DNA of 64,000 nt from Haematococcus lacustris (taxonomy: Eukaryota > Chlorophyta > Chlorophyceae > Chlamydomonadales > Haematococcaceae), in assembly GCA_030144725.1 (NCBI GenBank), contig JASKMD010000011.1, forward strand, positions 7,150,812-7,214,811, in the 5' to 3' direction. The translations under genes were made by a program, and so were the position numbers. Positions 1 through 64,000 of the stretch are shown one piece after another. The notes under the pieces are model-generated. The model saw only the letters and a list, made by a program, of their open reading frames with translations, was not told the origin of the DNA and did no database searches. Every line of letters begins with the position of its first letter. The first letter of the stretch is position 1.

Positions 1-575
1 GTGACTGCCATCCGACTGTCCTTGCTCCCTGGTTGCAGGGTCGATCAGGCCCAGTCGCTCGCCAAACCCCCAACGCGATGTGAAGAATGATTTCATCAGA
101 GCCTATCTCCAGGCAGTGCAGTGAATTACTGCTAGGGGTGTTAGGCTGTACATGTGCAAAAAGAAGTCTGGCCCATGAGCGTCACACGGTTTTCTGGGGA
201 TGGGTCGGGAGGGTGAGTCGTTTCCTCGTTAACGTGTAGTAGGAGGGCTTGTGTCTTTTGGGGGCCTTCCAGTCTTCGACTCCTGTCTTGTGTGGTCTTG
301 TCGCTTGGTTTGCCTGCTTTGCTCTCCTTTGACGGTTTTCTCTCCTGACCTCTCACCTAGTGCTGTTTTGGTTCCTTATCTTCCTCTGTAACTCTCCTCC
401 AAAAAAAAAAAAAAAAACGGTACAGCTGCAACTGACAAGTTGTGCTTGGCATCTTTCTCCTGAAGCCAGACTACAACACAGTGAACACACGAGGCTGTTG
501 GGCAGGCAGCAAAGTGGCAAGGGTACACGAGTCAAATCAGCAATTTATAGTATTTGATTCAAGTTGGGGATTCTG
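1..575. other. No gene recognised
   Basis: Short reading frames overlap here on both strands, but none has protein-like composition or splice signals that chain. A 15-16 nt A run sits near 400-416. I see nothing that can be named. Confidence 0.5.
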
Positions 576-579
576 TCAC

Positions 580-752
580 CGCTGCAACTGGTGCAGCCGC
601 TGAACCTCTTCCCGCAATACTGTGGCCTCAGCCTGTGCCGTGCTGTTGTCAGCTTCTGGGCCGTTGGGACACTGCTTCAGCCCCGCCTTGGGTAAGACAC
701 CCAGCTTATGCAGCCTTTGGCGCTTCTTGTTGCTTAGCTTCTTACTCTCCAT
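580..752 (-). CDS. Possible first exon of a gene running off the left edge
   Basis: On the minus strand an ATG at 752 opens a Lys/Arg-rich then Leu/Glu/Gln-rich stretch (starts MESKKLSNKKRQRLHKLG, ends near VLREEVQRLHQLQ). It runs into a canonical donor (CAGCG then GTGACA) at 580/579. The basic segment followed by a possible heptad helix recalls a bZIP or nuclear basic region, but no family is recognised and no second exon is visible because the gene would continue below position 1. Upstream DNA on this strand is a CCA/GGT-rich simple repeat. The call rests only on composition and one splice site. Confidence 0.3.
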
Positions 753-799
753 TGCAATCGGCGTGTGTGGGTGGTGGCAGGGCTGGGGTGTGGCGGGCA

Positions 800-2161
800 A
801 GCCCCGAGGTAAAAGGAGGAGAGCGGGCAGCGCCGGCCCGGGAGAGGCTGGGATGGTGGTGGTGGTGGTGGTGGTGGTGGGAGGGGAAGGTGGTGGTGGG
901 GTTGGATGGTGGTAGCTAGGGCTGAGCGGGTGGGGAAGGGAGCAGGCAGCGAGCCAGGGAGCGGTCGGGAGGGCTGGGAGGGGGTGGGCTGGGGGCGGGA
1001 AGGGTGAAGGCTAGGACGGAAAGCTAGGGTAGTAGGTAGCGGGGGCTGGCATTAAAGCAGGGGGGCAGGGGCACAAAACACCGCATTTAGAGAGGAGACC
1101 GGATTCTCACATTTTTGTTTTCTGTTTTAATTGTGTAATTTTTGGCCTTTCTTTCACTTGACAGATGAGAACACTTGGCAGCTGATAGCTTAAAGCCAAA
1201 GGCAGGATGGAGATTAGATGGAATTGGATGTGAGAAACTGTAGCAGCAACTTGGAGTCACCCCCAGCTATGGACGCCCTTCGCTCCCCATGGCTGCTCAA
1301 TTGCTGCCCTTCCCCACATCCTCACACCCTTCCCCACCCTAGGTGACTGCAGTCTCCCTCCTAACCTGCCTGCCCATGGCCTGCCTGCCTGCCCACCTTG
1401 CTGCCTTCCTGCCCACTTCTCCGCTCCGGGCCCCGTCCAGCTTACCAAGCAGCGTGAGCCAACCGTGATGACAGCAAGAGCTTCAGCAAGGGTGCTAAGA
1501 ACACAAGCATTGTACAGGGACTAGGCAGCAACCATGTTGGCATTGTCGCACCGGCATCACCTGGGGTGTAGCCCTGGTTGGTGCTGGTGATCAGCCGTGC
1601 CATGGAGCAGCCATGTCAGCAAACCTGTGTGAGAAGTTTTTGGGGAAGGTGGGAGCTGCTGGCTGTGGGTCTTGCCTAGCTGCTAGAAGTAGCCGGTGTG
1701 GGGGAGAGGGCTGCTAGCTTGACCGTCTGCTGCGCTGATTCATCGGTTGGGGAGTAGGCAGCCTTTGTGCATCACTGGGTGCGATCTGCCCAGTAATGCG
1801 GACAGCCACGTGCTGCCAGCAATGCGTACTATTGTGCGCGTAACCAACGTATTACGGCAATGAGCATGACTCTCCGCAGTGATGCAAGCCACAGTCTTTG
1901 AAGGAAAGGTGGGCTCAGTTTGGCCATGGCAACACTGTTGGCAATGGCCCTCGACTGTCACAGTGCATTGATGAAACTGTCATACATGCGTTTCGCAGCT
2001 AGCCCCTTGGTGCCCGCGACCATGCCCTGCGGGCCAGGCTGCTACCACAGGATGCGGGAAAGATTAGATACTGATCTAGGCTTAGGTGACATCCTGGTGG
2101 GCCTCACCACCCGCATCCGACAGGACATATTGGCAGGCCGCACTCCTGCATGAAATTGTGG
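800..2161. other. Gene-poor stretch with a GGT microsatellite
   Basis: A (GGT)n run lies at about 852-880, followed by G-rich sequence to about 1070. The remainder has only short frames without recognisable domains. No gene is supported. Confidence 0.5.
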
Positions 2162-2169
2162 TCGGGCTG

Positions 2170-3291
2170 TAAGGCGCGCCCGGAAAAATCTTTAAGATAT
2201 GACCCAATATGATCAAGCCAGAGAATATGATGAAATATGATCAAGCCAAAACTGAGCCAAAGTCAATTGCGCATCAACAACAAGCTATGGGCCCTGTTCC
2301 CATGTTTCTAGAATCCCATTTGCTCGCAACCACTGCACTTTTCGGCCGTGTGCAAAAGTGCCTGGCGCGATGGGCGGTCTGACCCCACACGGTTCTCCTG
2401 TGGATCTGTAGATGCTTGGGGAGCGTCTCAGCAGCGCAAATGGACGACCCGTGGCGACCCAACCGTCGGACCCAACCGCCGAGCATTTCGAATTTGCTGA
2501 CCCCTTTTGCTAAAGCAATAGCATGTAACCTTAGCATCGCAAGCCTTACAAGGCTTGTACATTGCACATAGGTGGCTCCGGCCGCTGCAGCTGAGGAGCT
2601 TGACATCTTTGAGATAGGAGCATGGAACCCGGGACGCGTGTAGCCAAAATCACTTTGCGCATGACCAAGGCCAAGATCGATTACAAGAGGATACAGAGAG
2701 CTTCATTGCCGTGGTCTCAACCTCAATGGTTAACTTCGCGGAGAGTAGAGGAGTGTTGCGGCGGGCTAGCTGTAACTGAGAGTGATACTGGTTTGGAGGG
2801 CGTCAAACCCTCTTCACACTCGGGGTTCCCAGGTGGACTAGTGTGGTAATCTGCCACATTATCCTCTTGACTACAGACCCGGTCATATCCCATCTTTAAG
2901 CCATCATATTCAGTCATCTGACCAATTCCTCAGCAAGTCATATGATCGGTCGCGCCCTACCCGGGACGCGTGTAGCCAAAATCACTTTGCGCATGACCAA
3001 GGCCAAGATCGATTACAAGAGGATACAGAGAGCTTCATTGCCGTGGTCTCAACCTCAATGGTTAACTTCGCGGAGAGTAGAGGAGTGTTGCGGCGGGCTA
3101 GCTGTAACTGAGAGTGATACTGGTTTGGAGGGCGTCAAACCCTCTTCACACTCGGGGTTCCCAGGTGGACTAGTGTGGTAATCTGCCACATTATCCTCTT
3201 GACTACAGACCCGGTCATATCCCATCTTTAAGCCATCATATTCAGTCATATGACCAATTCCTCAGCAAGTCATATGATCGGTCGCGCCCTA
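2170..3291. mobile_element. Probable non-autonomous hAT-like element
   Basis: The ends are imperfect inverted repeats: TAAGGCGCGCCCG on the left, and TAGGGCGCGACCG when the right end is read on the other strand. Both fit the T-A-R-N-G start common in hAT elements. The 8 bp outside are TCGGGCTG (2162-2169) and GCGGGCTG (3292-3299), a 7/8 match consistent with a hAT target duplication. Subterminal ATATGATCAAGCC-type repeats occur near the left end and CATATGATCGG near the right. No transposase is encoded. The right 664 bp is a tandem duplication of a 332-bp unit. Confidence 0.5.
2628..3291. repeat. Two tandem copies of a 332-bp unit
   Basis: 2628-2959 and 2960-3291 are the same 332-bp sequence. 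I see one substitution inside (CATCTGACC versus CATATGACC) plus edge differences. Each copy ends in the element's right terminus (CGGTCGCGCCCTA), so the terminus itself has been duplicated. The 64-75 residue frames found in each copy are identical shadows rather than genes. Confidence 0.9.
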
Positions 3292-3995
3292 GCGGGCTGT
3301 CAAGGAAATCCAAAACAAATAAATGTGGGAAATAAATGACAATCGGAGGCTGCCTATTACATCTCTAAGGCCCCGTTTCCAATGGCCCGGAGTTGGAGTT
3401 GGAGTTGGCACTTTTTGGACTCCAACTCCGGCCGTTTCCAATGCGGTTTGGCCCGGAGTTGGAGTTGGACATGTCTCGACTTAGGATAGAACCGCTGCTC
3501 ATTTGTGCTCCGCCCATTTGTGTTGATAGCTGCGATGGATGCGATTGAAGGGAATAACGCGAGGGACATGCGGCGCCGCACTGCCCGCCGACGATGGAAG
3601 CAAATCATCCTCCAAGTTCTTCTTAGCGTATTGCAATGGGTCGTGGGGATGGGGCTGGTCGTCAAGTCGTCAACAATGTTGCTTCCTGCTGAACATGCGT
3701 ACGATGATGGGGAGGAATGGGCGTCGTATTAGTATGCAGCAACACACTCTATTTTTGTTTAGCAACAAACGTCCAGAACCTACTCCAACTCTAGTAAACA
3801 TGTTTAGCTACACCTCTGATGATGGGTTGGACGGGAACAGGTGCTTCTGACGTTGTTGATGCAGTTGCTGCCACAGGGGCTGGTGCGGCTGCAGCTGTTC
3901 CTGACGCATCTGAAGTTGCAACAGTGGCCCTTGCAGCCGGTCATTGTGCTGATGTGTGTGTGTCCCATTGAGCCCTGCCAGTGCGGCAGTTGTGC

Positions 3996-4252
3996 GCTCC
4001 CACCAGCCCTCCCAGCAGCTGCAGTGTCTGCCCTCCTAGCAGCTGCAGTGTCTGCCCTCCCAGCAGCTGCAGTGTCTACCCTCCCAGCAGCTGCAGGGTT
4101 TGCCCTCCCTGCAGCTGCAGGGTCTGCCCTCACAACAGCTACAGGGTCTGCCCTCCCAGCAGCTGCAGGGTCTGCCTATCCAGCAGCTGCAGGGTCTGCC
4201 CTTCCAGCAGCTGCAGGGTCTGCCCTCCCAGCAGCTGCAGGAAATGCCTTCA
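3996..4252. repeat. 24-bp minisatellite inside the Harbinger element
   Basis: About ten imperfect copies of a unit like GCCCTCCCAGCAGCTGCAGG are present. The unit is a multiple of 3, so all frames stay open; this explains the repetitive Ala, Cys or Gln/Leu frames predicted here. Confidence 0.85.
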
Positions 4253-4257
4253 CTGCA

Positions 4258-4608
4258 TCAACACCTAAGCATTTGTACTATGCCAGTGCTATGCCACTTG
4301 TACTTACTGAGCGCCTTGTGATACGCGTAGACGGCCTGACAGCACCGTCGGACATGCCCAACCAAGCCAAGCTTGCTGCGAGCTTGCTGCGATGACATCG
4401 TGCGGCCCAGTGCCACACTATGCTCAGCCTCAGCAGCCAAGAGGTCCCCCAAGTTGAAGCTAGGCTTGCCAGCGCACTCGGCAACGCACTTGACAGCGAG
4501 AGACGCGAAGATGTTGTCTTGCTGCGATGTCCACCTTATAGTACGCGTGCCGGAGCCTGAAGCTGCTGCTGCACTACTACAATTATCAAACGAGCTAAGG
4601 ATTTCCAT
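4258..4608 (-). CDS. Myb/SANT-like DNA-binding protein of a Harbinger element (116 aa)
   Basis: The frame starts MEILSSFDNC. Residues around 24-95 read RTIRWTSQQDNIFASL, then a helix, then SQQARSKLGLVGHVRRC. This is the spacing of tryptophan, acidic and basic residues seen in the trihelix/Myb-SANT domains that accompany Harbinger transposases and bind the element ends. It lies wholly inside the TIR-bounded element on the strand opposite to the repeat-rich frames. There is no transposase partner in the window. The family assignment is by pattern only; a degenerate or spliced form is possible. Confidence 0.5.
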   Translation of the reverse strand: MEILSSFDNCSSAAAASGSGTRTIRWTSQQDNIFASLAVKCVAECAGKPSFNLGDLLAAEAEHSVALGRTMSSQQARSKLGLVGHVRRCCQAVYAYHKALSKYKWHSTGIVQMLRC

Positions 4609-4929
4609 GAAATGTCCGACTCCAACTCCAACTCCGCACTCCGGGGGGGGGGCCCGGAGTCCTGGGGACTCCGCGGAGTCGATTTGGAGTCGATTTGGAG
4701 TCCCAACTCCAACTCCGGACTCCGCGGTTGGAAATGGCGGAGTTGGAGTCGGCGGTTGGGCTGGTGGTTAGTGCTGCTGGCGACTCCGCGAGGACTCCAA
4801 CTCCAACTCCAAGCACTCCAACTCCAACTCCAACTCCAACTCCAACTCCGCCATTGGAAACGGGGCCTAACCTGCAAGACAGGGTCCGCTGCCAGACAGA
4901 CTGTGGGTCCTTGTGTGTGACGGTTCAAG

Positions 4930-5690
4930 ACTCCCCTGTATCGGCAAGGCCATAGCTGAGCAGCGTGAGTTCAATCCAGCTACACACATTGGGGTGGGCA
5001 TTGACCCTGGCGTCACCCAGGCAGTCAGTGCAGCCTCAGGTGGGACCAGGAGTCAGGTTCTGGAGTCAGGCGGTGGAAGGGCCAGGTGCAAAGGGCCAGG
5101 TGCGGCAGGCCAGTGGCTTGAACAACTCCCGCCGCAACACTGAGCGGTGGCTAGCTCCAATCAAACCCAGCTCAGCCGGCATCTCCCTGGAGGCCGACCT
5201 GAAGCACATCACCTGGTCACCTGGGATGCGGTGTGGGAGGTGTACTTGGACCCCGAGTAAACACGGCTGAGGTTGTACGGAGCCCAGGACCGGGCGCTGG
5301 AGCAGTTCTTCAAGAAGGTGAGGATCTGTGGAAGGGAGGGTAAGGAACCGAGAGGTGGTTGGGCATGAAATGGAAGAGGAGTTGACTGTGCCATGGTTAA
5401 CCCGGTACCACCATGTCAGCCACCATGTGTTTCTCGTGTGCATGGCTGCAGGTGGAGGAGAGGTGACGGACTTGTCTATACAGCGCCATGGCGTGCCGAG
5501 CAGCTGGTGGTGTTCTTTGGAGCAGCTAGCATTGGCACTGGGGGAGGCTGGGGTGCTAATGCCGTGCTGCGGGCCTGCTGCAAGGTGGTGGGCAAGGTCA
5601 GGGGCACAGACCAGCAGCGTGGCAGAGAGGTGCAAGTGGACCAGGCAGCGGCATTGGAGCATAAAATTTTAGGTTGGCCTGTCCCTGAGC
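4930..5690 (+). pseudogene. Fanzor relic A1 (RuvC-I and middle region)
   Basis: 4960-5130 matches the RuvC-I segment of the long Fanzor copy at 34.7 kb (shared string GVGIDPGVTQAVSAASG with the first catalytic Asp). It is followed by a match to the exon end around AQDRAL.QFF.K at 5280-5316 and, past the intron, FFGAASIGT.GGWGA at 5510-5555. Frames change between blocks and the sequence around the RuvC-II glutamate is replaced by unrelated sequence after about 5640. It is a dead fragment and abuts the right edge of the Harbinger element. Confidence 0.75.
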
Positions 5691-6929
5691 CTGACCCTGC
5701 ATCCCTCACCATACCTCGGCCCTGGCCCTAGCCTGACCATCACGGCTTTGCCCAAATGCCCTCCTGCACATGCATAAAGGTTTGTCAAGCTGTAATGCAA
5801 GGCCGCCCAGCTCGGCCCGGCTGGGCTGGAGCGGGTCTGAGGTGCATCTGTGTGTCAGGCTGGTGTATGGGTACGCCCCTAACGCTGACAGCCCAGAGCT
5901 GCTGGCCTCCATTCTGGGCAGAAGCACGTGAACGAGCTGAATCAGCCAAGCACTGCCGCCTGCTTGGCATGAAGAATGATGCCTCCTTGCATGACACCCT
6001 GCGCCTGCCCTACCCATGCGCCATGCGGTGCATATGTGCCGGTGGCTGGAGCAGTGGCAGCAGCCCCTGACCCCACCTGTGCCAGGGCAGTCAAAGCGTG
6101 GCGAGTGTCACCGCAGCTGGCATTGGCTCCCAGGGAGGCTAGGTTGCTGGCGCGGTGCTGCGAGCCTCCTGCAAGGTGGTGAGTACGCTAAGGCGCACAG
6201 CTAGACCCAGCAGCTTGTATACCCTGACATCAGCAACCCCACCGGTTTCTGAGGGCAGTGGCGCACTCATCGCCCACGGCCCCCAAGGTCTTGTCGTCCC
6301 CAGGGTGGCGCTCTATCCCCTCAAGCAAGGTGTGCAGCAGCTGGTGAGCGGTGAACTAATGCACCAGTCGCTTCAGCTCAGCACTGAATGGCCAGCAGCC
6401 CTGCAAGGGGCAGCTGTACCGCAGCAAGCTTAGTAGGCCTGACCAGGACAGGTGGACCTCTGCCTGCTGCGTCCAGCCTGGAACCAACTGCGTGACCAGC
6501 CAGTGCGGGGCATGTAGTGGTGCCCGATAGTGGCACCACGCAAGCCCCCACAGGCCCCACGCAGCAGCCAGCAGCCTCAGAGCCCGGACCCAGCACTCCC
6601 CCGCCAGCCAAGCGCAGCAAGTGCACCAAGGCTGAGCAGGCGGCTGAGCCCACCCAGCCCACCAAGGGCACAGGCAAGGCCCAGGGCAAGGCTGCTAAAG
6701 CCGAGCCATCACCACAGCCAGGCAGGTGGCTGGACAGGGACTGCACTGCAGCTCTGAACATGCAGTGCATTGGGGAGAGCAGGCGGCGACCACTGGAGCT
6801 GTGCTGGTGGCAAGACCAGGCAGCTCTGCCAGCCAAGGGCAAAAGGAGTACCCTGGCCTGGGCTACAAGCGGGTGCAAGACCAGCCACCAAGGGTCCAGC
6901 AGCAGCAGCAGCCTGCTGAGGCACAGTAA
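5640..6929 (+). pseudogene. Fanzor deletion derivative A2
   Basis: This copy begins in sequence equivalent to the fourth intron of the long Fanzor at 33.7-33.9 kb. It continues through the exon containing GMKNDASLHDTL (equivalent to GMKKEGSLQDTL), jumps past RuvC-I, rejoins at the CCKVV segment (about 6165), and ends with the RuvC-III motif (DRDCTAALNM, 6733-6765) and the C-terminal GLGYK. The internal jump is the same as in the minus-strand copy at 25.2-26.3 kb, so both descend from one deleted master. Several stops and frameshifts are present. The conserved family tail follows the TAA at 6927. Confidence 0.75.
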
Positions 6930-7125
6930 TGTGTGCCCCCGACTTGAGTTGTCATCAGCTTACATTAGTGCATGTTTGCCATGCCAACTGTAGACTATAG
7001 CCCTCAAGGGTCGGGCAATGGTGTAGGTGGTAGGCACTCATGTACCATGAGGTCCCTACTGGTACCTGTAATGGTCCCTAGTGGTCCGAGTCAAATAGAG
7101 GCCCTAGTGAGGGACGAGGGGGCTG
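6930..7125 (+). ncRNA. Candidate omega-RNA tail of Fanzor copy A2
   Basis: Sequence from the stop codon to the element's right end (GTGAGGGACGAGGGGGCTG) is alignable with the tails after the Fanzor stop codons at 27196 and 36046. Shared blocks include CATCAGCTTACA, GTGCATGTTT and GTAGGTGGTAGGC. Known Fanzor/TnpB guide RNAs come from this 3' part of the element; the RNA itself is inferred. Confidence 0.35.
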
Positions 7126-8165
7126 TTAAGGTAAAACAGATGGTGGAACCTCCTAGATGGTTGGCAAGCTGGGTACATGTGTTTTACACGTGTTCTCCTC
7201 ATCTTGTTGTTCAGGTACCTTAGGCCAGTCTGCACCGTGTTATTCAACTCACTCGCCACAGTGCACTAGCTTGATATTGCAGCAGGCACTCACCACATGT
7301 TGCATGCAGACACATGCAAGGAGGTGTCACCAGTGGCATGATGCAGGCAGCGTGACCAAGATGAGATTGCATCATCAATCAACCATTGCCTTCGTTTCCA
7401 CGTTCGTAGGCATGCGGACAAACCTTCTACGCATGGTTCTCAATTGTTAGCAATTCAATCTGTACGCACATACCTTAAGCAGCGCGGGTGTTCGGTTAAT
7501 GTGCTTTGGTAATACATGGTGTGCGCATGGTGGATTGAGGGGGATCAGCACCATGGTCAGCTCCCACAAGAAATCCCCATGCATGTGGTACCCTCCCCAT
7601 ATCCCAATTGCTTTCCACTCTCTCACACTCTCACTCACGCCAGCTCACACTCCTCAGCAAGGCTGCATGGAACCTCCCAGGGCCAGGCAGTCCCTCAGCC
7701 CCCCTCCTACCCCCTCCTCAATGCCTCCCCCCATACCCTCCTCCACAATGCTCCTCTGCTCCCCTCATCCCTCATCTGACCCGGTCACCCCAGCCTGACA
7801 AGCTTGCAGGGGCTGCTGACCCACTCCCGCCCCCTTCCATTGCTTTCCCCACATGCACAAACTCCTCCTCCCACTTTGACCTCTGCTCTTGACAACCCAA
7901 GAGAGAGAAGACTGCTCATGCCAGGAGCTAGCCCGGCAGCATCACAGGGACTGTTCATCATGTTGAGGTTGTGCCAGGCAGGGTCAGGTCCATGCAAGTC
8001 AGAGTGTGGTCAGGTCGATGGAGGTCAGGATGTGGTGACGGCAATGCAAGTCAGGGTGAGCGCAGCCTAAACAATTAGCCTGACATACGGGATTGATGCC
8101 TGCAGCCTGAAAACTTCATGCCTAGCGGCAGCATTACATGGTAAAGAGCATGTGCTGATTCAAAC
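7126..8165. other. Intergenic stretch between Fanzor relic and the channel gene
   Basis: No domain is recognised. 7600-7900 is C-rich (CCCCTCC tracts) and keeps several frames open. The region probably includes the 3' UTR of the minus-strand channel gene that ends at 8166. Confidence 0.5.
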
Positions 8166-11100
8166 TCATAGGGCCAGGCTGCCACGGTGGACTGTGCCAA
8201 GCAGCCCACCACTAGCCACTGCACTAGGCGTTGGGTGTTGTAACTGTTGCCCTTGGCGCTGCCTCTGCCCGTTTGGCGTCCATCCGACCGAACCCTCCAT
8301 ACCATCCCGTGGCCCACCGTGCTCCACTTCCTCTTCGCCATCTGCCGTAGAGTCGGGCAGGTCAGGAATATCGGGCGTATCCGCCATTGCGCGCGCCAGT
8401 TCGCGGAGCTGCACCTCGTCCGGCGTCGGCTCGACGACAGCCACCCGCGCTCCATATGCTACCTCCGCCCGCCTAGCATGTTGCTCCGGATCAAGCGGCT
8501 CGGGGATGAGCAAGTCATCAGGCGCAGCCGACCAACCGCCTGAACCACCCGTCGTGGCCACTTTGAGCAGCGATCGTCCTCGCGGCTCATGCCCCGGGAG
8601 TGCGACACCAGCGGCGGTGACGGCTTTGGGCACTGGCGCGGCGTGGGAGTATGCAGAGAAGGCTTGCACTGGAGTGGGGTGTGTGGGATTAGGAAATGCG
8701 TGCTGCGCCTCGTCTCCTCCAGGGGCGTGACTACTGGGTTGGGTGGAGGAGGGCAGAGGCAACGCCAGCCCTTGGCCAGGCCTTACATTTGACTTCACGT
8801 CGAGACTCTGTCGTTGCCTCTGTCCCGGGCTCAGCACATGGCTTGCAGGGTTGTTCCAAGGCCAGTCGGAGGCATCACTGGTTGCCTCAGGGACAGCGGT
8901 GGTGGAGGTGTTAGGGCGAGGGTAAGGCACCGGTTGCCCGCTGGTCATCACGCTGAAGGGTGGCGCTGGAGCAAGGCCCGCACTGCGTGCCGCGCTGCTG
9001 TCAGACCTGACAGTAGGTTGCAAGCTGCGGGGCGTGTTGGGCAGTTCAAGTGGGGCAGGAGCGCCCGGCTGTGGCTGATGTGCAGGCTGGTGGCCAGCAC
9101 CCACTGCAGCACCAGCGGTGACATTGCGGTGGACGAGGCTGGCGCTGCGGCTAGGGAGGAAGATGGAGGGCCGGGGCATAGCCAGTGGCTGACTGCCACT
9201 GCTGCTGCTCTCCGCTGGAGAGTCAGTGTGGTGATACTCCTCCTCTTCCAAGATGCCTTGCATGGTTGATGGGGTGGACAGAAGGAGCATGCTGCTACGC
9301 CGCTGCGCAATGGCTGGCTGGCCTTCTCTTGCTGTGGCTGCCACTGCTGCTGGGTGAGGGGCGGCTGGCTGTCCTGCTGGTGCATGAGACGCGAGGCCTG
9401 GCACGGTGGTAGAGGGCGTGCCTGAGCCATGCAGCAGGTTGGGTGATGGCACCCCCACTGGGACAGGGACTGGAGGTGGGCCAGGGTGTGGCGGGGGAGG
9501 TGGCAATGGAGCAGCAGCTGGCAGCGGGGGGTTGGAGCCTGGAACAAGGGGCCGACCCAGCTGCTCGCCGTTGAGGATGCTGCTGCCGGTGAGGGGGTTG
9601 GGGGAGGCTGACCTGGACCCCTGGCTGGCGGCACTGGCCTGCATGGCCTGAGCCACCACCCGCCCATGCTCCATGTGTTCCCAACTTGGTGCCAAGGAGG
9701 TGGAGGGAGGGGGGCCTTGTGCCCGGCCTGCTGACCCTGGTCTGCCAGATTGATCCTGACCCTGCCCCTGGCCTGCTGCAAGACCTGGTTTGTGAGCCTG
9801 CTGCTGCTCTTGGCTGTGGCCTGGGTCTAGCTGCTTGCTGCTGCTGGGTCGGCTGCCTAGTCGCCTGGCCACCCCTGCAGCAGCCGCAGGCTGGCCCAGG
9901 CTGCTGGACCTGCTGCTGGGGGGCTGGCCTGGGAGGCGGGTGTTGGCAGCCAGGGAGGGGGTGCTGGGCTTGCTGCTGCTGCTGCCATCCCTGCTGCTTG
10001 AGGTCCTGTTGAAGCTAGGGCGCTCATGGCTCTGCCCCTGGCGAAGTGGTGCAGAGGCTTTACCAGGTGGCTGGGAGTGGAGGGTGAAGGCAGCCTGACC
10101 CCTTGCTTTGCTGCCTGTCTCTCCCTCATCCCTCTCAGCGCCTGGACCCTGCTCAGTGCTGGCCTGCCAGTGTGCCAGCTTGTCATGCAAGGTGGGCATG
10201 CTGTAGGCATCTGGCTTGGCCAGTTGGGACAAGTCCAGCTTGGGCACAGCCCGTACGGCAGGGGCAACCGCGTCCCCTGCTCCCAATCCTGCCGCTGCTC
10301 TGGCCTGGGTTTCACCCCCCTGCGGCCTACCCCTGTCCACAGCTGCGGCCTGGAGGGCGGAGGGTGGAGGGGGTGAAGCAGGAAGGGGAGTGGCCGCCAG
10401 CTCAGGGTCAGAAGGTGTGTTCAACAGCAGGTCGGCGGCAGGAGCCTTCAACCTTGCCTCTGAGCCCGTGTCTGTCAGCAGCCGCATGATGGTGCGTGGC
10501 GAGGGCTGGGAGGTGTCAGCACCACCACCCAGGGGCTCCTCCAGCTGAAAGCAGTCCAGCAATTCTCTGAGACCCTGGCCTCCCTCACCCTGCCTCACCT
10601 CCCTTTGGCCTGGCCTTGGCCCTGGCCCTGGACCATGCTCAACCTGGCCACCTGGCACTGGCCCAGGCTGAGGCACCTGGCTGGACTGCTGGGTGTTGAT
10701 ACGCAGCCCCTGCCCAGGAGGGGCGAGCAGCTCTGCCACCCCGCCACATGAGTGGGTAGTGACGGAGGAGGAGGTGGGAAGGGTCCCTGGCCCCTGGCAT
10801 CCCTGGCCCTGGCTGCTGCTAGGCGCTCCACTGTCTCGTCCACTGCTGCCCTCCTGCTCCCCCTCTGCCCCTTCCTGGTTCACATCTTCATACTGAGTGG
10901 ACAACCCTGGGCGAATGCCTGGGGACGGGCTCAAGCGCAGGCCTGACCAGGCTGCCAGGCCCTGGGTCAGGTGGGTGGGGTCTAGCAGGCTTGCAGCAGC
11001 AGGCACTGGCCGGCCCGAGTTGCTAACAGCTGCATAGCCTGCAGCCGGCATGGTGGTGGGTGAGGCAATGAGGGTTTGACACTCAGTCGAGGTGTGAGCC

Positions 11101-14100
11101 AGACATGGGCTGCCAACTGACCTCGCTGGGTTAGCGTGCTTTGAGGTTGGCTGAACTGGGCTGATATTGTCATTGCACATTTGTGATTTTTCATCGTGAT
11201 TTGCATCGTGATGTCGGTGGTGGGTGAGGTAGGAGCTATGGACGTGGTGACTAGCATGGTCAAAGCTCACGACACCCTTGCTCCACTTGCTTTAGTACTA
11301 ACCAGCCTGACAGCTTCTGCAACAAGTGCTGCTCATGACCACACAACACATCATCATATAGGCGCACCTGAGTCACTGAGCCCCACAGGTAGGCCGGGCT
11401 TTGACATGGAGCGGTGGCGGCGCAAGGATCTCAGACTACGCACGCTGCCAGCTTCACTGGGACACTGGCCCCAGCCGTCGTGGCTACCTTTCGTTCCCTG
11501 ATTTGCCTGGAACGACCGCAGCAGAGGGCAGCAGGTTAGGTGCAGGTCAGGGGCAGGTCAGGATTTACTGTACCCAACACCCACAAGACAGGGCATGCGG
11601 CTGGTACATAGATGATGAGGCTGTTACCATGTGACAGTGGTGTGACACCACCGGTGTGATTGCATGGGTTACACAAGAGTGAGAGACTTGTCCCCTGTGC
11701 ATTGCAGACTATGCAGTGCGTGCGGCTCGAGGACAGACTGTGTGAGGACAGACCTTGGCGGCCACCTGGGCCTCGTACAGGGGGGCCAGGAAGTCCACCA
11801 CAGAGGAGTGGCCAGCAGCCACAGCATCACCCAGAGGAGTGTGACCCTGCAGTGTGACCAGTCAGTGACGGCTATATATTTTGTCAAGGTGCCCTGGCCT
11901 GGGATTGGGTGACTTCAGAAGGGCAGAAAGATCATCAGTTACAGCTGGAAAGTTTGACTCACCCAACGGTCTTCCACACATACATTAGCACCGCCTGTCT
12001 CCACCAGCAGCTCCACCTGCAGCAGCGGGAGAGCAGCAGGAGCAGGCGCGTGCGGTGCAGGCATGGTCTGGCCGGCAGGGCCAGGGGCGGGTGGGATCAG
12101 GCAGCAAGGTTGTTATTGTTGGTTACACACCTTGGAGCCTGCAGCCTGGTATGGCTGCTGGGCATCGACTTCTCCTAATCATTATTGTGGTGGATGCGAG
12201 GGCAGACTGTGTGAGGGAAGTGCAATCAGCAGGGTTCCACAGCCACAGTGCGATGTGCAGCCAGAAGCATCCAGGCACTGGACACCATGCAGAGTTCTAA
12301 GTAACCCATGAACCTGAATCAAGGTCTCACTGGGGCTGAGAAACCAAGCGAGTCGTGAAAAAACCAACAGTGTGATGTGCAGCAATGAGCTGGGATCCAA
12401 CAGGCTATGTCTACCTAGGTTATGCCTCCCAGTGGTGCCACAAGGGTTGGTGCAGGCCCAGACACCAGGAAGCAGCACAGCCTCCCAACCCCTCCCTCCC
12501 TCACTCCCACCCAACCAGCTCAACCAACCAGTGGGTCATCCCTCCCTGACACTCACAGCATACAGGTTGCCTTCACTGGCGGCCACGTGCAGCGGGGTGC
12601 GGTTGTCATAGTCACACACGTTCACTGGGACGCCAGCCTGCAGCCACGCCCAGGACACCTCACTCACTCACACTTCATTGACTAACCTAGATGACTACAA
12701 CTACGCTGGCAAAGACGACAGTGATGACACCAGTCCAGCCAGCAAGCCAACCAGCACTGCAAGCCTTCACCGCGACTGCCCAGCAATCCCATGCCGGGTC
12801 AGGGAGCCACACCCCTCCCAGGCATCAGGTGGAACAGCGCTAGTCACATGTCAAGCCTCAGATGCAGACATGGAGCTGTGACCCAAACAAGGGGGTGGAA
12901 CCTGAGGGCAGCGGTAACCTAGGTCTGGTAGAGCAAGCCTGAGTTTGCCTTGCAGTGTGTCAAGCTGCCTGACTCACCTTCAACCACTGTTTGAGCTTGG
13001 CTACGTCCCCATCAATCACTGCTTTACACAGGAGGCTTGCAGCAGCGGTGTCGTCCAAGCCAAGCACAGCCCCGGCATCCAAGAGCACCTCCATGACCTC
13101 CATGTGGCCACCCTTGACAGCTTCAAGCCTGCATACAAGGCACGCATACCATGCTCACCAGGCCTGCGACCGCCAAGCGGCAGGCTTCACACAGCACTAC
13201 GTCACCACCCACTAGCACATTCCATGGCCTGCTGAGTTAGGCAACAGGCCAGGTAACGGAGAAGGTCAGGCGAAGGCAACAGGTCAGGTGAAGGCGACAG
13301 GTCAGGTGAAGGCAACAGATCAGGTGAAGGCAACAGGTCAGGTGCAGGCAGCAGATGGACAAGTACCAATCAGGCGAACTGGTGCAACCAGCAATACAAG
13401 CCAAACAACAGGTGAAACAGTCAGCAATGTATTCTACAGGCAACGGGGCAGGGAGGGAGGACAGGGGAACAGGGACAGCAAGTGGCAGCAGTACATGCGC
13501 AACACCCTGAACTATATATCAGAAAGCAATGAGCAATGATGAACACGGGTTGCATGCCCTGCTTTAGTCAATGAGCTAGAGTGCAAGTAGCCAGTCAAGG
13601 AGGGAGTGACAGGAGCATCCAGCCTGATGCCAGGCTTGGTGGACATGATGGCATGGACACAGCACCATGAAGACAGCATGGCGCTCACAAAGCGGTGTTG
13701 CCAAAGGCGTCGACTCGATTGGGGTCCGCTGCAGCGTCTAGCAGCAGGGTTGCCACCGCCACCAGGCCCTTGTGGCTGGCCACCATCAGTGCGGTGCGGT
13801 CATCATAGTCTGCACATGGCAGTGGCATGCAAGCATGGTAGGAATGGGCAGCTCTTAACGTGTGGGAGGGAGGAAGGGAGGGTTGGTGGCTGGCTGGTGG
13901 CTGGCTGTCCGGCCGTAGCTCCAGCACCTCCTTACACCTGTCCTCCAGTGTGTCTGCATCACCCACCAGCTGGCTGGGTGGGTGGCTGGGTGGGTGAGTC
14001 GCTCAGGCTGTATGATTGATACTGACAACCAAAAAAAAAACCTAAAAGAATGAAAACAAAATAGGCTCTGCTCTTTAGCATGTTGCCAAATAGCCGGTGA

Positions 14101-17100
14101 ACACCACCCTGCTGTAGGTGGTGCCAGTGCAGTTGCAGGCAGGTGTGCAACAGCACTCACTGCACTGCTCACCTGTGGCATTGGGTCCGACGCCCTGGGA
14201 CATGAGGGAGCGCAGGGCCTGCATGTCTGAGGCGGCGGCAGCCTGAAGGAACTCGAACACTTTCTGGGACTCCTGCTTGCTGAGGAAACCGGCTACCAGG
14301 GCCCGCACTTGGTCCAGCTGCTCAAGCCTGGCCACCTGCACATACGCAGGACGACAAACAGCAAGAAACTATGTGGGTCACCTCAAGCCTCGAGTCATCA
14401 ACCCCTTCTGAACAACTGCATCCTGACTTCTCTCAAGATGTGTGTTGCTGAGTGACAGCCTTCAAAATCAATGACCTGGGCATGTCGGCATGGTGTATGT
14501 TGCCTGGCAACCCTACATGCAGCTAAAAGCATTGTACAGCTCATGGGTTGCCATGAGGGTTGCTGGGCAAGCTTGCTTACCTGAGCCTTGTTGAGCTGCT
14601 TCTTGATGGCATCTACGAACACTGTCGTCTCGTCAGCTGGAGGGCGTCGCGGTGAGTTTGGCGCGACGGATGGTGGTGCAGCATGCCTCACTGAATTGCT
14701 GCCCGGCAACCGGCCGGTAGTCACCATCTCGCGCAGCTGCTCCGCTACATCTGGGTCCAAATGAACGAAGGACGCAGCCATGGCCAGCTCGTCCAAGAAC
14801 TCCCGCTCGGCATGGTTTCGCAGGTTTGTGAGTAACAGCCTGCAAGGAAAGACGGCTTGCTCACATTCATAGTGCACGACCTGGACTGGCGCGACAAACT
14901 ACAGACGGCTGCCTTTGGCAAGGCACCTCTTGGCAGGGGTCGTGCCCACGGTGAGCTGCAGCATCGGCTTTGCTAGCAGTGTCTTACTGAGCGGGACTGT
15001 ACACACTGCTGTGTGTATGGATGATGACCCAACGTCCTTGCAGTCCACACACCTGGCTTGATGTGTGAAGTTGGCAACCAGGCTGTCATATCCCGCCCGG
15101 CTCAGGACTAAGACCCTCGTGACGCTTACAGTCCACACTGACTCAAGACAGGGTGCCTCTGCAGGAAAAGGAGAGGAAGAAGAGGAGCGGTGGAGGAAGA
15201 AGCACTCACAGACCTGTCTCATGCTGCAAACACCTGTCTGGACAAGAATGGGTTTGGCTTGCTACTGCTGCCACCAGTAACGCTGATGTTGATGCTGATC
15301 ATAATGAATCAAGCATATCTCAGGGCTACCACTGTAGTAGTGCGACTACTGACACTCAGCGCTACAACGGCAGGTGTTGGAGATGACGAAACTAAAGGGC
15401 AAAAAGTTAGAAAGGCGGAAAGGTAGGAAGGGCAGGCAGGCAGGCAGGTTCAGAGGCTGGGGGTGGCACATGGGCACTGGTTGGGTGTGGCAGGAGGGGT
15501 ATGCAAGCAGGCGGGCAGGCAGGCGGGCAGGCAACCAGGCAGGCAGGCAGGTAGGGTAGGGTTGAGTGTCAAAACCCACCTGTGAAGAAGGGCACCTCGC
15601 CAAAGCACATGCTCTCTGTGTAGGTGTTGACCACCCCATGTGAGTTGTCCTTGTGGCCCCCTAGGCCCTGCAGCCCACTGCCTTGACTTGCGAGGGAACG
15701 CAGGCCATCTCCTTGCTGCAGCAGGGGAGGTGCAGCAGCAGCTGCTGCCCATGTCAGTGCAGTAACCAGCGGGCGCATGCCTTGCAGTGCTTGAAGTACC
15801 TGGGGGCCTGGGCAGCAGCTGCACCAGACCATAGCCAGGTCACTTTTAACACACTGAGCATGACATGAGGCAGAGCCAGGTGTGGGCATGCGCCCCTCAG
15901 CCTGCTCCAGCATGCATGCATGCATGACGCTGGAGTGCCAGCCAACCCACCCATGGTGCCACGTCAACAGTTTGTGATGGTGGTGCTGTTTGTGTGAAGG
16001 TAACAGCACCCACATGGGTGGTGTCACGTAGGGCCTGGCTACCCAGCATTGGGTGGGAGTTGGAGGAAGGGTAGGATGGCTGGGCATTGATGGAGGCTTG
16101 AGGGTTGAGCATCCCTGTGGACACACGCAAGGCAAGGATCAGACAGGGACTCCACACATGGCCTACTGGGCCAACAGCTTGCACTGATGCCTAAGCCACA
16201 AACCACCCCACTGACCTGTCTCAGCTCCTGGCAGATTGGCTGCCATCACCATGCTACGCCGCCTATTGGCTACGATGCTCTTGGCCTGCTCTGCCGCCAC
16301 CTGCAGAGTGGGCGAGTATCACGAGCTGCCTGTATAGTGGTGATCTAGAAAAGGCAACACCTGCAAGCCTGCATGTGGCAATGAAAACATGTTATGGGAT
16401 GTACATGTAGCGACTGTAAAGCTAGCTACAGTCATGCCACACCCACCAAGGGAAGGTTCAAAACCAGTTGCGTCAGGGCAACCAAAACATTAAAAAAGAG
16501 TTTATGTGATGCCACCCCTGTACCTCTGGCAGGCTGTTCTGGCCATCTCAGCTATTCTGGCTGGACCCATGCAAACCGTAAAAATGTAATGCAAAAATGT
16601 AAAAAGAATCATTTGTGATGCCTCCTGCCACCCCTGTACCTTAAGCAGGCTGTTCTGGCCATCTCAACTGTGCTGGCTGGACCCATGCAAACCAGGCTAT
16701 ACAAGGGTATCAGTGGTGAGGTGAGGGCCCTGGCCCCCATGAGGGGTGACATGTGTAGAGAGCAGGTCACATGCAAAGAGGTGCAGTGCCTGGGGTGGGT
16801 AGTCAAGGTCACTGTGGTGCCTGGAGTGGGTGGTCAAGGTAGATGCGGGTGCCTGGAGGGGGTGCCTGGTGAGAGGCGGGCTCACCTGAGAGGAGGACTC
16901 CAGGCCCAGCACACTATTGCGGCGCATGGCATTAAGGCTGGCCCCGCCCATCCCCGCACAGCCACACACTGTGCCGTCAATGATGATGTACAGCTCTGAC
17001 ACCACGTCACCCTCAGACAGCACTGACACCTGACCCCAGCAAGGCAACCACAGCAGGGGCAGCGGCATGAGCCACCTCCAAGCATTGTTACCCTGTGCTA

Positions 17101-20100
17101 CAGGGCGGCATTTGCCAGGTGATGATGGTACTGCTCATGGTATTGGTGGTGGTCATGGTGACGACAGTACTGATGAAGGTGGTGGTCCAGGTGGTGGTCA
17201 GGCTGGCGACGGTATTGATGATGGTGATGGTGTAGGTGGTGATGGTGAATGCTGATAGTGGTAGCGGTCATGGTGATGATGGTGGTGATGAGGCAAGCTC
17301 AGGACCTCTGTAGGGACAAGGTCTGCAAGCATTGCTCTAGAAAGAGCGCCCATGGAGCGCGGGAGAAGCTAAGAAGCCTGTTTCGCTGCTTGGCCATGAA
17401 GGAGGGTGCAGCACTAGGGGCAATGCAGGAGCCTTTGAGCTGTTGGCTCTGGCTTGTATTGGCAGGTGGTGGAGGGTGGTGCTGCTGCTGATACGTGGTA
17501 CTGGGTGGCCGCTGCCGGTACTTGAGGTGATAATCATGGTGGCAGCATTGATGACACTGCTGCTGCTGCTGCATATGACGATATGGTGATGAAATGCATA
17601 GAGGCAACTTGGGAAGCAGGAGGTCCTTGCACAAGGTCTGCAAGCCTTGCTCGAGATAGGCAGGCTGTTGGGCCATGTAGGGGGATGCAGCGTAGTGATG
17701 AGCGCAGGGAGACCAAAGATGGAGGGAGAGTGTGGACCCGATTTCTGGTGCAAAGGCTAAAGGTGAGTCAAGGGGAGTCTGCGCTGTGTGGACCCTCTCT
17801 CAGCTTGGGCTCACAGGTGGTGGCAGGGATGGCAGCAGACGGTGATGAAGGCCAAAGGCGGCAGGTAATGGTCAAGGTGGAGGGGGCCATGTGGCCAGTC
17901 AAGCATCAGCTGGAGCAGGAGTGTGTCAACGTGCATGTCAGGCATGCCATGTCTGACCATACTCATGACGGAAAAGCATGAGTTATCCGCAGTCCATGAC
18001 CATAAGCCATCTGCGCCCTTGACACAACAGGTGTGCCCTCACATCGTCAAAGCATTGTGACATAAGGTGTGTCGTCGCCTGTGGCATGTACAACTCCATG
18101 CGTGTAGCCGCCAAAAATGCATCCATGAAGCGTGCCTTGGCCCCGCGAAACAGGTAGCAGGACTTGACGGTTGAGAGGTATAGGTGGCGCAGCACCTTGC
18201 GCCTGATGGTTGCCGGGTAGTTAGCTAGCACCTGGAACATCACACTTGCACACACACTGGGCAGGGGTGCACAAAGGGGCACAGGAGGCTACCTGGTGTC
18301 ATGCTGTGTTGGCACTCGCTCACCATCTCGTCGCTACACTGCTCGTTGTGATACTGCAGCTCTATGTGCTCCTGCAGCAGGCATCATGCCCACAGCAGGA
18401 TTTTACATCATCATCGCCATCATAATGATACTTATAACAAAATCACCAATGATAATTACAATCATATGGAATTGGGCAGACATTGTCACAGGTTGCCACA
18501 TGGTCATGGACATGGTAGTGACAAGGCTTTGATAGGTTTGGTGTGTTCAGGCATCCAGTGAGGAGGAATGCCTTGTGAGCTGCGGCTCAGGTGATGTGCC
18601 AACAATGATGTGTGATGTGACATTGGGTGTGCCGCATGGAGCAGGTGCACATTGGGTATGCACACCATCATGCTGGGGCCCTTTGGCCCCTCGGGCCCTT
18701 TGCTCCCCTTGCACACCTTCATCATCTCCATCAGCGGCTGGGGCAGGTCGTTGATGCCTGCGTAGCCCCTCAATGCCTCCATTCTTTCACGATAGACCTT
18801 GGACTTCTCATCGGCTTTGACCAGCACAAAGGTCACCGTGCCTGGTCACAGCAGCATGGTTCCCCGCACCCTCATCACAGTGATGAGGGACTGAGCATCT
18901 TGCAACTTACAGCCATGAACTTACAGCCATGGAACCAGGTACACCCTATGCATGTATTGGGTGCCACACACAGAATGAGCGCTCACCTAGGATGTAGGCT
19001 TGAAACACAATGTTTCCCAGAAGGAAAATGATCATTACAATGCTTTCGGCTGGGCTTGCACAGTAGAAATCCCTGCAACAAAAGTACAGAGGCTGACGTA
19101 TGCAATGGCAACTGCCAGTGGTATCAATGGTAGGGTGAGGCGGCAGTGGCAGGCACATGGCCTGCTGTGCTGACATGTGGTAAACGTCCCCACTGGCTGG
19201 CAGATGGCAGATGGACTCACCCATCTCCCAATCCAGCGAATGCGCTGACGCTAAAGTACAGTGAGTATACATACCTGTACCAGAGCAGTGCAGGGCAGAG
19301 CATGACATGGCAGAGCAGGGTGCAGAAGAGCATGACATGGCAGAGCAGGGCAGAGCAGGGTAGAGCAGAGCACGACATGGCAGAGCAGGGCAGAGCAAGG
19401 CAGGCATGACACATCTCAGGCACTCCTGGTGTTAGACAACTGCAGCACTGATGGGCCTTTGCTCCATGCCCTGCACATGTTGTGATGAAGCCTGGCACTC
19501 AACGCCCTCAGCACACGGTGTCATAGTTTGATCAGCCTGCCACGCAAAGAGGCAGGATGTGGCTCACCTGACCCCTACTCCTTGATCATCAAATCGCCAG
19601 CTGTTGCGACCAACCCAAGACCGCTCGCTGAACAGCTCAGCCCGGGCCACGTAGTAGAACAAGCAGGCCATCCAATGTGTAATAAACTGCACCCAAGCAG
19701 CGCAGGCAGGCAGATGAACATGGTAGGCAGACTGAGTCACGTTACACCATTCAATCAAACATAAAGCTGGCCTGTGCTAGTATGCATACCAGGTCGCACA
19801 GACTGCGGTTTGCAGGCTTCACCAGACTAGGCAGATCACTTAGTCGCACAGGTTTGCGGGCTCCACCTAACTCTAGCCATACTCTCACCGCAATGTAAAT
19901 GTTGTTACGTAGTAAAATAAGGCTAACTTGGCTGATCACCATCTTGTGCTCCAGCATGGCGAACAGGTCAAAGATCCGATACAATCGGCCCTGCAACGCA
20001 TGCGCAACACATACATACTGCCATGACTTCATGCAAAGCATCTTGGGGCATGCCCGGAACATGCGCAAGAGTGGGTAGAGAGCTGCTTGCATGAGAAGCT

Positions 20101-20453
20101 GCCGTGTACTGAGGACAAGGTGTGGCAGCACACAGTAGCAATTGGGTGAGGAGGCCGCCACCAGTGTGCTGGCCAGTGGCAGTGAGCTAGCCCGTGGTGG
20201 CAGCAGCAAGGGAGACGGGCAAGCAGGGACTTGCATAGCCTGGGCCAGTGGCACCTGACTCAACAGTACATGGTGATGATGCTTGGCTAATGGGTGGGAG
20301 AGCATGAGCATGACTTGAGTTACTTACCAGCTTTACCCATCGCACCAGTGCAACGTACAGCCCCGCTGCTGAGTCGCTGCGGTACCTGTAGCCTAGGGCT
20401 ATTGACACAAAACCGTCAAGGGGGAGGGTGGTCACCAGGTCCACCCTGGGAGG

Positions 20454-20541
<88 letters not shown>

Positions 20542-22404
20542 CCAGGCACACCCCTTGGCAATGCTATCACTGCTAAGGTGCTGTTGCTGCCAAGCTGCCG
20601 TCAATTGCTGTAGGGCTGGCTGGCTGACTGCCAGGAGGTCCAGGCTCAGTGCATAGAGCCTCGCAACACAGAGCTGGGCCCTATAGGGCCAAAGAGGGTG
20701 CCACCACCCGGGGCTAGCCTGGACAGCTCACCAAGCAACACAGACCTAGGCTGTAGGCACTACTGAGGGTGCCGTATCCCAGTCCCTGCCTGGACCACTC
20801 ACCAAAACAGGAAGCGCAAGTAGTTCAATGCGATGACTTTGTGGTCCCTGCAAGTCAACCAACGTCATCATTGCGTGGCATTTGTAAGGCATGGTATCGC
20901 TGCAGACTCAGCTCCATATACACAAACACCACGCCACTCCTAGTCACCCTGGCAGCTACATCCTGTGTCAAGGCCTAGGGTCCGCCACACTCTGCAAGTT
21001 GACGTCACACTTAGGGAAGCTAGGGTGAGGGTGATGCTCCCGCTGACGATGCTCAGTGCGATGTTCTGTGTGGTCTTCTTACTGCTGTTGCTGCTGCTAG
21101 CTGGGCAAGCCTGTGCACTGGTGGCTTGCTGCCAAGCAGGGCTGACCATACCTGACTAGGCCTCCCTCGGCGTCCTGAAACATCAGCATGAACTTGAGCA
21201 CCATGTCAATGAGGAAAATGACGGTGGTGATGTAATCTGTGACCGCCCAAAAATCAGTGTAGGGACTGCGGGCGAGGGGCAAGACAAGCAAGGCATGTCA
21301 CACACATCATCACCCTCATGATGATGATGATAATGATGATGATCCTCATGTGGCACCAGCCTAGCAGCACCGCTGCCCGTCCAGAGTGTTTGAGGATCAC
21401 TGTCCTTGTGATCTGTTATCTGTTCAGTTGAGCCAAGAGTGTGGGCGCAAAGACAAGTCTCTGTATGCTGTAAAACAGCATTGCCTTGTATCCATCAGTG
21501 GTTGTTTCCATAACAAACCAGCTCCTAGGGGCAAAAGCCAGAGCTGAGGGGTTAGTCCAGGGCTGCAGAGCTGCCAGAGCTGGGTGGCCAGGCCAGAGCT
21601 GCAGGGACCTGTGTGGTAGCTCGACTGTGAGGGCAAGGGAAGGTTGCCCGAAACTGAGTGGTCAGTCCAGACCTGCAGAGCTGACCCTGGCGAAGGGGGA
21701 AGGTCTGACCACCGCTGCCAGACTTGACCTGGGCTGCTCAGATCCCCACCCCTACCCCTCACGAGGCATGCTGCCCTAGTCAAAGCTGCAGAGCAGGGCA
21801 GCTGTGCTGTCTGCCAGCTGGCGAGGCAGCACACAGCAGCAGACAGTCCTCGCCATGTGCCATGTGCACTGGGTTTACTCCACACAGCCCAATAACACTT
21901 CTGATCCGGCTCAAATGGAGGCCCTAGTGAGGGACAAGGGGGCTGCTCAGATCAAGGATGGGTGCTGATGTGCTGGGTGCATGGCTCAGGCTATGCATTG
22001 TGGCATGCAAGCCTACGGCAGCCCCTGGCCACACTGAGCTCAATCAGGTGAATTGTGGCCCCTGCTCAGACACACACAGCTGACAGCCTGTGCATCACAC
22101 TGCAGGTGGGATGGCATCAACGTGGCTGCTATTGTCGCTGCTGAGACACTTACTACAATCCGGCTTCTTCCACAAATGACAGCTTGAAGGGGTCTAGGGC
22201 AGCTGTGACTAGGGCCATGGCCATTGTGAAGTACCACCATCTGCAGGAAAGGAGCAGCATTACAACCTGTTGACTGGAAATTGGCTATGAGCAATGGACA
22301 TGCATAGCAGAGCTCAGACATATCATGCACACCCAGCTCTGGTCTCTTCAACTCATTACCTAAGGTATCGAGGGTCGTGTGGTGATATTAAGGGCAGCTT
22401 CCAT
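8166..22404 (-). CDS. Shaker/AKT-type voltage-gated channel with CNBD and ankyrin repeats
   Basis: A plasma-membrane cation channel, probably six-transmembrane and tetrameric. Exons (minus strand, 5' to 3'): 22360-22404, 22154-22240, 21152-21265, 20803-20847, 20328-20445, 19889-19990, 19568-19686, 19221-19274, 18987-19072, 18717-18841, 18324-18371, 18079-18231, 16886-17029, 16216-16300, 16014-16114, 15580-15667, 15053-15158, 14581-14839, 14173-14335, 13689-13809, 12978-13128, 12557-12637, 11963-12016, 11766-11846, 11488-11506, 8166-11038; 1806 codons with every phase compatible. Seen in order: S1 (WWYFTMAMALV), S2 (TTVIFLIDMVLKF), S3-S4 (VDLVTTLPLDGF), S5 (FITHWMACLFYYV), pore AGLGDGD, S6 (FLLGNIVFQAYIL), C-linker, CNBD cassette CFGEVPFFTG, then ankyrin repeats such as VEDRWGHTPLGDAVAAGH. 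The last exon is a Ser/Pro/Gly-rich tail of about 957 codons. The start codon lies upstream, beyond the hAT insertion. One intron (17030-18078) would use a GC donor. The domain order is that of plant AKT1, but no KHA domain is seen. Confidence 0.9.
17100..17300. repeat. GGTGATGGT-type simple repeat in a channel-gene intron
   Basis: Imperfect (GGTGAT)n / (TGATGG)n sequence lies in the intron 17030-18078. It is non-coding in context. Confidence 0.7.
20455..20540. repeat. (CA)43 microsatellite
   Basis: Forty-three uninterrupted CA units lie in the intron between the S2-end exon and the S3-S4 exon of the channel gene, 10 bp beyond the acceptor of exon 20328-20445. The repetitive HTHT/VCVC frames are artefacts. 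Confidence 0.98.
21743..21852 (+). repeat. Dispersed repeat, copy 1 (copy 2 at 41143-41254)
   Basis: About 110 bp, starting near CCCCACCCCTACCCCTCACG, is almost identical to 41143-41254. Here it lies in a channel-gene intron directly left of a Fanzor tail; there it overlaps the C-terminal frame of the Tim17-like gene. Confidence 0.85.
21854..22045 (+). mobile_element. Fanzor element right end, solo copy
   Basis: The sequence matches the right part of the long Fanzor element (36159-36332): GCACTGGGTTTACTCCACAC, then GATCCGGCTCAAATGG, then GGGACAAGGGGGCTG. It also continues into the same flank up to GAGCTCAATCA, with a 15-bp insertion. No coding part remains. It sits in the intron between channel exons 21152-21265 and 22154-22240. 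Confidence 0.85.
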
Positions 22405-22639
22405 CTGCCAGCTGCTTTGGCTGTGTCTGAAGCAGTGCTGGGCGATTCGCCAAAGACGTATTACTCAGTGTAATAAAAAACATCAAAACAGGAGTTTTTT
22501 ATTACTTTTAATATATATTAATTAACTAATTAATTGTTTATTAAATATAAATCAAAATAAGTTAAAATAAATCGCAAAAATCGCCATTTGAGTCTAAACA
22601 ATTACAGCATACTCCCTTGTGATATATCCCACATATGCA

Positions 22640-23030
22640 ATATATCCTACATAGCCCCACACCCCAGCCCTTGTGGGTCAGCATGCAACAGGCTAGGCTG
22701 TAGCCCCACACTCTAGCCCTAGTGGGTCAGCATGCAACAGGGCTGGGCTGTAGCCCCACACCCTAGCCCTAATGGGTCAGCATGCAACAGGGCTGTAGCC
22801 CCACACCCTAGCCCTAATGGGTCAGCATGCAACAGGGTTGTAGCCCCACACCCTAGCCCTAATGGGTCAGCATGCAGCCCTAACCCTAGCATGCACCCTA
22901 ACACTAGCCCTAACCCTAGCATGCAGCCCTAAACCTAGCCCTGTAGCCCCACACCCTAGCCCCACACCCTAGCCCTAGTGGGTCAGCATGCAATAGGCTG
23001 GGCTGTAGCCCTAGACCCTGTGCCCTAGGT
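22640..23030. repeat. Minisatellite with CCCTAGCCCTAA-like units inside the hAT element
   Basis: Units of about 40-50 bp combine CCCTAGCCCTAATGGGTCAG with GCATGCAACAGGG and GTAGCCCCACAC. A short patch near 22875-22930 reads CCCTAACCCTAGC, which is telomere-like. It lies between the transposase 3' end and the left TIR and may have expanded after insertion. Confidence 0.8.
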
Positions 23031-24079
23031 AACGGCCCCTGGCAGATGCCCCAGCCATCCAGTAATCAATGGCCTCTTTGTAGGGGAACGTCTTGAGGGT
23101 GAAGGTCTTGCGGAGGCGGAGGATGCGTCGAAGAGGTGACAAGAGGCTCACCCAGCGAGTTGGAACCCTCCTGAGCACCTTGACATCAGTCCCAAGGAGG
23201 TTGCGGGAGATGGCCCGCAGTTCACCCTGGCGCTTGGGGCTGCGGCAGAAATAGTGGGCTAAGGTGGAGGAAAGGCTGTTGAGCTTGCTAATGACAGGGG
23301 TGTCTTCAATTGCCTTGCCAGCCAGCTGGCCGCGGTGCGCATGGCACCACACCCCTTGAACAAATGGGGCCACCTTGGTGCGCAGTTGCACCACCACGCC
23401 AGTGTGGGCGCCCTGCAGCACAGATGCCCCATCGCAGCCAAAGCTGACAAGCTTGCTGCCCAGCTGCTCCATAGACAGCTGCAGCTTGCTGCCAACAGTT
23501 GCAAGGAGGAGGTCAAGGAGGTCATCCGCTGTAGCGCCATCAACAGGTGGCAAATCCACAAAGGTTGCTTGGCGCACGAAGTCCCTGTCCATGGAGTGCA
23601 TAAAGATGCACATATAACCCTTGCCATCGTATAACCCTTGTCTCTGGGTCGGCTGCAGCTTGCGCATAGCTGTCTTCAAGGGTCATGACACGACAGCCAG
23701 CAGCCTCAACAGCTGATAGCTGCTGCTTGGCGTGTCTCATGGCAATCTTGTCCACCCTTGCTGTGCCAGCTGGGCTGAGAGGGAGGGCCGCTGGGCTGAG
23801 AGGGATGGTACCAAAAGGACGGCCGCCAGGACTGAGCCCAGCTGCCTTCACTGCGTTAGAGTGCTTGACGGAGGCTGCATGCGTATCGACAGTGGCCTTG
23901 CGGGCTTGTATCGACTGAGGGTGGAGGCAGAACCGGCAGCTGACACGGTCGGGGCTGCCAAGGATAGGCTTAATCCAATGCCCATGGTCCTTGCGCATGC
24001 TGTCAGTGATGCCATACTTCTGCTTGCTGACCCAAGCTCCATCACTGCTGCCTTTCTTCACCTTGCTCTGCAAGGACAA
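23011..24079 (-). pseudogene. hAT transposase, BED finger and partial catalytic region
   Basis: Two overlapping minus-strand frames make one broken gene. The first (24079-23540) starts MSLQSKVKKG and contains a BED-type zinc-finger pattern (CRFC, then H-x5-H about 15 residues on). The second (23679-23011) contains DLPPVDGATADDLLDLLL, SFGCDGASVLQG, WCHAHRGQL and RVPTRWVSLLSPLRRIL, the pattern of the DUF4371/hAT family related to ZNF862-like proteins. The join between the frames lacks the usual region carrying the first catalytic Asp, and the C-terminal dimerisation segment is missing. It therefore looks like an internally deleted, inactive copy; activity could come only from another locus. Confidence 0.75.
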
Positions 24080-24545
24080 GATCCTATTGGGAGCTCTTCA
24101 CAACCTGGGCATCTTGCTGTATACCAACCTTGGCAGGTCCATTCTTTTCCAAGTCCGCATCATCATCGCTTGCTACGCTCTGCACCCAAATATACTCATC
24201 GCATCGCGTTGTTGACATGCTGCGTTGACGGACATGCTACGGTTACTGACCTCAACGCCTTCGTCATCGGCACTTGTTGTTACAGAGCGTTGGGACGCTA
24301 TGTGGTTGTACTGCGATGGATGTTCGGCTGTGGTGGGCAGCCGCCCGCTTTGGGGTTTGCGGAAGATGGGATACATTGTTGGGGGATAAGTAATAAGCGG
24401 AGTACCAAACGGGCGGTGGAGCTATTACCGATGTAATAAAGTTCACTCATTTTGAGGACGGTTTTTTCGACTTATTACCGGTTTTTGCGCTGGATTATTA
24501 CCGACTTATTACATTATTACCCAATCGCCCAGCACTGGTCTGAAG

Positions 24546-25194
24546 CCAGAGGTTTGCCCATGGCTGCTGCTATGACAGCTGCATGAGCCCCCTTCAGGTT
24601 GCAGTCAAGAAATACTTTGATTCCTCTGTGACTTATAGAAAGTCAGGAGCTACATTTGATCCCGACTGCTGGTGCCCGGTCAGCTTCCTATGTGTCTTAC
24701 CAGCTCGGAGCCGCGTTTGACGCCCACGCCTTCCTGTTGTGCTGCAGCTTGCTCCCAGTTCACTTGTGTGTGTACTTTCATGTCACTGCCCCGTGTGTGT
24801 TCCGTGGGTGCTGGGTGGGTGGGTGCTGGGTGGACTTTCGCGGTAGCGGGCCAATGCGGGTTGTCAGCCAGCAGAACATCGCGTGCCGTAAGCTGACCCT
24901 CCATTGTCGCGGAAACTACCTGAGACCTCTTAAGTGAACAGCTAGCATGCCTGTCGCGGCAACGATTGGGTCGGCTGCTTATTAGGCCACTGCCGACAAA
25001 GTCGACAAAGCAAAACGCTTTGCAAGGTTGACCAACTTTTATTGTATTCGGTATCTGGGGCGAGGGACAGCGGACAATTAAGGGTTATTGGAGCTAATGA
25101 GGCTATGCGGCCATGCTGGCCATGAATGCCCTGCCGCGTGACTGCTTCAAGGATTAGCATGTCAGCCATGCTGACAACAGCCGCCTGGAATTGC
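24546..25194 (-). other. Upstream region of the channel gene; possible 5' exon
   Basis: A minus-strand frame from 24904 (MEGQLTARDVLLADNP...) reaches a strong donor (GAGCTG then GTAAGA) near 24696 and could be a 5' exon of the channel. Its phase (0) does not join directly to the first confident exon, so another small exon would be needed. Nothing else is recognised to 25194. Confidence 0.25.
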
Positions 25195-25222
25195 CTACTG
25201 CAGCCTGGCATGAGTTCACCAA

Positions 25223-26285
25223 CAGTCCCCTCGTCCCTCTCGCTTGTAGCCCAGGCCAGGATACCCCTTGCCCTTGGCTGGCAGAGCTGCCTGGTCTTGC
25301 CACCAGCATAGCTCAAGTGGTCGCCGCCTGCTCTCCCCAATGCGCTGCATGTTCAGAGCTGCATTGCAGTCCCTGTCCAGCCACCTGCCTGGCTGTGGTG
25401 ATGGCTCGGCTTTAGCAGCCTTGCCCTGGGCCTTGCCTTTGCCCTTGGTGGGCTGGGTAGGCTCAGCTGCCTGCTCAGCCTTGGTGCGCTTGCTGCGCTT
25501 GGCTGGCGGGGGAGTGCTGGGCCCGGGCTCTGAGGCTGCTGGCTGTGTGGCTGCCCAGCTACTGCAGCCTGGCGTTAGTTCACCGCTCACCAGCTGCTGC
25601 ACACCTTGCTTGAGGGGATAGAGCGCCACCCTGGGGACGACAAGACCCTGGGGGCCGTGGGCGATGAGTGCGTCACTGCCCTCAGAAACCGGTGGGGTTG
25701 CTGATGTCAGGGTATACAAGCTGCTGGGTCTAGCTGTGCGCCTTAGCGTACTCACCACCTTGCAGGAGGCTCGCAGCACCGCGCCAGCAACCTAGCCTCC
25801 CTGGGAGCCAATGCCAGCTGCGGTGACACGCTTTGACTGCCCTGGCACAGGTGGGGTCAGGGGCTGCTGCCACTGCTCCAGCCACCGGCACATATGGACC
25901 GCATGGTGCATGGGTAGGGCAGGTGCAGAGTGTCATGCATGGAGGCATTATTATTCATGCGAAGCAGGCGGCAGTGCTTGGCTAATTCGGCTCGTTCACG
26001 TGCTTCTGCCCAGAATGGAAGCCAGCAACTCCGGGTTGTCAGCGTTAGGGGCGTACCCACACACCAGCCTGACACACAGATGCGCCAGCCGGGCCGAGCT
26101 GGGCGGCCTTGCATTACAGCTTGACAAACCTTTATGCATGTGCATGAGGGCATTTGGGCAAAGCCGTGATGGTCAGGCTTGGGCCAGGGCCGAGGTATGG
26201 TCAGGGATGCAGGGTCAGGCTCAGGGTCAGGCCAACCTAAAATTTGATGCTCCAATGCCGCTGCCTGGTGCAGCCATTGCCTGGC
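25223..26285 (-). pseudogene. Fanzor deletion derivative B
   Basis: It has the same mosaic as copy A2: fourth-intron sequence, the CRLLRMNNNASMHDTL exon, a jump over RuvC-I, the CKVV segment, then the C-terminal part with the RuvC-III motif DRDCNAALNM and GYPGLGYKR. It then jumps from the GLGYKR codons directly to the element's right end (GAGGGACGAGGGGACTG on the minus strand). RuvC-I and RuvC-II are absent, so it cannot encode an active nuclease. The last 340 bp are bracketed by 26-nt direct repeats (25195-25220 and 25559-25584, two mismatches). Confidence 0.75.
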
Positions 26286-26294
26286 CCTAGGCAT

Positions 26295-26640
26295 CCGATT
26301 CTTCTCCAGCTGGGTTAGGGTTAGGGGTAGGGTACGCTCATTGAATTATAGTTGGCTGAGATTCCTATAAACACATAAAATTATATGCAAGAGGGACCTA
26401 TGAAAATTGGCGCGAAAACCTATAATTTAGGCTTAAAAAATGTAGACTTATATGTTGGCGGTCGCTCCCTAGTTAGGGGTCTTCTCCAGCCAATGGTAAG
26501 CTCCAAGAGGTCTTGCACACTCTCTCTGTTGAGTCGTAAACTAAGAAATGATTTGGCGCAGGGTAGGCGCAGGCAGGGGCTAGGCAGGTGCGAAGGGGAG
26601 GGAAGTGGGCTTGTGAGGGGCAGGGACTGTCCGGGGTGCG
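26295..26640. other. AT-rich island between two Fanzor fragments
   Basis: 26340-26470 is strikingly A+T-rich compared with its surroundings, and 26330 onward has a GGTTAGGG-like start. No gene, TIR or known repeat is recognised. Confidence 0.4.
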
Positions 26641-27195
26641 TTCCCTGTCCAGGTGGAGCTGAACACACTCAGTGCCACAAGACCTGCAGGCTGGAAGCCC
26701 CCAGCAGGGCAGGTGCACCACCGCCTAGTGCGCCCAGCCTGGAGCCAGGAGCGTGGCCAGCCAGTGCGGGGCCTGGTGTGGTGCCCGGTAGTGGCCCCCC
26801 GCAGGCCCCCACAGGCCCCACGCAGCGGCCAGGCAGCCACACAGCCAGCAGCCTCAGAGCCAGGGCCCAGCACACCCCAGCCAGCCAAGCGCAGCAAGCG
26901 CACCAAGGCTGAGCCAGAGGCAGCTGAGCCCACCAAAGGCAAGGCCCAGGGCAAGCCTGCCAAAGCCAAGCCAGCACCTCAGCCAGGCAGGTGGCTGGAC
27001 AGGGACTGCAATGCAGCATTGAACATGCAGCGCATTGGGGAGAGCAGGTGGCGGCCGCTGGAGCTGTGCTACTGGCCTGAGCAGGGAGCTCTGCCAGCCA
27101 AGGGCAAGGAGTACCCTGGCCTGGGCTACAAGCGGCTGCGAGACAAGCCCCCCAAGGCCCAGGAGCAGCAGCAGCAGCCTGCTGAGGCACAGTAA
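26641..27195 (+). pseudogene. Fanzor C-terminal fragment (copy C), frame intact
   Basis: A 5'-truncated copy begins at GTGGAGCTGAACACACTCAG, which matches 35487 of the long copy, and stays in frame to the TAA at 27193. It includes RGLVWCP, a Lys-rich linker (PAKRSKRTKAE), RuvC-III (DRDCNAALNM) and the tail EYPGLGYKRLRDK...PAEAQ. It preserves the ancestral linker frame that is broken by a 14-bp duplication in the long copy. RuvC-I and II are missing, so it is a fragment. Confidence 0.85.
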
Positions 27196-27450
27196 TGTGT
27201 GCCCCCTTTGTTGAGCTGTCATCAGCTTACAATTAGTGCATGTTTTGTCATGCCAACTCTACATCATAGCCCTCGGGTCAGGCAATATTGTAGGTGGTAG
27301 GCGGCTCATGTGCCATGTGCACTGGGTTTACTCCACACAGCCCAATAACACTGTTTGAGCCGGATCTAGTTAGTGGCTGCTAGTGGCTGATAGTAGTAGG
27401 TACTTCTGATCCGGCTCAAATGGAGGCCCTAGTGAGGGACAAGGGGGCTG
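27196..27450 (+). ncRNA. Candidate omega-RNA tail of Fanzor copy C
   Basis: It is nearly identical to 36046-36248 except for an insertion (27352-27407). That insertion creates a 13-bp perfect inverted repeat, TTTGAGCCGGATC and GATCCGGCTCAAA. It ends at the family right end AAGGGGGCTG. Conservation of this non-coding tail across copies supports a functional RNA; expression is not shown. Confidence 0.4.
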
Positions 27451-27774
27451 TTCAGGGTGCATTGCAACCGGCTCATACACACTCTGATGCTACGTGCATC
27501 AGGTTGCCGTCCAGGTTGGCACCGTGAGCACAGGGGTAGGCGCAAGGGGTAGGCAGGGGCTGGGTGGTGTTGCTGCATGTCACTCTCACCCATGCAGCAG
27601 TCCATGGAGCGACCCCTGCTACAAGCATGCATGGAGGCTTGAGGCCATCCGCGCAGCTAGGTTATGACGCAGCTAGAGACTGGGGCCGCAACCCGCTAGC
27701 CTCACACTCTTTTCCAGCATAGGCAGTCATGTCTAGCAAAGCAAGCACCTCTCCCCGCATAGGGCATGCGGCGC
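27451..27774. other. 3' flank of the MoCF gene
   Basis: Short gap between Fanzor copy C and the stop codon of the minus-strand MoCF gene. Nothing is recognised apart from a likely 3' UTR. Confidence 0.5.
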
Positions 27775-30700
27775 TTATGGCTTCATGGGGGGCTGCGGCA
27801 GCAGGTCTGGCACTGCACTCTGCAACGCCCTGAGGGCCTCGTCCAGAGCTTCTTGGCTGCGTGAGCTCACGCCTATGCGCACTTTCCACAGCTGGTCCGT
27901 GGCAGGGTCAGTGTTGGGGTAGCTCCCAATTGACACCTATAGCCGCATGCAAGCACATGCCAGTGCATGCAGGGATGGATGTGCAGCTATGACAACCTGA
28001 CACGCAGGTGGGAGGGAGCAAGAACCAAGCATTGCACCCTGCGTACTGTCAGCTGACATTTTGAAGGCTATGTGGTTGGGCATCTACCTCATGCACAGCT
28101 GTAGATGGCCCCTGCTGCTGCCACTGCTGTCTCACTTGCATGATTGATGTCATGAACTGTGCTTAACTGGTGCTTGTACGCTGTAGGCATCACCTCCCCT
28201 TTTCCTGCCCTGTTGCACGCTGTGTACTCAGCGCGCTGCAGCAGCCCTATCCAAGCGCTGGGACCCCAGCAACAGGCAGAGGGAAGTCAGAGGGAAGGCA
28301 GAGGGAAGTCAGAGGGAAGGCAGAGGAGGGGCCAGCCTGAGGGAGGTCATAGGACAGGGGCGAAGGCGGTCACCTTGGGGTGTGCTGCAGCCACTGCGCT
28401 GAGCTGATCAGCAATGAAGGACTCCCCGGGCACTGAGTACAGCGCTGCTTCCATGAAGGCAGGGCCTGAGAAGCGATCCTGGCAGGACAGGGGCGACCGG
28501 CAGCATGACCCACGTGTGTGACACTAGCAATTTGGGCATGAGAACTGGTGACAAAAATGTATGTTTAGTGTGACCAGGGCGGCAGGGCCAACCTGCACTG
28601 TAGCGCCTCAGCCATGGCCACCACAACCCCATGAGCCAGTGATTTAGCGCTGGGGTCGTGGGTTCAAAGCCAGTCAGTTGCGGATATGTGTGGCAAGATG
28701 GGTGCGGCATGTAGTGTATGCGTCACACAAGCAGGCAGCTGCTGCCAGCCATGCGCTGCCCTTGGGATGGGCTTGCCCTCAAACAGGTCATGGGTGCGGT
28801 TGAAGGGCTGAGGGGTTGAGGGGCTGAAGGGCTGAGGGGCTGAGGGGCTGAAATGCCAGCATGTGGTGAAGGACACAAAGCAGCTCAGCTGTGGGCTGTA
28901 CCTGATTAGCTGTGATGAGCTGGCGGAACAGCGAAGGGATGCCTGGCAAGATGTACACCCCTTGCAGGTTCACCAGGGGTACCCTGCAGCGCGGGCCAGC
29001 AAGCTAGGGCTCTGTCCTCAGGCTGCACGGCTCTGTCCTCTTCCCCTTGCTGAGGAAAAAAAGGCGCCAGGGAGTCCTCATCCCTCAAGTCACATTCCTC
29101 CCATGCTGCTTGGCCCCTCATACCAGCTATACACCACATCTCTGGAATGCTTGGTGATCTGACCTGCTGCCATCTGCATGCCCATGAACCACACTTTTCA
29201 CACTGTCAGGAGATGAGCATCACTGGCATCATGTTTTTGTCCTTGCGAAGCTAGGCTGGAAGCTGATGGTGACATCGGATACATTGTACGTATGACGAAC
29301 AAGGTGGCTGGCATTGCCTATACCGTCAGCTGTCAGGCTGCTTGACCCTTTTGAGGTTCTGCTCCCCCTTTTGGGGTTCTGGACTTTTTGCAATGCACTC
29401 CAACAAGGTGCTAGGTGCACAAACAAATGGGCCTAAATACCTCAAAACCATGAAGATCATCATTGACGTTCTGGCCAGCCATCACCACTTCCGGTTAATC
29501 CCTATGGAAGTTTGTATGTGACATGCTCATTGTTTCTATAGCATCATTGTACTAATCACATTATTCGTAACGCCTTCACTGCCTTCCAAGACTTGGCACC
29601 CTCACCCTCACCCTCACTAGAGCCAGCCAGGGCTGTGAGCCTCACCAAGTGCCCGGGGTGTGCAGCACCTCTGCTGGGCTTGGCAGAGTGGCCATTCGCA
29701 GCCTGGCTTCGTTCAGCTCCATGCCCCGCTTGGCATACGAGGTCTTCATCAGCTCCACAGTGGGCTGGTGCAGGGCCAGCTGGACCCCTGCAAAGGAGGA
29801 GTGCAGGCTCAGGGTACTAAGGCGGCAGGGGGAGGCCGCAGGCAGCGGGGGGCCCCTACTGGCACCCTACAGGGGAATGGTGTGGCGCTGCTGACAAGCG
29901 CCCCCGCCACCCCTTGCTGCTGCTGTGCCTTGCCAGGGCTGCTCCTGCGTCATGGCCATGGGAAGAGGTACAGCGCAGTGCCCCTTTCCCAGGGCCGTCA
30001 CGGTGAGGGGGCCTCAAGCAGGCACTTCCATTTCATAATGGGCTGGACCCTGGCAGGTGCCCATGACGACGAAGAAGAAGAGGACTACTCCGGTGTGGAA
30101 GCCAGTGTGCAGAAAGGAAGGAGTTTTTAGGCCTGGGGCGCGGCCTGCTCCCACCAATGGTGGATTGGAAAGGGTTATGTAGACATGGGTCATGTAGACG
30201 TATAGTATAATGTCGGAGGCCGAGCTGTTACGGGAAAATAACGGTCGAGGCTGGGTCGAAAGTTGCAGTAAACGTCGAGGCGTAGCCGAGACGTTTACGC
30301 AACTTGAGACCAGGCCGAGACTGTTATTTGGACGTGAACAGCGCTGGCCGAGACATTATGCGATATCCCAATACATTACGGGCACACGATTTGGAGCCTC
30401 GCTGCTATTGCGGCTGTCCTCCACGCGTCGGAGACGACAGCAGAACCAGTGCGCAAACCACGCTCTTTCTTGGTGGTTGTGCACTTTTGCTGTAAATGTC
30501 TGCGCTTTCCCCGTAAATGTGCGCAAGCCGTGCACTTTTTCAGTAAATGTCTGCACTTTTCCCGTAAATGTGTGCAAGTCGTGCACTTTTTCAGTAAATG
30601 TGCGCAAGTCCTGTAATTGTTTGCAAGTCACCCCCTCTTCACTCTTTACCCTACACAAACTTCCAGCCGCAGCCTGCCTATACCAGCCTGCCCACCAGCC

Positions 30701-33700
30701 AAGATACCCGACAGCACCTACTACCGTCAGCAGTGAAAGCATCGAGATACCAACATATAACCTTCTTCCGCCTCCGCTAGAGGTCGCAGCAGCACGTTTT
30801 GCAGCTACGAGGCCTGACGGTGAGACGCGTTGACGGACCTTAGCGTTGACCTCCTTTTGACTTGCATCATTTGACTATTAACACCACGTCCTTTGCGCAG
30901 AGAACCCCGGAGAACAAAGTGGCTGGGCAGCCTAACACCGCCGTTGCAGCTGTCGCAGGAGCTCGCTTGGCTGATGCAAATTGCGTGGTCGCGCAGCCCA
31001 AACCGGCCATTGCATATGAGGCTCTGGTAACCTGTCTGGCAAAGCAGGCAAGTCCAAGGTTGGCTTGCATGTGTCGTATCGTCGTCTCTTGCAATTGTGA
31101 TATCGTGGGCCATAACCATTGTGTTGCACCGCCCCGCAGCGCCCGCTGCAAACGAGAAAACGGAGCAGATCCTTAGCAGGTTTTTTTTAGCCCCTGACAT
31201 TGTGGACAGGGCAATCCGCAAGGCAGCACCAGCAACCATGATCAAAAACAAGAGTTAGCTGAACACCAGCTATAGCATGCTGGGATCTGTCTTGTTCGTC
31301 ATTCGGCATGCCTTGTCATTGCTATCCCACCTTCGCCACCCTCATACTTTAGGTGGTGAACAAGCAAAACCCTGCTGCTGTTGCTGCCTTGTTGCTGCTG
31401 TTGTTGCCCTCCTGCTCCTGTTGTTGCCCTCCCCTGCTACTGCTGCTGCATTGCTGCTGTTGTTGTTGCCCTCCTGCTGCTGGTGCTGCCCTGTTGCTGC
31501 TGCTGCTGCTTCCCTGCTGCTGCTGCTGCCTGGCTGTTGCTGCTTCCGCCCTGCTGCTGTTGCTGCCCGGCTGCTGCTGCTGCTGCCCGGCTGTTGCTTC
31601 CACTGCCCTGCGGCTGCTGCCCGGCTGCTACTGCTGCTGCCCGGCTGCTGCCGCCCTGCTGCTGCTGCTGCCCTGCTGTTGCTGCTGCTGCCCGGCTGCT
31701 GCTGCTGCCGCCCTGCTGCTGCTGCTGCCCTGCTGTTGCTGCTGCTGCCCTGCTGTTGCTGCTGCTGCCCGGCTGCTGTTGCTGCTGCTGCCCTACTGCT
31801 GCTGCTGCTGCCCGGCTGCTGCTGCCGGGCTGCTGGTGCTGCCCTGCTGCTGCTGCTGCTGCCCGGCTGCTGCTGCCGGGCTGCTGGTGCTGCCCTGCTG
31901 CTGCCGGGCTGCTGCTGCTGCCGGGCTGCTGCTGCTGCCCTGCTGCTGCTGCTGCCCGGCTGCTGCCACTGCCCGGTGGCTGCTGCTGCCGTTGCTGGCC
32001 TGGCGGCGGTACCCCTGGCAGTTGGCCCGGCGGCGATGCCCCTGGCAGTTGACCAGGCGGCGGTTCCCCTGGCAGCTGGCTTGGCGGCGATGCCTCTGGC
32101 AGTTGGATGCTTGCAGCCAATGCTGACTTCCACGCCCACGAAGCAGATGGCAAGGCTCTGAAGATGAAGCTTCTGGCAACTGTTGCCGTTATCTAGGGTT
32201 ACTATAATTTCATGATACAATGGTTCGCGGGCTGTAGAGCGCCGACAAGTAAAACTTTTACCGGCAGACATTGCTTGTAATTGCTGTAATTGTTCAACAT
32301 CACCGTATAAATCAACAATTACGACAATATAACAATAAATTATTCTCCCGTAATGTATTGGGATACATGGGTCATGTAGACACATGTCATGTAGACATGG
32401 GCCATGTAGACACAGTACAACACTTGAGTTGGGGCCGTGGCCCCCAGCGCTGTTCTTCGTGTACTTTCTCTACCTCCTGGCCTGCTCTGCCCTTGGCCTG
32501 TCTGGCCTCTGCCCTGCACCCTGGGCCTGCTCTGCCCATACCCGGGACCCGCCAGGCTAGGCCAGGGCTGAACTGGTAGTTGTATTTGTCTGGCTTGGCT
32601 TGGCCCTGTTCCCTTTCCCTTGCACTTGTGTATTTTCACACATCCGTGTATTTTTTCACGGAAAACCCAAATTGCTAGAAAATGCCCCCGCCCGTCGCAC
32701 TGCGCATCGCGTGATGGCTAAGAAGAAGCGGAAGGGTAGCGACAAGAAACATAAAGGTTCGTGTCCCCAGCCGTGACGTGAGCCCTAGACGTGAGTTACG
32801 CGCTGTGAGATAACCCGTCGCTCCTGTTGGTTCCATTGCAGCGTCTCGTTCCGCCCAAGGCAAGCAACGACAGGATCGTCGAGATGGCTGGACCACGCGT
32901 CGACGTCAGGTGACGGCCACGCCTTATGTGTCCCCGCACTGTTTGTGTCGACCTCGCCTCTTGTCTTGGCCTGTCAAAATTGCAACCTCGCTTGGCTGCA
33001 GGTCATTAAGGTCCCCGAGGGCGCAGTGCTGCGCGGCTGTAAGAAGACCAGGCGCAAGCTGAGGGAGCACCTCCGGCTACGGGCTGAGATCCACTCTCAG
33101 CTCCGCGTGATCGCCTCCCTGTTTGTGTTGCGCATTTTTCTCACCTGCCTGGTGGGCTACCCTACCCCAGGCTCCCCCAGCGCCCCTCAGCCTCCAGCTG
33201 TGCAGCCTCCCCAACCCCCTGATGCTCCCCCCCTACCCCCACTCCCCCCACGGGCCCCTGCCAGCATGAAGTGTGACAATGACTCTGACTCCGAGTCAGA
33301 CTGTGACTCTGATCCGGAGCTACAGTCTGACTCGGAGTCAGAGTCTGAGCCAGAGCCAGTCACGCAACCCCCCAAAGGCGCTGCAGCGCCCGCCTGGCAG
33401 CCCTTGCACCCGCAGCACCCACTGGCCCTCCCTTGCCCCTTGATTGCGAGGACCCCCTGATGCTCAGGCAGCTGAAAGACTTCTGCAAGTTCTTTGCCAA
33501 CCCAAACTTCAAGACATGCTACAAACAGCGGCAGCGGCGCTTTGTGCGCAACCGCCACCCCATGCTCATGCCAGCCTTAGAGGACCCCAGCAACCTGGAG
33601 CTGGGCAGCATGAAACTGACGGCTTTTCACAACACCATCGACGCACACTCCATGCAGCTGGCGGTGGCCATGCAGCAGCACTACTCCAACCCAGGCAAGT

Positions 33701-36700
33701 GATGGTGGTGACTAGACCCTAGACTTGGACCTGGACCTGACCTGACCTTATACCTGACCTATACCTAGACCTGACCTGGACCTGACCTGACCTTATACCT
33801 GACCTGACCTGACCTGACCCTGACCCTGACCCTGACCTGACCCTGACCCTGACCCTGACCCTGACCCTGACCCTGACCCTGACCCTGACCCTGACCCTGA
33901 CCCTGACCCTGACCCTGACCTGACCTGCAGAGCGCATTGTCAAGCTGTACGCCAAGGCAGCCAGGGCCAAGCTAGGCTGGAGCGGGGAGGAGGCGCAGCT
34001 GTTCATCAGGATGCGAGTGGGTATGGCATCAACGCCCACAGCTCGGAGCTGAAGGCCGCCACCCTGGACAAGGGCCATGTGGCGGACCTGATGGAGGAGG
34101 CCAACACGCACCGCCGCCTACTGGGCATGAAGAAGGAAGGCTCCCTGCAGGACACCCTGCCCCTGCCCTGCCGCATGCGCCATGCAGTGCATGTGTGCCG
34201 GTGGCTAGAGCGGTGGCAGCAGCCCCACACCCCCCCTGTGCCAGGGCAGCCAAAGCGCGGCAAGAGGCGTGGGGTTGGTCCCCGGACCCTGACCTGCCCC
34301 ACCCCCTTCACCCTCACCCCCATGGCCAGGGTGGGGGTGCACTTCATCAAGGTGGACAGCAGGGTGCTCCATGGGGTGTGCAAGCAGCTGGGTCTGACCA
34401 AGGAACCCCGGGCAGCGTTCACCTCAGAGCCAGCACTGAGCCATCACTGGGCCAGGTGGTTCAACACAAACAAGCTTCGCAACAAGGAGTTTCATTTCGA
34501 GAGGTTGGTGGACACAGATGGTGTCAGCGTGTGCGTGCACTACACGCGCCCCCTTCCCCCTCCTCCAGCCCCACCTCCAGCTGCCAGCAGCAGCAGCACC
34601 AGCAGCCGCCCAAGTGCAGCAGCAGCAGCGGCACATGCAGTGGGGCTCCCCCACATAGGCAGGGGCATAGCTGAGATGCGTGACTTTGTGTTTGACACAG
34701 ACACACAGATTGGGGTGGGCATCGACCCCGGCGTCACCCAGGCAGTCAGCGCAGCCTCTGGGGTGTGGGATCCAGCAACAGGCCAGCTCAAGGCAGACCA
34801 GCTGCGCCGGTGGAAGCTGACCAAGGGCGAGGTGAAGCATGCCAGCGGCCTGAACAATGCCCGCCGTGACACTGAGCGGTGGCTAGCACCGATCAAGCCC
34901 CACCTCCAGCACCTGGCAGCAGCAAGCTCAGCCGGCACCTCCCTGGTGGCCAACCTGAAGCACATCACCGTCACCCTGGCCACCTGGGATGCGGTGTGGG
35001 AGGTGTACCTGGACCCCAAGTGGGCACGGCAGCGGCTGAGGCTGTACGGAGCCCAGGACCGGGCGCTGAAGCAGTTCTTCAACAAGGTGAGGGTGGGTGG
35101 GTGGGTAGGTGGGAGGGAGGGAGGGTAAGGGACGGAGAGGTGGTGGGTTGGGCATGACATGAAAGAGTACTTGACTGTGCCATGCCTAACCTGGTGCCAC
35201 CATGTCAGCCACCCTGTGTGTGTCTTGTGTGCATGGCTGCAGTTGGAGAAGGAGATGGCTGAGTTGTCCATGAAGCGCCATGGGTGTGCCAAGCAGCTGA
35301 TGGTCTTCTTTGGAGCAGCTAGCATTGGCACCAGGGGAGGGTGGGGTGCTGATGCGGTGTTGCGGGCCTGCCGCAAGGTGGTGTGCAGGCCCAGGGGCAA
35401 AGACCAGGATGGGGGCAGGGTGGTGCTTGTGGATGAGCACCGCACCAGCCGGGTCAGCTCAGCAGTGAACGGCAAGCAGCCCTGTGAGGTGGAGCTGAAC
35501 ACACTCAGTGCCACAAGACCTGCAGGCTGGAAGCCCCCAGCAGGGCAGGTGCACCACCGCCTAGTGCGCCCAGCCTGGAGCCAGCAGCGTGACCAGCCAG
35601 TGCGGGGCCTGGTGTGGTGCCCGGTAGTGGCCCCCCGCAGGCCCCCACAGGCCCCACGCAGCGGCCAGGCAGCCACACAGCCAGCAGCCTCAGAGCCAGG
35701 GCCCAGCACACCCCAGCCAGCCAAGCGCAGCAAGCCAAGCGCAGCAAGCGCACCAAGGCTGAGCCAGAGGCAGCTGAGCCCATTAAGGGCAAAGGCAAAG
35801 GCAAGGCTGCAAAAGCCAAGCCAGCACCTCACCCCGGCAGGTGGCTAGACAGGGACTGCAATGCAGCATTGAACATGCAGCGCATTGGGGAGAGCAGGTG
35901 GCGGCCGCTGGAGCTGTGCTACTGGCCTGAGCAGGGAGCTCTGCCAGCCAAGGGCAAGGAGTACCCTGGCCTGGGCTACAAGCGGCTGCGAGACAAGCCC
36001 CCCAAGGCCCAGGAGCAGCAGCAGCAGCCTGCTGAGGCACAGTAATGTGTGCCCCCTTTGTTGAGGTGTCATCAGCTTACAATTAGTGCATGTTTTGTCA
36101 TGCCAACTCTACATCATAGCCCTCGGGTCAGGCAATATTGTAGGTGGTAGGCGGCTCATGTGCCATGTGCACTGGGTTTACTCCACACAGCCCAATAACA
36201 CTTCTGATCCGGCTCAAATGGAGGCCCTAGTGAGGGACAAGGGGGCTGCTCAGATCAAGGATGGGTGCATGGCTCAGGCTATGCATTGCGGCATGCAAGC
36301 CTACGGCAGCCCCTGGCCACACTGAGCTCAATCACTACCCTAGCCCCAGCAGATGCCCATGCTATTCATGTGGTTAAGCTAATTCCATTGATCAAGGGGT
36401 CTACGGCTGGGTGGGCAGGTGACCATCACCCACAGGCACATGGCACAGGGGGTTTCGGCTGGCTCATCACAGTAGTGGCAATACAGCCTGTTGTGGAGCC
36501 CTACAGCAGAGCAGGTACAGCAGAGTTGGATGCAATGTGCCAGTCACCATGCACCAAGCTCTGTGCTTGCATGGGGGAGAGAGCATGCTGTGCTCATTGT
36601 GGGATGTGACTGCTCCCTTGCTGGCCACCCCCCAGGTCATCAAAACCACTTCCAAGTGGGTCACAGGAAACCGCGACCCGTGGTTGTTCAGTTGTTTAAG

Positions 36701-37448
36701 TTATGAAGGTGGTCGGGTGGATGGGTGACATTTCATGCAACATCAAGCTTAGGTGAGGAGAGGCTTGGAGAAGGTGGGGTACGGCTAGACAAGGCCAGCC
36801 ACAGGGCTGCGCTAGCCAGTGAGGTGCCACCCCAGCTGCCATGTCACACTCTCACCAAAAGCCGTGGCCAGCGCAGGGTATGTAACGTCGTCATGGGTGG
36901 GCCCTATGCCGCCTGACGAGAACACAAAGCCAGAGGGGCCCACTCGCTGCCGCAGGCGCAACGCGGTGGCGGCAATGTCGTCTGCCTGGTCGGGCACAAA
37001 CTCGACACGCACCAGGTCCACGCCCCGGCTGCATATAGTGCATGGAACAGTGCTGCTGGTGTCACTGCTGTTGCTGCTATGGCAGGGTGATGAGTAATGA
37101 GCAGCATCCTCCATGGAGTCACGCACACAAGTGGAACCCCGGCACCCAAAAGGAGTTTTATGGCAGCAGGCTCTATGCCCTTCAAGATCAAGGCTTGCAT
37201 GCATTGCACCACACACAAAGCAGCCAGACCTTTCGAGTAGCAGTAGCACTGTCCCATGCCGTTTACCTGTGCAGCAGCTTTGCAAGCCATGGTGTGTTTA
37301 CATCAGTTATTGACCCCGCGAGGATCTCATCTCCAACCACCAGGAGAGCAGCAGCTGGTGCAACTGGTGCTGGCACAGCAGCACTGGAATACAGTGCTGA
37401 CCCCTGCGCACCACAGCTTAGCAGGTAGATGATCTCACCACAGCTCAC
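27775..37448 (-). CDS. MoCF_biosynth-domain protein (CinA / FLAD1 N-terminal-domain type)
   Basis: Six exons on the minus strand (37267-37448, 36856-37028, 29646-29787, 28902-28983, 28374-28478, 27775-27936) join in phase to 281 residues. Seen: LLVVGDEILAGSITDVNTPW (nucleotide-binding start of the MoaB/MogA fold), then SSGGIGPTHDDVTYPALATA, then KRGMELNEARLRMATLPSPA, VYILPGIPSLFRQL and VSIGSYPNTD near the end. The order matches the molybdopterin-binding-like domain of CinA and of eukaryotic FAD synthase (FLAD1), not the FAD synthase catalytic domain, which is absent. The enzymatic role is unknown; related domains hydrolyse nucleotide pyrophosphates or bind pterin. The N-terminus is uncertain because a good donor (GTGAGA) lies close to the assumed ATG. 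Intron 29788-36855 (7068 bp) holds the Fanzor and other repeats. It shares a short divergent promoter with UBC13. Confidence 0.87.
28605..28700 (+). other. tRNA-derived SINE-like fragment
   Basis: The string CGTGGGTTCAAAGCC resembles a pol III B box, and TTAGCGCTGG about 15 nt upstream resembles the stretch after an A box. No cloverleaf with matched acceptor stem can be drawn, so a SINE relic in the intron is more likely than a tRNA gene. Confidence 0.3.
30236..30329. repeat. 94-nt quasi-palindrome
   Basis: AAATAACGGTC... on the left pairs with ...GACTGTTATTT on the right. Further matched blocks inside are GGC/GCC, GGTC/GACC, AAGTTGC/GCAACTT and TAAACGTC/GACGTTTA, separated by short mismatches (often GA opposite GA/AG). 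The centre is near 30282. A single strand would form a long interrupted hairpin. Confidence 0.8.
30485..30625. repeat. Short tandem repeat with GTAAATGTNTGC units
   Basis: About five imperfect units combine GTAAATGTGCGCAAG with CGTGCACTTTTTCA. It lies inside the inverted-repeat element. Confidence 0.7.
31363..32070. repeat. CTG/CTGCCCGG minisatellite, about 700 bp
   Basis: Interrupted (CTG)n with CCCGGCTG and TGCC interspersions, long enough to keep several frames open on both strands (poly-Leu/Cys, poly-Gln/Ser/Ala). These frames are composition artefacts, not genes. Confidence 0.9.
32366..32580 (+). repeat. Dispersed repeat, copy 1 (copy 2 at 45858-46066)
   Basis: Shared features are a GGGTCATGTAGACA motif in short tandem, then ACAACACTTGAGTTGGGGCC and a CTGCCC-rich block ending AGGCCAGGGCTGAA. 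Its left part appears at 30155-30199, so the copy has been split by the 2-kb insertion. Confidence 0.85.
32714..36045 (+). pseudogene. Fanzor (Fanzor1-like RNA-guided nuclease), two frameshifts
   Basis: Eukaryotic homologue of TnpB; characterised members cut DNA guided by an omega RNA. Exons: 32714-32756, 32842-32909, 33002-33151, one ending 33694 at a GC donor (CCAG/GCAAGT; acceptor between about 33350 and 33430 unresolved), 33931-35086, 35243-36045. The N-terminus MAKKKRKGSDKKHK is a nuclear-localisation-type basic stretch. Seen: TDGVSVCVHYTRP, RuvC-I IGVGIDPGVTQAV, RuvC-II VDEHRTSRVSS, RuvC-III DRDCNAALNM, so all three catalytic acidic residues (D, E, D) are present. The usual CxxC zinc-finger cysteines after the RuvC-II motif are replaced (SSAVNGKQPC). 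A 1-nt deletion near 34014-34021 and a 14-bp tandem duplication (35721-35748) shift the frame; copies A2 and C show the undamaged states. As read, this copy is inactive unless these are sequencing errors. Confidence 0.85.
33722..33929. repeat. (CCTGAC)n-type repeat in a Fanzor intron
   Basis: Interrupted then regular CCCTGA/CCTGAC hexamers fill the intron after the GC donor at 33694 and run to the acceptor at 33930. Copies A2 and B begin in equivalent sequence. Confidence 0.9.
36046..36248 (+). ncRNA. Candidate omega (guide) RNA region of Fanzor copy D
   Basis: 203 bp between the Fanzor stop codon and the element's right end are conserved in copies at 6930 and 27196 and, in part, at 21854 and 51150. 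Conservation persists outside coding sequence and ends sharply at GGGGGCTG, after which flanks differ (CTCAG, TTCAG, TTAAG, AGCAT). By analogy with characterised Fanzor/TnpB systems, an RNA spanning the ORF end and this tail, with the guide read from the right flank, is expected. Transcription is not demonstrable here. Confidence 0.45.
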
Positions 37449-37851
37449 AGCGCAGTGGCAAACTGTGAGCTGCCACTTCAGACTGATTTCAGATGGCTCA
37501 ATGCCTTACGTGTCGGAAGTGACTGCCTCGCAGCAAGCACGCGGCTCGGGGTGAGCGTGCAAGCGACATCTCGCTGAGTGCGTGCATGCAAGGCGTTCAT
37601 GCACTAAAACAGCATGCTTGACATAATCAACACTGCTTGATCCCGAACGCAAGCTCATGCTGGCTCTGCATGTATCAAACAAGCACTTGCATGTCCACAA
37701 GTTGGGGCATAAGACAGCTACCAGGACACATTGCCTCAAGGAACATGCTGACATGAACTTCGCATGCGCCTAGGCCACAGTCAGAGTAGCACGACTTCCA
37801 CGCTCTGAGCGTAGTTTCGCCGTTGTTCAGCAAGGCCGAGAACAAGTCGTC
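37449..37851. promoter_or_regulatory. Divergent promoter region between MoCF gene and UBC13
   Basis: About 400 bp separates the assumed MoCF start (minus) from the UBC13 ATG (plus). No TATA box is obvious. Co-use is inferred from spacing only. Confidence 0.45.
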
Positions 37852-38810
<959 letters not shown>

Positions 38811-39452
38811 TGCAGCAGAGACGACAGCTTGGCAGCAGAAGGATTGCGCCATGCAGCAGGATGAGGTATCATTGCGTTTCATGACATGGGCAGCAACAGC
38901 CAGCAAAGGGCAGCAGCAGGGCTCTCCCTCATGCATGGACCAGCCCTCCAGCTAAGGTGGACGTGCCCAGTGTGTGGATGCGTGCAGCATGTAAGAACCC
39001 TTGTCACCCGGTGACCTGATGTATCATGCTGGTGACTCGCCTGGCCTCTTGGCAGTCAGGTGCAAGAAGGGAGATGGCTGCGTGCCCAAAAGGATGTCAT
39101 CCTGCATGGCAGTTTGTCCAGTCCAGTGACTTGCAATCTGGCATGTCCATGTGCTTGGCGTGCGGATACTCACTGTTTAGGTGGCATGCAAGGGAGGAGG
39201 GTTGTTAGTGTGGGAGGATTGGGCATCTCAATACAGCTACGCATTAAGTTGGGAGGGACCTCTCAGCCCAGCAAACAGCTTCTGCCAGACAGCCATGCTT
39301 CTGCTACCATGTGTGTTGGCAGCCTCATCCTTGCTGAAGTCGAGGCCCTCGCCCCATCCTGGCCACATGGAGTTGCAGACGTGCAGGTTGGGGTTATGAT
39401 GCAGCGGCCAAGACGCTATGGTTGTATAGCTAGGGTTGTATGTTGTTGCAAC
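38811..39452. other. Downstream flank of UBC13
   Basis: No recognisable gene; probably the UBC13 3' UTR followed by intergenic sequence. Confidence 0.5.
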
Positions 39453-40068
39453 ACATCGTAAAGCCACATCTCAGGTTGGCTAATGGTGCTGTGGACTGAC
39501 AGCTCTAGCTGCTTACCTGCGCTCACAGCGCAGTGGCGAGCACAGCGGGAAGCCTGAACCTCCTCATGGCTCGGACTAAGGCACAGACATCACTGCATAT
39601 GATGGGTTCTGTGGCCTGCAGGCGCTGCTGCGGCTGGCCATTGCCAAGGCGACCAGCTGCACCCCGGGCCTCAAGGCTGATTACGTGGCTGAACTGGGCT
39701 GATATTGTCATTGCACATTTGTATTTTCACACATCCGTGTATATTTCACGAAAAACCCAAATTGCTAGAAAATGCCCCCGCCCGTCGCACTGCGCATCGC
39801 GTGATGGCTAAGAAGAAGCGGAAGGGTAGCGACACATCGTAAGGCCACATCTCAGGTTGGCTAATAGTGGTGTGGACTGACAGCTCTAGCTGCTTACCTG
39901 CGCACACAGCGCAGTGGCAAGCTCAGCGTGAAGCCTTAACCTTCTCATGGCTCGGACTAAGGCACAGACATCACTGCATATGATGGGTTCTGTGGGCAGC
40001 AGGCGCTGCTGCAGCTGGCCATTGCCAAGGCAACCAGTTGCACCCCGGGCCTCAAGGCTGATTACGTG
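39453..40068 (+). repeat. 235-bp direct repeats flanking a solo Fanzor left end
   Basis: 39453-39687 and 39834-40068 are 235-bp copies with no length difference and about 15 substitutions. The 146-bp spacer consists of a 33-bp segment also seen at 11146-11183 (CTGAACTGGGCTGATATTG) and the Fanzor left terminus. It resembles a duplication around an insertion. Confidence 0.85.
39721..39833 (+). mobile_element. Fanzor element left end, solo copy with start codon
   Basis: 113 bp match 32630-32743: the terminal CACACATCCGTGTAT hairpin, the 5' UTR and the ATG with codons for MAKKKRKGSD. It then stops abruptly at GGTAGCGAC where the second 235-bp repeat begins. Confidence 0.88.
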
Positions 40069-40382
40069 ACCTTGCCAGTGCACCCCCACTTGATGGGTCA
40101 AAACCTTGATGGGTCAAAGTTTCATGTAAGCGGGGCCTCATGCACAGGCCTCTTCTGGTCTTGGTGGGTCAAACGGAAGCTGACTGCTCTGCCCGCTGAA
40201 GCTGGCCTATATTTGGCCAACCTCAGCATTACTGGCCGCCCGCCCCCCGAGTGCTCATACACACGTGCTGGTAAAGTGGGTAACAAATGCTAAAACATGA
40301 TTAAGCTCCATGCATGGTTCGGTTACAGATCGACTTCTGCACTCACTTATGCAACGCTTCCCTTCCTCCTAGCTTGCGAGGC

Positions 40383-41441
40383 ATGGCTGAACAGCCTCAA
40401 GTTGTTTCCGTCAGGATCCGGCCTCCGACGGTGGGGGCTCCCTCGGCGCCTACAGTGCAGCCTCCAGCTCCTGCGTCAAATAGTGGCAGTCCCAGCACAC
40501 CCTGCATAGTCCCGGCTTTGTCGGCCGCTGTGAGCGCAGGGACGGTGAGAGCCCGACTCGTGCTTGATGGGACATTGCAGACGTCTTGAGCTATAGCCCC
40601 GGCGGCAAGGCAGGTGGCGCAAGGGTTTTCCTGGTGTCACCCCGCGCCCCTGCCTGCCTCGCAGTTGGGCTTCGTGTTTGGCTTTGTGCCTGCGACCATC
40701 CGCACCCGCTCCTTCGCAGCCTGGCGCGTGTGGTGCATTGAAGGCTGGCGCTCAGCTACCGCGTTGGCGGTGATGTCCGGCCTGTACAGCTGGGTTCACT
40801 GCCTGTGCCTCCGAATCCGTCTTAAGGACGATGCCTGGAACAGAGCAGTGGCTGGCGGCGCCACAGGGGTTGCTTTGGGCTACAAAGCTGGCCCTGCCTC
40901 AGCAGTACAGTCTGCCCTGGGCCTAGGGCTGCTGTCATACTTTGTCGACTTTGGCGGGGCAGCTGAGGCCCCCCCTGCACATGCCCGGCCCCGCCCCTTG
41001 TGTAGCTGCACCCCCCAGCACCTGCACCCATACCAGCAACAACTGGCAGCACCTGCAACCCAGGCAGGTGCAGGGGCAGCTGCAGCCAAAGCCTCGGCAC
41101 ACCTCTGTCAAGATACAGTGGGTGGGTGTGGGTGTCAGCATCATGTCCCCACCCCTACCCCTCACGAGGCATGCTGCCCTAGTCGAAGCTGCAGAGCAGG
41201 GCAGCTGTGCTGTCTGCCAGCTGGCGAGGCAGCACACAGCAGCAGACAGTCCTCACCGTGCACATGCCGGCATGGGCCAGCCTGCCAGCCGCCAGCCGTC
41301 CTCGGCAGCTTGGTGAGGTCGTGGCGGCCCCAGGCTCAACGTGCAGTTGGGACGCGTGGAGTCCAGCTCATGCGCATGGCGCCTGTCATGTGGTTGGGGT
41401 CCCTAACCCAGCCCGCTTACTTTGCAGCAGCCCCTCCCTAG
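40383..41441 (+). CDS. Tim17/Tim22/Tim23-family membrane protein
   Basis: Exon 1 (40383-40544) starts MAEQPQVVSVRIRPP and ends SAGT at a GTGAGA donor; exon 2 begins at 40665 (LGFVFGFVPATIRTR) in matching phase. Hydrophobic segments follow: a first (VSAGTLGFVFGFV), one around SATALAVMSGLYSWVHCL, then AVAGGATGVALGYKAGPAS and AVQSALGLGLLSYFV. Small-residue GxxxG-like packing is as in the Tim17/22/23/OEP16 family. Members work in mitochondrial or plastid membranes as translocon or complex I subunits; which one this is cannot be told. The frame continues as an Ala/Pro-rich tail to 41441, but from 41143 it overlaps a dispersed repeat, so the true C-terminus may be earlier or spliced. Confidence 0.72.
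41143..41254 (+). repeat. Dispersed repeat, copy 2
   Basis: Near-identical to 21743-21852. It overlaps the predicted tail of the Tim17-like frame. Confidence 0.85.
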
Positions 41442-41536
41442 GCCCTGTGCTGAAGGGCCAGGGCAGCGGGTATTCTTGCTCTGCTACACCTTCCACATTG
41501 GGTTAGACAGCCAAGCTACTCGACTGCTGACTGCCA

Positions 41537-41788
41537 GAGTGGTGGGGGCTGCTGCCACTAGCACAGTGTCACTAGCACAGATACTGGACATACACTGGCA
41601 TAGACATTGGGGCATGGTCTCATTGACAGCCTTGAACACCCCAGGGCCCAGCCTGGACCACCTCCAGTAGGCTAGGTCACTGAGCAACCCAACGGGGCAG
41701 CAGGTTGACAAGCATGGGGGAGAACCTTCTTCAGGGTGGTAGCAAAGCACTGCCTACCATAGCCTGTCACCACTGACATGGGCAGATG
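41537..41788 (+). repeat. 252-bp inverted repeat, left arm
   Basis: The exact reverse complement, as far as I can read, lies at 45253-45504 with the same length. Outer edge GAGTGGTGGGGGCTGC, inner edge GACATGGGCAGATG. No target duplication is evident outside the arms. Confidence 0.9.
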
Positions 41789-42110
41789 TTTTGAGGTTGG
41801 CTAAACTGGGCTGATATTGTCATTTGGAGGCTAGACAGCTGTTGGGCTGTGAGGTTGCGCTGTATTACACCTTAAAGGAGATCAGTACAGTCATGACCGG
41901 CGAAGTAGCAGGTCAGGTCCCTGCAGGTGATGTCTAGCGCGAGGAGGAGCGGTGGTTCTGGATGTCAGGCGTCCCCAACATGGGGTTGGTAATCTTCATG
42001 CAAGTACTCGCTACAAAGTGCACCGATTTCGGTAGCGTTTGTTGCATTGGCACCTGCGAATTACTCCGCATCCACTGGCAAGCGGCGCGTTAATCCTTGC
42101 ATCAGAGTCT
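41789..42110. other. Spacer beginning with a shared 37-bp motif
   Basis: 41791-41823 (TTTTGAGGTTGGCTAAACTG onward) repeats sequence at 11142-11180 and near 39686. Otherwise no gene is seen. Confidence 0.5.
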
Positions 42111-42627
42111 ATGCCGGCGCAAGCGATCGCGGACACACCTCAGCTGCTCACCATCGATTGTTCTAGTGGTGAGTAGCGGCACCAATGAGCGAACTGCACC
42201 TGGCATCGAGCCAGTAGTACAATCACTTTTCAGCCCGCCAGGCTTGCTCCGCGAACCATCATTGGTACAGGCGGCGTCAGAAGACCATCGTTGGGCGAGT
42301 TGACACTCGACGTTGCTGCAAACGCGAAAAATGTGCGTCTCTGGCCCCAGCCCCCAGTCCCCAGCCCCCCCCTCCCACCCCCTCCCACCCCCTCCCAGCC
42401 CCAGCCCCGCCCTCCCACCCCCTAGCACTGCCTTTCCACTCCCTCCCTGGGCTGCCCACCCCTCCTGCTGCCCCCCCCTGGCAGCAGCTGGCAGCTAGTG
42501 CAGGTGCATCCCCTGAGCTGCTCACCCCTCCAGCTGAGCAGCAAGGGCTCACATCGGAGCTGGACACGAGCTCGACACACAAGTGGAGGGCGGACGTGAG
42601 GGATTGGACCCAACCTGCCGAGCCAGG
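42111..42627 (+). CDS. Unrecognised gene fragment with proline-rich exon
   Basis: A short first exon (42111-42168, MPAQAIADTPQLLTIDCSS) ends at a GTGAGT donor. A second exon-like frame reads RRRQKTIVGRVDTRRCCKR, then a Pro-rich stretch, then ELLTPPAEQQGLTSELDTSS and HKWRADVRDWTQPAEP up to a GTAACA donor at 42628. The join between them is not resolved and no downstream exon is recognised before the LINE relic. It lies between the arms of the 252-bp inverted repeat, so it may belong to a mobile element. No family is recognised. Confidence 0.35.
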
Positions 42628-43490
42628 TAACATAGCAACGGCCTACACACCTTGTGAGGCCTTACAGGAGGGGCAGGTAGTAGGTACTACTCACGAAGGG
42701 GTCAAGCGTCACAGCAGCCTTGTATATTTCCGAGCATGGGTGGAAGGGCGTTGTTACGTCGGTTTGGCATGCCATGTGAATCGTCTTGACTGCGGCGACT
42801 GTGCCTCACTGTGCGCAGGTGCTCCTGGGCCACGTCGGTTGCAGCGGTGTCTCGCGACGAGGCCCGCATGAGCAAACAATGCATGGATTTGAATGTGGAG
42901 GTTTGAGCCGCAATAGCACTCGGCACACTGCACAATATTCTTTAATACAAATTGCACCGCATAGCTGACAGAGTTCTCTATCCGGGGATGTGCGGCACAT
43001 AAATAGAAAATACGTGGCTGAGACGCGGCGTCGTTTTTATTACCAGGGGTAGGTTTTCTGTTGCTTGGGGACACCTGACTGGATGGCTCTGCGCGAGGTG
43101 GGACTTGAAGGCAAGGGCTTATTGTGATGCACGTCATAACCAGATGATAGCAAGGCCAGGCAGCCGTACCAGGCCAACGGTTGTAATGGTGTTAGACCAT
43201 CATCATCATCATGCCCCCCTGCCCCTGGCCCCCATACCCCGCCCCCTTCACCGGTCACAATGATTAACACCGACACCACGACGACTGGGACAACCTCACC
43301 ATCTCCCACCATCGTCATCTTTGTCCCCAGCCCTGACCTTCTACCCGCTGCAGCTGATTGCTGCCCCCTGCTAATGTGCCTCCCGCTTCCCCGCCGCACC
43401 CTCCTTTACACATTCCCTACCAACATGCTTATCACATGGCCCATCCCCCACAAGCCCCCGGCGTAAGCCCGGCCGCTGCTTTACCACATG
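42628..43490. other. No gene recognised
   Basis: Includes a short CAT repeat near 43199-43211. The frames here lack domain-like sequence. Confidence 0.5.
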
Positions 43491-43494
43491 CCAG

Positions 43495-44800
43495 TTAGTC
43501 ATTGACTTCAAACAGGCCTTTGACCACATACCTCGACAACAATTGTGGGAACACTTGCGGGTTGGGGTCGAGCTGCCACAGCCCTTGCTTGCCTGCCTGG
43601 AGGGTCTGTATAGGGATGATAGCTATGTGCCGATAGATGGCCCCCACCGCACCCCCCAAGTGACTCCGGACCAAGGTGTCAAGCAAGGCTGCCCCATCAG
43701 CCCACTCTTGTTTGCTCTCTATGTTCACGACATTAGTAAGGAGTTCCTGGGTCCTGTTGATGCTGTGAGAGTGCAAGGCACACCTGTCACCCACTTCATG
43801 TATGCTGATGACCTGACCCTGGTGAGCACCTCGTCCCACGGGCTGCAGCGGCTGCAGACAGGAAACACCTTACAGTCAATGTGGGCAAGTCAAAGGTGAT
43901 GGTCTTCAATGGCAACTCACAAACTGCAGCCTGTGGTGAGAGAGTTCAAGTACTTAGGCATGCACTTCAACCCCAGCGCCACCCCTGCTTTTGCTGCCGC
44001 TCATATGAGGGCTGGCATGTTCTTCGCCATGCGCCAGGCGTGCAAGCGTGCCAGAGAGTATGGGGTCCTGCATGATCCATATGCCCTGTGTCACCTCATT
44101 AGAGCGTTTGTGCTCCCCTTGGGCCTGTATGGCAGCCAGGTATGGGGCACTGCATTCCTTGGGCATGGTGTATAACTCTCCAACCCTGTGCAAACACGCA
44201 TGCTCAGCTTTCTCAGGTTTGCTGCCAGGGTACGTAGCTCAGTGTCAGGCCTGATGGTGCTGCATTAGTTGGGGCAGCTGCCCCTCCAGCTTTACTGGCT
44301 AAGGGCTGCATGCAAGTTCTGGAACACTGCCAAACTATCCCACAGTGACGTGCTAATGAGGGTCATCAAGGCAGATGTGGAGTTAGGCAGGAGTTGCCAG
44401 ACCAGCTGGAGTGCTCAGTTCCAGCTGGCCGTTAGAGAGCTGATGGGGGGGTGAGTTTACCTTGAGCCCCAAGGCTATGGAAGTCAAGTGGCTCGAGAGG
44501 TAGGGGAGGCGTTGGGTTGGGTTTGAGGGAGACCCTAGACTGCCTTAGACGGTGCATCGGGAGAGATGTTCGTATGCTGCATGGTTCAAGCATGGGGACG
44601 GCATTGGCATCACCTGCTTAACAGACAGCTCTCTACAGAAGTTCGCACGAGCCTGACTAGGTTCAGGTTAGGCAACAGCGGTCTGGGGGTGGAGAAGGCT
44701 CGGTTTGAGGGGGTAACTTTCATTGATCGCACATGCACCAGATGCACAGAGGCTGACGGCTTAAGCGGTGTAAGCCACATCATCATCACCAGTTAGAGCA
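43495..44800 (+). pseudogene. Non-LTR (LINE, L1-like) retrotransposon ORF2, reverse transcriptase part
   Basis: 43497-43860 reads VIDFKQAFDHIPRQQLWEHL, then PDQGVKQGCPISPLLFALY and HFMYADDLTLVST, with the catalytic YADD. After a frameshift near 43870 it continues VNVGKSKVMVFN and REFKYLGMHFNPSATP, then further blocks to about 44795 ending in a CTRC-type cysteine pair. The order (palm, thumb, C-terminal helical part) is typical of L1-clade elements in algae. Upstream palm motifs, endonuclease and ORF1 are missing, and stops and shifts break the frame at least three times. Confidence 0.82.
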
Positions 44801-45252
44801 AGGCCGCCGGTTTCGACCTTGTATTGGTTTGGTCAAGTAAACATCAACTTCAAGTTGGCAGGTCATGCCTTGGTGCCATGTGCCCCACGTGCATGTCCCC
44901 CAGGTGTCCATGTCCCCCACGTGCATGGACTCCCACCGCCACCATCATCACCGTCAGTTTACAATCCACACCACTGCCCACGAAGATAGCATCCCTACTA
45001 CGACAGCCCTATGTTTTAAAACTCGTGCTTATTGAAAAGTGCAAATGTCTAGCTTGAGGCGAAGCGATGTGTCCTGCCGCATGCATTTATTCGAACAATA
45101 AACATGGAGGTGAACTGCTGTCCACATGGCGCCTAGGCATTCAGATACGCCTTGCTGTGCTTCAGTGTGCGCATATCAGCGTGGCCTCCTACAGGCATGC
45201 CTGCTCAATAATGCCAGGTTGGGCATCGCCTGATCTGATCTGATCTGATCTG

Positions 45253-45504
45253 CATCTGCCCATGTCAGTGGTGACAGGCTATGGTAGGCAGTGCTTTGCT
45301 ACCACCCTGAAGAAGGTTCTCCCCCATGCTTGTCAACCTGCTGCCCCGTTGGGTTGCTCAGTGACCTAGCCTACTGGAGGTGGTCCAGGCTGGGCCCTGG
45401 GGTGTTCAAGGCTGTCAATGAGACCATGCCCCAATGTCTATGCCAGTGTATGTCCAGTATCTGTGCTAGTGACACTGTGCTAGTGGCAGCAGCCCCCACC
45501 ACTC
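45253..45504 (-). repeat. 252-bp inverted repeat, right arm
   Basis: Reverse complement of 41537-41788. It is preceded by a short GATCT tandem (about 45233-45252). The arms enclose 3464 bp that include the LINE relic. Confidence 0.9.
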
Positions 45505-46462
45505 AGTAACAGCCCAGGCACGATCACCACTCTTAAACCCCATCCTGGGCCACAAAAGCACAGTACCCCACCTTTGTGTGGCCCTAGGCGTCTGTTTGTT
45601 AGCCAATGAGCAGAGCAGCTTCCTTGCCCAACTTTACCCTCCATGGCCCTCATACTGCTGGGTTGCGGATCTGGTAGCATGGCTCCCCTCATCACACCCA
45701 CCACGATTGCATGGCTGAATTCAAGCCACATGGTGTGACATGTGTGACGCCGGGTGACTAGGCGTGGCGTTCATTTGCCTCCTGCTTCATCAAAGCCCGT
45801 ATGTCCAGCTGCTTGCCCTGCAGTAGGCAGCAGTTCACGCTAGGCGAGGGCTGGAGGGCTGGGGTGGATTGGAAAGGGTCATGTAGACATGGGTCATGTA
45901 GACACGGTACAACACTTGAGTTGGGGCCGTGGCCCCCAGCGCTGTTCTTTGTGTACTTTCTCTACCTCCTGGCCTGCTCTGCTCCTGGCCTGCCTTGCCC
46001 CTGCCCTGCACCCTGGGCCTGCTCTGCCCATACCCGGGACCCACCAGGCTAGGCCAGGGCTGAAGCAAGCTGAGGGACACGACTGCAATTGTAAACAGAA
46101 GTCAATGGCAGCAGACCCTACCTCAACCTCCTGCCCTGGGCCCTGCCTCATAAACACCTGCCAGATAAACACCCATGCCTCTGCCAGATGAAAACCTGAG
46201 TTGAGAGTTGAGAGGAACAGTAAGTGGCTTGGGTATACTTCATGTCAAGCTGGAGGTATACACCTTGTTGCACTGCATTGCACTGAAGCTGGAGGCATAC
46301 ACCTTGAGTGTTCCCCCAATGTGTGACTCTGCCCCTGACGCGCCCAGGCCCTCCATCGGGCACGTTCGCCCAGCCCTCCTGCCTAGGTAGCAGAGCAGGC
46401 ATAGCAGCACCCTGCAACCCTGGCCCTGCTGACTGCCTGGCGGTGACCCAGGCATCTCTCAC
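45505..46462. other. Repeat-rich interval beyond the last visible exon of the ISHxW/TPR gene
   Basis: Contains the dispersed repeat 45858-46066. Terminal exons of the minus-strand gene may lie here but are not identified. Confidence 0.45.
45858..46066 (+). repeat. Dispersed repeat, copy 2, uninterrupted
   Basis: Same family as 32366-32580 plus 30155-30199. This copy lacks the 2-kb insertion and so shows the empty site. Confidence 0.85.
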
Positions 46463-49400
46463 CAGCCTGGACAGCACCCTGGCCGTCTCCTCCTCGAGCT
46501 CCTCGCACAGCTGCTGGTTGTCCACGCAGGGCGCATGGGCTTGCAGCTTGAGCTGCAGCAGGAGGCCCGATGTGAGCCTAGATGCCGCCTGCTCAACAAC
46601 AGCAGTGTCAGGTGCAAGCCCAAGTGGCCATGTGAGGTACTTCTCCTGTTGTACTACGCCACTAGCTTGCTGAGGTAGCAATGCCTGTGCTTGAGAGGCA
46701 CACGTGGCCATCTTGGCTGCTGCTCCTCTGCCTGGATAAAACCATGATGTGTGCCAGTATTGTGAAAACACTGGTGTGTGCACGGCATGGCCTGGGCATG
46801 GCCTCGACTCCTTCTCACCAGGTTCAAGAGACAAGGGGGGAGGTGAGTGAGCCTAATCAGCCCCATAGCTCAGGGAAACCCTTGCTGGCCACTGGGCTGT
46901 GTTCGGAGTGCCATGGTCTGAGCCTGGCTGGCAGGCAGTTGTGCCTCCTGCCTCACACACCTCCAGCTCAGCTCCTGGGTCTCGCTGCAGCAGTGCCCGC
47001 CCAGACCTCACCCACGCATCCCTTACAGCCTCCACCTGCGCCACACAACGTCACATGCTGCCACACAAATGACACACTATGTTACACAAGATCACACAAT
47101 GTCAGATCATGCAGTGCAGACTGACCAGCGGTGTGTGCAGCAAATGTGCAGTGTGTCTGCTTGTGCGGGGCAGTGGCACAGCGCCAGCTATATGTATCTC
47201 ACATGATCACACAAGACCGCACAACACCTCACACCATCACCCATGTGCAGCCAAGAGCAGTTCAAGCTGGCTGGGCTGGGTGCAGCTCTCCTTGCAGGGT
47301 TTACTGCTACCACTGCCAGCTTGTTGCATATAGCCACCTTTGCACCCACTAGATAACTCCAGCTGCATAGGGTTCGACACTGGCGCCCGACTTACCGCCT
47401 TTTCGCTCACACGGATGGCGCTGGTGTGCAGCTGGTCCTCATGCTTGAACCTGCCGTGGTGGGCAGATGTGGATGTGGCACAGCCCAGCCGAGCGGAGTG
47501 GGCAGCATGGTACAGGGCCACAGCTTGGGCATGTGCATCCGCCAGCTGGCCCAGGGCGATGAGGCAGTGTGTGCGCAGCACCTGGGCCAGAGAGGGCAGT
47601 GAGGGGCATGATGGCGGCTGACGGGGGAGCAGGGGAGAAGAGAAGGGTGGGTGGTGAGGGGAGGAGGGAAGATGCCAAGAGCACAAGAGGGAGGGGCAGA
47701 GGAGGCATGTGGAAGAGAGGAGTGGAAGGGAGGGGAGGGTAGGAGGGAAAAGGAAGGGAGGGGGGGGGGGGGAGCAGAAAGGAAGAGGGAAGAGTGGAGG
47801 AGGGACGGCAGGGTAGGCTGAGGATGGTGAGGAAAACAAGGAGGGAAGTGGTGATGAGGAGCAGGGTGGTGGTCAGCAAAGCAAGGGCGGCAGGTAGGGT
47901 TCTTTAGGTAGGGGAAGAGCATGGCTACAGAGGGCAGGACAAGGCAGCCAGACATGTTGGCAGCCACCCCGCCCTGACCTGTAGCGGCACCAGGTCACCA
48001 GCCAGCTGCCCTTGCAGCTGCGCAGCAACCGCCAGAGCCTTGTTGACCACCTCCAGTGCAACTGCATGCTGCCCAGTGCTCTGCAGCCCACCATGAGCAC
48101 ACAGCCCACCATGAGCGTACAGCCACAGCAGGCTACTAGCACGGATCCACACGGGACGCTTAGCTCGCGCCCATGGTTGCAGCTAACACCCATGGGACCC
48201 ATGGACCTTGTGGAGGTAGGTGGAAGGCTCTAACGCTGATTCTGACACTGACGATGTACTTGACATGGCTGTCTACTCTTGCCTGCCCTTACCTGCCTGG
48301 CCCTGCCCCTCCCTGACCGCCCTTGCCTGGCCAAATCTGTCCCAACCCATGCAGGCCCTATTCCCCACCTTTCCCCACCTCCTCCTGCCCTGACAGAAGT
48401 GACGCCCCAGCCGCATGGCTTTCATGCCATGCCATGCCATGCCATGCCATGCCATGCCATGCCATGCCATGGTGGGACCTTGGGGCCTGTGCTTGTCTCT
48501 TAATGGCCAGGTCTGGGCCAGGTCAGACACACCAGCTGGGCTGGTACATGGTGGGGCACACCCACATGCAGCAGTTGTGCTAGCTCTGAGCGGATGGCTC
48601 CCAGATCCATATGCTGCATGGGCAGGTGCCTGCAGCGTAGCATGGCAGGAGGCAGGGCCAGAGCTGGCCGGTGAGGCCAACACCCCCCACAGGTGCACCT
48701 GCCTCTGAAGCAGCTGCAGCAGCGTTGGCTGAGGCAGGCAGTGCAGGAGGTGTAGGACAATGACGGTGGTTGCGGCAGTGGGCAAAAGAGGGGTGAAGCG
48801 GGGTGCTGCGCCATGTGTATGGTGCCGCGCTGCCTACTTCTCAGCCAGGAACAGGGCGTGACGTTGGTACTGCAACGCCCGGTCCATTTGGCTTGCCCGT
48901 GCCTGAGGGCAGTGGATAATGGGGGCACCATACAGGAAGCAGTGAAACAAGAGTCTCGGCACTTTGGAGCCAATCCTGAGCGATGCTTTGTGTGGTGCTG
49001 TCCCACAGCGCTCCAGTGCGGTGACTCCTGCTGCACTGCTCCCTATTGCTGCCTCTAGGTGCCCAGCCTGACAAAGAGCATTGACCACCCCTGCGGCCCA
49101 TTGCCAGCACCCACGACCGCAGTAGACCACGACATGGGACCCAGCAGTGTGACGTTGCAATGCTTACAGGGACACAGCAGGTCACACCTACCCAGCCCCC
49201 TGTATACATGTGTACAGCCCTTGCTGCCCCTCCCCTGTCAGCACGCACCTTGATGGCCGCCATGTGGCGCAGGCTGAGGATGTAGCCGCGGCTGGGAGCT
49301 GCGCCACTGCCCTGCAGCCAGGCAAGGGGGCCATGGCCTGGGCCAAGCCGACGCCTTTCGTCTCACGCACGTTATGGAGCTTCAAGGTGCTCTGAGGCTG

Positions 49401-52400
49401 GGGCTGGTCTTCCTGTGACCCCTGGGCAGGGCTGGGGCTGCTGCCTCTCGTCAGCATGCTGGCGGTGGGCGGGTGCGCCAGCTGTCAAGGCACACGGTGT
49501 CCAAGGATGTACCACGGCATCACGCCTAGATCACGAGCCTGGTGCTGCCAGCCTGGGCGATCCAGTCTGGCCCAGCTTGCTGTGGTTGATGCCAGCCGTC
49601 CAGCCTGGGCCCACCAGCTGTCCTTTGTTTCCCCTTATTTTCTTACTTAGCCCCAGCTCAACCTCCCAGCCCTCACCTTGCCAGGCTCTGTCTCAGTCTC
49701 TGCCAGGGGGGCCCCTGCTCCTGGGGCAGCACCTGGGGTGGCTGAGGCTAGCACCCGCTTGGCCACCCGCTCCGCCTCCGTATGCTGCCAGGGCAGCAGG
49801 GCAGCGGGCAGGGCAACAGTGGGCCGGGCAGCAGCAGACAGAGCAGCAACAGGAAGGGCAGCAGGCAGGGTAATGGGCCATAAACACAAATACAACGGGA
49901 AGGGCAGCAAACAGGACAATGAGGGATTGAAAGTAGTTGGGGCTGAGCATGCAGATTTTTACACATCCGTGTATTTTTCACGGAAAACCCAAATTGCTAG
50001 AAAATGCCCCCGATCCGGCTCAAATGGAGGCCCTAGTGAGGGACAAGGGGGCTGAGCATGCAGATGATGAAAGGTGGCAATGGGGGAAAGATGGAGAGCC
50101 AGATATGAGGATGAGCAGTGAGGGTTGGAGAGCGGATGTAGGTAAGGGTTAGGGTGAGGGGTGTTGGCTTGTGCTGGCTGCTGCTTGGCTGGTGCCAGTT
50201 GACCAAGGTTCTGGTAGTGGCAGCTGAGAGGAGGGTGACGAGGGTCAGCTGCCGTCCAGGCCTTACTTGATTGAGACAGTGCAAGGCATGAGCCAGGACC
50301 TCGGTGCTGCACACCAGCTGGGCAGCCTGCAAGCTTTCAGACCTGCTGCCCGCCTCAGCCCCTGGAGCGTTTCCAGCAGCCTGCTGATGGCGCAGAGCCT
50401 GCGGGGCGGTGGTGTGTGGGAAGGTGTGGAAGGGGCTTCCCAGGGGGGGGTGGAGAGAGGGTGAGGTGTAGGAGGTTGGAGGATGGCTGGGGAGGTGGGG
50501 GAGGCAGGCAGGGAGGAGGGAAGGGTATGGAAGTGTAAATGTTGGGAGGCATGCTGTAGTATACAAACCATACCTTGTCCCGTCACACTTATGCTGCACA
50601 CAAATGCCTTGTACATTCCCACACAAAGGAGACATGGCACCTCAATGGAGACGTGTCACAACCTGCTCCCCTGGGGACTATTCAACCGCCACTCTTCCCT
50701 CACACCTCACAGACCAGGCGATGCGCCTCTTCAGGGTACCCCCCTAGGGCTATGAGGCTGGCCAGACCTGTTGTGAGCGCCGCATGCTCCTGCAAGGGGG
50801 CGCACACCAGGGGCAGGGGCAGCGCCATCAACACCAGCTGCGGCTGCAGCCGCGAGCCAGAGGCACCGGCAGCCGTCTGAGTAGCCCACCCTGCTGCAGG
50901 CTGCTTGTGCACAAGGCGCCCCATGCAGGCAAAGGCCAGGGCAAGGCTGCCAGACCCAATCCAGCACCACAGCGAGGCAGGTGGGTGGAACGGCAATGCA
51001 GCGGTGAACATGCAGAGCATTGGGGAGAGCAGGTGGTGCCTGCTGGAGCTGTGCTGATGGCTTGGGCTGCCTGATCTGCTAGCCAGGGGCAAGGAGTACC
51101 CAGGCCTCAGCTACAGCCTGTTGTTGCAGGTACGCAAGAGTACTCAAGCTGCAAGCTTACATCAGTGCATGTTTGGCATGCCAACTGCAGGCTATACCCA
51201 TGTCACAGAGGTCAGGCAATGGTGTAGGTGGAAGGCACTTATGCCACATACCTCCATACAGACAAAACACCACCCCTAGTGAGGGGGCCTAATCATACAT
51301 TTGCATTGGTTAGAGTTGGGGTTAGCCCCGCTGGCCTGATGATGGAGACGCTATTTGGTTTTCATCAATTCGATTATATTCCTTTTAATTGCTCACTTGG
51401 CAGTTGAGCCAACCCTGTTCCCTGCTACACCCAGTCTGCAGCCGGTCTGCAGCCAGGTCCAGCAGCTGCCCCACCACCACCAGTGACCCCAATCCACTGC
51501 TATCAGCTGCTAGGGCTTTGTGCCTGGGGCTGGAGCCAGGGTTGCAGCTTGCCTGTGGTGGCAGCAGCGCGCGCTGCTCCTGGTGCTCCTGCAGCAGCGC
51601 CCTCACCGCCTTCTCTGCCTCCCACATGTGCCCCCCCGCAGCCAGCATGAGGGCACGCTGGGTGGCAGCGGAGGTGTACCTGGACAGTCAGTCAGTGAGT
51701 CGGTCAGTCAGTCAGTCGGTTGGTCGGTCAGTCGGTTGGTCGGTCAGTCAGTCAGCCAGCCAGTCAGTCTGGCTTTGGATGCTATGTGCCAGCTGTCCAG
51801 CTTGCATAACGACCTTGGAGGGGGTGGAGCGTGGGGGCAGCGGCGGTCATGCTGAACACCACCCCTCAGTGCTGTTGCCATCAGCAAGCAGATGACGACA
51901 ATGGTGTGGGAGAGTGGGAAGAAGAGAGACGAGGGATATGCACCGTGCGGCAGTGGTGCCATGAGAAGCGGTGCCGTGCCATGCAAGTTGACCTGTACAT
52001 GTCAGGTGTCAGGTGCACAAGGGCATCTCCTGAGCGGCTACTGCGCTGTGTCCCAACCAGGCGGTCCACCACCGACCTGCGAGGGTAAGCCTGACGGGAG
52101 CGCTCTGCCACCTCCAGCTGTGCTGCGCTGGCAGCCAGCAGGCCAGCCAGCAGCACCGTCCCGACCTGCACACCCCACAGCCAGCAGCTGGCCAGGCAAC
52201 ATCCCTAACTACTTCCGCCTGGTGCAGACATGCCACCCTGCCATGCCCACCACCTCTAAGCCCTCCTTCCTCTCCCTAGTCCCACCCCTACAGCCCCAGC
52301 CAGCCAGCACACCAGTGTTTTCTTTTCAAACAGCCAAGCTGATGCTGGTCACAAAGGGTCCAGGACCACCACATGGCTGGTTTGATTGTAAATATTATGC

Positions 52401-55400
52401 ACAAAAAGGCATTTTTCGGTTACAAAGCAGCCGAGGCCAGCCAACGCAAAGATCCGTTTGGTTACGAAAGCCAGGCCTAGAAAACAAGCTTTTGGTTCTG
52501 ATTGTTACGCATTACGCAAAAAACCACACACTGCTGCACACCCCACACCCCACAGCCAGCAGCTGGCCAGGCAACCTCCCCAACTAGCCAGGCAACCTCC
52601 CTGACTACGACCTCCCTCCCAGCGCCCTTGGTGCACATCAGCCCAGTGTGTGCAGCCATGCCCCTCACACCCCTTGGGCTGCATGGTGGCACCCTCCGTC
52701 TGCTGGACTCACTCCTGCAGCATGTGGCTCCCCACCTGCTCCTGTTTGGGCACCAGCTCCGGGTCCTCCTTCAACTCCTGCAGCAGCCGCTGTTGGTCTG
52801 GCACCCGGCTGGCTTTGGTGCCGTCCAGGCGCAGGCCCACCAGCAAACCAGCAAAGTGCAGCCAGTCTGCGCAGAGGTAGGTGGCAACAGGCTGAGGGTG
52901 GGTGGAGCGAGCAGCCTCCCAGGCTGTGGGTGGGGAGGGAGGCAGGGCAGCAAGAAGGAGAGCAGGGGTGGGTGGCGTGGGAGGGGGCAGGTGCAGCATG
53001 TAGGGGCCAAATAACGAAGGGGCAGCAGGAGCAGGGACGAGGGTGGGAGCAATGGACAGGGGGCTCTTGGGGGGGTGGGGGTATGTGGGGCATGGGTGGT
53101 AGGTTCCAGTGAGAGTAGGGTGTGGGGGAGCCTGTTGCTATCCAGCCTGCTGCTATCCAGCCTGCTGCTGCTGCGTGCTGCTGTCCAGCCTGCTGCTATC
53201 CAGCTTGGGGGGGCCGCTCACTGGGCTCGTACGCCACGATGTGTAGCCTATCTTCACACTGCAAGAACTTTGACTTGGGTGGCAGCCGCATCGCCACCCA
53301 CAGCTCATAGCTGCAGCAAGGAGGCAAGGAGGAGAGGGAGGGGCAATGGGGCAGCATTGGGCAACCCAAGTCTGGCAAAGGGTCCATGCAACACAGCCCA
53401 TGCAACACAGCCCATGCAACACACTCCCAGTTGCACTGCAGCTGTCAAACCATTGCTTGCTTCCAGACCATACGCACATGCACCTGCTGTGCAATGACCT
53501 GGATGCAACTGGTGCAGACATGCCACCCTGCCATGCCCACCACCTTCGAGCCCTCCTCCCTCTGCCCCAGTTCCCATCCCTTGAGCCCCAAGTCTGATTA
53601 ACACGCCCCAGCCGCATGCTTGACTCTCAACACCTAGCAAGCCTGCCTGCACACCAGCCGCACGATAGACCTGGTCAGGGGCCACCCACCAGCACCAGGT
53701 GCGGATGAAAGGGGTGGCCAGCGGGTCCAGCACCAGCACCACCTGCAGCACCAGCGCCATCAGCACTAGGTATGTGTGTGTGTTGCGGTTGGGCAAGGGG
53801 AGCACAAGGCTGGACCAGCCGTGTCTGCATCACCAGCTGTAGGCTGCAGGTCAGGGTCAAGGTCGGGGCACTCAGACAGATCTTAGAGGTTAGCACACTC
53901 CAGCAAAGTGGATGCTCCAGAGCACTGCCCCAGCCGGGTTGTTTCATCTGTGCAACAGCTCCTCTGATGTAAATGACCAGCTGCCTACCCCCTGCTGCCG
54001 CTGCCCCCTGCTGCCGCTGCCCCCCTGCTGCCGCTACCCCCCTGCTCCCGCTGCCCCCTTGCTGCCCCTGCCACCCCTGTCACCATGCCGCCCTGGTGGC
54101 CCTCTGCTGCCCAGCCTGCCCGGCTCACCTGCTTACAGGTCCGCAGCACTTCCTTCAGCACTGCAGGGTCTCTGGCACCCAGGCTGGGGCAATGCAGGTT
54201 GGCACACACCAGGTCCATCCACACAATGGTGGTGGAGGTGTCCAAGCCATGCTCATGTGCATATCTGCACATGGACAAGCAAGCATAACATAGGCCAGCT
54301 GCCCAGATGCATGGGGTCATGCACCCTGACATCAGCTGTTTCAGTGCAGTTGCTGTTTGTGTTCAGTGCACACTGCGCACATCACTGTAGATCAACCTCC
54401 ATTGCAGACTGATGAAAAGAAAAGGTTGTGAACTGCACTCTGCTTTGTATGTCTCAGTGCTGTTCAGTGCTGGCTAGCCATGGTCAAGCTTCAGCATGGC
54501 AAGCAGCCGATAGCCTCAAAGCTGCAAAGCCCACGTGACCCAGACCAACAGCAAGGGGCAGGCCCCTGAACACAGCTTTCAGCCAGCACCAAATAGCCTG
54601 CTAGCCACCACCTCAGGTCAACCTGGGTCAGCCCTTGGCTCCTCCCTCTGACATCCCGTCCTGATGAAGGAGAACATCGGGTAACATGAGTGAGATCACG
54701 GTAGGACTACCCCTCCTTGCACATGAGAGCAGGATTCGAAAGGCACCTGACAACAATCTTGCTTCTGCTGGTACACCTCAGCTCATCAACCTCAAGCTCT
54801 GATACACAACGGATGTGCTGATGGCTGCCTACGCACCACATCAAGCCCTGTTGTCCCCGTTCTGCCTGATAGGTTTGCTTGAAGCCTTTGCCTGGGATGC
54901 AGCTGCCATTGTGTCCTGGCAACCCAACCCCGTGTGTGTAGTGCTGACCATGCAGGGTGGCAGCCTTGCAAGCACCACTAGTGGCCATGCAGCACTTGAC
55001 GGCAATGGCAGCACCTGATGCTTTTCCACTGCTCAGACTACCTCAAAGATCTGGCTCATCCCTGCCCATGCTTTGCTGCCATACCCCAGCTCCAATGGTT
55101 TACACTCATCATCATCATCATCATCATCATCACGTGCCCTCAAGCCCTCCCAAGACAAGCCGACCAAGTGACATACGGTGACTGCTTGCACCCTGCCAGA
55201 CCCCTCACCCTATCCACCTGCTCTCTCTACAACTGGCTGCACCCTGACCCCTCCTGCCCCCACCTACCTCCTGAGCTGTGCCATGGTGTGGTGGAACTGC
55301 GCCTGCCAGCAATGGATGATGAAGTACTTTGGCAAAGCCCGGCACTGGGCAGGACAGCGGTCCAGCAGCCGGCACTGGCTGGCCTGGGTGAGGTGCATGA

Positions 55401-56870
55401 GCTCCTGCAAACCAGCAGGGCTACTGCTGGTCTGAGGTCAGAGCAAGTGGGCCCTTGCTTTGCTTGCTGGCTGGATGTGAGATGTGGTAGGCCCCTGCCA
55501 TACACGGTGAATGACCTCACTCCAGCCACCTCGTTTCTTGTGTTATCTTGTTTCTTCACCAAATGCGCCCTCTTTTTCTTCGCGCATCGTGTCATAAGGT
55601 GGTTGCTAGATTGTGTAAGGTATATGCAAGTTACCTGCTGCATAGGAGTACTTAAACCCCTTTGATTCAAACCCTGCTGCTGGCTGAGGCCTCAATGGGT
55701 TGTGTTGCTTGCCGGTTTGATGGGAGATGAGGGTGCTCCCAACCACACGCTGCCTGGTTGAGATGTCAATGGGCTGGAGGCACAGGCACACCTACATGCA
55801 AGGCCCATGTTGGGCTGGCGGTAACCAGAGCTGACATGGTCTGACCTGGTCTGATCCACATCCTACTACTGTCCTGGTCTGACCTGGGAAAACTTCAGGT
55901 GGCCTAAGGTGGCCGACCAGCTGCAGAGGTAGAGGAGAGGAGAGGAGGGCTGACTCCAGGCAGCCCCATATCGCTCAGGCAGCTGACATCAGGGACCCTG
56001 ACATGACCAGCAGCTGGAAAGCAGCCAGGGGTAGGGTGGGTCTGTGTTTTGTAAAAACTTCCCTGACTCACATACAAATAAACCACCCAGCCCATATTTC
56101 TCTCCTAGATCGGCCACCACGGGTTGATGTCAGGCAAGAAGTGCAAGAGGGGTTTCACACGGTTGTGCGCTGCACGACAAGCGCTGCACCAGGGTGTGTC
56201 TAGGCTGCATTGCCTACCTGCCACATACTAGCAGCATACTAGCGGCATACGAGTGGCATGTCCCCAAGCTGCCCTTAAAGAAGGTGCTACTGGGCACTAG
56301 TGCATGTGTATCATGCCAGACTGTCTAGGTGCCACTGCACAGGGGTCAGGCAATAGCACAGGAGGTCCCGCAGCCTCCTGGACACTATTGCTGGCGTAGT
56401 GGGTCCTGGGGCTGAGCGCACCTGAGCGACTTGGTAGGTGCTCATGGCCCGGGTGTGCGGCGGCAGGGCTTCTCCAAGGCGGAAGAGGTACGCGAGGGAG
56501 ATGCCAGTGGGGCTGACCTGGGGAGCCACGACAGGTGCAGTCAAACGCAGTGTCCCAGCAAGCAGCATGCAAGGCAACCAAGCCAACTGCTGTAGCTGCC
56601 TGACCCTTCTACTGCGCTGAAACCAACACCCGCCTAGCTGCCAACGACCAAGCAAGCCCGGGAGGCATGCAAGAGTCGTGGGGGGCTCACTGCCTTGCAC
56701 TGGTCATGCTGAGGGCCTCAGAGGATACATGGCACAGCAGATGTGGCAAAGTGTCATCCTGATTCAGAATGTGACGTACTGAGTGGATGGCAGCATACCA
56801 TGTCACGAGCTCCATGGGCTGCCTTCTCAGCCTTCTCAGCGGGGACAAGCAGTCGCATGAGGTCGTCCAT
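46463..56870 (-). CDS. ISHxW-module and TPR-like repeat protein (partial gene model)
   Basis: A minus-strand multi-exon gene. Confident exons include 56799-56870 (MDDLMRLLVPAEKAEKAA), 56422-56517, 55268-55404, 54129-54264, one ending 53671, one starting 53310, 52736-52866, 52077-52165, 51397-51679, 50706-50789, 50267-50398, 49677-49784, 49249-49311, 48838-48902, 47979-48080, 47396-47581, 46961-47035 and 46463-46552; most are phase 0. Exons 3-6 carry FIIHCWQAQFHHTMAQLRRY, VWMDLVCANLH, PLATPFIRTWCWW and YELWVAMRL. From memory this spacing recalls a module in algal and protist TPR proteins (ISHxW, WxDxxxxNxH, RxWCxxE). Later exons are Ala/Leu/Gln-rich helices such as ALEVVNKALAVAAQLQGQ and LIALGQLADAHAQAVALYHA, TPR-like. 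Function is unknown. The 3' end is not found; the 5' exon may be internal because an acceptor lies just upstream of its ATG. Confidence 0.6.
47600..47830. repeat. G/A-rich low-complexity intron segment
   Basis: Purine-rich GGGAGG / AGAGGAAG sequence with a run of 12 G near 47761, inside an intron of the minus-strand gene. The Pro/Ser-rich frames on the other strand are artefacts. Confidence 0.75.
48423..48471. repeat. (CATGC)n pentanucleotide repeat
   Basis: Nine to ten units of ATGCC in an intron of the minus-strand gene. Confidence 0.95.
49957..50047 (+). mobile_element. 91-bp Fanzor mini-element with both ends and an 18-bp direct repeat
   Basis: It begins with the family left end (CACATCCGTG, CACGG hairpin, AATTGCTAGAAAATGCCCCC) and passes directly into the family right end (GATCCGGCTCAAATGG to GACAAGG). 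GGGGCTGAGCATGCAGAT occurs at 49939-49956 and 50048-50065, flanking it as an 18-bp direct repeat (the GGGGCTG part is also family sequence). It lies in an intron of the minus-strand ISHxW/TPR gene. It fixes both element ends at once. Confidence 0.85.
50931..51245 (+). pseudogene. Fanzor C-terminal relic (copy G)
   Basis: Recognisable from GGCCAGGGCAAGGCTGC through GGTGGGTGGAACGGCAATGC (the RuvC-III region, with a deletion removing the DRDC codons) to GGCAAGGAGTACCCAGGCCT. The 3' tail blocks ATCAGTGCATGTTTGGCATG and GTAGGTGGAAGGC follow. It is more diverged than other copies. It lies antisense in intron 50790-51396 of the ISHxW/TPR gene. Confidence 0.75.
51688..51772. repeat. (CAGT/CGGT)n tetranucleotide repeat
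   Basis: Imperfect GTCAGTCAGTCGGTTGGTCG tract beside the exon 51397-51679 acceptor. Confidence 0.85.
53975..54075. repeat. CTGCCGCTGCCCCC tandem repeat
   Basis: About six 14-17 bp units in an intron of the minus-strand gene; low-complexity and non-coding in context. Confidence 0.8.
55104..55132. repeat. (CAT)n trinucleotide repeat
   Basis: About nine ATC units in an intron of the minus-strand gene; encodes artefactual poly-His/Ile. Confidence 0.95.
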
Positions 56871-57715
56871 GTTGGATGCAGCTGCAAAGCAGTACAGGAC
56901 GAATTACGGGGGCCAGGCTCTTGGTAAGCATTGCCAGCCACCAAGCTGCTGGCCACCAACATGCTTACGTTTCTTACAACATGTCAGGGTTGGTGACGCT
57001 AACAGCTGCTAAGGACCCGCCAATCAGACCCAGCATTCAAGTGCCTTGGTAGGCGATGCGCTGCCAAGCCAGCCGCAGGTCGAGTGAGGTACGACGCGAA
57101 AGCACACAACTCAGGCACACTGCAATGCTGGTGTGTTCGCTGGACGCGCCCACATGCCAGACGCGCTTTGTGGAAAAAGTTTGTCAACGTCAAAAAGTGT
57201 CAACACTGTGCTCCTGCGCTCGCCATTCATGAAACAACACAAACAAATGTGCGACGCTGAGCTCCCAGCGCTGTCTGGCCCGACGGCGATGTGCCGCAAT
57301 GCACATGTCGCAGTCTGTTGCAATACATGTGAGACATCTGCCTCGCTCGAACATGACCTGTAAGACTCGGCCTTCGGCATTGATACAAGCCAGCGATGAG
57401 TGCGTGGACGTATCTTCCACCTACTACCAGCGGCTGCAGCTATAGCATGTGTCCAAAGCCATTCACCTTGCTCGCGCTGTACAGGCTTGCCCGGTCCACT
57501 AGAATCCTTGAAGTGCACCAGGTTGCTGGCGCCACGGGAGGGGGGCGGATGCAAGCCACCCTGCGTGATCACGAGTCATGGCACGCACATGATTTGCCCG
57601 TCCTTACTCTTGCCCTGCACGGGGGTGGACGTTGCTACATACACATGTTTGTGTGGCAAGGCAAGGCAACCGGGAAAGTCTGCCCAGTGTTTACGATTCT
57701 CATCAGATGACACAC
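56871..57715 (-). other. Junction between two minus-strand genes
   Basis: Exon-like pieces occur here (a segment with SSGPGKPVQREQ before a GTGAAT donor near 57462, and one reading LACINAEGRVLQ before GTCATG near 57370). I cannot decide whether they finish the upstream gene, start the downstream one, or join both into a single gene. Confidence 0.35.
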
Positions 57716-59448
57716 CTTGGTTCTTGCGGAACTGCCATCCCCTGACTTGCCCTGCAGCTCAAGGTTGCCACGGGCCCCAGCGTGGCTGCGCCCAGCCGGC
57801 CAGGCCTTGCTGCTGCCTGACCACACCCCCCTGACTCCAATGGAATGCTCCTCCTCACTATCACTGACTTGCAGCCCAGTGCTGTCAGCTGCCTGGCCCG
57901 GCAATGGCCTGGGCACTGGGCTGGCTATTGACCTGGGACCCAGCCCAGCCCCACCTACTGCTTCATACCACAGCTGTGAATTGGAGCCGGTGTGGCTCTG
58001 GTTCTGACCGGCCCTGCCCACCACTTCTGATGAAAAGCGTGCTGCTGACCTGGAAATGACGGGAGGGGGAGGCAGCACCCCCGAGGAGGGTGGGGTGGGC
58101 ACAAGTGCTGTGGTTGGTCTGGGGCCGCCTAGCTGCTCCCCTCCTGGGGGCCTAGCACCCGCCAGCGCAGCCATAGCAGCGGCCATGGCCACTGGTCCAG
58201 TGAAGTCTGCGCGGGTGCTGCCTGGCTGACGAAAGCTGCGAAAGCCAGTCAGGGAGGCGGCAGCAGCCGGGGTGACTGTGCGGCTTGTGGGGCTAGGGGC
58301 CACAGTCCCTACTCCGCTCTGTGACCCCGACCGCTCTGAAGCCCTGCCCAGGTTGCTGAACAAAGCGCCAAAGCTGCGGCTCTGAACGCCGCTGAAGGTG
58401 TGCTGGGCGCCACTAGGTGGCCCCTGCCACTGCTTCTCCTCCTCACCATCACTGCTCCCAGATTCACTGCAGCTGCTCACGTCACTGGCTGCTGCAGTGT
58501 GTGCTCCACCTAGGATGTCTGCAAAGGGGTTTACCCCTGCATTTTGACTGGCTGCATGACCAGGGTTGGGCAGGTCACCGAAGTACAGGGAGGAGGAGTG
58601 GGCAACACGTGCCCGGGCCACAGCTGTTGAGATTTCTAAGCTACCCCCTCGTGGCCTCACTATCTGCTGTTCGGTACCTGGCCTGCTCCCTGGCTGTGTG
58701 CTGGCAGCAGGTGAGGGCAGGGTCTGGGGGGTGGTGGTATAAGGCAGGTCCAGGCTGCGACGCAGGCCAGTGGCAGCGCGAGGCAGGGAGGAGAGCGGAG
58801 GCTCGCCCTTAGCGGCAGCGGCATGGCCGGGTGGCACTAGGCCAGGTGGGTTGCCTGAAGCAGCCCTACTTGGCCATCCATCCAATGGGTCTGTGGACCT
58901 CGGCCCCTGGGAAGCTGTGCCTGGACGGCTGGATTCCCGTACTGCGGCCTGGGCTTGCTGCAGCAGAGCTTTTCCAGCCATGATTGCCTTCAGCTGCTGA
59001 TGCGGGGTGCGCGGTGTGGTGATGTCAGCTGCATCAGCTGACTCAGCTAGATTAGAGTTGGAGGGGAGGCGATGTAGAGAGGGCTGAGGGGCAAGGGCCG
59101 GAACAGGGAAGGAGGAGCCAGAGGCTTGGCTGGCAGCGGCAGCAGAGGAGTGCTGTGCAGCCGCAACAGCAGCTGCGAGGTCCCTCTGTGAGGCCTTTTT
59201 TGCCAGTAAGGCTCGCAGGTTTGTCCGTGAAGGCTGGCGGGGCACATGGCGCAGGGCCACTGCTTCCTCCTAAACAGGGGGGTGGGCAGTCCTCAAAAAT
59301 CAACAACAAAATGAAACCACCAATCGCAAGCCAGCCAAGCGCACTTGCTATGGCCACTGTTGATACTGCCATTACACACCAGCAGTTCCTCGCGCCTGCG
59401 GCTGGGTTCCTTAAAGGAGGGTCCAGTGGGCGCAACATGCTCCTGCAT
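57716..59448 (-). CDS. Unrecognised Ser/Pro/Ala-rich protein (two exons visible)
   Basis: Exon 59380-59448 (MQEHVAPTGPSFKEPSRRRE, ELL) joins in phase 0 through a 110-bp GT-AG intron to exon 57716-59269 (518 codons, EEAVALRHVPRQPSRTNLRA...). The second exon starts with a charged helix-like region (LLAKKASQRDLAAAVAAA), has a second one (HQQLKAIMAGKALLQQAQAA), then long disordered Ser/Pro/Gly sequence with an acidic patch (SDGEEEKQ) and near its end SDSEEEHSIG. It ends at a GTGTGT donor, so more exons follow. A membrane-like frame over the first intron is an artefact. No family is recognised. It may be the N-terminal part of the neighbouring minus-strand gene. Confidence 0.5.
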
Positions 59449-59735
59449 GTCAATCAGCAAATCACACTCCAGCAGCAGTAATGCTCAACATTAGGATAAC
59501 ACCAACAGCAGCGCATCACAATGAGACACCCAGGCCCCTTCTGATGCTTTTGACTGGGGTCGGACGAAATGTTTCACGCGGCTGGCTAACGGCATATGGT
59601 GGCGCATCGTGATGAATATCACTATACAACAGGCGGGTTGTACACCTGGCCCCGGTTTACCTTCGCGGGGAAAAGCAACGACACCTTGCTCCTTGTACCT
59701 TGCTCGCGCAATCGCCGCAACCGCTATAGGGTCTC
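59449..59735. other. Flank between minus-strand gene and right-edge element
   Basis: No gene seen. Base composition changes near 59570, possibly the 5' boundary of the repeat-rich element to the right. Confidence 0.4.
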
Positions 59736-60180
59736 AGCAAACGGTGTTATTGAGCAGCATCGCTCCTCAGCAGCCCAGCAGCAGCAGCATCGCTCCTCAG
59801 CAGCCCAGCAGCACAGCCTCGCGTTCAGCATCGCAGTTTGGGCGTAGCAGCACAGCATCGCTCCTCAGCAGCCCAGCAGCACAGCCTCGCGTTCAGCATC
59901 GCAGTTTGGGCGTAGCAGCACAGCATCGCTCCTCAGCAGCCCAGCAGCACAGCCTCGCGTTCAGCATCGCAGTTTGGGCGTAGCAGCACAGCATCGCTCC
60001 TCAGCAGCCCAGCAGCACAGCCTCGCGTTTCAGCATCGCCATTTGGGCGTAGCAGCACAGCATCGCTCCTCAGCAGCCCAGCAGCACAGCCTCGCGTTTC
60101 AGCATCGCCATTTGGGCGTAGCAGCACAGCATCGCTCCTCAGCAGCCCAGCAGCTCAGCTTCGCGTTCAGCCTAGCACTA
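59736..60180 (+). repeat. About 70-bp minisatellite, six copies
   Basis: Units contain CATCGCTCCTCAGCAGCCCA, then GCAGCACAGCCTCGCGTT and TTTGGGCGTAGCAGCACAG. Unit length varies by a base or two (TTCAGC versus TTTCAGC), which shifts the frame between copies, so it is not a protein repeat. Confidence 0.9.
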
Positions 60181-60206
60181 CAGCGCAGGACATAAGCACA
60201 GTCGCA

Positions 60207-60210
<4 letters not shown>

Positions 60211-60237
<27 letters not shown>

Positions 60238-60238
60238 T
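60211..60238 (+). repeat. (CAG)n microsatellite
   Basis: Nine uninterrupted CAG units. Confidence 0.95.
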
Positions 60239-60450
60239 GGAGTCTCCACCGACAAGGAGAAGACTACCAGAAGAAACCCCGCCTTGTGTGCTGCACTCTG
60301 TGCAAGCCGGCATCCTTATCTGTCCAGCCCAGCCCCCGGGTCAATGGGGGACAGCTGAGCTAAGTCCCCTCCTTGTGAGCTCGCTGCCTTCCTTGTGCCT
60401 TGCTCACGCTGTTTTTCGTCCTGAGCCCCAGGTCCAGTCACCCCCTGACC

Positions 60451-63400
60451 ATGGACAGCAGCCTTACAGCAGCGATTGCCCAGGTTGCCTCTACCCGTAG
60501 CGGGGGCTGGCTCACTCGCCGGCTGACCAAGGAGCCTTTCACCATGGAGGTGGTGTGGGCCATGCAGGTTGGGGCCACAGCCCGGCACTTGGTGCAGAGC
60601 CAGCTCCTGCATGCCGCGGCAGCCGACTTCGTGGCAGGGTTTGCCGAAGCCTGTGCCACAGAGGTCCGGCTTTATGCCTTGCAGCATGGCTCAGCTTTGG
60701 TTTCGTTAGAGTCCCACCTGCAGCCTGACCAGCCCCACCATGCCCTACACATCCTCCATGATCATGCCTCAGCACAGGGCAGGCTTCTCCACTCCTCCCT
60801 CCTGGCTCAGTCTGTCTGGGAGGTGCAGTACCTGGGGCGGGTCGTCAGTGTGCCTATGACACCCCTGCCCAGCCTCCCCCCTCCAGGTGCAGTGAAGGTG
60901 GTGCTGAGCCTGCACTACCAGCAGGCAGCGCGGCGAGGCATCACGGCAGCGGTGCTTGCTGCCGCTGGGTACTCTGCCAGCGAGTACAGCGGGGAGGGGC
61001 TGCCTGCTGTCTTACACCCCACCTCCACTTTCGTGTTCAACGAGCGCCTGGGTGACCACCCCCGGTACAGCTACCTGGCAGGCACACAGTGCGGGAATGG
61101 TGGGGTGGTGGAGGCCTGGGTGTTCCCACCAGCGGGTGACCCCTCCTTAGCCTTTCTGCCTAGGAGTGTGCAGAACCCCATGGGGCGGTGGGGGCGTATC
61201 CAGGTCTTTAGGGAGGACGGGGCCCCTCTCCAGCAAGGCGCGGAGGGACCTGCAGGTCCCCAACCTCCTCCTCCACCTCCTCCTGATCCCCCCTCAGCCC
61301 CCCCCCCTTCACCTCTACCACCCTGCTCACCTTCCCCACCTGCCCAGCCCACCCTTCAGCATGCTCCAGCCGATGGGCCTATGGCGGACGCCTCAGGAGC
61401 CACGAGCGCTTCTTTGCATGCCGGAGAGGCCGCGGCTCCTACCCTGCTCACCCAGGCGAGTGTTGAGGGGTTACCTGGCTGGACCTGCTTTGTCCCTTCC
61501 ACCACCTCCCAGCCCCCTCCTGGCACCGGCGCTGCTGCTGGCCTCCTAGCACGAAAGGAAACAGAGGGCTTGGGGGCATCTGCTCCACAGCTGCCAGGGC
61601 GGCGGCAGCAACAGCAGGTACACCCTCTTCCCCCTGACACTACAGTTGTTGCTACCCCCACCCAGCACGCCCCAGTAGGGGGTAGCACTGCTGTGGTGCT
61701 CGAGGGAATGCAGCCAAGGGGTAGCCTGCTGTTGCCGTTTGGGTCCGTTGAGAGCGTGGCGGCTCCCCGGCCTGCCACACCTGCTGCCCCCCCCACCCAG
61801 CTCACCCCAGCAGTGGGTGGCCCTGCAGTGAGTGTTGCAGGCACCCAGCCTGAGTGTGCCCAGCTGCTGCAGCCTCTGCCCGACAAGGGCGTCATGGGTC
61901 CCGCGCCAGCAACACCTGCTGCCCTTCCCACCCAGCTCACCCCAGCAGTGGGTGGCCCTGCAGTGTGTGTTGCAGGCACCCAGCCTGAGTGTGCCCAGCT
62001 GCTGCAGCCTCTGCCCGACAAGGGCGTCATGGGTCCCGCGCCAGCAACACCTGCTGCCCTTCCCACCCAGCTCACCCCAGCAGGGGGTGGCCCTGCAGTG
62101 TGTGTTGCAGGCACCCAGCCTGAGCGTGCCCAGCTGCTGCAGCCTCTGCCCGACAAGGGCGTCATGGGCCCCGCGCCAGCCACACCTGCTGCCCCCACCA
62201 CCCAGCTCACGCCAGCAGTGGGTGGCCCTGCAGTGTGTGTTGCAGGCATCCAGCCCGAGCGTGTCCAGCTGCTGCAGCCTCTGCCCGACAAGGGAGTCTT
62301 GGGCCCCGCGCCAGCCACACCTGCTGCCCTTCCCACCCAGCTCACCCCAGCAGTGGGTGGCCCTGCAGTGTGTTTTGCAGGCACCCAGCCTGAGCGTGCC
62401 CAGCTGCTGCAGCCTCTGCCCGGCAAGGGCGTCATGGGCCCCGCGCCAGCCACACCTGCTGCCCCTCCCACCCAGCTCACCCCAGTAGTGGGTGGCCCTG
62501 CAGTGTGTGTTGCAGGCATCCAGCCTGAGCGTGCCCAGCTGCTGCAGCCTCTGCCCGACAAGGGCGTCATGGGCCCCGCGCCAGCCACACCTGCTGCCCC
62601 TCCCACCCAGCTCACCCCAGTAGTGGGTGGCCCTGCAGTGTGTGTTGCAGGCATCCAGCCTGAGCGTGCCCAGCTGCTGCAGCCTCTGCCCGACAAGGGC
62701 GTCATGGGCCCCGCGCCAGCCACACCTGCTGCCCCTCCCACCCAGCTCACCCCAGTAGTGGGTGGCCCTGCAGTGTGTGTTGCAGGCATCCAGCCTGAGC
62801 GTGCCCAGCTGCTGCAGCCTCTGCCCGACAAGGGCGTCATGGGCCCCGCGCCAGCCACACCTGCTGCCCCTCCCACCCAGCTCACCCCAGTAGTGGGTGG
62901 CCCTGCAGTGTGTGTTGCAGGCATCCAGCCTGAGCGTGCCCAGCTGCTGCAGCCTCTGCCCGACAAGGGCGTCATGGGCCCCGCGCCAGCCACACCTGCT
63001 GCCCCTCCCACCCAGCTCACCCCAGTAGTGGGTGGCCCTGCAGTGTGTGTTGCAGGCATCCAGCCTGAGCGTGCCCAGCTGCTGCAGCCTCTGCCCGACA
63101 AGGGCGTCATGGGCCCCGCGCCAGCCACACCTGCTGCCCCTCCCACCCAGCTCACCCCAGTAGTGGGTGGCCCTGCAGTGTGTGTTGCAGGCATCCAGCC
63201 TGAGCGTGCCCAGCTGCTGCAGCCTCTGCCCGACAAGGGCGTCATGGGCCCCGCGCCAGCCACACCTGCTGCCCCTCCCACCCAGCTCACCCCAGTAGTG
63301 GGTGGCCCTGCAGTGTGTGTTGCAGGCATCCAGCCTGAGCGTGCCCAGCTGCTGCAGCCTCTGCCCGACAAGGGCGTCATGGGCCCCGCGCCAGCCACAC

Positions 63401-64000
63401 CTGCTGCCCCTCCCACCCAGCTCACCCCAGTAGTGGGTGGCCCTGCAGTGTGTGTTGCAGGCATCCAGCCTGAGCGTGCCCAGCTGCTGCAGCCTCTGCC
63501 CGACAAGGGCGTCATGGGTCCCGCGCCAGCCACACCTGCTGCCCCTCCCACCCAGCTCACCCCAGTAGTGGGTGGCCCTGCAGTGTGTGTTGCAGGCATC
63601 CAGCCTGAGCGTGCCCAGCTGCTGCAGCCTCTGCCCGACAAGGGCGTCATGGGCCCCGCGCCAGCCACACCTGCTGCCCCTCCCACCCAGCTCACCCCAG
63701 CAGGGAGTGGCACTGCAGGGTTTGCTGCAGCTATGCTGCTACCTCTGCCCGATGCGACATCAGAGGATGACTCACCGGCAGTTTCCCTACGCCCTCGGTA
63801 TACCCGCCTTGCCAAGGGTGGTACCAAGGTGATTCACCCAGCCACAGCTTCCGCCAAGCCTCAGCAGCTTCAAGCCCTGGCTCCAGGCCCTATCTTCAAG
63901 CCCTCCCGCTTTGACTCTTCGTGGGGTCCGTCTCGCTCGTTGACCACGCAACGTACACCCAACACCGACCTCTGCACCGACCATCCGCCAGTAAGTAGGA
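60451..64000 (+). CDS. Long plus-strand frame with 45-residue repeats, possibly retrotransposon ORF1, open at the right edge
   Basis: From the ATG at 60451 one frame stays open for 1183 codons to the window end. Residues 1-270 are non-repetitive and protein-like: MDSSLTAAIAQVASTRSGGW, VVLSLHYQQAARRGITAAVL, TFVFNERLGDHPRYSYLAG, then MGRWGRIQVFREDGAPL. A Pro-rich linker follows, then fourteen 45-residue repeats (LQPLPDKGVMGPAPATPAA in each; about 61765-63700), then a unique segment (SLRPRYTRLAKGGTKVIHP). The single-frame, intron-free layout and repeat-rich flanks suggest ORF1 of a LINE-type element, but no RNA-binding motif is seen. A host gene is possible. The antisense frame of the repeats is also open. 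Confidence 0.5.
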   Translation, partial: MDSSLTAAIAQVASTRSGGWLTRRLTKEPFTMEVVWAMQVGATARHLVQSQLLHAAAADFVAGFAEACATEVRLYALQHGSALVSLESHLQPDQPHHALHILHDHASAQGRLLHSSLLAQSVWEVQYLGRVVSVPMTPLPSLPPPGAVKVVLSLHYQQAARRGITAAVLAAAGYSASEYSGEGLPAVLHPTSTFVFNERLGDHPRYSYLAGTQCGNGGVVEAWVFPPAGDPSLAFLPRSVQNPMGRWGRIQVFREDGAPLQQGAEGPAGPQPPPPPPPDPPSAPPPSPLPPCSPSPPAQPTLQHAPADGPMADASGATSASLHAGEAAAPTLLTQASVEGLPGWTCFVPSTTSQPPPGTGAAAGLLARKETEGLGASAPQLPGRRQQQQVHPLPPDTTVVATPTQHAPVGGSTAVVLEGMQPRGSLLLPFGSVESVAAPRPATPAAPPTQLTPAVGGPAVSVAGTQPECAQLLQPLPDKGVMGPAPATPAALPTQLTPAVGGPAVCVAGTQPECAQLLQPLPDKGVMGPAPATPAALPTQLTPAGGGPAVCVAGTQPERAQLLQPLPDKGVMGPAPATPAAPTTQLTPAVGGPAVCVAGIQPERVQLLQPLPDKGVLGPAPATPAALPTQLTPAVGGPAVCFAGTQPERAQLLQPLPGKGVMGPAPATPAAPPTQLTPVVGGPAVCVAGIQPERAQLLQPLPDKGVMGPAPATPAAPPTQLTPVVGGPAVCVAGIQPERAQLLQPLPDKGVMGPAPATPAAPPTQLTPVVGGPAVCVAGIQPERAQLLQPLPDKGVMGPAPATPAAPPTQLTPVVGGPAVCVAGIQPERAQLLQPLPDKGVMGPAPATPAAPPTQLTPVVGGPAVCVAGIQPERAQLLQPLPDKGVMGPAPATPAAPPTQLTPVVGGPAVCVAGIQPERAQLLQPLPDKGVMGPAPATPAAPPTQLTPVVGGPAVCVAGIQPERAQLLQPLPDKGVMGPAPATPAAPPTQLTPVVGGPAVCVAGIQPERAQLLQPLPDKGVMGPAPATPAAPPTQLTPVVGGPAVCVAGIQPERAQLLQPLPDKGVMGPAPATPAAPPTQLTPAGSGTAGFAAAMLLPLPDATSEDDSPAVSLRPRYTRLAKGGTKVIHPATASAKPQQLQALAPGPIFKPSRFDSSWGPSRSLTTQRTPNTDLCTDHPPVSR
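61765..63700 (+). repeat. 135-bp tandem repeat, fourteen copies
   Basis: The marker GTCATGGGYCCCGCGCCAGC recurs exactly every 135 bp from 61892 to 63647. Copies from about 62460 to 63500 are almost identical, while the outer ones differ more, as expected for recent expansion from the middle. 135 is a multiple of 3, so the sense frame is kept. Confidence 0.97.

Follow-up and report, generated by a model that had tools for sequence, protein, structure and literature searches.

What kind of element lies in the middle of this 64,000-nucleotide stretch of the Haematococcus lacustris genome (hereafter the window), and how do such elements move? Fanzors are eukaryotic cousins of Cas12. An earlier note, made from the letters alone, had proposed a Fanzor element in an alga-like genome, and the host is an alga, one with red pigment.

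The copy in the window

The element (copy D) contains the following features.

32595..32713, plus strand: 5' conserved stretch, start approximate (common to loci L006, L017 and L019 from about 32595)
32643-32662: 6-bp hairpin TCCGTG..CACGGA in the 5' stretch
32714-32755 and 32841-32912, plus strand: exons 1-2, exact match to QJQ45_005389
33005-33337 and 33469-33699, plus strand: N-terminal exons (public gene model; tblastn)
33932..35086, plus strand: core exon 5, with the TDG motif (34514-34522) and RuvC-I GIDPG (34718-34732); frame change at about 34016-34019
35243..36045, plus strand: core exon 6, with RuvC-II/Ealt DEHRTS (35432-35449), a TNB region without the first cysteine pair, RuvC-III DRDCNAALNM (35848) and the stop codon (36043-36045); frame change within 35721-35748
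36046..36248, plus strand: 3' untranslated part and element 3' end, with a small hairpin CCCTAGTGAGGG and the terminal GGCTG (36244-36248)

The RuvC motifs have the positions and the order that had been claimed (GIDPG, DEHRTS, DRDCNA), the Fanzor1-typical segment TDGVSVCVHYTRP shares its exon with GIDPG, and the N-terminal MAKKKRK and both reported frame changes were confirmed. The public gene model bypasses the second frame change via an extra intron, 35611|35641. In 33337-33469 there is either one more frame change or a retained intron. Of the span proposed earlier, 32630..36248, the 3' limit is correct to the base. The 5' limit is approximate, because similarity to other copies starts variously, from about 32580 to 32703; it starts at 32580 for locus L025 and, apart from L006, L017 and L019, at 32622 or later for the others.

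The pattern is far above chance: the 733-residue X-joined read-through of copy D matches 567 proteins at E <= 1e-3. Among the 120 of these matches that were listed, all are from H. lacustris. Taking the whole explanation together, including the movement and the role proposed below, we think it probable that a Fanzor1-type element abundant in this alga is represented here by a dead, decayed copy.

Assignment to Fanzor1

According to the available text of Yoon 2023 (PMC10711439), Fanzors are marked by a DPG motif in RuvC1 and by a glutamate in RuvC2 that lies six residues ahead of the zinc-finger position (Ealt), and Fanzor1 proteins by a TDG motif in the WED domain. All three are present here. 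Besides GIDPG in copy D, there are 207 G-x-DPG matches among 308 collected proteins. Ealt is seen as E-HRTSRV-S-SA-V, in exact register when the expected cysteine sites are taken as the reference. The TDG motif of the window copy corresponds to HTDGV in a sister family, family B; this is a sequence match, and its placement in a WED domain is putative. Family B is linked by profile to the family of the window copy, family A, and its predicted fold agrees over about 440 residues with the solved structures of three Fanzor1 proteins, SpuFz1, GtFz1 and PpFz1 (PDB 8gkh, 9cez, 9cer, 9cf1); the structure model of family A itself is of poor quality. By sequence, the RuvC-I aspartate, the Ealt glutamate and the RuvC-III DRD are the same as in the solved Fanzor1 proteins.

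One could suppose instead a RuvC protein outside Fanzor1, either a eukaryotic TnpB or a Cas12-like protein: sequence-level searches gave no match to any solved Fanzor, and the Pfam TNB cut-off was passed by 2 of 13 proteins scanned singly. We consider this extremely improbable. The type named in the earlier note is supported by the DPG and Ealt fingerprints and by the profile link to a family with a Fanzor1-like predicted fold. The computation shows an intron-bearing gene from a family in which DPG, Ealt and RuvC-III are preserved and to which a family with the Fanzor1 fold is sister. By analogy, its members may cut DNA under RNA guidance.

Searches of openly accessible literature found no account of Fanzors in Haematococcus; the available text of PMC12636532, whose Auxenochlorella element is an algal Fanzor comparable by description rather than by sequence, names Haematococcus as diploid only.

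Loss of the first cysteine pair

The C4 zinc finger between [TS][TS]XX and RD is described as strictly conserved in the available text of Bao & Jurka 2013 (PMC3627910), whereas the wording in that of Yoon 2023 (PMC10711439) is no stronger than that "many" Fanzors have it. SpuFz1 has a CCCC zinc finger in common with TnpB (PMC10432273, available text). In contrast, the classical C4 motif is absent in all 25 Haematococcus copies examined, the first cysteine pair being replaced in each (DEHRT[ST]RVSSAV[NH]G). Both first-pair positions lack cysteine in 292 of 293 pattern matches among the 308 proteins, which represent three subfamilies; the exception, P0204, sits at a deletion. The remaining cysteine is usually single (GLMWC or GLMC), and in family A a long low-complexity insert separates it from RuvC-III. 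As the C4 motif is lacking, we file the family as a zinc-finger-less Fanzor1 variant and not as a classical member. That the first cysteine pair is missing throughout the copies examined is shown by computation and is new.

One possibility is that the loss is mere decay, the copies seen all being dead and functional ones retaining the cysteines. The window copy is dead, and every search started from it or from proteins found by it. However, both core exons are open in 17 of the 25 copies, most of which had been picked for open frames, and the cysteines are missing in all of them, as in nearly all pattern matches. In addition, dN/dS among copies is well under 1, although the two exon-6 pairs with dS > 0.25 have a median of 0.586. 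Decay is thus very improbable as an explanation, and the computation shows the coding sequence to be under constraint. A lineage in which the first cysteine pair is gone while the active-site residues and the constraint on coding sequence persist would show which part of the NUC domain is dispensable. Neither this loss nor the GGCTG preference described below appears in the earlier note.

Other copies

Self-BLAST and tblastn identified eight stretches besides copy D, in agreement with the "at least eight traces in 64 kb" counted before.

4931..5640, plus strand: fragment, RuvC-I to RuvC-II region with intron
5637..7125, plus strand: deletion derivative, intact 3' end
21854..22046, plus strand: element 3' end and about 86 bp also found 3' of copy D (36249-36334)
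25225..26272, minus strand: deletion derivative sharing an internal junction with 5637..7125 (about 34264|35315 in copy D coordinates)
26620..27450, plus strand: 5'-truncated copy with the RuvC-III exon and both 3' hairpin arms
39711..39834, plus strand: 5' end fragment including the start codon region
49955-50054, plus strand: internally deleted copy of about 100 bp, 5' end joined to 3' end
50926..51243, plus strand: diverged C-terminal fragment

In the genome, 98 copies were scored of 25,319 first-look candidates. The open-frame relatives that had been forecast exist, as the 17 copies above demonstrate. The proposal that the window copy is the "master type" is not supported; many copies exist, and this is a decayed one.

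The 3' end and the GGCTG motif

The element 3' end is fixed, ...GGGGGCTG. A duplication of 9-13 bases was found at 18 of 62 distinct 3' ends; the loci were partly drawn by their 3' end, in a search in which 40 of 1,417 candidates were scored. The other 44, including copy D, have no duplication of at least 9 bases at offset 0. GGCTG precedes the duplication in 15 of the 18 cases, compared with 1 of 21 in the control. Relatives thus tend to insert next to GGCTG, which is also how the element itself ends, and in copies with a detected duplication the computation shows insertion beside GGCTG with 9-13 more duplicated bases. The fixed 3' end with GGCTG-adjoining duplications is a new observation, as is the retention among copies of a hairpin shortly before it. 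The GGCTG rule predicts, concretely and in a form that can be checked, the target and perhaps the TAM of an abundant Fanzor family; with it, the way in which Fanzor1 elements move in green algae becomes directly testable.

Mode of movement

The closest parallel is with CRe-1, CRe-2 and CRe-3 of Chlamydomonas reinhardtii, as far as they are described in the available text of PMC3627910, the single source found in the openly accessible literature that joins Fanzor, target site duplication and rolling. They too are multi-intron Fanzor1 genes of a green alga, with near-universal intact 3' ends, 5' truncation, internal deletions, variable-length duplications directly after a fixed target motif and, in some copies, short extra sequence between the 5' duplication and the element. 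Kept 3' ends, 5' truncation and duplications straight after a fixed motif were all seen in Haematococcus, at loci partly chosen by their 3' end. The motif is TTTT in CRe and GGCTG here, and the zinc finger conserved there lacks its first cysteine pair here. In the explanation that we favour, and hold to be the probable one with the Fanzor role included, the element travels as a passenger, by one-ended copying anchored at its 3' end, in the manner of the CRe elements. A putative rolling-circle (HUH, Helitron2-like) enzyme, supplied in trans, would copy it from the 3' end, and GGCTG, common to the element end and the target, would be its cut site. Bao & Jurka 2013 characterise Helitron2 by a 5'-terminal hairpin and a 3' hairpin, by asymmetric terminal inverted repeats and by a RepHel protein; here hairpins lie near both element ends, the 5' end being approximate, and may correspond to those of Helitron2.

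The same Fanzor1 element might instead owe its movement to a LINE, with target-primed reverse transcription as the mechanism. The fixed 3' end, frequent 5' truncation and variable duplications (14-18 bases with GGCTG counted) fit this, and 5'-truncated copies of 132, 188 and 1,431 bases (L013, L027, L038) directly adjoin their duplications. Moreover, in gene models P0042 and P0169 one and the same reverse transcriptase (92% identical) is joined to Fanzors from two different families, and it also lies near the Fanzor in L020. However, introns are retained in the copies, and what recurs at the element end is the sequence ahead of the nick (GGCTG|) and not the bases that would prime. Such a repeat is the geometry of HUH enzymes. 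The target reads GGCTA or GACTG, whereas the element end is still GGCTG, in L056 and, provided that the doubtful duplication there is genuine, in L033. No LINE 3' end with element sequence was seen in one pair of LINE stretches, whose own 3' end is unfixed. We therefore regard LINE movement as possible, if rather unlikely.

Under one-ended copying by a HUH enzyme, the Fanzor may be loaded with a putative RNA transcribed past the 3' end into flanking DNA, and its cutting of matching DNA would aid persistence or spread of copies. Rfam gave no match for an omega RNA from the 3' end. The hairpin has pairs changed on both sides in 1 case, compared with 0.9 expected from shuffling, and in copy D its right arm is at 36206-36218 and its left arm is missing. 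The 3' untranslated part is kept no better than an intron (107 of 121 positions against the copy ending at 7125, versus 115 of 132 against the copy at 4931-5640).

It is also conceivable, although quite improbable, that GGCTG has two roles, as the site cut by the mobilising enzyme and as the Fanzor TAM. The empty site would then be matched by an RNA that runs through ...GGGGGCUG and on into the flank, and so would the right junction of the element, where GGCTG is followed by the same bases. Cutting of the sister allele, or of the element's 3' junction, by the zinc-finger-free Fanzor would start one-ended copying. If true, transposition itself would include a guide-directed step, and the Fanzor would do more than protect the donor site.

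At 49955-50054 in the window, and at L045, L047, L048 and L056, short derivatives are seen as DNA in which both ends are retained with little between them. They resemble the Spizellomyces ghost loci as described in the available text of Saito 2023 (PMC10432273). The window example has an 18-base repeat GGGGCTGAGCATGCAGAT on both sides (49939-49956 and 50048-50065).

The window copy

The genome assembly searched comprises 307.9 Mb, and the window corresponds to positions 7150812-7214811 of contig 11. Every residue of the public H. lacustris protein QJQ45_005389 (868 aa) is matched exactly by seven window pieces within 32714-36042, and this letter-for-letter match fixes the host and the gene of the window copy (copy D). 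The copy is dead, with frame shifts near 34016-34019 and inside 35721-35748; the public gene model bridges the latter with an added intron. The Haematococcus element is most likely a Fanzor1 passenger element, a known kind, but its protein is an unusual variant. RNA-guided cutting is predicted from the fold of a sister family and from the conserved residues of the active site. Fanzor elements are known from Chlamydomonas (PMC3627910), and one is the most abundant repeat of Auxenochlorella (PMC12636532). No description of the Haematococcus element was found in the open-access literature searched.

3' ends and target sites

The terminal pattern was matched in 25 of 31 collected tails, which include a few places fetched twice. 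Judged by eye, five more share this end except for a missing G (GACAAGGGGCTG); the sole tail without such an end is that of a diverged genomic copy, L013 (plus strand). Over 62 distinct 3' ends the information per base exceeds 1.2 bits inside the element, where the last bases are partly set by the search pattern itself, and falls to at most 0.2 bits directly after the last G.

At 18 of the 62 ends the first nine or more flank bases are duplicated upstream, and GGCTG, the sequence that also closes the element, precedes the upstream repeat in 15 of these. When the anchor was moved by 40-100 bases as a control, 242 trials produced 21 repeats, and GGCTG stood before one of these. The exceptions are L025 (element end GGCCT, AGCCT before the repeat), L056 (end GGCTG, target GGCTA) and L033 (end GGCTG, target GACTG), where the repeat is doubtful. 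The target rule is clean and testable.

Copy structure and mode of transposition

The duplication adjoins the element in five of the 18 cases.

Copies with an adjoining duplication
L013, 132 bases
L027, 188 bases
L038, 1,431 bases
L040, 773 bases, gap 13
Window 49955-50054

Six others reach the conserved 5' sequence, which is preceded by 44-209 extra bases. As for the rest, four gave no measurement, the gap is 76 in L032 and 238 in L052, and L033 falls outside this scheme. Several copies retain both ends with little between.

Copies with both ends
Window 49955-50054, 100 bases
L045, 248 bases
L048, 257 bases
L056, 289 bases
L047, 423 bases

Two window copies, 93-96% alike, have one internal deletion in common, and therefore a deletion derivative multiplied. 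About 86 bases 3' of the element end are common to two window loci, 36249-36334 and 21946-22046, a pattern that would fit either a flank moved together with the element or a regional duplication.

Target-primed reverse transcription is a possible mode of movement, since copies are truncated, duplications are present, and one LINE family (APE-type by eye) adjoins Fanzors: the public gene models P0042 and P0169 combine its reverse transcriptase with Fanzors of two families, and it also lies near the Fanzor of the genomic copy L020. However, HUH strand transfer yields identical element end and target, as observed here, and for this reason we favour rolling-circle copying, with the mobilising enzyme supplied in trans. 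The mobiliser would be of the rolling-circle type. The closest precedent comes from Chlamydomonas, whose Fanzor1 elements CRe-1,2,3 have Helitron2 ends, conserved 3' ends and truncated 5' ends; their duplications of 7-19 bases follow TTTT instead of GGCTG (PMC3627910).

Conserved 3' hairpin

Near the 3' end, 13 bases TTTGAGCCGGATC pair with GATCCGGCTCAAA, a stretch ending 30 bases short of the element end. Pairing holds in 98.5% of cells across 24 sequences, picked for having both arms complete or almost complete; sliding the partner lowers this to 26-60%. One variable pair is G-C in 18 sequences and U-A in five, the second is C-G in 15 and U-G in nine, and the third is A-U in 20 and G-U in four. 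The G-U changes would favour an RNA rather than a DNA hairpin. The count of double-change pairs in these 24 sequences is not above shuffles, and the whole 3' untranslated part is conserved no better than an intron. Copy D has no left arm.

Protein families

A public protein search with the read-through translation of copy D, scoring limited to the 8,000 candidates with the most words in common, gave 567 proteins at E <= 1e-3. All of the best 120, those listed, are from H. lacustris; by a simple pattern 81 of them contain all three motifs. Searches with neighbouring subfamilies gave 85 proteins (all listed) and 129 (120 listed), every listed one from H. lacustris.

Fanzor families
A, family of the window copy
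B, P0130, P0131 and P0127; motifs WLGCDPGKTN, VHEFRTSRVSSAR and FYDRDVSAALNI
C, N-terminus of P0119, and P0213

Families A and B are linked, since their profiles align over 447 columns (probability 99.9, E 1.5e-33). Many gene models (e.g. P0011, P0029, P0032, P0042, P0095) fuse Fanzor fragments with host or transposon domains, among them hAT dimerisation, actin, ribosomal proteins and reverse transcriptase; these fusions are probably prediction artefacts.

Bao and Jurka termed the pattern D-X-[TS][TS]XX-[C4]-X-RD strictly conserved (PMC3627910), and Yoon et al. describe the zinc finger in many Fanzors (PMC10711439). Among 293 pattern matches in the collected proteins, the CxxC position of the first pair is occupied by S-xx-V (166), S-xx-R (46), S-xx-L (35) or S-xx-M (23); a single match has a cysteine at either position, and that one is at a deletion. 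All 25 genome-extracted copies likewise have no first pair. One cysteine of the second pair is usual (GLMWC or GLMC). As both A and B are without the first pair, its loss is older than their split or occurred more than once.

Both core exons are open in 17 of the 25 further copies examined, the majority of which were picked for open frames. Between copies, dN/dS has a median of 0.318 in exon 5 (range 0.172-1.061; 23 copies, 251 pairs) and 0.351 in exon 6 (0.136-0.805; 18 copies, 152 pairs); in the two exon 6 pairs whose dS exceeds 0.25 the median is 0.586. It is likely that the protein was preserved as the family spread. L016/L024 and L017/L019 have identical 3' flanks within each pair and may be alleles or duplications.

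Other repeats in the window

43501-44319, LINE reverse transcriptase fragment, 81% identical to the corresponding part of P0042
32386-32572 (just upstream of the Fanzor copy) and 45878-46064, 187-base repeat, 95% identical
41537-41788 and 45253-45504, 252-base inverted repeat, 100% identical
61765-63730, tandem array, period 135, 14.6 copies, 97% matches
2627-3291, tandem duplication of 332 bases, 99% matches

Both copies of the 187-base repeat end in ...CCAGGGCTGAA; the repeat may represent another element that closes with GGCTG.
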